From: Branchiostoma floridae
Lineage: Eukaryota; Chordata; Leptocardii; Amphioxiformes; Branchiostomatidae
Reading direction: 5' to 3'
NCBI RefSeq assembly: GCF_000003815.2
Contig: NC_049992.1
Location: 3,333,703 to 3,397,702, forward strand
DNA: 64,000 bases
The notes beneath the pieces are model-generated. The model was not told the DNA's origin and made no database searches. It saw only the letters and a program-made list of their open reading frames with translations. Shown here in pieces: positions 1 through 64,000 of this stretch (its first letter is position 1; the number at the start of each line of letters is the position of its first letter). The position numbers and the translations under genes were made by a program.

Positions 1-518
1 TATACATAAGTAAATACATTAAAAAAACGTAGAAATAATAAAATTGATACAAACATGAGTCTAATCTCTTGCAGCAACTTACGATCCGATTTTATTGAAT
101 TTCAACTGAGATTTAATATTCATCATTGTGTTAGACTATGGCAGAAACAATATACAAGTTTGTGCTCTTTTGTGGCTAACAATATTGAAAGTGAACATGC
201 TCGACAATCGCACATAGTACAATGTGTGGCAACAAGCAAGTACTAAACAGCTACGATGCTACATACAGGACAACAAAAAATCAATAATAACAGTCAAGTA
301 TTACCGATCTGGTCTCGCATTTGGAATTATGTATAAATGATAAATTATAAACCCATGTAGGCGAATATAGGAGTTGGACATGATAGTACATGGAAAATGT
401 CGGTCTGTGCACCTTATGGACGTTTTTAGCTAAAGCTTTTCGGCCCATTTGAAACGTAATTTCACGTGACATGTATTATGATCTTTTAGGGAGTCAAGAA
501 ACAGACAATACAAAGGTC
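1..518 (-). other. 3' flank and probable 3' UTR of NTPR1
   Basis: No gene is seen here. TTTATT at 91-96 reads AATAAA on the minus strand and is a possible poly(A) signal about 430 nt after the NTPR1 stop codon. The small open frames are not supported by composition or by any recognisable motif. Confidence 0.4.
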
Positions 519-3500
519 TTACTGAATGTGATTTTCTTCTGTGGTGTTCGCATGTTCTGCACTGATCTTGGCAATATTCTTTTCAATTTGTTTTAGTAAT
601 GGGTGACTATCAGTTTCAAGATAAAGCTTCCTTGCCATAGCCAAGGCCTCTTTGCAAACATTAATTGCTGTTCTGTAATCACCGGATTTGTACCAGGCCA
701 CTCCCAGGTTGTTGAGCGACAAGGCAATGTCATGATGTGCTGTATCCTGGCCGTAAATACTCCTGTACATCTGCAATGCATTTTGAAATTCACTGATAGC
801 TTTTCCGTAATCACCGAGAGAGAGACAGGCCAACGCAAGGTTGTTGATTGACATGGCGATGTCAGGATGCGTCGGACTCTGTCCATAGATATCCCTTCCC
901 ATTTGTAGTGCACGCTCATGATAGCTGATTGCTTTTCTGTAGTCGCCCAGTTGACCCCAGGTCCATCCCATGTTGTTGAGAACCATCAAAATGTGCGGAT
1001 GCGCTATACCGTCACCGTAGATGCTCTCGTAGGTATGCAATGCGTGCTCAAGGAACTTGGCAGCCTTCCTGTGTTCACCTAGATTATTCCAGGCCCCCGC
1101 TACATTGTTGAGGGAGGCCGCAATATCGGAATGTACTGCGCCTTTACCATAGATGCTCTCGCGCATCTGTAATGCCTGTTCATAGTAGTCAAGTGCTTTC
1201 CTGTAATCACCCTGACGACTCCAGGCTCCACCTAGATTGTCGAGGAAGGTTGCAATTTCTGGATGTGCCGTAGTTTGTCCGTAGATAGTCCTGTGCATCT
1301 GCAGTGCCTGTTCCAGGTAGCTGATAGAATTCCTTTGATTACCAAGGTCACCCCAAACTTCCCCCAAGTTACTTAAAGAGGCTGCAATGTCAGAATGTGC
1401 TGTAGTTGCACCGTAGATTGCCATCCTCATCTTAAGTGCCTGATCATAATAGCCTAGTCCTTTCTGATGATCACCCAAGCCGCGCCAGGCTGCCCCCAGA
1501 CTGTTAAGTGAATTGGCTATGAGAGAATGTGCCGTCTGACCATAGACACAAGTGTACATCTGGAGTGCCCTTTCAAGGTACATGATAGCTTTTCTGTGAT
1601 CTCCCAGAGCACCCCAGACATCCCCTAAGTTATGAAGTGAGACGGCAATTTCAGGATGTGCTGTAACTGGATCATAGATGCTCTCCCTCATCTGCAGTGC
1701 CTGTTCATGGAGACAGACAGCTTTCTTATAATCACTCAGTTGATGCAATTCTTCCCCAAGATTATTGAGTACGCCAGCAATGTCAGGGTGCGCTGTATGG
1801 TGACCATGGATAGTCTTGAGCATATGCAGTGCCTTTTCCAGATAGACAACCGCTTTCCTGTGATTACCTAAGGTACCCCAGGTTTCCCCCAGATTGTTGA
1901 GTGCAGTGACAATATCTGCATGGGCTGTGGCCTGACCATGAATACTCCTGTACATCCCCAGTGCCTCTTCATAGTGCTTGATTGATCTCATATGATCGCT
2001 TAGATGGTACCAGGCTGCCCCCAAGTTGTTGTGTGAGGCTGCAGTATCAGAATGTGGTGTGCCCTGACCGTAGACGTTTTTGTACATCTGCAATGCCTGT
2101 TCGTGGTAGGCGATTGCTTTTCTGTAATCACCCAGATTGTTCCAGACTTCGCCCAGATTGTTCATTGATTTCGCAATATGAGCATGTGCTGTCGTCTGAC
2201 CATAGGCTCTTTTATACATCTCTAGTGCCTGTCCATGGTAGCTGATAGCTTTCTGGTGACCACCCAGGTCATTCCAGGCTAGACCTAGGTTGCTGAGTGC
2301 GGTAGAAATATCAGGATGTGCTGTACCATATATAGTCTTTCTCATCTGCAGTGCAATTTCATAGTAACCGATAGCTTTCCTGTAATCAGCTAAACTATGC
2401 CAGGCTGACCCAAGGTTGCAGAGTGACATTGCAACCAAGGGATGAATTGTGCCTTGACCATAAATACTACTGTACATCTGCAGTGCCTGCTCGTAATATT
2501 TGATTGCGTTCCTGTCATCGCCGTGATAGGTCCAAGCTAGCCCTATGTTGTTGAGTGAGTTAGCAGTACCAGGGTGCGCTGTCGTCTTGCCATAAATACT
2601 CCTGTACATCTGCTGTGCCTGTTCATGGTAGCTGATAGCTTTACCATGATCCCCTAGGTGGCTCCAGAGGTGGCCTAGGTTATTTAACGTACCGGCAATG
2701 TGATGATGCGCTGCCGACGGACCATAATGAGCCATGTACATCTGAAGGGCGTCTTCAAAGTAGCGCATTGCTTTTTTATAGTCACCTCGCTGGTACCACA
2801 CTTCCCCCTGGTTATTGAGTGAATTGGCGATATGAGGATGTACTGGCCGTTCACCAAAGATAGTTCTGTACAACTGAAGTGCCTGTTCATTGTAGACGGT
2901 TGCATTTTGGTAATCCCCCACCTTGCAACACGCATCTGCAAGGTAGCTGCGCATTATCACCTTATCGGCAATATCGTCAGCCTTCGTCAGGGCTTCATGA
3001 TAGTAGTTTACAGCCAGTCTGTATTTACATAGCTCAGAGTGCATCATTCCTCTGACTCTCGGGGAAGTATCAAAGAACTCGGACCATGGTTTTGAAACTG
3101 CCTTATTTTCAGACCATTCTGACAAAACACGTTTAAGAGGAATTGCTGTATAATAGTATCTGAAAAGCTGTTTTTCGTTTGGCAGATGGAAAACTTTAAT
3201 TACATCTGTCTGTACTTCATCATAGGCCTGCTGTGATGATCCCTGCCCATCCAGTGCTGTCTTGATTGAGACCAAAGCTGACAGGTTTTCCTTCTGTCCA
3301 CCATTTGCAATGTAGGTTCTGAGCCTGAGTTCTGCTGAGATACTGGTAAGCACTGTCAGGTGGTGTGCATTGTTGGGACTTATCACATGTTGGTTTTCCA
3401 TGTCTTCTATTGTCTCCCAAACTGTCGTAGGTATGATGCCTGAAGACAGTGCCAAGCAGTCCACTGCTAGAGCTGGGAAGCGATACACGTATTTCTTTAC

Positions 3501-6500
3501 ATCAATCAGCCTTGCGGTGATATTCTTCTTCTCATCTAAAACTGATACATTTTCTCTTATTGTCTCCTCTACAAGTTTTTGAGCAATTGTGCCCCCGTCA
3601 GATTGCAGTACCTTAAATGTGATTGCCGTGTATGCATTGATCAAATCTTTGTCTCCGGCTATTAGGCACGGGTTCCTCAAAATAGAAGCAAGGTGATACC
3701 CTTCTTTCAAGTACAATGCAATATCATCTTTCAGTATTGAAACCATGCTGTTTGGGGTGCAGATCAGTTCACTTGGTGGTTTATCCATAGTTCCCTGTCT
3801 GCCTAATGGAGTCTTGCTTGCCTTTGGCATGGAGCCATCAAACGCAAATCCACGTGGTGTAACTGAGTCATAGTACCAGTTGTCAAGTGGATCCAGAGAG
3901 TAGAAGTCATTGAGAGATTTTATTGCCAGAGCCGGGAGGATGGTTTCCCCCAGGTTGACCACCTTAAGGTGTAGATAGTGGGTGAGTTTGCGGAAATACT
4001 CAAGACATTGCTCACTTTCTTCCTCAACCAAGATGGCAAACTCCAGGTCTGAGTATGGAGTTACCAGTCCTGTGGCCTGTGAACCCAAACCTATCAGGGC
4101 ATACTTACAGGGAGGGGGACCCATTAACCCAATACACTCTTCTACAAGCTGGCTGATGAACTCCTTTCTCTCTTGTGAAATTCTTTCAAACAGCTGTCTG
4201 ACAGCCTGAGCTCGATTTGCCTCTATGTCTTTGACACATGGGTCATCCTCATCATCTACATAGGGATCCAGCTGCTGGTCAATGGTTTCCATCTCCAGCT
4301 TGATCTGGTCCCGCATCTCCTTCAGCTGCTTCTTGTGTTTATCATTGTCATCTAGACAAGCATCGCTATAACAGCCTAAGGTAAATGTGAGAAAAGACTT
4401 TTCCACCTCCTTTAAAGATGTTACCATTTTACCCCTAAGCACTTCATCCTTTGACCTGGCTATTGCTGCATTGTAGAGCGCTGCTGCTTTGACGAAGTCT
4501 CCCCCGTCTCCTGTCCGCTGACCTCGCTTACGGTAGACATCCCCCAACTTGCACAGGGGCTCCACCTCTCTCTGGTACTGCTGGGCTGTGGAATCTGAAA
4601 ATGACGTTCATATCTCATTGTTGTGTTAATAGGTACATACACATGTATGAATTACATCGGTAATTCAATAGTTACAACACTAGCATTATGTCATTTGTCT
4701 ACCGTGTTCGTATTGACGGAAAATTCGTGGACTCTAAATTACAATGTATTACGCTGTGTCAACTCTTTCTAGTAATTTAGAGTAGAAAAAATCTGCCTAT
4801 GCTTGCTAATTGATGTTAAAAATTTTTTTCTTACCTCTGACATGTACCGTCTTCAGTGCAGCTGCAAAGTGCTGCTCTGCTGAGTCCAGGTCTGCCCTGG
4901 CAAGGGAGGATTCCCCCTTTTCAAGGTACCCTTTGTACTGGCTGAAAATGAAGGACAGGAGGCAATTTGACATATTTTGCCTGACAGTAAAATGACTTAC
5001 AGTACATAGTTCTTTCAAAGCGACTTTTAAAGTGTATGTGATGTTCGAAGAATATTACCTTTCCATACGTCTTTCTTCTTCAGAACGTCTACGTATTCTT
5101 GTGGTTTTGCTGTAAAAGAGCATAATAATTATTGTAATTTAGGATAGTAGTGATTCGTTGATATAGTGGAGTGGATGGATCTCAATAGCTCGTCCACTGC
5201 TACCTTTATGGCAATTAAGTATGTCTCGCTCACCTTGGTGTGTCTGCATGGAGGTGATGGTCCTGAATGACGTCAGTTCCCCTGACGTTTTCAGAATGGC
5301 GTCCCACGTTTGGTGTTCTTTCTCTCGTGCTGGGTTTATTTCGTTCTAATTGCTGCAAGATTGAAAACATTTTTCAACATTTTCTATCTGCTTTCGAGAA
5401 TCTACCTGGTTGTTTGATTTATTTTGTTTGCATTGTTGGATATCTAGCCTTAATCAATCATCAACTTTTTTGTCCATGCTTTCGCCATAACATCTATTTA
5501 TCCCCTTGCGATCTGCACTGCCAATGTTTGGTCACCCGTAGTAATTTTGTTATTACGTTATACATAACTTATAACTTAAATGTAATTCACTGCAGACGAG
5601 GAGTATGAAAATGAAGATACTGACCGGTACTTTCGACAGAGACATTATCAACGATTAGGCAATGGTGTGAAAGTCTCGTGCCTTGTTGCTTGATTATGCA
5701 TTACCTCAGGCTTTTGGCCTATGCAGGTATGCCAACATATTGTCTTCCATCTGAGCATTAGATTAATCTACAACTCTTAATACTTAATAATTCACTATTC
5801 ATAAAGCGAAGTGGCCCTGTACACCATACATTTGAGAACTAAGGTTCTAAATCTTAATACAATTAAAAAACTACTCACCTTTCTCGTTACTTGGCTGATC
5901 TTTTCCGTGTACCTCATACGGTGGTGCAGAGTCTCTTTTGTCTCCGGCTCCTCACCTATTTTCAGGGCCTTGTTGTACATAGTAGTTGCCTTGGAGAACT
6001 GGGATACATTAAGATTTCTCCTGCCTTCCTCCAGGTAGAAATCACCGAGTGATTTAAGAACCTCGACTTCCAACATGATGTCGCCGTTTGCAATGGCTGA
6101 CAGTAACGTTTCTGTGTACACGTCTTCTGAAAGCCACCAGTTTTCGTCGACTCTTCTCTCCATTTTGCCACATATTTCTGCCACCCTAAGAACATTGCTA
6201 TCAATGGTACCCCAGTAGTCTTGTGACAACCACAGGAAGTTCGGACTGTACCCCTGCAGCAGTTGACTGCAGAGTTTCTCCATGTAACCGATACGATGCT
6301 CCAGTGTTTGTCCAATGTTTGGATCTGTGCAGCGCAGTAGGGCAGCAGCATACAGGGCAGCAGCCTTGTCAAATTCTACAGAATCTTTGCTTTGCTTGCC
6401 TTTCTGAAGATGCAGGTCTCCAATACATTTTAGGACTTCTACCTCTATAAAGAGATCCTCGTTAACGATGGCCACTATCAGTGCCCGTCCGTAGCCGACG

Positions 6501-6565
6501 TCTTTGTCATATTGACTATCAAGAAACGACTCCAAGTCCTGTAGTTTCTTTGCCAGGCTGATCAT
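519..6565 (-). CDS. NTPR1: nucleotidyltransferase-TPR protein, 5 coding exons
   Basis: Predicted protein of about 1,679 residues. Exons in reading order are 5879-6565, 5234-5352, 5059-5109, 4835-4941 and 519-4594; all junctions are GT/AG and the phases agree. Exon 1 encodes two related helical repeats ([21 protein letters not shown]), exon 4 one TPR. The last exon opens with a third such repeat, then the nucleotidyltransferase core: GLGSQATG and YSDLEF near residues 490-505, with a third acidic residue in FAFDG near 575. This is the GS-x-DxE pattern of GlnD/DUF294-type enzymes. A helical block follows, then about 18 TPRs of 42 residues with HPDIA and NNLG signatures. No signal peptide or membrane segment is seen, so it is probably cytosolic. 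The ATG used as start by the paralogue at 14385 is TTG here (6599-6601), so the first Met is 12 codons in. The substrate cannot be read; protein modification or nucleotide signalling are both possible. Confidence 0.85.
5059..5109 (-). other. Symmetric 51-nt exon of NTPR1
   Basis: The exon has the acceptor TTTTACAG and the donor AG/GTAATA. It enters and leaves in phase 2, so the frame is kept whether it is included or skipped. It encodes a short basic and acidic helix containing [12 protein letters not shown] 48-nt counterpart with the same phases is at 38879-38926 in NTPR5. I could not find one in NTPR2, 3 or 4, where the linker exon joins the TPR exon directly in frame. It is therefore a good candidate for a cassette exon. 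Confidence 0.65.
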
Positions 6566-6841
6566 GTTTATGTCAGAAATTTTCCTTTGTTCATCCGACA
6601 ATGACCCTTTAACACAGAGACCGTGATTTTGTTACGTTTTAAGACTTTACAAATCATATCTTACTGATACTAAGTTTGACACTGTGTAGCTACAGTTCTG
6701 TGTTACACTTGATCTAACCTAATATTCCATAGGCAATCACAGTTACTCGTGAGCGTTACACGTAGCTGTTGTGCTAACTTTTGATGCCACAGATCACGTT
6801 TCAACAAATAGTGTAGCCTGATATGTAGAACAACCTTGTCT

Positions 6842-7160
6842 AAATCTCACCTTGATGTTCGATACTCCTGTCTGAGACAAGAATATATTTTTCCGGTCCT
6901 GACGAGAGCTCCCAGTCGAAAATCCTTTGTTTCTGCGTGTAATAGCGAGAGGTTCGGTTTTCCCCTCTGATCGATGCGGGACTTCCCGAACACCGGCTGC
7001 CGGGACTTTCCGTGACGTAACTGCCGGGCCTTCCCATGACGTCAGTAGCCTGTTGTTGACTGAGCCTCAGGTGAGGGGTGAAAGGTCACCACCTACCTGC
7101 CTGTATTTACACCTGCTCGGTTTCGTGCGGAAAATGCGAAATGAACTGTTAGTTCCTTAG
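6842..7160 (-). promoter_or_regulatory. NTPR1 promoter: 24-bp kappaB/CRE array and leader exon
   Basis: Three kappaB-type decamers lie at 6978 (GGGACTTCCC), 7002 (GGGACTTTCC) and 7026 (GGGCCTTCCC), spaced exactly 24 bp apart. CRE/ATF-like sites lie at 7013 (TGACGTAA) and 7037 (TGACGTCA), also 24 bp apart. A noncoding leader exon ends at 6851 with the donor AAG/GTGAGAT; its likely acceptor is TTAAAG just above 6605. The start site should fall between about 6900 and 6975. Flanking CAGGTG and AGGTCA motifs are shared with NTPR2 and NTPR4. NF-kB and ATF/CREB binding is inferred from the consensus matches. Confidence 0.65.
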
Positions 7161-8669
7161 TGCTAACATTGCATAGAGATAGCTCAGAGGAAGTTACAAC
7201 TTAAGGCAATACTTATAAATATTTGTTGTTTCTCGGGCACATTGTGCTAGAAACAATCCAGGTCTGTCAGAATCTCAACACGCCCCTTTATAGTTACCGT
7301 ATTTTGGTCCGGTTTACAGTAAATTTTAGACACATGAGTAGCACTGACAAGTTTATATTTCTCATGCGTTTTGACAAACCGACAATAGCGAAACCCATAC
7401 AGTCCTACATTTTCACTATTACCAAGAAGCGAGAAGAAGCCGAACTTTTGTGTTAGACTAGATTTGTGACACTTTTATATGTATATATCCTGACTTATTG
7501 TGACCTGTACTTAGCTCGGTTGGGCAAAATTGTACAATAAAGGTCTTCATTCATTCAGTAATATGTCTATAGCATTTCTAATGTTAATATCTTGTAGCAA
7601 CACAATAATAAAAGAGTTAATGTTGCCTTCAGCGTCACTGTTGCGGTACCTGAAAGCATTCATAAGCAGTTGTTAATATACAACAGTCACCTATAAACAT
7701 GTGCTCTCCAAGCAGAGGTTGAATGACAAGATTGTTGTCTTCTCCTGACTTGTCCTAACACTGCTGGTAGAAAGTGGAGTAAACCCTCTACTGTGAAAGT
7801 AGGTCCCATCATGGACATGATTGGCAGAATGATAGAAAAACAGGGCATACACTACGTCATACGCGTGGTCGAAGTTCTCTGACCTTTTTGGTTGTCGGTG
7901 TATTAATACGAAACAGAGTACGTATTAACCTGGAATCCAGCCTTGGTAGCCTTGGTCCGCTCACGATATTCGCTTCCCCGTGACCGCTAGTCGTCAGACC
8001 AAGCTAATAAGGCTGGACTCCAGGCTACCAAAATATGTGCACGTCTGACAAAAGAGAAATGTCAATTTTTATGATGGCATGAGACAGAACCCTTTAGTAG
8101 AAAGTGTTTTATTTCAAATCAAGTTCATGATGAAACGCATCGACCTCTTCGTAGAGGTACTACTTTTACTACAAATTTGCAATATAATGGTCAAATATGC
8201 CTATTCGTGAACGCGTGCTGATAGCTATATACATTATATAATAGAAAATTGTGGGACCAAAGTTATGTCACTTTTAAGCTAGTGTCGAACTAAAAGAAAG
8301 TTGTAAGAAATGATATGATACACAATTATCAAAATATATACATGTAATCAATTCTTTTGTATCATCAATTTGGCATTCATTTGTCTCATGATGTACTTAG
8401 AAACGTCTGTTCAGTTGCCAAGCTGAGGATAGCGTTTCGTATGAAATGTTATAGCTGTGTCTTCAAGTGTCTACAAAAACATATCAAAAATTTAAACCGG
8501 GAAGAAATAAAACGTGATGCAAATACATGAATGAGTCATACCTTTTGCCACAGATTCAGGCACTGAACTCAGCTTTTGATAGCGCATATAGTAGGTAGAT
8601 TTCTATCAGCCTTATCAATGGGTGACCTGATACAGAGCGCTACCATCATCTGGAAAGATGGAAGGATGC
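7161..8669. other. Intergenic, NTPR1 upstream and NTPR2 3' side
   Basis: No gene is seen. A block at about 7223-7320 (GCTAGAAACAATCCAG, then TCCGGTTTACAGTA) recurs upstream of NTPR2 at 15088-15185 and, diverged, upstream of NTPR4 at 34540-34625. The duplicated unit therefore extends well past the promoter. TTTATT at 8108-8113 is a possible minus-strand poly(A) signal for NTPR2. A short inverted repeat lies at 7926-8026. Confidence 0.5.
7926..8026. mobile_element. Short inverted-repeat element (TAGCCTGGA family)
   Basis: The left arm ACCTGGAATCCAGCC is mirrored by GGCTGGACTCCAGGCTA about 80 bp to the right. Related arms occur at 16390-16476 and, nearly perfectly paired, at 40857-40966. The element is non-coding and looks like a MITE. 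Confidence 0.5.
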
Positions 8670-11600
8670 CTACTCTATCAATGGGTGACTTTGGTCTTGA
8701 GGGTAAACCAGCCTTGCCATAGACAAGGCTTCAAGGCAGATATTAATAGCTCTCGTGGGATCACTAATCCTAAACAAGTATGACCCCAAGTTGAAAAGTG
8801 CCAGGGCAATATCAGGATGGGGTGTGTTCTGACCATAGATATTCCTAAACATCTGCAGTGCCTCTTCACCGTAGCTGATAGCTTTTTTGTGATCACCAAG
8901 GCTGGACCAAGCCACCCCCAGGCTGCCGAGTAGTTTAGCAATGTCAGTATGTGGTTTACTATGACCATATACATTTATACTCCTGAACATCTGTAGTGCT
9001 TGTTCATAGTAGGTGATGGCTTTCCTTGGCTCATTCAGTGCGCTCCAGTCTCCTCCAATGCTGGTGAGTGTCTTACCAATATTGGGATGCTCAACAGTGT
9101 GGCCACTGATATTTCTATGAATTTGCAGGGCTTGTTCATGGTAGTCAAGAGCTTTTCTGTGCTTGCCAAGACTGTTCCAGGCTCTCCCAAGGCCACTGAG
9201 AGAGTTGGCGACGTCAGGATGTGCTGTAGTCTGACCATATATTGTCCACCGCATCTCCAGTGACTCTTCAAGATACCTGATTGCTTTCATGTAATCAGCA
9301 AGGTGTATACAGCTTGTTCCCAAAAGGTAGAGTGACATGGCAATGTCAGTATTTGTTTTGCTCTGACCATAGATATTCTTCTGCATCTGCAGTGCCTCTT
9401 CATAGTAATTGATCGCTCTCCTGTAATCACCAAGACCGTCCCAAGCCACTCCAAGGTTGCTGAGTGCACGAGCAATATCAGGGTGTTCTGTACCTTCGCC
9501 ATAGATGCTCCTGTCCATCCTAAGTGACTGCTCAAGATAGCTGATAGCTTGTTTGTAATCACTTAGATGGAGACAGGTAAACCCCAAGTTGTGGAGTGAA
9601 GTAGCAATGTCAGGATATGCTTTAGTTTGATCGTGACCATAGATTCTCCTGTCCATTTGGAGTGCCTGTTTATTGTAGGTTATTACTTTTCTGGTATCGC
9701 CGAGAAAATACCAGGTAGCCCCTAGGTTCGAGAATGACAAAGCAATGTCAGGATGTGCTGCATTATGACCATAGAGCCTCTTGCGCATCTGTAGTGCATG
9801 ATCATGATACTTGACAGATTTTTTGTAATTACCTTTATCTTTCCAGAGAGACCCAATGATGTCAAGTGCAGTAGCAATCTGGGGATGTGCTGCATTCTGA
9901 CCATAGTTGCTCCAGTACATTTTTAGTGCCTGTTCAATGTAGCTGATTGCTTTCTCATATTCACCCAGATTTCTCCAGGCATCTCCCAGGTTGAGAAACG
10001 AAGTAGCATGTTCAGACTTTCCTGTTCTGACGCCATACGTGTCAAAGATTCGTTTGTCCATCTGCAGTGCCTGTTCAAAATACTCAATTGCTGTTTTGTA
10101 ATCACCAATATCACCACATGCTAACCCCAGGTTGTTGAGTGTGGTGGCTAAGTCTGGATGTGCCGTAATCTGACCATAGATACTTGTCATTACCTTAAGT
10201 GATTGTTCAAGGCAACTGATAGCTTTTTTAAAATCACCAGATTGGGAATATGAACTCCACAAGTTGTTAAGGACGTAGCAAATCTCTCGACATTTAGAGT
10301 ACTGACCATATACATCTATACTCTTGTACATCTGCAGTGTTTCTTCGTAGTAGATGATGGCATTCTGACAGTCACCTAATCTGTTGTAAGCATCTCCAAT
10401 ATTAAGGACCAGATGTATTCTCTCAGTGTCATTTTCTTTAGCTTTCTCCATGGCCTCCTCATAGCGGCGGATAGCCAGCCTATATTGGCATAACTCAAAG
10501 TACATCTTCCCTTGTACTGTGGGAGAGTTATCATAGAAATATGAGGAAGAAAGTCGAAACTGCTTCTTTTCTGGCAACTGTGACAAATCTCTTTTAAGAG
10601 GAATTGCTGTATAGTAGTATCTGAAAAGTTGTTTTTGATTTTGTTGGTGAAAAACTTTCTGCATACTTCCATTTTCTTCATTGGTCCGTAGGGACGATGT
10701 TTCCATTGAGGCCAAAGCTGACAGGTTTTCTCTCTGTCCGCCATTTTCAATGTAGGTTCTGAGCCTGAGTTCTGCTGAGATGCTAGTGATCACTGCCAGG
10801 TGGTGTGCATTGTCAGAACTAATCACTTCTTGGTTTTCCATGTCTTCTATTGTCTGCCAAACGGTTGTAGGTATGATGCCTGACGACAACGCCAGACAGT
10901 CCACTGCTACAGCTGGAAAGCGATAGAGGCCTTTCTTTACATCAATCAGGCTTGCTGTAATTGACTGCTTACCTCCATGTCTGTAGAATTCCAAATTTTC
11001 CTTGATCATCTCCTGTGCCAGTTGTTGTGCCATTTTACCCCCATTGGCTGTCAGTATTTGTTCCGTGATGGCCATGTATATGTCCATCAAACCCTGGTCC
11101 CCTGATACAAGACATGGGTTTCTCAAGATTGTGGCAAGGTGATATCCTTCCTTCAGGTGTAATTTGGCATCATCTTGTAGTTTTGAGACCATGTTCATTG
11201 GGGTGCAGATGAGTTCACTGGGTGGTTTGCTCTTAGTTCCCTGTCTGCCCAGTGGAGTCTTGCTTGCCTTTGGCATGAAAGCATCAAATGCAAACCCACG
11301 TGGTGTAACAGAGTCATAGTACCAGTTGTCAATTGCGTTCTCTGAGTAGAAGTCATTGAGAGATTTTATTCCCATTGCCGGGAGAATGGTTTCTCCCAGG
11401 TTGACTACCTTGAGATGTAGATAGTGGGTAAGGTAGCGGAAATACACAAGGCATTTTTCACTTTCTTCTTCTACCAAGATGGCAAACTCCAGGTCTGAAT
11501 ATGTAGTTACCAGTCCTGTGGCCTGTGAACCCAAACCTATCAGGGCATACTTATAAGGAGGGGGACCCATTAACCCAATACACTCTTCTACAAGCTGGCT

Positions 11601-14385
11601 GATGAACTCCTTTCTCTGTAGTGCAATTTTTTCAAATAACTGCCTGACAGCCTGAGCTCGTTTTGCCTCTATCTCTTTGACACATGGGTCGTCCTCATCA
11701 TGTACGTAAGGATCCAGCTGCTGGTCAATGGTTTCCATCTCCAGCTTGATCTGGTCCCGCATCTCCTTCAGCTGTTTTTTGTGATTTTCTGTGTTAGCTT
11801 GGCTCATATTACAATGGACGTCTAAGATACATTTGAGTAATAACATTTCTACTTCTTTGACAGCTATAGCTATATTACTATTGACTATCTTATCATTAGA
11901 CCTGGCTATTGCTGCATTGTAGAGTGCTGCTGCTTTGACAAAGTCTCCCCCGTCTCCTGTCTGCTGACCTCGCTGACTGTAGACCTCCCCCAACTTGCAC
12001 AGGGGTTTCACCTCTCTCTGGTACTGCTGGGCTGTGGGGTCTGGGTTTTAAATTTGAGCATTTTATTTTGTTGTTGCAATCTATGGAAATTGTAATGCGA
12101 ACTATATAATATGCGCACTATATAAATATCGTTGGACATTATTGCAAGGATAAAAAGGACGAAGGTCAAAGGCAAGAGAAGGCATGGCTCGGGACCGTTA
12201 GACATATGGCGAGTCACTGGCTTATAGCCACTAGGGCATAAATACACACGAAATGCAAAGGAAACACACACTGTACTTTACAACTGGGACCATGTCGAAG
12301 GCTGTTTGTTACTTTTTGTCAATGTTTCACCGCGAACTTAAAACCACCACGAACAGTCCTTTTTCCCGCTACCGCAAAATTAAATCACCGCGAACTTAAA
12401 TGCATTTACAGTATCATGTTTGCACAAAGTTTCACGCTTTACATTATCTAAACTCGAGTTGTCTCATACCTGTTTCATGCACCACCTTGAGTGCAGCTGC
12501 AAAGTGCTTCTCTGCTGAGTCCAGGTCTGCCCTGGCAAAGGATGATTCGCCTTCCTTAATGTGGTCTTTGTACTGTCTTCAATTGAAATGAAAGGAAAGA
12601 TTGACGTTATCAACTTATTACCTAAACTATTTCGTGGTGAAAGGTCGTGATGCATATAAAACAAATCATCTAGTACATGTATCTAATTGCCAAACAACGG
12701 TTGACTTTCTGAGGTCGCGGGTCCAGAGCTACTCCCACCCAGGACGCAAACTGATAACATATGATCCAACTTGGAAACGCACAAGAGGCCGCCCTAGAGT
12801 GAGATGGGAAGAACAGACCTGCAACAAAAACACACTTCAAGGACTGAGGGTTTCAAGATTCAACTTACACCCTAATGCAGAACAAAGTAGCGAGAAATGT
12901 CTGTATACGCTGCACAGTAACAATATTGCTTGTTTTTATAGCCATATAAAAGATGGCAACTGAAACAACTGATTAGCCTTCAGAAATCCCAGCCACTACT
13001 ATAACACAACCACCGCCACACCGACCCAACCTCTGCTTGGACAACAAAAGTCAGTAAGGTTTTCCCCCACCTTGGTATATCTGGATGGAGATTATGGTCT
13101 TGGGAGATTTCAGCTTTAGTGATGTTCCGACACTGCTGTCTCTGATGTGATCTGTTTTTTGTCGGTCTTGATTTATTCCGCAATGATTGCTGCAGGATTA
13201 AAGTGCTTTGCGTCAACGTCTTGACTAGGTTTCCTTTTACCACACCATATACTCAGACTGCTAGTCGCAATCTTCACTGTCTAAGCTGAGAATATAGACC
13301 AAAAAGCATTTGACACATCTTTTAACAAGTCTGCCACAAGCTACGACGAGACAACGAGGCAATCAATTATTTTTTTGCGAGTGATTTACATTTAACAGCT
13401 TTATTTTCATAGCTGGATTGACGGACTATTTGCATTCATAAACAATGCCTCACATCTTTTGGATACTTTTTCGCATTTTCTTAACCAACTTTATGGGACC
13501 TTCTTAGATCTGAAAGAGATATCTAGGTAAGCAACTGCGTCAGTCGTGTTTTGAATTTCAACCAACCTAATATCCAGCCACCTGAGCTACGGGACGAGCG
13601 AGCGAGCGAATATCCAGCTGTTGCTACAAATCCTGTAAACATGTAATGCTGATATTGAAACATCTTACCCTATTCACCGCTTCGCTGACCTTCTCTGTGT
13701 ACCTTATCCGATGGGACAGAGTCTGTGTTGTTCCCGGCTCCTCGCATATTGTCAGGGCTTTCTTGTACATGGCAGCTGCCTTGAAGAACTGAGATACCTC
13801 TTTCATTTTCTTTCCACTCTCAAAAAACAAGTCTCCGAGGGATTTAAGAACCTCAAGTTCCAGTAGCACGTCACCGGCTGCAATGGCGGTCACGAGTATT
13901 TCTGTGTACCTAGTCTCAACAGAGCGCCAAGAGTTTTTGACACTTCTGTCCAATTGGTGACACGTTTTTACCACTCTTAGGACATTGTTGTCAAAAGTAC
14001 CCCCGTAGTCTGGCGGTAACCACCGGGAGTGTGGAGTGTACTGCAGTTGACTGGAGAGTTTCTCCATGTAGCCGATGCGATGTTCCAGTGTTTGTCCCAT
14101 GTCTGGATCTGTACAGCGCAGTAGGGCAGCAGCATACAGGGCAGCAGCCTTGTCAAAATCTGCTAAATCTTGGCTGAGCATGCCTTTCTGAAGATGCAGG
14201 TCTCCAATACATTTTAGGACTTCTACCTCTATAAAGAGATCATTGTCAACGATGGCCTCTATCAGTGCCCGCCCATAGCCGACGTCTTTGTCATATTGAC
14301 TATCAAGAAACAACTCCAAGTTCTGTAGCTTCTTTGCTAGGCTGATCATGTTTATGTCAGAAGTTTTCCTCCCTTCATCCGACAT
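8670..14385 (-). CDS. NTPR2: nucleotidyltransferase-TPR protein, 4 coding exons
   Basis: Predicted 1,437 residues from exons 13669-14385, 13071-13189, 12470-12576 and 8670-12040 (phases 0, 2, 1). The start ATG opens MSDEGRK and a second Met lies 12 codons later at the position used in NTPR1. The architecture matches NTPR1: two N-terminal helical repeats, a variable basic linker ([15 protein letters not shown]), one TPR ([10 protein letters not shown]), a third helical repeat, the nucleotidyltransferase core with GLGSQATG and YSDLEF, the third acidic residue in FAFDAF, a helical DUF294-C-like block and about 13 TPRs. All three predicted catalytic acidic residues are kept. Its TPR region is very similar to that of NTPR4, whereas its nucleotidyltransferase region lacks the 96-bp duplication seen in NTPR3 and NTPR4. 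Confidence 0.85.
12320..12415. repeat. Dispersed CGCGAACTTAAA repeat
   Basis: Copies of CACCGCGAACTTAAA and ACCACCACGAA lie in NTPR2 intron 3. A related, reverse-oriented segment (GCGGTGGTTTTAACTTCGCG) occurs at about 43340-43500 in CDC42 intron 3. It is probably a dispersed non-autonomous element; the class is unknown. Confidence 0.4.
12760..12850 (+). mobile_element. Possible non-LTR retrotransposon tail relic
   Basis: The plus strand encodes [16 protein letters not shown] inside NTPR2 intron 2, on the opposite strand to the gene. RGRPRxRW is common near the C-terminus of LINE reverse-transcriptase ORFs. The similarity is short and no RT core is present, so this is at most a fragment. Confidence 0.3.
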
Positions 14386-14639
14386 TGACCCTTTTAACAC
14401 AAAGAGAGAAACATTTGATGTTCTAAGACTTCACAAATCATATGTAATCTTTTAATATTAGTGATACTACGGTAGCTTCAGATCTGTGTTACAGTTGACC
14501 CAACCTATTGTCATAGGCAATGACAATCACATGTTTGCGTTACACTATAAGTGCTCAACTCAAAGTGTTGAATTTTGCGGATGCCACAGAGCACGTCCCG
14601 ACGAATAGTGTAATCTGATATGTTGAACAACCTTATTAA

Positions 14640-14950
14640 AATCTCACCTGGATGTTCGATACTCCACAGAAGTTACATGTCTGGGAAAAGAATATATTTT
14701 TCTGGTCCTGACGAGAGCTCCCAGTCGAAAGTCCTATGTTTCCACGTCTAATAGCGAGAGGTTTGGTTTTCCCCTCTGATCCAGGCGGGACTTCCCGAAC
14801 ACCGACTGTCGGGACTTTCCGTGACGTCACCGCCGGGACTTCCCATGACGTCAGCGGCCTGTTGTTGACTGAGCCTCAGGTGAGGGGTGAAAGGTCACCA
14901 CTTGCCTGCCTGTATTTACACCTGCTCGATTTCGTGCGGAACTTGCGAAT
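14640..14950 (-). promoter_or_regulatory. NTPR2 promoter: three kappaB and two CRE sites at 24-bp period
   Basis: KappaB-type sites lie at 14787 (GGGACTTCCC), 14811 (GGGACTTTCC) and 14835 (GGGACTTCCC). Perfect CRE palindromes TGACGTCA lie at 14822 and 14846. Every interval between like sites is 24 bp, a little over two helical turns. The leader exon ends at 14648 with the donor CCAG/GTGAGAT; the acceptor TTAAAAG precedes GGTCAATG at the start codon. The segment CCTCAGGTGAGGGGTGAAAG beside the array is shared with NTPR1. The sites are seen; binding by Rel and ATF/CREB proteins is inferred. Confidence 0.7.
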
Positions 14951-14964
14951 GGAGAAGGGTTGAC

Positions 14965-15297
14965 TATACTTATTTCATATCATCATTTCCTCTGGCTAGC
15001 AATATCAAGGATTGCATACACTTACCTCGTGTGACCATTACCTCTAGCTAACAACTAATAATTCTTGGAACTGATGCCATATATTCGTTGGTTGTTTCCC
15101 TGGCACATGTGCTAGAAACAATCCAGATCTGCCCGAATGTCAATACGCCTCTTTGTATAGTTCCTGTTGGTCCGGTTTACAGTCATATATCTATAGCATT
15201 TCTAATGTCAATATGTTATAGCAACACAATAATAAAAATATCAATCAGCGCAAAGTGGATTTCTAGAAACCTGGATTTCAAGTTTGGGCAAGGACGT

Positions 15298-15332
<35 letters not shown>

Positions 15333-16612
15333 CACCCTTGGTTTGGGTCACAGGTCAGGAATGGATCGAGGAACTAATGTTATGATATAATGCCATGGTG
15401 CATGTAGCTCATCGTACTTTTTTCGACCTTTATTCAACCATAAAAATAAATCTCTTCGGCCTTGGCCGGTTTCCATGAGTTCAAGACAGGGGGAGGTCAG
15501 TAGTCTTTTGACTTAAGATAGGATATAACACACTAGTTGTTTACAATGAAAATTCAATATTTTATAATCATATTTGGTAATATTCGGTAAATGAATCGTC
15601 AATATCTTATCAGTCCTTATTCCATGATCATAGTCCATAGTCACTCGTGTCAACATGTTTCTGAATGTTGCAACTGAAAGCGCCGTTCTCGAGTTTGGTG
15701 CTTGTGTTATCAAGAGCCTTCTACAAAGTTTGTTTCAAATCTGACAAAGGTGACAAATGGATACTCCAATGTACCGGAAATCAAGAAAAAACTGTTTTGA
15801 TCACTGAATCAGCATCGCTGACACTTTAATAAAGAGCATTTGACATTCTTAGTGTACATATATGAATGAAAAAATGTTGTCGACAAATGAGCAACAACAA
15901 CGAATAAAGATTAATGCATCTTCTATCTTGCTATGTAGAATTACAATTGTATATAGAAATGTAACTGCTAACACCTAATATAGTAGATAAAATGTAACAA
16001 GTCTATTTTTACACTAGTTTATATGTAAGAGATCAAAATATCTTTCGTACTGAACAGATGATTACGCAGGGCCTAATGTATGCCGCATATAGTTTCGTTG
16101 TACAAAAGTGCTTTATATATAGTGAATGTGTGAGTGTGTGTTTGTGTCAGAGTTAGACATTTGCCTTCAATGTGACTTTTGCAGTGCATGAAAGCATTCA
16201 CATGCAGTGGATATTTCATGTAATGTCTAATGAAAAAGTGACGACAGGCGCTTGGTTGTCAAACAACAGACACCTATGTACTCTCCAAGCAGACGTTGGC
16301 TGACACTATTGGAACCACAACTTCATGTGTGTGTCCTTTTGAGTTGTCGGTATGAACATGTAGACTGTTATTGATAGGAGACAAACTGTTAGCCTGGAGC
16401 CCAGCCATGTCAGTTGCAGTTGCTACTCTGCGACCGTTCGGAGTGGACCAAAGCTTACACGGCTGGAATCCAGGCCAACAAAGTATTACACTTTCATATA
16501 TTCAGTGTCTGACAAAGAAGAATTTTTCATGATGGGCTGAGATGAACGTTTTCTGTAGAAATTGTTTTATTTCATACAAACGCATCGTCCCCTTCGAAGC
16601 GGTCAAATATAA
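14965..16612. other. Intergenic between NTPR2 and NTPR3
   Basis: No gene is seen. It holds the upstream block shared with NTPR1 (15088-15185), a (TA)n microsatellite at about 15300-15330, a short inverted-repeat element at 16390-16476, and TTTATT at 16566-16571, a likely poly(A) signal for NTPR3 about 45 nt past its stop codon. Confidence 0.5.
16390..16476. mobile_element. Short inverted-repeat element, second copy of TAGCCTGGA family
   Basis: TAGCCTGGAGCCCAGCC at the left pairs with GGCTGGAATCCAGGCCA at the right. It is shorter and more diverged than the copy at 40857-40966. Confidence 0.45.
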
Positions 16613-19600
16613 TTAGCTGTTGATATCGCGTAGGAGAATTTCTATCTGTCTTATAAACGGGTGATTTTGAGGGTAAACTTGCCTTGCCATAGACAATGCT
16701 TCTAGGTAGGCGTTAGTACCTGTCGTGTGATCACCAAGGCTGAAACAGTATAGCCCCAAGGTGAAGAGTGCCCGGGCAATTTCAGGATGGGGTGCATTCT
16801 GCTCATGGATACGCCTTAACATTTGCAGTGCCCGTTTACCATAGCTTATAGCTTTTCTGTAATCGCCAAGGATGAACCATGCTCCCCCTAGGTTGCCGAG
16901 TAAGCTGGCAACGTCAGTATGTGGAGTGCTGTGACCATAAATGTTCCTGAACATCTGCAGTGCCTGTTCATAGTAGGTGATAGCTTTCCCTTCCTTTCCC
17001 TTCAGATTGATCCAGGCGTTTCCCAATCTGCTGAGTGTCTCGGCAATGTCAGGATGTTCAGTATTGTGCCCGTATACATTTCTGTACATCTGCAGTGCCT
17101 GTTCATGACAGGCAAGTGCTTTTTTGAGATTCCCACGTTTTTCCCAGGCTGTCCCAAGGTCGCTGATGGAGCTAGCGATGTCAGGATGTGCTGAAGTCTG
17201 ACCATGGATACTCCTGCGCATCTCCAATGCCTGTTTAAAAAAGCTGATTGCTTTACTGTAGTCACCAAGGTGTGTCCAGATTGCTCCCATCCTTTTGAGT
17301 GACGTGGCAATGTCAAGATGTGGTTTGGTCTGACCATAGATAATCCTTTGCATTTTCAGTGCCTGCTCATAGTAATCGAGTGCTTTCCTGTGATCACTCA
17401 GACCGCTCCAGGCGGTCCCAAGATTGCTGAGTGCACTAGCAATATCGGGGTGTGCTGTACTATCGCCATAAATTCTCCTGTCCATTTGTAGTGCCTGATC
17501 AAGATAGCTGATAGCTTGTTTGTGATCACATAGAGCGAGGCAGGCATACCCCATGTTGTGAAGTGAAGTAGCAATTTGAGGATATGCTTTAGTTTGATCA
17601 TGACCATAGACACTTTCATACATCTGTAGTGTCTGCTCACTGTAGCTTATTGCTTTTCTGTAATCCCCTAGGCAATACCAGGTCTGCCCTAGGTTAGAGA
17701 ATGACAGGGCAATGTCAGGATGTGCTGAACTCTGATCATGGATCGCCCTGCGCATGTGAAGTGCCTGCTCATGGTAGCTGAGAGCTTTTCTGTAATCACC
17801 TTTATCTTTCCAGACAGACCCAAGTTGGTCCAATGCATTAGCAGTCTGGGGATGTGCTGCAGTTTGCCCATAGTTACTCCTGTTGATTTGTAGCGCCTGT
17901 TCAAGACAGCTGATTGCTTTCTCATAATCACCCAGATTTCCCCAGGCATTTCCCAGGTTGAGGAACGAAGTGGCGTCTTCAGATTTTCCTATTCTGATGC
18001 CATAAATGTCGAAGATTCGTCTGTCCATCTTCTGTGTCTGTACAAAGTAATCAATGGCTGTTTCGTAACGACCACTATCACAATATGCTAACCCCAAGTT
18101 GTTGAGTGTGTTGGCAATCTGTAGAAGCGCTGCATTCTGACCAAAGGTGCTTCTCATAACCTTGAGTGCTTGTTCAAGGTAGCTGATAGCTTTTTTATAC
18201 TCACCAGCTTGTGAATATGTTGTCCCCAAGTTGTTGAGAACGCAGGCAACGTCATGAGAATCAGTAGTTCGACCATGGATACTATTACACATCTGCAGTG
18301 ACTCTTCGTAGAAGCCGATGGCTTTCTGACAGTCACCTACTTTGTGGTAAGCATCTCCAAGATCTCGGAGCAGGTGTATTCTTTCAGGGTCATTACCTTT
18401 AACATTCCTTAAAGCCTCATCATAGCAGTTGATAGCCTGCCTATATTTGCATAGCTCAAAGTACATCTTCCCTTGTACTGTGGGAGAGTTATCATATAGG
18501 TTGGACAAAGAAGGTACAGGTTGCTTCTTGTCCGACAATTTTGACAAAGCCCTTTTAAGAGGGATTGCTGTATAATAGTATCTGAAAAGCTGCTCTAGGC
18601 TTTGTATGTGGAAAACTGGGATCAGTGCACTTGCATTATCTTCATCATTGGTCTGTAGGGATAGTTCCTGTCCACGTACAGATGACGATGTTTCCATTGA
18701 GGCCAAAGCTGACATGTTTTCCTTCTGTCCACCATTTGCAATGTAGGTTCTGAGCCTGAGTTCTGCTGAGATGCTGGTGGTCACTGTCAGGTGGTGTGCA
18801 TTGTCGGGACTGATCACTTGTTGGTTTTCCATTTCTTCTATTGTCTTCCAAACTGTGGTAGGTATAATACACGACGACAACGCCAGACAGTCCACTGCTA
18901 CAGCTGGGAAGCGATAGAGGTCTTTCTTTACATCAATCATGCTTGCTGTAATTGATTGTTTACCTCGATGTCTGTAGATTTCCATATGTTCCTTATCAAG
19001 TATCTTCTGTACCAGTTCTTGAGCCATTGTACCGCCAGCTTTCAGTATTTGTTTTGTGATGACATGTTTGTAGATTTCACAATTTTCCTTAAGCATCTCA
19101 TGTGCCAGTTCTTGCGCCATTTTACCCCCATTAGCTTTCAGTATTTGTTCTGTGATGGCCATGTATATGTCCATCAAACCCTGGTCCCCTGCTACCAGGC
19201 ATGGGTTTCTCAATATTGTGGCAAGGTGATATCCTTCCTTCAGGTGTAATTTGGCATCATCTTGTAGTTTTGAGACCATGTTCCCTGGGGTGCAGATGAG
19301 TTCATTGCGTGGTTTGCTCATACTTCCCTCTCTGCCCAGTGGTGTCTTGCTTGCCTTTGGCATGGAACCATCAAATGCAAACCCACGTGGTGTAACGGAG
19401 TCATAGTACCAGTTGTCAAATGGATTCTTTGAGTAGAAGTCATTGAGAGATTTAATTCCAAGTGCAGGGAGAATGGTTTCTCCCAGGTTGACCACCTTGA
19501 GATGTAGATAGTGAGTGAGATTTCGGAAATATACAAGACATAATTCCCTTTCTTCTTCTACCAAGATGGCAAACTCCAGGTCTGAGTATGGAGTTACCAG

Positions 19601-22123
19601 TCCTGTGGCCTGTGAACCCAAACCTATCAGGGCATACTTACAGGGAGGGGGACCCATTAACCCAATACACTCTTCTACAAGCTGACTGATGAACCCCTTT
19701 CTCTCTTGTGAAATTCTCTCAAATAAGTGCCTGACAACCTGAGCTCGTTTTGCCTCTATCTCTTTGACACGTGAGTCATTCTCATCATGTACATAGGGAT
19801 TCAGTCGCTGGTCAATGGTTTCCATCTCCAGCTTGATCTGGTCCCGCATCTCCTTCAGCTGTTTCTTGTGTTTTTCAGTGTTGTCTTGTTCAACATTATA
19901 GTGAATGCCTAAGATACAATTGAGAAATGAACTCTGTACATGTTTACAGTCTACTACTATGTTACCATTCAGAACGTCATCCTTTGACCTTGCTTTTGCT
20001 GCATTGTAGAGTGCTGCTGCTTTGACAAAGTCTCCCCCGCCTCCTGTCTGCTGACCTCGCTTACTGTAGACATCCCCCAACTTGCACAGGGGCTCCACCT
20101 CTCTTTGGCACTCCTGGGCTGTGGGGTCTGGTGAGAAAGAACTTGATGTTGGGCATGCTTGTATCATATTACTGTTACACATCGGATTGTACGTATCTGT
20201 ACTTAAACCGGTAATCATGAGCTGGAATCAACTGTTTCATCATACTAACACAAATTATAATCGTCTCATATATATAGAAAAAGTGTTATGGCAATGGTTT
20301 TCACCTTTATTGTTCGTGCATGAAGTTATCTAATTATTACCCACTATTCCTTACCTCTCACATGTACCATTTTGAGTGCGGCTGCAAAGTGCTGCTCTGC
20401 TGAGTCCAGGTCTGTCTTGGCAATGGAAGATTCACCTCCCTTGAGGTGGTACTTGTACTGACTAAATCAAAACAAAGGCTCTGATTATGGCGGAGATATC
20501 CATGAGAAAGGATACGTATTTTGAATCTAATGCTTCAATAATAAGGCCAATGAGACAAAGCATTGTGCAAATTCTACATTACTCCGAAAACAAATCTACA
20601 TAATATTCAGAATGCATATCACCTGTTTGATATTCAACAGTCTTAACTTTCGACTTCAATGATGTCAAGGTTGAGAGAGTTTTGCACTATTTCAGCGGTC
20701 AACACACCTTGAAAAATCTGGATGGAGATCTTTCATAGCTCTTATGATCTTCTTCCCCAACTGTCGACCCACGCATGGCTTTCTTACTGACAGTCTTGAT
20801 TTCTTTGGCGATGGCTGCTGTATGATTCAAACAAACTTTTTCAACATGTCTATGCTGTTCATAGCAGTACACGTTCTGCCACGCTCTGTCCATTTAGTTT
20901 ATTACCTCCATGAAATGTCATGGAGGTTATATTTTCAGTAGCAATTGTGTGTCTGTGTGTCTGTCACCAAGATATCTCAGGGTGGATTAGTTTCATACTT
21001 GGTGTGTTGGAAGGGTGTGACGAAAGCTGGAAATGATTAGATTTTGGACCCCTAGCTGCTTCTCTTGGTACTGCAGTGCAACTTCTGGTTTTGCTATCTC
21101 ATGTCCTGAACAAGCTATGGTCCCGATTTTGGGGTGTTAGATAGCTCTTGTGCTCAGGAAGAAGTGACATAAGTTTGGGCCCCCTAGCGTCAGGTTTGTG
21201 ATAGCAGACAAAAACTTGTCCTTGGGGCTTTAGTTAGTTAGTTAAGAATGAATTGATATCTAAACATTTGATTCTCTCCCCGCACTAGGTATGCTGAATA
21301 GATTTGGATTCCATTGCTTAGAAGTAGCCTCTTTTTACTTAGACAGGACACTTTTGATAGCAAACGATATAGTCTTCCAGCGCACAAAAGAACCTTAACA
21401 AAACTAGCATTACTTGATACTGTTGTTGAAAGTACTTACCTTTCTCATTGTTTTCCTTAACTTCTCTGCGTACATGACACGATGGTACAGAGTCTGTTTC
21501 ATTCCAGGCTCCTCATATCTTCTCAGAGCCTTGTTGTACATGGAAACTGCCTTGGAGAATTGGGTTACATCAAAGGTCTTCTTGCCTTTCTCCAAGTACA
21601 AGTCCCCTAACGATTTTAAAGTCTCGAGTTCCAAGAGTACGTCATCGGTTGCGACTGCGGTTACTAATGTTTCTGTGTACGCGTCCACAACAGAGTGCCA
21701 GGGCTTTATACAGAATCTTCTGTCCAACTCGTCACAAATTTTCGCTACTCTTAAGACATTGCCCTCAGCAGTACCCCAGTGGGCTGGTGATTGCTTCTGT
21801 GGAGTGTACCCCTGCAGTAGTTGTCTGGAAAGTTTCTCCATGTAGCCGATGCGATGTTCCAGTGTTTGTCCCATGTCTGAATCTATACAGCGAAGTAGGG
21901 CAGCAGAATAAAGGGCAGCAGCTTTGTCAAACTCTCCTGGATCTTTGCTGAGCTTACCTTTCTGAAGATGCAGGTCTCCAATAAGTTTAAGGACCTCTAC
22001 CTCCACAAAGCTATCCTTATCCACAATGGCCTCTCTCAAAGCCCGCCCATAGCCACCTTCTCTGCTGTGTTGACTCTTGAGACATAGGTCTAAGTTCTGT
22101 AGCTTGTTTACGAGGCTAGTCAT
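16613..22123 (-). CDS. NTPR3: nucleotidyltransferase-TPR protein, 4 coding exons
   Basis: Predicted 1,471 residues from exons 21440-22123, 20708-20817, 20355-20461 and 16613-20127 (phases 0, 2, 1). It starts [12 protein letters not shown]. The linker exon encodes [18 protein letters not shown], close to NTPR4 and unlike NTPR1 and 2. The last exon has the third helical repeat, GLGSQATG and [15 protein letters not shown], then a 32-residue duplication (18969-19160) in the helical block, and about 13 TPRs. The frame of intron 3 is open back to an in-frame ATG at 20218, and the peptide CPTSSSFSP just before the acceptor is identical in NTPR4. A shorter product lacking the N-terminal repeats is therefore conceivable. 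Confidence 0.85.
18969..19160 (-). repeat. In-frame 96-bp tandem duplication in NTPR3
   Basis: Two adjacent 96-bp copies encode the helical pattern AITxQILKxxGxxAQEL...EIYxH, 32 residues each. NTPR1, 2 and 5 have a single copy at this place; NTPR4 has the same duplication at 30061-30252. It lies between the nucleotidyltransferase core and the conserved [14 protein letters not shown] helix. Confidence 0.75.
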
Positions 22124-22469
22124 CTTGATGTCAGGTCTTCGTTATCCGAGACCTGGGGACATGCAGAAGAACGTGTGTTGTTTGGGATATTTCTTAACGC
22201 CAGCAGATTTTACCTCTACATGTCTATGTTATTGTTTTGGTTGGGATATTTTAAGAGATAAGCTTCGGGTAAAGTGAAACCAGTTATCCACTTATTCCTG
22301 CCCCTAACTATATTTTTGCTTGGGCGTCTAATCTATGCTCTTCTTTAACTTGTATGAATATTTGTTCCCAAATCCTTAACAATATCGCTGACATATTTTC
22401 CTTAGTATGTAGGCTTACTCGCACCTAGTCTGTACTGGTATCACCGACCCCCCCTCCCCTCGCAACCTT

Positions 22470-22720
22470 AGTCTCACCTGTAATTTGGGACTGCTGTGAA
22501 CCTGCCTGGCGAGAGGATTACTGTACTCAGGAGAGCTCTTGGTTCCCTTAACTGTCTTGATTCCTCTCTTGGTCGTCTGGGCCTTAATTTGCGTGTCTGG
22601 TCTGCGACTTCCCTGTGCCAACTACAGGGGCTTTCCGCTGCGTCATTCCCATGTCACCAGGATTTGTTGACGGAACACCTTTTACCTGACAGGTGTTTAC
22701 ATCACGGTTCACTGGGTTTG
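22470..22720 (-). promoter_or_regulatory. NTPR3 promoter with degenerate kappaB sites and leader exon
   Basis: GGGGCTTTCC lies at 22627-22636 and a weaker GCGACTTCCC at 22604-22613, 23 bp apart, with TGCGTCAT adjoining at about 22639. The leader exon ends at 22478 with a strong donor CAG/GTGAGAC. The layout matches NTPR1 and 2, but the array has decayed: fewer consensus sites and no perfect CRE. Confidence 0.5.
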
Positions 22721-23329
22721 GTACTGAACATATATGCAGCACGCACGCAGCGGAAACCTTGAGTATCTATATCGCATACCTCTGTATGGTGGTTATTACT
22801 TCAACTAAGACCACGTTTTCATGTCAATGGCATGAACAATTACCAAATACCTCCATGAAATATTTAGAGCATTTTCTACCCTATGCAACTTCTGTATTTG
22901 CATCATCATATGCATGACGATGTTCACCTTAATCCTAAACTTTCCAAATGTGAAATTCTCCGTCATTTACAAGTAAGCTATATAGCTATTATCATGGCTT
23001 TTTCGTATCAATCGCGCAGATTAAACCCTTATCATTCCCATATTTGGCATCCGTGATTTTTTTCCATAATAGATAAATAGATTAATAAATAAATTGCATA
23101 AGACGTTTAGTTGTTATTATTTGTTTGCTTATTTAGTTGCTAAATGCTTAACTTTCTGTGATCAGTGAGATATTTGTTATTTTTCTACTGAGATGTTTTC
23201 TTTGTATAATCATTTGAGATATTTATATTTCAGCCATACATAGTATGGTGAAATATATTGTATTCGTAATGTTTCTTTCTTTCTTTCTTTCTTTCTTTCT
23301 CCTGTCAAATCTTCAAAGTGATTCATCTC

Positions 23330-24060
23330 CGCCGTTCCTGGACCGAATGACCTGAAATTTGGCACAGGGGTAGAATGGGCCAATACCTTGATGCTTTTTT
23401 CTCAGTTTTTTCATATCTGCCTTTAAAATGATTTTATTGAGATTTTTTGGTCAATTTTAGACCAAAACTGTATATTTTGGCCCCTGTACCCTGGTATTAC
23501 AACCAAATGAGCTGAAATTTGACAGAGATGTGCCTTAATAATGCTCCCATATAAATTCGATTACACTTTTGGTGTACAGTACAACAAAATGCTTATTTTT
23601 GCGATTTTTTGACCAATTTTCTACCAAAAAAGGACACTTTTGGTCCCTGTACCCTGGTATTACAACCAAATGAGCTGAAATTTGACAGAGATGTGCCTTG
23701 ATAATTCCTCCATATAAATTCAATAACACTTTTGGTGTACAGTACAACAAAATGCTTATTTTTGCGATTTTTTTTACCAATTTTTGACCAAAAAAGGACA
23801 CTTTTGGCTCCTGTACCTTGGTATTGCAACCGAATGAGCTGAAATTTGACACAGATGTGCCTTGATAATCCCTTCATATAAATTCAATAACACTTTTGGT
23901 GTACAGTGCAACAAAATGCTTATTTTTGCGATTTTTGGCCAATTTTTGACCAAAAAAGGACACTTTTGGCTCCTGTACCCTGGTATTACAATTAAATGAC
24001 CTGAAATTTGGTATAGATAGGCATTAGCTACTTGGTAACAAGATTCAAGTAAAATGTTTG
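23330..24060. repeat. 163-bp tandem repeat, about four copies
   Basis: Markers such as CTGGTATTACAACC recur at 23491, 23654, 23817 and 23980, exactly 163 bp apart, with ACACTTTTGGTGTACAGT in most units. The outer copies are diverged. Open frames on the minus strand here are repeat artefacts: the same peptide reappears once per unit. It is probably satellite-like DNA. Confidence 0.8.
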
Positions 24061-24896
24061 ACATAAACAACTTTAAAATGATTAATTTTGGCACTTTTCT
24101 GAGGGGAAATTTGTTTTCTTTGGGCCTCCTGACGCGACCTTCCGTGACCCCGCACAGAGCCACACCTGTGCGCGTCAGCCGGAGAGTTAATTGAATCAAA
24201 GACCTAGCCAATCAGCGAAGAGGAGGCCAAAGGCTAATTAATATTCATAAGCGGGGCCTCATGATCCTGTATATAGCAGTGTTCCCGCCAGGGGGAGCGA
24301 AGCCCGCCTAAGGCTCTCGCATTTTAGACTATTCAGAAGGCTTTATATTGTATCAGTTCTTAGGGGCATATCTATGATAATCGCAGCAGTCACTTAACTT
24401 CTCTTCAGGAGTTTAGCGTAACACTATTTCAGGTCAAACCGTCAAAGGCAACTAAAAACAAACTTTAACGTTACTGAGTTCAACAGTACTTATAACTTGT
24501 TATCCGAAGTTGAAACGCTAGCGATGGTATTTTCGGGTCAAAGCTTCAAAGACAACTAAAACCTCATAAACAACAAACTTAAGGTAGCCAGGAGGTATGT
24601 CTGAGCAAGATTTCTTTCCGAAAAATAACCATCAATGTTAGTAGATAGGTTCTTCTATTTTAATAAAAATAAGATACTTGGCCATCAAATGTTGTTTTTG
24701 TTGGCCAAATTTCAAGGTCAAAGTAGCTGTCTCAAATTACACAAAAATTTCAAACTCTTCACAGCTTTTCAAACTTGACATCATTGGGTAGGTCTTAGTG
24801 AAAGAAATAGAATGGTTTTTATTGCGAAAAAATCGGACATACCGTTACAGAGTTATGGCCATCAACGGCCTGAAAATTACGCCATAATTTCTCCGG

Positions 24897-25240
24897 GTCA
24901 GCTAATTAAATATGCAAGATTACAATATCTCCACAGTCATACAAGATACAAGGAAAAAACTTGGTATACTGGGGTTTTGTAACATGCTGAATTGAACTAT
25001 GGCCATGAAATTTACATATCTAATTCATAAATGATAAATAATCCTGAATAATTGAGTTCCAGGGGTAATAAAATCTGAGTCAGCTAATTAAATATGCAAA
25101 AACACCATATTTTCCCTCTCCTTGAAGATACAAGAACAAAACTTGGTATACCGAGGTTTTAGCACATGCCGAATACAAATCTGACCTCAAAATATCATTT
25201 TGATTTTTTTATGACCTATAAAAATGGATTGCGTCACTAC
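24897..25240. repeat. Two-copy direct repeat, about 182 bp
   Basis: GTCAGCTAATTAAATATGCA followed by AAAACTTGGTATAC and a run ending in ACATGC appears at about 24897 and again at about 25079. It is AT-rich and non-coding. Confidence 0.6.
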
Positions 25241-27869
25241 TACCACCACAATGTGATTATCGGAGCGACACGCCCCAAAAACTGGTCATCAAAATTAGTC
25301 AAAATGTATCTTATTTTGAAATATACCCTGTAAGGTAGAATGTCTCGCGCAGCCGCCTCAAAAGGGTGCTATTTAGTGCTCCCAATTGCTGGTAGCAAAA
25401 GGGGTAATAAAAATTCGAGAAAAAAAATTCATAAAAAATCAGCATTACAAGATATGACAAAATCCACGCACAGATCTTTTTAAATGACCATTATATACAT
25501 TACTGTAAAGTATCAACAACAATCGTCAAATTACAAGCGGGGCAAAACACTTTTCTGGCATTTTTTCCCCAAATGGGCGTGGCCATATAGCTCTCTATGA
25601 CATCATCATGACGTCATGATAATTTGCATAAATCACCTTTATGCAATAAGGTACTTCCTAAAAAAAACTAAAGACCCATGCATTATCCAAACATGATATT
25701 TTCATGACACCAAAAACACCCCCAAACGCCTCAGTTACCACTCTTTATGGCCTTAACTTAGCTCAACAGTATATAAAAATATTGTACGGGTTGCCATCCT
25801 TAGTTGAAGCGCTTATTTATAGCGCTAGTATCTTCGCTGCGCCGTTAGCCGCCGTGCGACTTTTGTTGACGGTCTGATATCCCTACGTCGCCGCCTCGCT
25901 GATATTCCCACGGACATGTTTCAAGAAAAATACCCAGCAAAAACACTGTTCTGCGTCAAATTCTATTCTATAAAACATGTGGGACTCAGTGTTACAGTCT
26001 AAATATTTTGTATAAGCAACGCTGTAGGAAAGAAGGTCCAAGCAATGTAAAACATCACGTAGCAAGAAGTTCGCTGTCAACTGGCACACAGCACATGACT
26101 GTTTGAAACTCTAAGTCTAATCAACAGCCGTGTTTGATTGATAGCCGGCCGTCCTTTGATGAAGTCGGCGAAAGGTGCGTTAGTTAGAAAATCTGCGTTT
26201 AGTTTTGATACGTAATTATAAGTTAGACAGTGGCGAGAATGATTATTTTCTCATCAATATTTCTCTGCAGAATTATTTGAACTTAATTGTACATCTAAAC
26301 AATTGGCTTACCTGTGCAATGTTTATATGATTAATGATCAGTGTACTGAAATCATGTGTAACGTATGGCTCCTAGTCAATAGATCAGCATTTTCTCTATA
26401 GTGACCACCTGTCTATAGTGGCCCCATTTCCTAGTGCTGTTGTTGTTTGACATAAACTTTGAACATTTAAATTGTAAGTAACTTTATACTGCCAGAGTTT
26501 CAGCCCAATAAAACACTCTCAGCGCCAGGGTATGAACAGACTGACCAGACAGACGAAAATAAAATCCTCGAACAAGGTTCAAATGTATCTTCCGGGTCTG
26601 GCAGGAAGTTGTTAAACTAAAATAAGAATAGGCTCGATGGCTGATTGCATACAAAGTAAAACAATTTAACAGTTTTACAGCTTGAAGAAAACAAACGCTC
26701 CTACAGTACCTGCACCTGCTTGATAATTATCAAATCGTTTGCCCTACTTGAATAAAAAAAGTTCACTGCAATAATAAATGTACCCACATCACAAGGAGCT
26801 TATACTTTTTTAAACTTACAAGTTATCGTACTGAAAATTGTTAATGACATTACATGAAGTCATTCAACAATTTTCAGTCATGATGAAAATTTTCTGAATG
26901 GAATGTGATTATTGTCATTTTCTGAAAAATAGAAGCAAGCTCTGTTTTTACCTGGAATCAATTCACAATACCAGTCCCCTTTGGGGAATAATGTACTGTT
27001 AATATGATGTTCCATTTTTGCGCAGGGGTGATTTGGAACAGTCCAATGTTGCGTGGGAAGGGGTATGGCTGAAATATGCTGTATTTGCTCTTAAGCAAAT
27101 GTCGGCCTTTCTAGTTATTACTTTCATTGATCTACTTATTATCATTAACTAATTTGCCACCATTTACTTATTCTAAATTATTATTTATGTTACCTAAAGT
27201 AGGGCTAGCAGCCTGCAGTTCGTGTAAACAGTAGCTTTACATCAGACACTGGCGAGATGATGGGGTATCACCTGCGTTGTCCATTCAGCACTGTATTTTG
27301 ATTTTGATCCATAAAACACAGTTAAAACATCAGTGAGTAGGTACTAGGTTCACATTGTACTGAAGGACAGGTGTCGCTGCTCACAGTTCAAATGCGGTTA
27401 CAAAACGTAAATTTCATGACGCCTCAAGGGGATGAGATAAAAGTTTGTTGTAGAGTATTTTAGTATTAACTTGGTAATGATAGAAACACAACGTTAACGT
27501 AGTGGTCAAATATACATCTTAGTGTACTGCTAACTGTAGACAGACATTGTATGATAGAGAATAGTGGGACCAAAATTATGCCACTTTTGAACTAGTGTCT
27601 AACTTCAAGATGGTAAGAAATGATGTAATATACAAAATATCGAAATACATATAATCAATCACCTTTATGTATTAACAATTTGGCGTTTATTTGTCTCATT
27701 ATGCACGAGCAGAAACGTCTGTTCTTGTCAAGCTATGGATAGCATTTCATAGAAATGTCATAGATAAAATTTCTACAAAACTTTTTAAAAAGTGGGAAGA
27801 AATGAAAAGTGATACAAATACATGTATAAGCCTTATCTTTTGCCACAGATTATGATTCAGACACTGAAC

Positions 27870-30800
27870 TCAGCTCAATAGCGCATGTAGGAATATTTTT
27901 ACTCGCTCTATAAATGGGTGATTTTGGTCTTCAGGGTAAACCTGCCTTGCCATGGACAAGGCTTCTTGGAAGGCATTAGTAGCTCTGGTATGATCACTTA
28001 TCATGACCAAGTATGACCCCAAGTTCAAGAGTGCCAGGGCAATATCAGGATGGGGTGTATCGGGACCATAGATATTCCTAAACATCTGCAGTGCCTGTTC
28101 ACCGTAGCTGATAGCATTTTTGTAATCACCAAGGCTGGACCAAACTACCCCCAGGTTCCCGAGCAGTTTAGCAATGTCAGTATGTGGTGTACTATGACCA
28201 TATACATGTATACTCCTGAACATATATAGTGCTTGTTCATAGTAGGTGATGGCTTTCCTTGGCTCATTCAGCGCGCTCCAGGCTCCTCCAATGCTACTTA
28301 GAGAGCTAGCGATGTCAGGATGTGCTGTAGTCTGACCATGGATACTTCTGCGCATCTCCAATGCCTCTTGGAAATAGCTGATTGCTTTCCTGTAATCAGC
28401 AAGGTTTGTCCAGATTGCTCCCACGTTGTTGAGTGACGTGGCAATGTCAAGATGTGCTTCGGTCTGATAAATGTTCCTTTGCATTGTCAGTGCCTGCTCA
28501 TAGTAACTGAGTGCTTTCCTGTGATCACCCAGACCGCTCCAGGCGGTCCCGAGATTGCTGAGTGCACTAGCAATGTCAGGATGTTCTGTACCTTCGCCAT
28601 AGATGCTCCTGTCCATCTTAAGTGACTGCTCAAGATAGCTGATAGCTTTTTTGTAATCACTTAGATAGAGACAGGTGAACCCCAAGTTGTGTAGTGAAGT
28701 AGCAATGTCAGGACATGCTGTTGTTTGATCGTGACCATAGATACTCCTGTACATTTGGAGTGCCTGTTCATTGTAGCTTATTACTTTTCTGGCATCGCCG
28801 AGAAAATACCAGGTAGCCCCTAGGTTCGAGAATGACAAAGCAATGTCAGGATGTGCTGCATTATGACCATAGATCCTCTTGCGCATCTGTAGTGCATGAT
28901 CATGATACTTGACAGCTTTTTTGTAATTACCTTTATCTTTCCAGAGAGACCCAATGCATTCCAGTGCATTAGCAATCTGGGGATGTGCTGCAGTCTGGCC
29001 ATAGTTACTCCAGTACATTTTTAGTGCCTGTTCAATGTAGCTGATTGCTTTCACATATTCACCCAGATTTCTCCAGGCATCTCCCAAGTTGAGGAGTAGA
29101 GTGGCATGTTCAGACTTTCCTGTTCTGACGCCATACGTGTCGAAGATTCGTTTGTCCATCTGCAGTGCCTGTTCAAAATACTCAATTGCTGTTTTGTAAT
29201 CACCAATGTCACCACATGCTAACCCCAGGCTGTTGAGTGTGGTGGCAATGTCTGGATGTGCCGTATTCTGACCATAGGTACTTTTCATTATCTTTAGTGC
29301 TTGTTCAAGGCAACTGATAGCTTTTTTAAAATCACCAGCTTGGGAATATGAGCTCCACAAGTTGTTGAGGACGTAGGAAATCTCTCGACAGTTAGAAGAC
29401 TGCCTCTTGTACATCTGCAGTGTTTCTTCGTAGTAGACGATGGCATTCTGACAGTCACCTACTTTGTTGTAAGCATCTCCAAGATTAATGACCAGATGTA
29501 TTCTCTCAGTGTCATTTTGTTCAGCTTTCTCCATGGCCTCCTCATAGCAGTGGATGGCCAGCCTATATTGGCATAGCTCAAAGTACATCATTCCTTGTAC
29601 CGTGGGAGAGTTATCATAGAAATTAGCGGAAGAAGTTAGAAATTGCTTCTTTTCTGGCAATTGTGACAAATCTCTTTTAAGAGGAATTGCTGTATAGTAG
29701 TATCTAAAAAGTTGTTTTTGATTTTGTTGGTGAAAAACTTTGAGCCCACTTCCATTTTCGTCATTGGTCCGTAGGGACGATGTTTCCATTGAGGCCAGAG
29801 CTGAGAGGTTTTCCCTCTGTCCACCATTTGCAATGTAGGTTCTAAGCCTGAGTTCTGCTGAGATGCTGGTAAGCACTGTCAGGTGGTGTGCATTGTCGGG
29901 ACTTATCACTTGTTGGTTTTCCATTTCTTCTATTGTCTTCCAAACTGTTGTAGGTATAATACACGACGACAACGCCAGACAGTCCACTGCTACAGCTGGG
30001 AAGCGATAGAGGTCTTTCTTTACATCAATCATGCTTGCTGTAATTGATTGTTTACCTCCATGTCTGTAGATTTCCATATTTCCCTTGATTATCTTCTGTG
30101 CCAGTTCTTGCGCCACTTTACCGCCATTGCCTTTCAGTATTTGTTTTGTGATGGCATGTCTGTAGATTTCAATATTTTCCTTAAGCATCTCCTGTGCCAG
30201 TTCTTGTGCCATTTTACCCCCACTAGCTTTCAGTACTTGTTCTGTGATGGTCATGTATATGTCCATCAAACCCTGGTCCCCTGCTATCAGGCATGGATTT
30301 CTCAAGATTGAGGCAAGGTGATATCCTTCCTTCAGGTATGATGTGGCATCAACTTGGAGTTTTGAGACCATGTTACTTGGGGTGCATATGAGTTCACCTA
30401 TTCCCTGCCTGCCCAATGGAGTCTTGCTTGCCTTTCGCATGGAGCCGTCAAATGCAAACCCACGAGGTGTAACAGAGTCATAGTACCAGTCGTCTTGTGA
30501 ATTTTCTGAGTAGAAGTCATTGAGAGATTTTATTCCCAGTACTGGGAGAATAGTTTCACCAAAGTTGACTACCTTGAGATGTAGATAGTGGGTAAGATTA
30601 CGGAAATACGCAAGGTATCGTTCACTTTCTTTTTCTACCAAGATGGCAAACTCCAGGTCTGAGTATGGAGTTACCAGTCCAGTGGCCTGTGAACCCAAAC
30701 CTATCAGGGCATACTTACAGGGAGGGGGACCCATTAACCCAATGCACTCTTCTACAAGCAGGGCGATAAACTCCTTCCTTTTTTGTGCAATGTCCTCAAA

Positions 30801-33077
30801 CAACTGCCTGACAGTCTGAGCTCGATTTTCTTCTATCTCTTTGACACGTGGGTCATCCTCATCATGTACATAAGGATCCTGCTGCTGGTCAATGGTTTCC
30901 ATCTTCAACTTGATCTGGTCCCGCATCTCCTTCAGCTGTTTCTTGTGTTTTTCTGTGTTGTCTGGTTCCACATTATTGTGAATGCCTAAGATACACTTGA
31001 GAAATGACCTCTCTACACGTTTACAGTCTACTACTATGTTACCATTGAGGACTTGATCCTTTGACCTGGCTATTGCTGCATTGTAGAGTGCTGCTGCTTT
31101 GACAAAGTCTCCCCCGCCTCCTGTCTGCTGACCTCGCTTACTGCAGACATCCCCCAACTTGCACAGGGGTTCCACCTCTCTCTGGTACTGCTGGGCTGTG
31201 GGATCTGGGGAGAAAGAACTTGATGTTGGGCATACACGTATCAAATTACTGTTTGATTTATATCCATTTGACTTCTCTATACTTGTAGTGGCAATCATAA
31301 GCTGGAATATTAATTGTTTCATTATGTTTACACAAATTGCAATCATCCCATAGGAAAAGTCTCACATGCACCTTACCTCTCACATGCACCATCTTGAGTG
31401 CAGCTGCAAAGTGCTGCTCTGCTGAGTTCAGGTCTGCCCTGGCAAGGGAGGAGTCACCTTTCTTGAGGTGATCTTGGTACTGACTAAATGAAAAAGACAA
31501 GCTCTGATTATGGTGGAGATATCCATGAGCAAGTATAGCAAACATGTTTTGAAACTGACGCTTCAAAGATACGGCCACGTTTTAGACTTTTGTTTTATTT
31601 TAACGGTCGACTCACCTTGGTATGTCTGGATGGAGATGGCAGTCTTCCATAGCTCTTATGATCTTCTTCCCCAACTGTCGACCCGCACATGGCTTCCTTG
31701 CTGACAGTCTTGATTTATTTGGCGAAGGCTGCTGTAGGGTTAAAACAAACAAGTTCTACAATGCTCTGCAAATTTTTGTATTTATTTTGTCCTTAGCCTA
31801 ACCCCGTAAACCTGTACATACAAACATCATGACGATTCGTCAACTCCTCCTATGGTTATTCTCTTTCAAAGTCTTAACATTGGCCCTTGCAGTTCAAAAC
31901 GGCCATAGAAGGGCCTAAACCTACACATATTACTGTGCAGCCCAACAGCTTTTACAACTTAAACAATAATGACCAGTTTGACCACTGATATGACCAGAAC
32001 ACAGGAAATTAAAAGACACATGCATCTAAAACATAACCATCTTGGAGAAGGTAACAAATCTGAGTGGCCATGGACGATATCCTTCGACAAAAAAGTCTTG
32101 CCTTTGGGGCTTTGTTAGTTGAATGAATTGATAGCATCTTTTGAGATATCTAAACACTTGTATTCTGTCTCCGCATTAGGTATGCTTAATAGAGTTGGAT
32201 TCCTAAATTGCTTAGAAGTAGCCTCCTTTTCACTGAGACCGGACAGTTTGTGCGATCAGGTATTGAGGGTTTGGAACCACATGCATCGGCCACTTTTGCT
32301 GGCAAAAAATATAGTCTTACAGCGCACAAAAGACCCATAACAAAACTAACATTACTTGATACTGTTGTTGAAACTACTTACCTTTCTCATTGTTTTCCTT
32401 AACTTCTCCGCGAACACGACACGATGGTACAGAGTCTGCTTCATTCCAGGCTCCTTACATGTATATCTTCTCAGGGCCTTGCTGTACATGGAAACCGCCT
32501 TGAGGAACTGGGATACATCAGACGTTTTCTTACCTTTCTCCAAGTACAAGTCCCCTAACGATTTTAGAGTCTCGAGTTCCAAGAGCACGTCAGCGGTTGT
32601 GAGTGCGGTCACTAATGTTTCTGAGTACGCGTCCTCGACAGAGTGCCAGGGCTTTAGACCGACTCTTCTGTCCAAGTTGTCACAAATTCTCGCCACTCTT
32701 AAGACATTGCCGTCAGTAGTACTAATACCCCAGCAGTAGGATGGCTGTTCCTGTGGAGTGTACCCCTGCAGCAGTTGTTTTGAGAGTTTCTCCATGTAGC
32801 CAATACGACGTTCCAGTGTTTGTCCCATGTCTGGATCTGTGCAGCGCAGTAGGGCAGTAGCATACAGGCCGGCAGCCTTGTCAAACTCTGCTGAATCTTT
32901 GCTTAGCTTGCCTTTCTGGAGACACAGGTCTCCTAGACTTTTCATCACTTCTGCTTCGATAAAGTCATCTTTCTTAACAATGGCATCCTTCAGAGCCCGT
33001 CCATAGTTCATTGCTTGGCCATGTCGACTCTTGAGATTGGACTCCAAGTCCTGTAACTTGTTTGCCAGGCTAGTCAT
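27870..33077 (-). CDS. NTPR4: nucleotidyltransferase-TPR protein, 4 coding exons
   Basis: Predicted 1,417 residues from exons 32382-33077, 31616-31731, 31377-31483 and 27870-31204 (phases 0, 2, 1). It starts [12 protein letters not shown]. The linker exon reads QPSPNKSRLSARKPCAGR, nearly that of NTPR3. The nucleotidyltransferase core is intact ([20 protein letters not shown]) and the helical block carries the same 96-bp duplication as NTPR3. Most of the TPR region instead matches NTPR2 (for example [17 protein letters not shown]), and one repeat is missing where an NTPR3-like HPDIASSLS runs straight into an NTPR2-like [15 protein letters not shown]. About 12 TPRs remain. The gene therefore looks like a recombinant of its neighbours. 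Confidence 0.85.
30061..30252 (-). repeat. In-frame 96-bp tandem duplication in NTPR4
   Basis: Two head-to-tail 96-bp copies, each beginning on the plus strand TGTCTGTAGATTTC, encode 32-residue helical units. It is homologous to 18969-19160 in NTPR3. Confidence 0.8.
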
Positions 33078-33359
33078 CTTGGCCCTAAAACATTTCCTTC
33101 GTCTTGTCCGATTGTCTGCAACCTTTATGAGTTGTCTTTGTTCCTTTAAGTCCTGAGTTGCTGCCTTGAATACTTCGATTTGGTCAGTCTTGTTGACATG
33201 TCAACATGTTCAAAGACTGTGTTACAAACAGGAGGCAGGTATCTGCTAGCTTTTCTGGCAGGATGGATACACTTGTCTCGATCTTAAATGGACGTCTGGA
33301 ATGCCACAACTTACAGCCCTTCAAGACATTTGCCTGTTCGTCTGTAAGTCAGAGCTCTC

Positions 33360-33400
33360 CTTGGTTTTCCCCTGCGTCACTGCTGGGACTTTCCACTCTG
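33360..33400 (-). promoter_or_regulatory. Proximal kappaB element upstream of NTPR4
   Basis: GGGACTTTCC lies at 33385-33394 in a context (TTTTCCCCTGCGTCACTGCT) shared with NTPR5. At the place of the leader splice donor (about 33285) the sequence reads CCAT/TTAAGATC on the minus strand, without a GT, so this copy would not splice like NTPR1 and 2. It may be an old or alternative promoter. Confidence 0.45.
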
Positions 33401-34039
33401 TCAACAAAAACGCGATCAGATAACAAAAGGCCGTCCGATACCTGATATGTCTGTACCTTGGTTCATTGTGACGATCGTGTGTACTACACGGGGGATATGC
33501 ACACATTAGCGTTTGTAAACTTACAATTCTATTATACATAGGTTTTTAGAATTTTGAAGGGCTACTAAAATAAATGTAATCTGTATATCTTACCTCTAAA
33601 ATGGGAATTCAAGGCAATGCGTTACCGCTATACTACGGATTTGTTTCAGCGGAGAACTTGGAGAAGTACCGCGAAAAAATTCTCAGTTTACGACGAAAAT
33701 AAGTCTCCTCGAAAACAAATGAATTTACACTAACCTCACAAATCAAACTTAGGCCCGACGATTTCTTTGTTATCCTGCAACATTAGGACATTTGCTGCTT
33801 AAAACATGAATCATATTTTTACGAAGTAGTAATACTGAAAAACGCCAGGTCTATGTCGAAATGTGCAAGTCGTTTTCTTGTAAATGCATGCAGTGTTCTA
33901 AAGAATGATGATCAGAAGCCACTTATGTCACTCGCAGACACTCCGTGTATAATTTAGTCGGCTATTGATGGCTGTTGTCGGGCCGGCTGGTTTGAATAAC
34001 AGGTAACATTCCAACGAACGTGGTAACCTGTAAATATCC

Positions 34040-34300
34040 TGGTCTAAATCTCACCTGGATGAGTTTACCGGTTGAAGATTTTGTTTCGTCATGTTCTGTT
34101 CTCTGTAGTGAACCCCTTGTTTTCCCATACACTATATGATGGCGAGATCTTTGCGATTGGGACTTCCCGAATTCCAGCTGCCGGGACTTTCCGTGACGTA
34201 ACGCTTATGTGAGCTGCCTGTTGTTGACTGAGCTTTAGGTGAGGGGTTAAAGGTCAAGACTTACCTGCCTGTGTTTACACCTGCGGGGTTTTGTATGAAA
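34040..34300 (-). promoter_or_regulatory. Distal NTPR4 promoter: two kappaB sites, CRE-like site, leader donor
   Basis: GGGACTTCCC lies at 34159-34168 and GGGACTTTCC at 34183-34192, again 24 bp apart, with TGACGTAA at 34194-34201. The third unit of the array is missing. The leader donor CCAG/GTGAGAT ends an exon at 34055. The flanks CTGTTGTTGACTGAGC and AGGTGAGGGGT match NTPR1 and 2, so this is the orthologous promoter module. Confidence 0.6.
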
Positions 34301-35289
34301 TTTGTGAGTAGAGAAGGGTTGGCTACACGTACCTCACATGATCGTTGCTTCTGACAAGCAATAAAAGCAAATAACTATTCTTATACTTAATACCATATAT
34401 TCCGTGGCTGTTCTTACACATGTCAATGAAAGACTGCCAGATCATCGCCACCATTGGGGACATACTGTTTATTTCTTAATGCTTGTATTACGATGTTATA
34501 ATCTATCACATCAAGACCACACTGAGTTATTTTTCATACACATTTGCTAGACATAAATCCAGATCTGTCAAAATCTCAAGCACTCCACTTTTTTAAATTT
34601 CCTATTTTAGTCCGGTTTACAGTAATGTCACTACTGATGATATTTCAAGCAATGCAATTATAAAAGTAATCAATCATCGTAATATGTGTTTCAAGGAATC
34701 AAATATGTTTAATTCACAAATGCAGGATGGATGGTCATGGATGAAGTACTAATTTTCTACCGTATGATGCCATGGCAACCCATTACCAAGTTTGCCTTAA
34801 AACATCGCCACTTGCAAAACACACTATATATTATTAAGCTTTGACGTCATTCAAGTTGCGACGAGAACAATACATTGTGAACACTAGGCAACAGGCTGAT
34901 ATCGTGACCACTAACATATACATATAGACTACATATGTGGCAAACGAATACCCTCATGTACAGCTTAACAGAAAGTGACATGATCACAGAATCAGCATTG
35001 ATGATAATTTAATGAAAGACATTTACATTCTTGTGTGGTGTATGGATCGATGTATGGAAAATTTGATTCCGACAGGAGAAAAAAGCCTTTCTCCTGTACG
35101 ATGTTTCGTTCGGATTTTGAAATTTGACCATATAGAGCAATAGACAACACCACCTTCGTGGCTTTGTTAAGGCGGGGTCATTCTGACGCTCCATGTGTAA
35201 ATAGCTTTACACATGGACCGTCAAAGTCAGACATGTTCACGGCGGAGATGGAAGAAGGATGTTAACATTTCCGACTGATTAGATTGACC
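34301..35289. other. Intergenic between NTPR4 and NTPR5
   Basis: No gene is seen. The segment at about 34540-34625 is a diverged copy of the upstream block found near 7223 and 15088 (CTAGACATAAATCCAG, TCCGGTTTACAGTA). The rest is AT-rich without repeats I recognise. Confidence 0.4.
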
Positions 35290-38200
35290 TTAGACATTTT
35301 TTGTAGATTCATTATGGGATGGGCGAGTAATGGACAGGTCCACTTCCATCAGATGCATTGACCATGGTTCTTTGTTCTGCAAATCGATTTTCCTTGCCAG
35401 GGCGAAGGCTTGGTTATGTTTAATGAATGCTGCGTCGTAATCCTTGAGAAGAAAGCAAACAAGCCCCTGGAAACGGAGTGTGTGGACAATTTCAGTCTGA
35501 CCATGGATCATCGTGTACACCTGTAGGGCTTCTTCAAGGTAGCTTTTTACTTTTCTGAAGTCACCTAGAAAGAACCAGGCATACCCAAGGTAGAAGAGCG
35601 ACTTAGCAATTGCCTCAGAGGCTACATTTGGTCCGTGGATACTCCTGTGCATCTGCAATGCCTCTTCGCAGTACCTGATAGCTTTCCTGTTATCCCCTTT
35701 GAAACCGCTCCAGGCCTCCCCGAGGCTGACGAGTGCGCCAGCAATGTCAGCATGTGTTGTATTCTTTCCATGAATAACTCTTAACATCTGCAGCGCGTTT
35801 TCCAAGTAGTCGATGGCTCTTTCATTGTCACAAAGTTCATTGCAGGCTCTACCAAGATTTTCATATAAGTGGGCAATGTGGGGATGTACAGCATCCTGGC
35901 CATAGATGTCTCTTAACATCTGAATTGCTTTGTCAAAATAGCTAATTGCTTTCTCGTGATCACCTTGGCTGTACCATACTTCACCAAGACTATTAAGTAC
36001 ACCGGCAATATCGGGATGTGCTCTAGTCTGACTATAGACACTCTTGAACATCTGCAGCGCCTGTTCATAGTAGCTGGTTGCTTTTCCATGATCACCCAGC
36101 TTGTGCCAGGCTGCACCCAGGTTATGGAGTAACACGGCGATGTCGGGATGTGCAGTGTTATGACCATAGATACAAGTAAGCATTTGCAGTGCCTGCTCAC
36201 TGTAGCTGATTGCTTTCCTGTGGTCACCCAGGCTACCCAATGCTAATCCCATACTGTTAAGTGAGTTGGCAGTGTCAGGGTGTGCTGTACTCTGTCCATA
36301 GATACTTCTTTTCATCTGCAGGCTCTCGCGGCAATACCTGATTGCTTTTTCATAATCACCCAACTTATGCCAGGCTCCCCCGAGGTTGTTAAGTGAAGTG
36401 GCAATGTCAGGGTTGGGTGTACTCTGGCCATAGATACTTTTGTTCATCTGCAATTCTTGTTCAAAATGTTTTATAGCCTTCCTTACATCCTCTAACCCAA
36501 TCCAGGCAGACCCAAGATATTTGAGCGAAGTAGCAATGTCAGGATCAGCTGTACCGTGGCCAAAGATGCTCTCCCTTGACTGTAGTGCCTGTTCGCTGTA
36601 ATCAATTGCTTTTTTGTATTCCCCACGACAGTGCCAAACAGCTGCCAGATTGTTCAATAGGCTTACCTTCTCGGCTTTGGAATCTCCGGTTTGCTTCAGA
36701 GCCTCTTCTATGTATCTGATGGCCAGGTCATACCTACATAGATCAAAATACATCTTTCCTCGCACCATCGGAGAATCATCATAGAAATCAGGGAATATGT
36801 GCATAATCATAACTTGGTCCTGAACAGGCCATTCGGACAATATACGTTGAAGAGGAATTACCGTGCAATAGTATCTTAAAAGCTGTTTTTCATTTGGTAG
36901 ATGAAAGACTGGCTTCATGGAGTTTCCTGGTACTTTATCAATACTCTGTTGGCACGTTTCCTGTCCATGACACGTTGTTTCTGTCGAAGCCAAGGCTGAC
37001 AGGCTTTCTCTCTGTCCACCATTTGCAATGTAAGTTCTGAGCCTGAGTTCTGCTGAGATGCTGGTAAGCACTGTCAGGTGGTGTGCATTGTCGGAACTGA
37101 TCACTTGTTTGTTTTCCATTTCTTCTATCGTCTTCCAAACGGTGGTAGGTATTATGCCTGAAGACAGAGCCATGCAGTCCACTGCTACAACTGGGAATCG
37201 ATAGATTTCTTTCTTTACATCAATCAGGTTTGCTAGGTTTGTCCTGCCGTCACTGTAGCTTTCGAAATGTCCAAACAATGCTTGCTGTACAAGTAGTCGA
37301 GACACTTCACCCCAGTCAGCTTGCAGTGTATTTACTGTGATGCCCTTGTACGTTTGGATCAAATACTGGTCCCCTGCTATCAGACAGGGATTTCTCAAGA
37401 TATTGGCAAGGTGATACCCTTTCTTTAGGTACAATGCGACGTCATTCTTTATTTTCGAAACCATATTTTCTGGGGTGCATATGAGCTCACTAGGTGATTG
37501 GTTCATAGTTCCCTGTCTGCCCAGTGGAGTCTTGCATGCCTTTGGCATGGAGCCATCAAATGCAAACCCACGTGGTGTAACGGAGTCATAGTACCAGTTG
37601 TGAAGTGGATTTTTGGAGTAGAAGTTATTGAGAGATTTTATTCCCAGTGTTGGGAGAATGGTTTCTCCCAGATTGACCACCTTGAGGTGTAGATAGTGGG
37701 TGAGTTTGCGGAAATACAGAAAACTAGGCTCACTTTCTTCCTCTACCAAGATGGCAAACTCCAGGTCTGAGTATGGAGTTACCAGTCCTGTGGCCTGTGA
37801 ACCCAAACCTATCAGGGCATACTTACAGGGAGAAGGACCCATTAACCCAATACACTCTTCTACAAGCAGGCTGATGAACTCTTTTCTCTCTTGGGCAATT
37901 TTCTCAAACAAGTGCCTGACAGCCTGGGCTCGTTTTGCTTGTATCTCATTGACACATGGGTCATCCTCATCATGTACATAGGGATCCAGCTGCTGGTCAA
38001 TGGTGTCCATCTCCAGCTTGATCTGGTCCCGCATCTCTTTCAGTTGTTTCTTTTGTTTTGCTGTGTCATCTCGATTCAGTCGATGGCATATACCCAAGAT
38101 ATATTTGAGAAAAGACGTTTCTACACCTTTTATGGCTTTCTCTATGTTACCGTTGGTGACTTCAGCCTTTGACCTGGCTCTTGCTGCATTGTAGAGTGCT

Positions 38201-39955
38201 GCTGCTTTGACAAAGTCTCCCCCGTCTCCTGTCCGCTGACCTCGCTTACTGTAGACATCCCCCAACTTGCACAGGGGCTCCACCTCTCTCTGGTACTGCT
38301 GGGCTGTGGGGTCTGGGAGGAAAGAGGGAAGAAAGAAACAAAATTTACATTTGGACAAAACGTTTATCGCATGATGGCATCTGTTTGTAAGGAGCCTGTC
38401 CTTTGTGGTAAAAAAAAATCGCACACAGACTCGTTTATAATTGGAGCTACATAGTCATATAACTGAAGTCAACAACTCGCATCAAGTATCTATTGATATC
38501 TTACTGAGTCAGCTTGAAATTAGGAAGACTGTTCAACCTTTGTTTCTATATCTACTCAAGCATGGGGCGATTTGTCACATACCTCCTATATGCACTGCCT
38601 GGAGTGCGGCTGCAAAGTGCTGCTCTGCTGAGTCCAGGTCTGCCCTGGCAAGGAATGATTCACCTTCCCCAAAGTGGTGCTTGTACCACCTTGAAAGGAA
38701 AATCAGACCGTTGCGGTCTACCATCATTGTATAAAACACATCTGGAGCGTAGATTAAACTTTGTATATTTGTAAAACTAGATTACAAGATTAGATCATCC
38801 ACGCAATGTGTTTTGAAAACCCATACACGTCCAACCGATACCCAATGTAATCTTTTCAGAAAGTTTTTTTGGACTCACCTGTATCTTTGTCTGTCTTCTT
38901 CAGTCAGTCCTCCGTCTGGTCTTTTGCTGAGATTCTTTGAGCAAGAGAAAAGAGATTAATGCTGTCTTGATTTTACTATATCGACACACGCTTACGCAAT
39001 CATACGTACCGAATAATGTCTTCACTGTGTACGGTTCAAAAACCCTTTGGATTGTCATTACAGTCATTTCGGTGCAAAACGATTTTTGTATTTATTTTGC
39101 ATAGTACAGTAGTTTGGCGACACGGATTTCTATATCGCTTTAGGCTGATATTACACAGCTTTAGCTACAGTGCACATTTAGCTAATTTGCATACCCATAC
39201 ATACATCTATTTCCTTCATTTGCAAAAATAACTACCATTGATAAATATATACTCACTCTTATCACGACTTCCCTGATTTTCTCAGTGTACAAGATGCGAC
39301 GGTGCAGAGTCTGTTTCAGCCCATGCTCCTCACATATGCATTTAGCCAGGGACTTGTTGTACATGGCAGAAGCCTTGGAGAGCTGGACTAAATCAGAACG
39401 GCTCTTGCCGTTCTCGAGGTACAAGTCTCCAAGTGATTTTAGGACCTCAAGCTCTAGCATCGCATCGCGATCTGTGATTGCAGTCACTAACGTTTCCATG
39501 TAAATCTCCTCAACAGAGTGCCAAGGTTTCCCGATCCTTCCATCGACTCTATGCCTATGGCAAATTTGTGCCACCCTCAAAATATTGTTGTCAGCAGTAA
39601 TTTTGTTGCTTGATGACCACCACTGAATGCGTGGAGAGTACCCCTGCAGCAGTTGTCTGGAGAGTTTCTCCAAGTAGCCGATACGATGTTCCAGAGTTTG
39701 TCCCATGTCTGAATCTGTGCAGCGCAGTAGGGCAGCAGCATAAAGGGCAGCAGCCTTGTCAAACTCTGCTGAATCTTTGCTGCGCTTGCCTTTCTGAAGA
39801 AACAGGTCTCCAAGACTTTTCAAGACTTCCACCTCCATAAAATCATCTTTCTGAATAATGGCATCTCTCAGAGCCCGACCATACTGAATTGTTTGGCTGT
39901 GTGGACTCTTCAGGCACAACTCCAAGTCCTGTAACTTGTTTGCCAGGCCGGCCAT
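35290..39955 (-). CDS. NTPR5: nucleotidyltransferase-TPR protein, linker exon not found
   Basis: Exons seen are 39257-39955 (233 codons, [12 protein letters not shown]), 38879-38926 (48 nt, [15 protein letters not shown]), 38583-38689 (one TPR) and 35290-38312. The first exon ends in phase 0 while the 48-nt exon needs phase 2, so a linker exon of length 3n+2 must lie between 38930 and 39250, as in the other four genes. I could not place it: the best candidate region (about 39005-39045, donor TTCG/GTACGT) has TGA in the required frame. The large exon is intact, with [23 protein letters not shown] and about 10 TPRs, the fewest of the family. Either the exon is very diverged or full-length splicing is lost. 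Confidence 0.75.
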
Positions 39956-40249
39956 CTTGATCCTTGTCCCTCGTCCAATTATCAGTAGCTTGGTTTATGG
40001 AGAGGTGTCCTGGTACCTTATGCTACCTTGAATATTTCGACTTGGTTCTTGTTGACTATGCCCCTGTCAATATTTCCGAGTATTCTACAAAGAAATTGCC
40101 AGGTAACTGTCAGCTAGCTCTTCCGTTAGGATGAATACATTTGTCTTGATCTTATCTGGATGTCTGTAATCGCCCAACTGCCGTTGAACTGGTAGTTAAG
40201 TCCTTGGTACTTCATGTACATGTAGATATGTGTCTGTTGTTGCAGTGAG

Positions 40250-40310
40250 AGTTCTGGTTTTCCCCTGCGCCACTGCTGGGACTTTCCACTCGGCCTTTTA
40301 TAGGGCAGAA
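40250..40310 (-). promoter_or_regulatory. NTPR5 promoter: TATA box and one kappaB site
   Basis: On the minus strand TATAAAAG (40295-40302) stands 8 nt upstream of the kappaB site at 40278-40287 (GGGACTTTCC on the plus strand). The start site should lie near 40265-40272, which puts the kappaB site between the TATA box and the start. The splice donor used by the leaders of NTPR1 and 2 is changed here (CCAG/ATAAGAT), so the leader is probably unspliced down to the ATG at 39955. Confidence 0.5.
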
Positions 40311-40319
40311 CAAAAACGC

Positions 40320-41160
40320 CACCAAAGCAACAAAGGGCCGCTCGATACCTGATACTCGATGCCTACACTTTGGTTCATTGTGAGGATCATGTATTACATG
40401 GCGACCATGCACACATTTGAAGCCAGGCGAGACGAATGACGTATCTGCTTTTCATGCCCTTGTATTTGTACATTTACAATTGTGCATAATTTCGTCGGAT
40501 GTAAAAATAAATGGATTTACAGTAACCTCACTTATGATTTACATACTTCCATCAGAATCTGAAATTTTGGCTCAATTTTCTCAACCCACAGGACCTGGTA
40601 TGCAACAAGCTTCACTTTGTAAGGAGTTTCTTGGGAACTGTTTATCTTATTTGTTCAGTTTCACCACATTTGTGGAAGGATTGGCATAACAGGTGACTAA
40701 CAGTAACACCTTTGCAAGTTTTCAACCTGGAGACCAGACTGTAAGGTTTGACCCACTCACACCGGAAAGGACCCCTACTCTTTTCGATAAGTGTGGTGTG
40801 GCTTTCCTCAAATACTAGGAACATTGCCCAATCTTCTCTTTCATTTGACTCACTCCTAGCCTGGTATCCAGCCGTAATATAACTTCCTTGTCTCTTCTCT
40901 CCTATCTGTAACTGCAGAGAGGAGAGAAGAGACTCGGAAGCTATATTACGGCTGGATACCAGGCTAACTCACTCCACCCAACTTTCGTGTCGAAAAATGC
41001 CTGAACCAACTAAATAAATCGTGACAACATCATAGATAAGATCCTCATTCTTGCAATAAGTCCATTCTGCACTTACTCACAGCTTATTATATTTAGTCAT
41101 CACTGATAAAAAAAACTCAATACTGTACGGAAAATACAGAAAACACACGAGATACTTTTA
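40320..41160. other. Intergenic between NTPR5 and the CDC42 3' end
   Basis: No gene is seen. It contains the hairpin element at 40857-40966; otherwise it is AT-rich unique sequence. Confidence 0.45.
40857..40966. mobile_element. 110-bp foldback element with 9-bp target duplication
   Basis: The two halves are near-perfect inverted repeats (start TAGCCTGGTATCCAGCCGTA; about 50 bp per arm with roughly three mismatches). The direct repeat ACTCACTCC occurs immediately on both sides, at 40848-40856 and 40967-40975. The near-identity of arms and duplication suggests recent insertion. A 9-bp duplication is unusual for the common MITE groups. Confidence 0.8.
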
Positions 41161-42407
41161 CAATTTATTCAGTTCTCCATGTTGGTACATAAGAGTTTAT
41201 CATCGTGAGCACATTTTTGTCTCAGGCCATGTCAAGTTCTGGCCTGTTTTTCAGGTATTTCTCTGCAAAATATAGAATAAACGAAAAACCAATCTAAATA
41301 TGTAACGTCTATTACTGCTTTACACAATATAGGACATGGGTGAATGCATCATTCGGCTAAATGCTTTATGATATTGATTTAAATTAAACGTCATTGATAA
41401 CAGAAAACTGCAAAATACTAACAAACTTCTTGTGGCATTTCTTCTACCATGTTGAGATTATGAGTCATTCGTAATATCAGTTGGTATAAAGTTCTACCAC
41501 CCCAATATACCCCACATGTACTTGCGCGTGAAACTTGTAAAACATTACTATCATAGTTCTCGACTTTACACTACTTAGTATGTACAGGAAAATGCTTACC
41601 ACAGTCAATCAACTACATTCTTTCTTACAACATACTGATTATCCATCAGTGCGATATAGAGGAATCAAAGGACTTTTCGATCGAGTAATTTGGTCATGAA
41701 ATTCATTGCATGCTGCATTTTGTCCTCTCATTCCCACGAGTTCAACTTGTAGTTTTGTGAAATTTTGTTCTCCGGATTTTACTGAGGCTGCTACCTAATC
41801 AGAATAGTACCCTTCTTGGTCAGTAAAGACTTTTGTGGTTCGTTGGGCCATGTTTTTCATTACGTTTTTGTAGCAAGATTGAACACTGGTCAGTTAAGGC
41901 CACACCAATTGAACTCTATGGTTTTCAGATTCTGTGAAAAAAAAGCTGACATAGAAAACTGAAGGGAAGTCTGAACCTTGGTAGAGATAGTCTCACGCAG
42001 TTTGATGCATGTTTTACTTTGTTACCGTTTTCTAAGATTTTACTCAGGTGTGTCTAAAAACCAAGGGAAGAAATTGGTGTGGCCTTATATCTGGAAATGC
42101 CGTAGGGATTTGGAAATCTCCAACAAGCCTTCCAGCCAAACAAGTCTACAGCTACACCTTATCACAGAAATGCTGTAACATACAGAGAAAAGCATGCGCT
42201 TTACTGTACATCCATTCACAGAAGTTTAGGTGTAGGACATTAACCTGGATATTTGAGACTGCCTTTCCATAGATAAGGTGACCAGTGTTAGTGGACATTG
42301 TTGTATTCCCCCTAGGACAATGCCATGGTCGGGCTGAGTAGGTGACCTCCCCTCCCTAACCCCCTCCATCTCTCCCTCCCCCCTTCCCCCCTACTCCCCA
42401 GACAGGC
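41161..42407 (-). other. CDC42: Probable 3' UTR of CDC42
   Basis: It follows the CDC42 stop at 42408. TTTATT at 41164-41169 reads AATAAA on the minus strand, giving a 3' UTR of about 1.2 kb. A pyrimidine-rich run (CCCTCC repeats, 42350-42400) lies just after the stop codon. No other coding signal is seen. Confidence 0.5.
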
Positions 42408-46530
<4,123 letters not shown>

Positions 46531-46984
46531 GTTTATGCATTTAAAGTTAACATCTGTGCTAACACTGCAATATCATATCTCTACATAACTCCTACTGCTA
46601 TTCCCATTGTAGTATCTTAACTGTTTGGGATTATATTTAAAAAAGTCATTTTAACAATGTCTGGGTGGTCTGTAAAATATCCTGGCATGGTTTTTACATC
46701 CAAACATTGCTGCAAGATTTTACAGAGGAGGTCTATGATGTCTCTTACTAGTATTCCTGTATAAAAGTTATCAAAACCTCTCACGCAATTCCAACATATC
46801 AATTTTCATTCCAACATATCAATGTTTTGCATGAAAGCCATGCCATGTAATTAGGCTTGTTATCATACCTGATGTGTGACATATTTCTATGAAACCTGAT
46901 ATGATCTTCAACAACACTAACAGGAATGGCTAGCCATTTGTGCATAAAGTCTTATTCTTAAAGAAACCAGTCTGTATTTGTTAC

Positions 46985-47310
46985 ACCAGTGTACAAAATA
47001 CTTTTCTGAGCCAGGTTGCACAGTGTGCAACCTGGGGCAAAAACTAGGTTGCACAACTGAATTTCAAGTTGCACCACCTACAATTCACTAACTTCTGAAA
47101 AAAAGGTACAATACATACATGTTTGGCTGATGCGAAACGGAGCTGCCTCGGTCCATTTATTTCTTCCAAGTAAATTGACAACAAAATTGAGTTCTGAGGC
47201 TCAAAATCTAAGTTGCACCCTGTGCAACCTGAGTTCAGAAGTAAGTTGCACGAAGCAAAAAGTGGTTGCAATGTGCAAGTGGGTATTTTGCACGCTGTAC
47301 ACTAACTTAC
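46985..47310. repeat. Inverted-repeat segment rich in GGTTGCAC
   Basis: AGTGTACAAAATAC at the left is mirrored by GTATTTTGCACGCTGTACACT at the right, with several internal copies of GGTTGCAC and GTGCAACCT in both orientations. It is probably a MITE within CDC42 intron 1. Confidence 0.45.
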
Positions 47311-48780
47311 AGTCATTGTCATTTAGGCCACACAACAAGAATACTTGGCGGAAATATAAAATAAGTCACTCCAACACAACCTAAGAGCTGTGTTAGATGT
47401 GTTATACTGATGGCATTCCTATCAGGTGACAGGCCTCAAACTCTGTTTCCCTGCTGGCAACACCCAAGAATTCCTCTGGAATTTGGATCACAAACCCAGA
47501 CCTATTTAGATTCAAGCTGAAAAACGCCCCCATAGAACAACACCGCCTCTCTTGGGTTTCATTACAACCTACTGTCTGAACTGGTTACCAATCTTCCAGT
47601 TTCTTTTGCTGAACTTCTGATTAACAGTTGAGTTGTGTATTTTTGTCATTTCCTGTTTCTTCTCCTTCAAGTTCTTCTTTCAAATTTGAGGAGTCACATT
47701 CTTTGGTGTTAACTGTGTTTGCATCACTTCCAAGCTTACTTATTCTTAGTCACTCACTATCTGTTGTAATGTCAGTGTTACACACTAGTAAAAGTCGATT
47801 ACTTTGCTTACTGACTAAACCAAAATAAAAACCTCAACCCCACCCCTCCACATACACCCACTCCTATACATGATGACATCACTTCCTAGTTCTGCATAGT
47901 CCACATTACTAACTGCTGTTTCACATAAAAAAAATTGCATTCTGACAAAATAAAATAGATATAATATCCTAGTAAAAGTATGGAGGCATCAAACATATGA
48001 AATTCAATGTATTGCCTTATTGCATTACAAATCTATTTATGGCACAGCAAGCTTGTTTATGTTTATTTAGTAGATGCAAATGGAATCTTGGGTGGCAGAC
48101 ATGTATAAATAACACAGGCATCTTGTGTTTTTTCTTTCTCTTAAGACGTTACCCTAATTCCGATGACGTCATGGCTAAGATTTGGATGCGGAAATGGTCA
48201 ATAATGAGTTACTAAGCCTGGGGTGTGGTCAAAATGGCTGTTAGGTCGAAACAATACGCAAAATTATACTGCATCTGCAATCTATGAACAAAATCCTATG
48301 TACTTAGCATTGAGCATGTTCTAGCAAAGGAATATGACAATGTAGAGTCGTAAGATTCAGTAAGTTTACAGAGTTCTTGAGATCGGATTTGCATAGGAAT
48401 GCATGCTGTCATGGAGTCAGACAACTGGCCTAACACTGGACTTTAGACCGCCAACAGCGAAACGATCATTATACATCGCCATGAACGAATAGATCAGTTG
48501 TTTTTAAGAGAAAGTGACGGTATCTGCAGTTTGAAAGGTTGTGAGAGAATAGTGCCATGATCAATGACCCTGGCCCATTCAAGCCGTAGTGACCAGCGTT
48601 TGATTCTTCCGTTCGCTAAACATGCAAATCTCCCACCCGATCTAACCGTTCGGAGCCTAAATTCTGTGCAAGCACAAGCATTACAAAGACACCAACTACA
48701 CATCAGTCTCACTGATTTGTCAAAGATCAGTCCGATATGCGTTTAGAATGTCCTAAGATCTTAAAACGATGTTTACGTAC

Positions 48781-49154
48781 CTTATTTTGAACGTTTTCTT
48801 CTACTTTTCTCTCCAACTTCCCGTTCGGTTGGGCGGTGGCTGGACGGGTTTCCCAGGTGTTCTATCAGGGACAGTGCGCAGATTTCCTGAATGTCGCAAT
48901 TTAACCAATCAAAATACCGCATGGAGTCTTTCAAACCAATCAGTGATGAGAATTGGCCATGAAGTAGCCAATCACGTTGCAGTAAGATGTCCCACTGACC
49001 TAGCCTACGTATTTTTCCGGGTCAGAGTTCAAATTTCCGGTTCTCAAATACATGAACGAGGAGACGCTTTCACCTGTTATAACGTTAAAAACAACAGGTT
49101 AATGTCCCGTAGTAACTACGTGTTCTAAGGAGCATATAAGACGGCAACATTGGG
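48781..49154. promoter_or_regulatory. Bidirectional CDC42/ICMT promoter with four CCAAT boxes
   Basis: The predicted CDC42 leader exon ends at 48781 with a strong donor (minus strand AATAAG/GTACGTAA), and the ICMT start codon is at 49155. In between, CCAAT boxes occur at 48905, 48936 and 48968, and inverted ATTGG at 48952. No TATA box is seen. Closely spaced CCAAT boxes suggest NF-Y-driven divergent transcription; the start sites are inferred. Confidence 0.6.
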
Positions 49155-52100
49155 ATGATACTGGAACAACGGGTGGCGTGCACCTGCTTCGCCCTGGGGA
49201 CGGGGGTCGTGCTGGTACCGATGCTCACACACTTCCACCTTCGGGAGCTGTCGGACCTGAGCCCGTACGGTGCAGCACTGTACACCGCTGTGGTTAACGG
49301 GGTTTTGCTGTTCATGTGCAGGGGGTATCTATATCAGGTAGGAACTCTTTGTGTTCGTGTTCTACCCTTCCACGCTGTAACATGGCTTATGGGTCATGGT
49401 ATAGTTTTATATGCCCTGTCAGTTAAATAAAACTTGAGAGAAACACAGAAGTTTGTGTAAGTTTACTGTAACGTTAACGTTACATTGATCCGAATGAATT
49501 TTGTAGTGTAGAGTACTTCACCCAAAGTGTTGATTTTCTATTTCAGGAAAACGTCATCTTTGGAAGTCTGGAACATTCTATGTTTTGATTTACACAAAGT
49601 CTAGTGCAAAGAGATGTTGTTGACGTCATATGAATCATAGCCTGACTTCCCTGGCGACCATATTGGCAGGGTAATTGGATTACAGCAGCAGCATGTTGGC
49701 ATGTTTTACAGATGTACAATCAAATCCTAGATGGTGCAATTGACATCATATCGAAAACCTTAATTCAATATTAAATGTGAATTGGTTCGATATTGAGTGG
49801 ACTCCGGGAGTGGAGTAGAGGTCTCCGGCCATGTAGAAATGCTGGTTTCCACATGGAGCCACTCTTCATCATCATCAGTTCAGATCACTGCAGTCATTTC
49901 AGGTCGTTGTGGGTTGTTCTGTTCAGAGCTCTTAAAAAAAAGTAATATTCTCCAAGCAGAGGTTTCGGTTGGAGGGCTGGTGTGTTTTAATGTCTGCTTA
50001 CCTCCAGAGACCACTGAATTTATTCCTGTATTCTTTTACGAGGGTAAGCTCCCATCAGTGAATAGCACTGCTTTTCAGGGAGGCCCTGGATACACAAACA
50101 AAATAGCACATACACACAGTACATAGTACATACTACTACTAGTAGCCTTCTGACCAAAACCCCTGCTTGGAAAATGAATACATACATGTATCACTGGATG
50201 TCGTTTTTCTTATTTCAGGTGGGGATCCGTGCGTGTGGTCTGGGCCTGGCGTTCGGGCTGGGTCTGTGGCTGAGTGTGGCCGCTGCCCAGTGGTACATGT
50301 TCGGTTGGTACATGTGTGCCCTCAGCTTCTTCCACTTCTCGGAGTACATCGTCACGGCAACGTATAACCCCGAGTCTCTGTCCCTGGACTCGTTCCTGCT
50401 GAACCACAGTATGGAGTATGGACTGGCGGCCATCGCAAGCTGGGTGGAGTTTGGTTTGGAGGCGTGGATATTCCCAGGTAAGTCATCTGTGTTTACGTAT
50501 GGATACAACTCAAGGAACTGGCTGTAGTACAGAAACGGTCAGAGTTAGGTAAGTCATGTTTGTTTAAGCAAGGCCACAGCCACTCAAGCAACTGGCTATG
50601 ATATGGAAACAGTTAGAGTTATGATATAAAACCTGCTCTCCAACAAGATCTCTTCAGTGTCATTAAAATGGATGTTATCTGAAATGTCTCACTGTTTCCA
50701 AAATCATATCCAGTTTCTTGAGTACTTTTTTTTTGCTATGGTATTTGTCAAAATGGTTAGATGTTTCAGACAACATCCGCTGTCTTTCATCTTTGACTGT
50801 ATATAACTGCATGCTGAAAAGTGAAAGACAACTGGATGCTACCTGAAAAATCTGACCATTTCTGCTGGAGTAACTACATTTATTATCTTGCATATCAAAT
50901 TTAATATTACCTGCATGTCTAACCTTCATTGTCATATTTTAGGTTTGTTTTCTCCTGGACTGCAGTCTTGATCTGGTTGAAGCTGTTGCCATGGCAACGG
51001 AAGCTGATGCACAGCTGTCAGGGTTCCCAGAATCCCACAGTCACTGCCAGGCTTGTTGCCTGGCCTCAAACATGCATCTTCGTTAGCTGTCAGTAATTAA
51101 GAAGGCCAAGCCAATTCAATTTGTTGGTTCCCATGTTTTTAAAAATGTATTTGTTATAGAAAAATGCTAACACTTTACATCAGACATTGGAATTAACACC
51201 ATAGGGGCTTGTCCCTCTGAATTTTCAGACGAACTCCGTCGACCTTGTTCACAGATTGAATGACCCTTTTATCTCCAGCAGTGATGTCAGAAATACACCA
51301 CTTTTGCAGAAGTATCAGGAGTTTCGAAAGTATCAGAAAGTCTATGTCTCTGTACATTTCAATGCCTACCAGGCATCTCCCTCAGACCTCTGACTGTAGT
51401 GCTGGACTTCTAAGTAGTTTCAAACAATGTTTTGAATTTTCCTCTCCAGACCTGAAGCAAGTGCCATTCCTGCACTACGCTGGCTTGTTCCTGGTGGTGG
51501 GGGGTGAGTTTCTGCGGAAAGCTGCCATGTTGACGGCCAAGTCCAACTTTAACCACATCGTGCAGAGTAAAAAGGCAGACAGCCACATGCTGGTGACCCA
51601 CGGAGTCTATCAGCTGTGCAGACATCCGGCGTACGTGGGGTGGTTCTACTGGAGTTTAGGCACACAGGTACGTTGGGTGGTTCTACTGGAGTTTAGGCAC
51701 GCAGGTACGTGGGGCGGTTCTACTGGAGTTTAGGCACACAGGTACGTGGGGGGTTCTACCGGAGTTTAGGCACACAGGTACGTGGGGTGGTTCTACTGGA
51801 GTTTAGGCACACACTCACACAGGTACGTGGGGTGGTTCTACCGGAGTTTAGGCACACAGGTACGTGGGGTGGTTCTACTGGAGTTTAGGCACACAGGTAC
51901 GTGGGGTGGTTCTACTGGAGTTTAGGCACACAGGTACGTGGGGTGGTTCTACTGGAGTTTAGGTACACAGGTACGTGGGGTGGTTCTACTGGAGTTTAGG
52001 CACACAGGTACGTGGGGTGGTTCTACTGGAGTTTAGGCACACAGGTACGTGGGGTGGTTCTACTGGAGTTTAGGCACACAGGTACGTGGGGTGGTTCTAC

Positions 52101-53086
52101 TAGAGTTTAGGCACTCAGGTACGTGGGGTGGTTCTACTGGAGTTTAGGCACACAGGTACGTGGGGTGGTTCTACTGGAGTTTAGGCTCACAGGTACGTGG
52201 GGTGGTTCTACTGGAGTTTAGGCACACAGGTACGTGGGGTGGTTCTACTGGAGTTTAGGCTCACAGGTACGTGGGGTGGTTCTAATGGAGTTTAGGCACA
52301 CAGGTACGTGGGGTGGTTCTACTGGAGTTTAGGCACACAGGTACGTGGGGTGGTTCTACCGGAGTTTAGGCACACAGGTACGTGGGGTGGTTCTACTGGA
52401 GTTTAGGTACACAGGTATGTGGGGTGGTTCTACTGGAGTTTAGGTACACAGGTACGTGGGGTGGTTCTACTGGAGTTTAGGCACACAGGTACGTGGGGTG
52501 GTTCTACTGGAGTTTAGGCACACAGGTACGTGGGGTGGTTCTACTGGAGTGTAGGTACACAGGTACGTGGGGTGGTTCTACTGGAGTTTAGGCACACAGG
52601 TACGTGGGGTGGTTCTACTGGAGTTTAGGCACACAGGTAGGGACTGATTCCCACAGGAGTAACTTGTCTGTCTGTCTGTGTGTTTGTTTGTAAATTGCAT
52701 AACTGGTAAACTGAAGGCGTAACACACCTGGTTTGTACTGAAGGGTACAAAAAGCTGCATATAACCCTATGTGTATGTTGTTGGCTACGCTTAGGTATTT
52801 CTATCTATATTTTTTTCAGGTCCTTCTATACAACCTATTTAAACTTGTGTGCACTGCTAGCAATTGTGCCAAACTCTAACTGAATGTTTTGTTGTGCCTC
52901 CAGGTCCTACTATGTAACCCTGTGTGTGTTGTTGGTTACACCTGGGCGTCCTGGCATTTCTTCCGGGAGCGGGTAGAAGACGAGGAGGTGACGTTGCTGA
53001 ACTTCTTCGGCGAGCAGTACCTGGACTACATGCAGCGGGTTGGCACGGGGCTACCCTTCATACAGGGCTTCAAGGCAAACTTCTAA
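49155..53086 (+). CDS. ICMT: ICMT, isoprenylcysteine carboxyl methyltransferase, 4 coding exons
   Basis: ER membrane enzyme that methylates the carboxyl group of the C-terminal prenylcysteine of CAAX proteins, using S-adenosylmethionine. Exons are 49155-49337, 50219-50477, 51450-51667 and 52904-53086, giving 280 residues, close to the human length. The protein is hydrophobic with several membrane spans (for example ACGLGLAFGLGLWLSVAAA). The catalytic C-terminal half carries HGVYQLCRHPAYVGWFYWS and ends with EQYLDY followed by GLPFIQGFKANF, both hallmarks of the family. The 3' UTR is about 1.1 kb, with AATAAA at 54157-54162. The exon 3 donor is followed at once by a 37-bp minisatellite that repeats the end of the exon and the donor. 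Confidence 0.95.
49950..50175. mobile_element. Inverted-repeat element, TCCAAGCAG family, in ICMT intron 1
   Basis: TCCAAGCAGAGGTTTCGGTT at the left pairs with AACCAAGGG-like right arm sequence read as TGACCAAAACCCCTGCTTGGA. It is non-coding. The right end lies about 45 bp before the exon 2 acceptor. Confidence 0.5.
50750..50865. repeat. Imperfect inverted repeat in ICMT intron 2
   Basis: AAATGGTTAGATGTTTCAG with CTGTCTTTCA is mirrored by GAAAGACAACTGGATG and TCTGACCATTT. It may be a decayed MITE. Confidence 0.35.
51630..52645 (+). repeat. 37-bp minisatellite replicating the ICMT exon 3 splice donor
   Basis: The unit is GTACGTGGGGTGGTTCTACT followed by GGAGTTTAGGCACACAG. The first copy is the real end of exon 3 (codons for YVGWFYWSLGTQ) with its donor CAG/GTACGT; I count 26 further copies to about 52640, nearly all keeping CACACAG/GTACGTGG. 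One unit has a 7-bp insertion and a few have point changes. The period of 37 is not a multiple of three, and reading through meets TAG in the second downstream unit, so only the first donor gives a normal protein. Confidence 0.9.
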
Positions 53087-54180
53087 GGAAACGTGCCATG
53101 ATACATCAAGAAATGGACTTGGAAGTTCATCTGTGTTCTGGGTAGAAATTCTGAAGCAAAGCTGAAAAAAAATTATGATAAATGTTGTGTTTTGAACAGC
53201 CAAGATACAGTGACAAAAAAAAACAACAATGCTGTAGATACAATTATTTCTTTTAGCTTATAAACTGCTTCTTCTAGGTCAGTCTTACATCCTTGAAAGA
53301 AAGTTGCATTTGAAGATGAATATTGTCAGATTTCTTTATATCAAAGAAACAACATATCACTCATGTGAAGCTGTCAGTGCACTTTATAAGTTTAAGAGTA
53401 CTTATAATGGAACATTTCAAAATATTCCTGGATGTCCAGTAAAATGTCATTTGAAACATTACCTCCCTTTATGATATTTTTTGTTAATGTCATAATGTAT
53501 GTAAACATACACATGTACACATTGTCTGCACATATTGTTAGAATATCTCCAAGTGTTGCTTGTTGCGTCCAGGACACTTTAAAGAGAAATGATGATAATG
53601 TTGCTTGCCACAGTGGTGTGCCTCACTATAAAGCATGATTGCAATGGATGGAATGTCATTTGTTGACGTATTTTGTTGATCCATTTTGCTCCCCTCCTTT
53701 CACATATCAAAATGATATAAGTACATGTGGGGCACAGAAATGCTGATACATGTAGCTTTGTAAGATATCAAAGATCTTAGTTTTGGCAAGGAATCAAAAA
53801 CCTGGAAACCTGTTTAAGTTTGTATTCCAGCTGATACACGGATAGCATCTCTCGTGTGATGAGGGAATTTTTCTTTTTAATTTTTACTTTACTTAGGGTA
53901 TTACTTGACAGCTTTTGTCAATGTCTGTAAAAAAAAAATTTGGTGTGTATTTTGTGACCTTTCTAGAATTTTGTTGAATACATAAGAATACTTTGATGCT
54001 ATTTTGTATTGTGTTTTGTACAATGTCTGTAGCCATGTTGGTTGTCCATTGTGATTTGACAAATATTGTATTTTCTATCAAACGTAGAAGAAGTTTGCTG
54101 TGAACAATGCTGCAGGAAGACTGACTACTAGTATGATGATTGTAAATTATCTGCCAAATAAAGGAATTAATGTTGATAAT
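53087..54180 (+). other. ICMT: ICMT 3' UTR
   Basis: AT-rich sequence from the stop codon to just beyond the poly(A) signal AATAAA at 54157-54162. No other feature is recognised. Confidence 0.65.
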
Positions 54181-55067
54181 GATACACAGAATGTTGTCTC
54201 CTTCTCTTTCTTACTGGTAGATAGAAACAGGCACATGGATGCATATATGAAAGTCACCTTACTCTGCGACTGATACACTAGTAAATGTTACACTTGATAC
54301 TTTTAACAAATCCTCTGGACGAAAAAAAGATACATGTATGATGTACAAGCAGTAAAGCAAGCAGCTTATTTTGGCATATCAGTGACATGCATTACCTTAG
54401 CACAAAAACGATCAATTTCATATACATTGTACAATGTATGTATCATGTATTTCACAAAGTACAGTACTACTATAACCTGCACTCTGCTGCTTCCCACAAG
54501 GAGCGCACTTGGACTGCACTCCACAGCGTTTAAGCGACCTCTAGCGGTATTGAGCGGCGTTGCAGTATTTCAGGTGGAGGGTGGAACTGGACAGAGTAAG
54601 TCGATCATTATTTGGAGCCGATCCAAGTCGGTTGACTGGCTGTACGATGGTGTGAAACTGTTTTAGGTCTGACCACATCGAAGGCGTAGGTTTTGTATCA
54701 ATGAGGATAACGGTAAAAAGTTGGTTTGATTAAGAACAATCCAGTGCAAAGCAGCGAAACTATAAGTATAACTTGGGGAGGGGGGCGGTAACGTTAGATA
54801 ATTTTTGCGGTGCGGTGGGCATTATTATAGCCTCATGCAAGAATGATGTTTGAAACTTTTGCCAAGTAGACATTTTTTTTACATCTAATTGACTTGATAA
54901 TTGTGTGCACTGAAGCCACGCCCCCTCACTATTAAACACAACTTCACAGATCTCCAAGCAGATGTGATGAGGTTTCAACTTTATTATTGTATAATAATAA
55001 TCACCAGGTGTATTTTGCCAGCCAGTAACAGTGGAGATTATTCAACCACAGCTACATGCAAGCACGC

Positions 55068-55255
55068 AACACTGATTCACCTTTATCCGCAGGGTAACCT
55101 ATATCCATTATTTCTAACAAATTTAGAATTGTCAAACTGCAATATCTTCAAAGTGCCTGCAATTTGAAGTCACTGTCCATTGGCTTTATTTGCCCAAATA
55201 CCTTGTTTTTAAAGACAATGGATATAGGTTAGCCCACGGATAAAGGTGAACTAGT
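55068..55255. mobile_element. Inverted-repeat element upstream of NT5C3
   Basis: TTCACCTTTATCCGCAGGGT with ACCTATATCCATT at the left pairs with AATGGATATAGGT and ACGGATAAAGGTGAAC at the right. Arms are about 33 bp and the element is non-coding. Confidence 0.6.
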
Positions 55256-55382
55256 GCTCTAAGTCTAACCCTCACAAAGCGGTGAATTGGTCAGATGATG
55301 AACCTGATAGTGAATGAGTATGAGACCGTGCATTTGCACTTCAATGATGACATTTTGTCCATTGCAGGAGGCAATACACAAG

Positions 55383-57720
55383 ATGTGGACCAAACAGCTG
55401 TGCAGGAATGTTGTACTTTGTCACCTGAAGCGATGGACACGAACACACAGACATGTCAGGCCCTGGTCACCACTGTCTACTGTCAGGGCTGCAAGCTCGG
55501 CGCATGGCGCTGGGATTCTGGGCTCGCTACAAGTCACTCACGGGGACCACGTACATATCAGGGATGTAGGACATGTGGAACAGGTGTGTTTGTAACCTGA
55601 TTATATCTTGCTTATAGCAGCCCAACCAATCTGTAGTGGTCACATTGTGCACAGTGGGATAGTACCAATTTGAAATAGGAAGACTTGATTTTTTACAATG
55701 ATTTTTAGATGATGCTTGTAGAGATCTTCTCACTCACACTCACTCCGATGAGCTCGCTCAGAATGTCCACACATCTAGTTTCCTCCACCCCTCTTTGTCA
55801 TTTATCGCTGCGGGAAGTTGCTGCAGGTCCAAACCATATCCTGGAAAAATGAATTGTTCAATTTCCTATATTTCCTTTTTGTGTCAACAAAGACAAGACA
55901 GTTCAACATTAGTCTCTACCAGACTGACCACGCCCAAGAGTGACAAGTCATCAAAACTTGCCAGTTGAGTTTTGCTACCAGAGGAGTTGGCCGGAGGAGG
56001 AACATTAACCCCAGTGTTGACTGCCCCCTGGCCAAGTTCCCGATTTTTTTCGGAATTTTACTATCCCTGTACCTCTGTATATAGAGACATATCTAGAGAC
56101 TTGAGCAACTTGAAAAATGTCTACTTATGAAGGATTAAGTCTTCCTAACATCTGCTTGGAGATTAGAGACCAATCCAAATGTTTATTTATCTCAACAGGT
56201 GCTACGGAACATGGTGGCCGGGGGTAGGGAGAAACTGCAGGTGATCAGCGACTTTGACCACACGCTGAGCCGCTCCACGTACGATGGCGTCCGCTGCCCG
56301 ATGACCCATGACCTGGTGAAGGATTCCCGCTTCATCTCCGAGTCCGACCAGAAGAAAATGTGCAAGATCTGGCAGTACTACTATCCCAAGGTACAGGCTT
56401 TTAGTTAGGATTTTATTATAGGGAGTCCAAATTTATTGGTGAGTTGCGGTAAATGAATATTGTAGGGGGGTCCGGGGGCATCCACCTTCCATGGTGCAGA
56501 GTTTTTGATTTTTTTAAATCAAAATAGTGCATTCGAAGGTATCCTAAAAGGCAAAAATGCTGTTACAGAGGTCAAAGTAGAAGACTGTGACCACAGATGA
56601 CCTGGTAGCATCCCTGGTCAATCAGAATTTCATGCTTGCCAGAGGATTTTCTCCCCAGTTCCAGGGCGTCCAGAGCGTCAAATTTCTTGTTATTCTAAGA
56701 AGAGCATATCATCTGGCCGCGTTGATGCATGCCTGGCTAAAAGCCTGCTCCTATCTTGTGTTTTGTAGTCATGTCATTGAAGTAGTTGTCTCTTTTTCAC
56801 TGTCATTCGACACAAAAGTTTCTCACCTCAAATTTTCAGTCTCACCTGGAATTTTCAGTCGCATAACCTGAAAAACGGATTTTATCATTTTACCAACACA
56901 GATGTTTGTTGTCATCTACAATGGATGTGTTTGAGTAATAATAAACAAAGCAGTAGTTTGTTCGGCTAGACAACATGAAAGTAGACATTATGTATTTGTT
57001 TGTAAATGTCATGTTAAATGTCTAGTTTAGTTTGCAATTCAGTCTCTGAACTGCCATGACCCTTTAAAGCCAATAGACTATCTTATCTTATTTTCATCTC
57101 AGGAGATCTCTACCACCCTGCCTCTGCAAGAGAAAATCCCGCTCATGGTCGAGTTCTGGAACAAAATCCACGACATCTTCATCGCGTCCGATCTCACCCG
57201 ACAAGCGGTCCGCACGATCGTGCAGGAAAGCGACACCAGATTTCGCGACGCCTGCGACGTTTTCGTGAACGTGTTGCGCAAAAACGACATCCCTTTGCTC
57301 GTGTTTTCCGCTGGTGTTGGCGACGTCATACACGAGATGTTCGAAAAACACGGCCTGACGATCCCCAACTGTCACGTCGTCTCCAACTTCCTGACCTTCA
57401 ATGATGCAGGAAAGGTCGTCGGTTTCCGTGACCCCCTGATCCACATTTGCAACAAGAACAGGAGCGTTCTTCCAGACCACACCTACTCCTTAAAGCAACA
57501 GGAACGGACTAACGTGATCCTTCTGGGAGATTCCTTGAACGATCTACAAATGGCCGACGGAGTTCCCAACATGGACCGGATCCTCACCATCGGATTCCTG
57601 AGTAGACATGTAGAGAGACTGCAAGATTTCACTGAAGCTTTTGACATAGTTTTGGTGCAAGACGAAACCATGCATGTTGCAAATGCAATCCTGGGGAAGA
57701 TTGTGGGCTCAGATGGGTAG
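55383..57720 (+). CDS. NT5C3: NT5C3, cytosolic 5'-nucleotidase III (HAD family), 3 coding exons
   Basis: Dephosphorylates nucleoside 5'-monophosphates, mainly pyrimidine or 7-methyl-GMP in known members. Exons are 55383-55583 (within an exon starting at the acceptor at 55368), 56199-56390 and 57103-57720, all phase 0, for 336 residues. HAD motifs: ISDFDHTLS (motif I, nucleophile and acid/base Asp), VFSAGVGDV (motif II), and LLGDSLNDLQMADG (motif IV). The family signature before motif I, HVHIRDVGHVEQVLRNM, spans the first splice junction and confirms the frame. The first 50 or so residues (MWTKQLCRNVVLCHLKRW onwards) are rich in Arg and His with no acidic residue and could be a mitochondrial presequence or an unrelated extension. 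A noncoding first exon may end near 54595 (ACAGA/GTAAGT). Confidence 0.92.
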
Positions 57721-57816
57721 AGAAATGATAATTCTTGTAGTACGTCAGAAGTTGCACTACTCTTGGATTCGTACATTGTGAATTTTAACACATATTTTAA
57801 ACCATGTGTATGGCAT

Positions 57817-57960
57817 GTCCCTGTAGCTCAACTGGTAGTAGTCTGCCAGTTGAACTCTTGGTTCTAATTAATTGGTAACTGGGAAACCCATCTGGGTTGG
57901 GGATACATCTGTCTGTTGGAAGGGATGTAAAATGTGGTTCCTGTGTTTTAGCAGGCATCT
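57817..57960 (+). mobile_element. tRNA-derived SINE-like segment
   Basis: GTCCCTGTAGCTCAACTGGT resembles a tRNA 5' half with A box TAGCTCAACTGG, followed by a B-box-like GGTTCTAATT at about 57860 and GGGTTGGGG plus GGAAGGGATGTAAAAT. The 3' half does not fold as a tRNA. The transposon at 57981 starts just after it. Confidence 0.45.
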
Positions 57961-57980
57961 CAAGCATGTCATTGTCTAGC

Positions 57981-58365
57981 CATCCTCCTACGCACGGTCC
58001 CAACGGCTAGCTGACTGCTCAGCCTATTGGGCCCTGCTATCCCAGGCCCTACCCCCAGGTATTGGGCTTTTTGTTGTCGAAAGCTGTCTCGCAAAGGCCG
58101 CTGGGAAGCTATCAGCCAATCATGTTACGTCTTACATAGCACCATCCTCCTACGCCCGATTCCCAACGGCTGACTGCCCATATAAGGGTAAGCTCATTAA
58201 TATCCCAACGGCTGACTGCCCATATAAGGGTAAGCTCCTCAATCTTTCTAACGCAGGGCGTCGATTTTGTGGCGACAATCATAATACCTGGGGGTAGGGC
58301 CTGGGATAGCAGGGCCCAATAGGCTGAGCAGTCAGCTAGCCGTTGGGACCGTGCGTAGGAGGATG
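57981..58365. mobile_element. 385-bp DNA transposon with about 80-bp terminal inverted repeats
   Basis: The ends CATCCTCCTACGCACGGTCC and, inverted, GGACCGTGCGTAGGAGGATG continue as nearly perfect arms of about 80 bp. The 8-bp duplication TGTCTAGC flanks it (57973-57980 and 58366-58373). Inside, CCCAACGGCTGACTGCCCAT followed by ATAAGGGTAAGCTC is repeated in tandem. The arms look freshly duplicated, suggesting recent activity. Confidence 0.8.
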
Positions 58366-59410
58366 TGTCTAGCAACTCCTCCCTGTAAAGGCATACCCTG
58401 CTACAGAACCAACAAAGAAGCTTGTTGCCCTGTGATTCATGTGCATACATGTCCTATTAGGTCTAATCCAAAAGCCAATTCCATCGACGATTGATCTATT
58501 TTGTGATTATAGTCGGGAAGATTTTATATTAGAGACAGGACCCGGTGCAATATCGAGTTGATTAATTGTAACTTTGAAGTCTACTTCTCATTACGACCAA
58601 ACTTATTATAATATAGTCGAAGTGACTGTCCTACATTTTGTATCATATTTAGTCCACACGAAAGACAACTTGTCACACAGCTGTCAATATTTAGAAGTTT
58701 TTAATGTCCACAGGGAACAATAAGTAAAATGGCAAATATAATACATTGCATAAAAATTTACAGGGATGTTTTAAAGATTTTAAGAAACTACGTTTTCTTT
58801 ATAGAAATACACAATAGTACAATAGTCGCTAGTTATGTGTTTTTTCTTCCCAGACCACAAATAGTTATGTTTTTCTTGATTCTAATTTTCACACATTCCA
58901 CGACTAGGAAGTTTTCAACACTGGTCAGTTGAAATCTGGAAAATCATTTATGGAATTTTTACAGATGTACATTACCAGTAAGCTTTATATTTTTGCTTGA
59001 AACACCAGCTCTAGTGCTTCTTTTTTGTTGTATACACTTAGAAAGAAATGGACTTCAAATTTCTGTAGACATTTTAAAAATTTCCTTCCAAATTTCCAGC
59101 AACCAGTGTCGTTCACTCCATCCACATTGCCAGTGGGCACATATTGCATGATACTTGATATGTTCTCTCCTTACAGACTACAAGGTCAAAAATCCCAAGG
59201 TCGTATGCTAGACGGTTCAAGTCTTTTGTCATCTTGCAATTCCTCGCTAGCCGCAATCTGCGGCATTTACCAAACCCTATTTATTATACCCAAAACAAAA
59301 TCATGTTGACCATATTTCGAAAGCACATGAAATGCAGCCATACATACTGTGTTCGACTTAAATTTCATAACTGTTGCAGAATTCATCAGTTAGTAAGACT
59401 GAGTTAATTA

Positions 59411-59600
59411 ATCTCCAAGCAGATCCTACGGTAGCATAAGATACAGTTGTAGTATCAAAAGCTGCCAGAGGAGTGAAGCCGGCCTAGGAGTGTGTATGCT
59501 ACTGGTGCCCGTGTGACTCCATTTTGCCAGCTATACTCCTTGGCCAGCTTTGATGCTATCTTATATGTATGGAACTGTAGTATCTGCATGAAGATTATGT
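59411..59600. mobile_element. Inverted-repeat element, second copy of CTCCAAGCAGATC family
   Basis: CTCCAAGCAGATCCTACGGT at the left, with TAGTATCAAAAGCTG inside, is mirrored by CAGCTTTGATGCTATCTTAT and a degenerate GTATCTGCATGAAGAT. The middle segment GCCAGCTATACTCCTTGGCC is shared with 43955-44095. Confidence 0.6.
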
Positions 59601-60555
59601 GTTCATCTTGCACCTGCAAATAAACACTTAGTAACCTCACGTTGTGGTCCACCTACTGTTCTAGTTAATGATTGGTCCCTTGAAGACGGGGGCAAACCGC
59701 CGATGAGAGGTGTGGGTTTACAGGATTTCATGAAGCACCTATAGTATAACACGTTTCCACAGGAGCGTTCCATCCTACAGTAAACCTGTCTGGATATACA
59801 GTGTGACCTAAACCAACAACAAGTAAAGCAGTTAACAATTCAACGCCGGTCACTCCAGATTTGGGAAGAGACTTTTCAACAATGTTTCAGCACGTACAGT
59901 AAACCTATTGTGATGATCAAAAGAGTTAAGTCTCCCTCTACATTCTAGTGCCTTCTTTTCTGGCAAAAGATACATGTATCTCATTACAGATAAATGAGTC
60001 TTTATGCTTTTTTCTGGTGCCTTCCCAAATTCAAAGTGACCTCATTGACTTGGACAGATGATAGGGGTGAACAGTGGTTGCCTTGGCTGCAGTTTCCAAG
60101 GTTACGGTTGCCTACTAGGTTACTGTAGCCTAGGTTGCAGGTTCCTAGGTTACACTTTTACAGCACATGCAATGTAAATACATTGTATTGTTGATGGTTA
60201 TATGTCCTGATAGTGTTATTATGACTCTTAATGCAGAACCTCATATAATAATCACTGTACAATTTCAACTACAGTAGTGGCATGGACAGATTGTACGTCT
60301 CTCTAAACACACAATATAAAAATTTCTTCGGAAAAAAAACTACCGTACACAAACATCAACACAGCATTTATCTTACAGACCTTCATCACTCTACAGGCAT
60401 CACTATAAGGTTACAAACACACAGTGTCTGTTATATGGGAATTGTCACCTGGAATTTGAGAAGTGGTCTAATTTTCAGGAAAAAAAATCCCTTACTTCAA
60501 CTTCTTACGGAATGTATGTATAAACTTTCACGATATTTGAGTTGGCTTCCAACTA

Positions 60556-60732
60556 CAGTCAAACCTGTATTAGGGGCCACCTCTACAGGGGGCCACCTGT
60601 CCATAGTGGCCACTTTTTGTCGGTCCCTTGGGTATTTTATCTACAAGTTGCCACCTCTATACAGAGGCCACCTGTCTATAGTGGCCAAATTTGTCCGGTC
60701 CCTTGAGTGGCCGCTATAGACAGGTTTGACTG
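60556..60732. mobile_element. TA-flanked mariner-like MITE
   Basis: The terminal repeats CAGTCAAACCTGT and ACAGGTTTGACTG are flanked by TA on both sides (60554-60555, 60733-60734), as expected for Tc1/mariner. Internal GGCCACCT and GGCCACTATAG-type motifs occur in both orientations. A fragment with CCACCTGTCTATAGTGGCC lies at about 26405. Confidence 0.7.
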
Positions 60733-62219
60733 TATATTAGACTTGAATTTTGTAGCATCTGTGATACTTTTTAGAGATATTTGGAATTATTTGATAGTTT
60801 GAATTTCTGGTATCTTTACAAATTCGCAGTGACAGCGCGTGCTAAAGTTGTGGGAGAGTAGGTAGAGAGGACGGTGATCACAGGTTGCTTATGTCAGGAT
60901 TACAAAGGGTCACTTCACAGAAGACAGACTAACATGTACATGTAGGAGCGACCGCCGTGTTTCCAACGGGACAGGTACAGGAAATATGGCTGTTACACAA
61001 AGGTATAGACATTATATATTATTCTTGTGTTGATAGAAGAGACCATGCCCTTATAATAATTTATAAAAACTGTCAAATGTAGATAATTGTTTACCAAACA
61101 CAAGAACATCAACCAACCAAACTGCCTGTTCAAGCTTTTACAAGGAAGATGCCCCAAAGATACATTTTTTTCCAAGAGAAAAATTTCAGATTTTGATTTC
61201 AGAATTACAAATTCAATGCTTCATTTCTATCCAACAGAAGCCAAAGATTTCACAATATAACATGTTACCAGTGATGCAACCACTTATAGTGTTGGTCCTT
61301 TCATCTTTCAGTTCCTCCAGTGACAGCAATATTTTTCTGAAGATTGTTGGAAACACAGAAGTCCCTCAAACCAAATGAACACCATACATTGGACAAGAGT
61401 TCATGTGGGACCTACATGTGTGTGTGTGTGTACAAATGTATGCATCGCTCACAGACATGGAGAAGTATGGGGTATTGTAATGTTGTGATCACTTTAAACA
61501 GACGGCTACATGACACACCAGTACACTGTAGGCCTGACGGGTATCTTATGTACAATATTGTCCACATCTCTCCACATCTCCCGTATGTTCATCAGAGTAG
61601 CAGAAAGGATAGTAAGAATTTTTTAAGACATAAAAACAGAACACCTGATATTTACAGGTATATATTAAGTACTCCGTAAAAAGTGCTCCTCTAAATCTTG
61701 ACCATTCCACTTAGCTGGACATTCTAAAATCACTTGGATTGGATTTCAATTATGCTGTTACAGTACTAACTTTGCACTTACATGTATGTTCATCAACTGT
61801 AACTCTGACTACCGGTAGATTTTTGCAGGTAAAAGAGTCTTAATGTCCTTCCAAGACATTTCATCTAATTTAAGACCATTTTGTATGCCAGGACTTTGTC
61901 TCTAACTGATTTCCTAAGTTCTTGTAAGAAAGCATAGTTCATTTGTTACTGAAGCAGAAATAGTGGTTTTCCTATAGTATATTGCACGTCCTCCACAGGC
62001 CACAGAAATACAATTGCGCGATTCTTCAAATCACTTTCCAGAGTGGCCTCCAAATTTCCTGATTGTCTCTTTCATTCTCGAAGTGCTACGGTACCATCTT
62101 TTCCTATAAGATATCAGTAAGTATGCCTTGCCTGCTAACATTGCTCAGTTGGGGTCTCCTTATTAATTGATAAGGATGTGTAGATTAAGTTGCATTAAGA
62201 TGGACTTAAGTATATGGAT

Positions 62220-62571
62220 CAGGGCTCTAGCCAGCTCGAAATTTTTTTTCCGTCAGCCAATTCCCATTGTCGCGAAAATCGCGAAAATACTCTTCCATGA
62301 GTTAGAAAGACTGAACTGAGACCTTGAAAAACTGGTTTTTAATGAGATTATTGTATGCGAAAGGGCGCCGACACACTTCGTCAACAATAATAACAATAGC
62401 AAAACAAACAGTGTGTGGCTTTTACGGCCGTGGACGGCGTCCCTAAGCCGCCTGTAGCTTCCACCAAGGATTTTTGTCCGTCAAGGTTGACGGATTGGTT
62501 TTAAAATTTTTCCGTCACATGCAGCAAATTTCCGTCAATTGACGGAAAAATGGATGCTGGCTAGAGCCCTG
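62220..62571. mobile_element. hAT MITE with intact 8-bp target duplication
   Basis: The ends CAGGGCTCTAGCCAGC and GCTGGCTAGAGCCCTG are flanked by the identical 8-mer ATATGGAT at 62212-62219 and 62572-62579. CCGTCA and TGACGG motifs recur inside. It is related in its ends to the element at 44657-44882. Confidence 0.85.
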
Positions 62572-62579
62572 ATATGGAT

Positions 62580-63444
62580 ACTCCTTTAGTTGATCAGGTT
62601 GACTGATGAAGATGACTACCTAACTGGTCTCTATCATAACTACCCAGCATACCTAACCAGCTGTATGACTACCCACTTCGAGACCCAGCCAATCTACCAT
62701 GCTCAACTACCACGTACCTTGAAGTACCCAGCACAACTACCTTCCTAGCTACCTGCCGCACCTGAACAGCCTCTACCTTTAGTTTGAGAACTTTCCTGCA
62801 CTGAAGAAAGTAGCATTTGACGAGATGATATTCCCTACAAGCCTTCAAATCTAATTTTGAGATTGGAGAAGGTAGGATAGAATAAAGGTCTTGAGCTGAG
62901 AAAAATAAAAAAAGACCACATGTAGAGAGGAGAAAAATGAGTTGATAAACATACCAGAGATTAACCATTAGCCAGCTAAGGGTGCAGCCTTGTACCAGGC
63001 AGGCACTGGTGCACTGGGGGGTTAGCATGCCAAGGGTTAATGGAGAGATGTTGATAAAAACCTCACACTAATGAGAAACTCAACTTTGATCAGACTCACG
63101 CAGAAATCTGGCTTTACCAAATTTTGGTTGGCCACTAAAGCCTTCTTTAGACTTCAATAATGAGTCAAAGGATCCTTTCAAATTTTCTATCATTCTAGCC
63201 TTCATCAGGAAAAATGACCGAATAAAAAAGTAAAAAATGTCTTTAGGCATGTGACTCAGTAATGCATTAATGCTACCTTTTCAAAGCCTTCATCTGGGTA
63301 GAATGACCATTATTATAAGAAATTTCAAAGTCACATGACCTAAGACATGTTTGTCCAGTATTGGAAGAAAGGTGAGCCGATATCCTTTTGTGTTGAGTTT
63401 CTCATTATGTTTTTTTTTACTCACGCACAGATACTAAAAACCTT
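62580..63444. other. Probable 3' UTR or intergenic sequence of the right-edge gene
   Basis: No exon is recognised. The repeated words CTACC and CTAGCT at 62620-62780 look like low-complexity sequence. It lies directly 3' of the minus-strand stop codon at 63445, so part is probably that gene's 3' UTR. Confidence 0.35.
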
Positions 63445-63670
63445 TTAGACTAGCGAGTCCCAATTAAAATCGTCCTCTATATCGTCGTTAGTGAACTGTG
63501 AGGCCGCGGACTCCACTGGGATGGGGTGCTGCGGCCGCGGGTGCGCCCGCGGGCTGACGCTGTGGTGCGACCCGAGGGACGACGTGCTCCCGCTGGCATT
63601 CATCACGCTCAGGTGGTTCCCGGAGAGGTGCATGGAACCCGTCATGGACGTCCGGGTGCCAAGGCTGCCA
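63445..63670 (-). CDS. Last coding exon of an unrecognised gene (partial)
   Basis: An exon with the acceptor CTCCAG/TGGCAGCC encodes about 75 C-terminal residues: a Ser, His and Gly-rich stretch (SGNHLSVMNASGSTSSLGSH), a Pro/His-rich piece (PRAHPRPQHPIP) and the acidic end DDIEDDFNWDSLV. The first base completes a codon from an upstream exon outside the window. The final SLV fits a class I PDZ-binding tail. Base composition is GC-rich, unlike the surroundings, which supports real coding. I do not recognise the family. Confidence 0.6.
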
Positions 63671-64000
63671 CTGGAGATAGTCGAGATAGAAGAACTAAAT
63701 GCAATGTATAATGGACAGTAGATAACTCTGTTTTAGGATAAGTGCATGGAACCCGTCATGGACGTCCGGGTGCCAAGGCTGCCACTGGACACAGATAGGA
63801 TAGAACAAATGAATATAGACAGTAGAAAACTCTTAGGTAGCTTCAGCATGGAGCTGGCCATTGCAGTCTGGGTGCCGAGGCTGCCACTGGATACCGGTAG
63901 GATAGAACAAATTTCAAATATCATGGACAGTAGGTTGTTTCAGGACAAGTACATGAAGATGGTATGTCCAGGTGCCAAGGCTGCCACTGGAAGAACATCA
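63655..64000 (-). repeat. 100-114-bp tandem repeat of the exon's acceptor region, four copies
   Basis: GGCTGCCACTGG (minus strand CCAG/TGGCAGCC) recurs at about 63663, 63777, 63879 and 63979, each followed on the minus strand by codons for GSLGT. The upper copies lack a clear splice donor, and one runs into TAA. The repeat continues beyond the window. Confidence 0.7.

What the first reader, a model, noticed from the sequence alone, without database searches (positions are those of the whole stretch)
51630..52645. ICMT exon 3 donor amplified into 27 tandem splice donors
A 37-bp minisatellite comprises the last 33 or so coding bases of exon 3 plus the donor CAG/GTACGT. The intron therefore starts with 26 near-identical decoy exon ends and donors. 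Because 37 is not a multiple of three and a TAG appears in the second downstream unit, use of almost any other copy would truncate the catalytic domain. How the correct donor is chosen, or whether decoy use tunes ICMT level through decay of mRNA, is an open question.
Basis: partly seen in the sequence, partly recalled or inferred. Interest (0 to 1): 0.85.

Follow-up and report, generated by a model that had tools for sequence, protein, structure and literature searches.

The report
Repeated splice donor in lancelet ICMT
The end of one exon of what is very probably a lancelet gene for a membrane methyltransferase has been copied into a row of 27 units, each ending in a splice site; this is a large new example of an already described lancelet oddity ("mirage" repeats), and most likely only the first copy is used.

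Summary
Window 51631-52636 holds 27 tandem units, 25 of them exactly 37 bp. Unit 1 is the last 37 coding bases of ICMT exon 3. Each unit ends CAG and is followed by GTACGT (25), GTATGT (1) or GTAGGG (the last).

Two refinements. The GTACGT of the copies is coding sequence (TAC GTG, Tyr-Val); the GTAGGG at the far end is probably the ancestral donor, displaced 969 nt. Any of the 26 other donors truncates ICMT; 23 of 26 put the stop over 50 nt before the last junction.

The kind is known. Amphioxus minisatellites duplicating exon-intron boundaries are published as "mirages", reportedly without disturbing splicing. Human F7 intron 7 has 37-bp repeats where only the most upstream donor is used. 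In this genome I found a globin array like a published mirage and, among 16 other donor arrays fetched, four at exon ends with clear homologues.

Best reading: a neutral mirage, with the first donor used by position. Decoy-tuned ICMT dosage is untested and unlikely. No RNA or second individual was available.

The parts
49155..49337 (+). ICMT exon 1 (coding, from my choice of ATG; donor CAG|GTAGGA)
   Evidence: open frame and splice consensus; homology begins only at residue 41
50219..50477 (+). ICMT exon 2 (donor CCAG|GTAAGT, phase 1)
   Evidence: homology of the joined product
50476..50619 (+). degenerate single tandem duplication that starts at the exon 2 donor: 50476-50545 against 50547-50619, both with AG|GTAAGTCAT
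   Evidence: score 74, 0 of 500 shuffles; but 44 of 1968 random adjacent blocks of the window score 70 or more
51450..51667 (+). ICMT exon 3 (218 nt), encodes ...RHPAYVGWFYWSLGTQ
51631..51667 (+). repeat unit 1: the last 37 coding bases of exon 3
51668..52636 (+). 26 intronic units (2-27), 969 nt, each ending CAG and followed by GT; first stop in frame with exon 3 is TAG at 51731
51668..51673 (+). donor 1, GTACGT: inferred functional donor of intron 3
   Evidence: only donor of 27 that gives full-length ICMT
52637..52642 (+). donor 27, GTAGGG: inferred ancestral donor, displaced by array growth
   Evidence: the unit's GTACGT is replaced here and the array ends at GTA
52817..52835 (+). weak duplicate of the exon 4 acceptor edge (CAG|GTCCTTCTATACAACC); a second fragment lies at 52759-52795
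   Evidence: 4 of 500 shuffles (52817 copy) and 0 of 500 (52759 copy) reach the scores; 11% of random points of the window do as well
52904..53086 (+). ICMT exon 4 with stop codon TAA 53084-53086 (one search printed the end one base short)

Best explanation
A boundary-spanning minisatellite ('mirage') in intron 3 of ICMT. Origin (inferred): a 37-bp tandem duplication between an exonic GTA (51631) and the GTA of the old donor CAG|GTAGGG set the exon end CAG in front of coding GTACGT and so created a second donor upstream of the old one; slippage or unequal exchange then raised the number to 27 and keeps the units alike. Mode of action (inferred): the exon body is paired with the first donor after it, giving a 218-nt exon that leaves the protein unchanged; the 26 other donors are removed inside the intron as bystanders. 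Shown here: the array, its units, its frame consequences, its single place in the assembly, and further arrays at exon ends in the same genome. Not shown: any splicing outcome.
For: Array and donors. Register: the left edge is exactly the exonic GTA, the right edge exactly the GTA of GTAGGG. Only donor 1 preserves ICMT, whose product aligns with solved ICMT across the junction. Position rather than strength: 25 donors including donor 1 share one 9-mer; by computed U1 pairing donor 1 is the weakest of 27 (-7.9; donors 2-20 and 22-26 at -9.0, donor 21 at -9.4, donor 27 at -11.2 kcal/mol), and its mean unpaired probability (0.11) is third lowest of 27. In the DNA-PKcs array the Pfam match of the untrimmed frame ends two residues past the first donor, and that donor is weaker than 13 of the 14 downstream CAG|GTR sites (-11.1 against -13.5). 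Precedents: amphioxus mirages and F7. Class test in the same genome: triple CAGGTAAGT 51 matches against 0 for the backwards pattern; triple CAGGTACGT 133 against 7.
Against: No RNA evidence. Use of the first donor is inferred from which product is viable, so surviving arrays are biased towards it. The two strength measures disagree on donor 27: by recalled human base frequencies CAGGTAGGG (8.96) scores below CAGGTACGT (9.52), and CAGGTATGT (10.04) above. The first donor is not weaker everywhere: in L077, L079 and L081 it equals the next ones, and in L087 it is as strong as the best. Classical assays with duplicated donors sometimes favour the intron-proximal site (recalled). Of the 51 matches, 24 are one dispersed 51-bp family; many of the 133 come from a few long arrays, ICMT included. 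Ten of the 16 other donor arrays fetched have no homology support (eight scanned, two not).
Confidence: 0.8

Rival explanations
1. Regulated decoy: a fraction of transcripts uses downstream donors, is truncated and destroyed by NMD, and array length tunes ICMT level.
For: 26 of 26 alternative donors truncate the protein; 23 of 26 leave the stop over 50 nt before the last junction. All 26 decoys pair with U1 better than donor 1 by computed energy.
Against: Published mirages are reported not to disturb splicing. Substitutions are not significantly kept out of the donor 9-mer (1 of 16, binomial P 0.07). Donors 2-4 give transcripts that would escape NMD.
Confidence: 0.1
2. Assembly artefact: the array or its copy number is made by the assembler.
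For: Repeat number differed between database versions for the lancelet PGBD5 mirage (PMC3902484), and the BflGb6 mirage appeared aberrantly assembled in the genome draft (PMC3087553).
Against: 12 distinct unit types, 16 scattered substitutions in the 37-mers, clean edges and one locus; an assembler loop would not invent these. For PGBD5, re-examined reads confirmed the repeats. Copy number here stays unverified.
Confidence: 0.05
3. Step towards intron gain: a unit's CACACAG is or will be used as an acceptor, so an internal unit becomes an exon (the Ebner et al. model).
For: Every unit carries AG|GT; the published model exists.
Against: The units lack a clear pyrimidine tract before CACACAG (read from the sequence); stops occur in all three frames of the intron (15, 13 and 15).
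Confidence: 0.04

Closest known systems
Amphioxus 'mirage' minisatellites (Adh3, troponin C, globins BflGb6/BflGb9, PGBD5)
   Same: [quoted passage not shown] many units keep AG/GT; units homogenised; reported not to disturb splicing (PMC3087553, abstract and passages of section 16; PMC3902484, sections 16 and 17 read).
   Different: Here 27 units of 37 bp at a donor, against 2-7 units of 60-160 bp in the globin and PGBD5 cases. Adh3 units are given as 10-72 bp; its copy number, and details of troponin C, were not seen.
Human F7 intron 7 37-bp VNTR
   Same: [quoted passage not shown] only the most upstream site is used normally (PMC6627357, section 15 read; primary paper Borensztajn 2006 not held).
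   Different: Unrelated gene; fewer repeats (recalled); splicing was measured there, not here. The shared 37 is probably coincidence.
Human internal tandem repeats at exon-intron boundaries of segmental duplications
   Same: Minisatellites (about 30-bp units, 4 repeats on average) at exon edges, variable in number (PMC2812944, passages).
   Different: Those at boundaries are reported to generate alternative splicing and novel introns.

Membership tests
Amphioxus mirage | Tandem repeat units spanning an exon-intron boundary | tested here: met
Amphioxus mirage | Units carry AG/GT splice signals (many, not all, in published cases) | tested here: met
   27 of 27 units end CAG and are followed by GT
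Amphioxus mirage | Host is a cephalochordate | tested here: inconclusive
   No tool names the organism; a 513,431,437-bp assembly and a 158-bp x 4.2 array at a globin exon start (L016, 1 of 9 globin loci) match the published BflGb6 mirage of 150-160 bp
Amphioxus mirage | Concerted evolution with the cluster's boundary units set apart | tested here: inconclusive
   13 of 27 identical; unit 2 has two private changes, but units 1, 26 and 27 equal the consensus; adjacent units no more alike than random (P 0.49)
Amphioxus mirage | Length polymorphism between haplotypes or somatic cells | not testable with these tools
   one assembly; one copy of the locus found
Amphioxus mirage | Normal mRNA is made | not testable with these tools
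   no RNA data
F7 intron 7 VNTR | Located in the coagulation factor VII gene | tested here: not met
   host gene is ICMT; may work like it, not a member
F7 intron 7 VNTR | Only the most upstream donor used | not testable with these tools
   inferred only, from product viability

The most novel reading that the evidence does not exclude
Lancelet genomes hold many natural donor arrays at exon ends, in which the spliceosome ignores up to dozens of equal or stronger donors by position alone. In ICMT, leakage into the array depends on copy number, so a fast-changing minisatellite sets enzyme dosage between individuals.
Probability: 0.1. Interest if true: 0.75.

Novelty: new member of a known kind. 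Interest (0 to 1): 0.42.

Why it matters
It is a natural experiment on donor choice: 25 donors with the same 9-mer in a row, of which only the first preserves the protein. With the other arrays found here it would let exon definition or oriented scanning be tested across genes in one animal, with copy number as a natural variable.

Tried and rejected
Strongest donor chosen: does not give a viable product by U1 pairing, where donor 27 is strongest; the recalled frequency score ranks donor 21 highest and donor 27 lowest, which does not favour donor 1 alone either. Accessibility: donor 1 has mean unpaired probability 0.11, the others 0.01-0.71, the exon 1 and exon 2 donors 0.46 and 0.49, so no explanation. 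Selection keeping decoy donors intact: 1 of 16 substitutions in the 9-mer against 3.9 expected, P 0.07; variable positions 1 of 9 against 9 of 28, P 0.39; not shown. Neighbouring units more alike than distant ones: no, P 0.49. Mirages at the other ICMT boundaries: no signal at the exon 1 donor, exon 2 acceptor and exon 3 acceptor; weak at the exon 2 donor and exon 4 acceptor, where about 11% of 1500 random points of the window score as high. Other tandem donors in the window: besides the ICMT array, one pair at exon 2 and one dissimilar pair on the - strand at 34334/34266. Pfam hit of L080 (androgen receptor, E 0.068) taken as chance. L081 looked like an exon of a known kind by eye but found no support. 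L085 and L086 found no support among solved structures. Base rate at 30 P450 loci: 1 array (L039, 58 bp x 2) overlaps an edge of the protein match, and 2 more (L044, L046) lie within 60 bp of one; match edges are not always exon edges.

Not completed: the pattern search with CAGGTGAGT and the family searches PF00069 and PF00106 did not complete. A separate reversed-pattern control did not complete; the tool's own backwards control served instead. The list is cut at ICMT, so loci beyond it were not seen. Literature: isoprenylcysteine plus Branchiostoma gave 3 papers, seen as a listing only; no paper on an ICMT array was noticed. PMC2206037 (amphioxus huntingtin; passages) mentions tandem repeats in the scaffolds but no mirage. 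PMC2423196 (passages) lists factor competition, scanning and U1 affinity as models of splice site choice.

Full report
What is there. The stretch 51631-52636 is a minisatellite of 27 units, 25 of exactly 37 bp, one of 36 and one of 45. Unit 1 is the last 37 coding bases of exon 3 of an ICMT gene whose four exons I place at 49155-49337, 50219-50477, 51450-51667 and 52904-53086, 280 residues in all (the start codon is my choice). Pfam gives ICMT with E 2.5e-29, and the solved ICMT 5v7p aligns over residues 41-277 with E 6.7e-79, without a gap at the exon 3/4 junction. The exonic unit encodes YVGWFYWSLGTQ; the solved relative reads YVGWFYWSIGTQ.

Where the donors come from. Read in register, the array begins at the coding GTA of GTACGTGG and ends at the GTA of CAG|GTAGGGACTG. 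The simplest history, inferred, is one duplication between two GTA triplets, one in the exon and one being the start of the intron. It put the exon's CAG in front of coding GTACGT and made a new donor upstream of the old one.

Turnover. Thirteen of 27 units equal the consensus, 12 unit types occur, and the 25 full-length units differ on average at 3.3% of sites. Neighbouring units are no more alike than random ones (P 0.49). The array matched one locus in the 513-Mb assembly, as did exon 3, so no second haplotype could be compared.

Consequences of donor choice. Only donor 1 gives full-length ICMT. Donor 2 shifts the frame and stops early in exon 4; donors 3-27 stop at the TAG in unit 3. For donors 5-27, that is 23 of 26, the stop lies 89-903 nt before the last junction and would be NMD-eligible under the usual 50-nt rule (recalled); donors 2, 3 and 4 would not. 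Donor 1 is not favoured by strength: 25 donors share its 9-mer; its computed pairing with U1 is -7.9 kcal/mol, against -9.0 for donors 2-20 and 22-26, -9.4 for donor 21 and -11.2 for donor 27. By recalled human base frequencies donor 27 is instead slightly weaker than the rest (8.96 against 9.52). Donor 1 is not more accessible in local folds: third lowest of 27. If normal ICMT is made, position decides. Exon length grows from 218 nt at donor 1 to 1187 nt at donor 27, so exon definition would favour donor 1 (inference).

The same thing elsewhere in this genome. [quoted passage not shown]). There the protein match begins in the last, exon-side copy: at an acceptor too, the exon-side copy is the one attached to the exon body. 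A genome-wide pattern of three CAGGTAAGT with spacers of 12-42 gave 51 matches, the backwards control 0; 24 of the 51 belong to one dispersed 51-bp-period family at 17 places and 27 to six other loci (sorted by eye). Three CAGGTACGT gave 133 matches against 7 for the control; the printed list, which stops at ICMT, shows 11 loci including ICMT, and many matches come from a few long arrays. I fetched all six and the ten others.

Of these 16, four begin at the end of an exon with a clear homologue. DNA-PKcs, L078: Pfam 5.4e-18 on the untrimmed frame, ending two residues past the first donor; PDB 2.9e-8 on a stretch that I trimmed at that donor. AFF4-type, L087: Pfam 8.8e-12, residues 3-47 of 48. 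Dynein heavy chain, L079: PDB 1.4e-7 for a trimmed 35-residue query (best single stretch 2.8e-5), with no Pfam hit. S-adenosylmethionine decarboxylase, L077: PDB 2.7e-6 for a trimmed query, ending five residues before the donor; Pfam 7.6e-4, below its cut-off. Two more have Pfam hits below the cut-off (L086 HlyIII 4.7e-4, L085 TTL 7.3e-4) and no support among solved structures. The other ten have none: L080, L081, L083, L084, L088, L089, L090 and L092 were scanned; L082 and L091 were not; L083 lies wholly inside its array.

Donor strength in these arrays is mixed: the first donor is weaker than most later ones in L078 (-11.1 against -13.5 for 13 of 14) and L080 (-7.9 against mostly -12.1), equal to the next in L077, L079 and L081, and as strong as the best in L087. 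In 30 P450 loci one array overlapped an edge of the protein match. Donor arrays at exon ends therefore recur in this genome; I give no total.

Comparison with what is known. Mirages were named for the Adh3 gene of amphioxus and extended to globins (PMC3087553, abstract and passages of section 16 seen); PMC3902484 adds PGBD5 and states that the Adh and troponin C mirages do not generate aberrant mRNAs (sections 16 and 17 read). The primary Adh paper was not held. Human F7 intron 7 has 37-bp repeats where oriented scanning leads to use of only the most upstream donor (PMC6627357, section 15 read); the primary paper was not held. The ICMT array meets the anatomical definition of a mirage; polymorphism and normal splicing could not be tested. 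If the inference is right it works like F7, without being related to it.

Verdict. The finding is correct as observation and well argued, but its kind is known and the likely answer to its open question has precedent. What it adds is size (27 units), a readable trace of how the array was born, and a genome in which more cases can be found. The most novel reading, dosage set by array length, is not excluded and not supported.

Noticed in passing
window 522-39994, - strand: Five large related open frames (522-4607, 8673-12047, 16616-20227, 27873-31361, 35293-38454), with five smaller similar frames of 243-282 residues between them: a tandem family of TPR genes. Only the first large one was scanned (TPR_NPHP3 4.6e-53); one small one (32355-33200) had no Pfam hit.
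   Followed up: partly
window 18968-19157 and 30059-30256: Similar 96-bp double repeats lying inside two of these TPR open frames.
   Followed up: no
window 23425-24010: Array of 164-bp units, 3.6 copies, 89% matches.
   Followed up: no
window 46401-46527: Array of 52-bp units, 2.4 copies, upstream of ICMT.
   Followed up: no
window 42922-43347 (-) and 57031-57717 (+): A Ras-family exon (Pfam 1.8e-11) and a UMPH-1 pyrimidine 5'-nucleotidase exon (2e-68) lie either side of ICMT.
   Followed up: no
G000, e.g. C10:9105055-9105672, C9:22694953-22695114: Dispersed family of 51-bp tandem units with CAGGTAAGT at 17 places; probably carried by a mobile element (inferred), not exon-derived.
   Followed up: no
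G000:C7:20917474-20921098 (-): Units of about 39 bp with CAGGTACGT spread over some 3.6 kb.
   Followed up: partly
L079 621-989: A second donor-bearing array (31-bp units, 12 copies, CAG|GTGAGCAT) some 300 bp upstream of the dynein donor array.
   Followed up: no
L080 1123-1760: Open frame ending in a 22-bp donor array whose first donor (GTACGT, -7.9) is weaker than most of the following (-12.1).
   Followed up: partly
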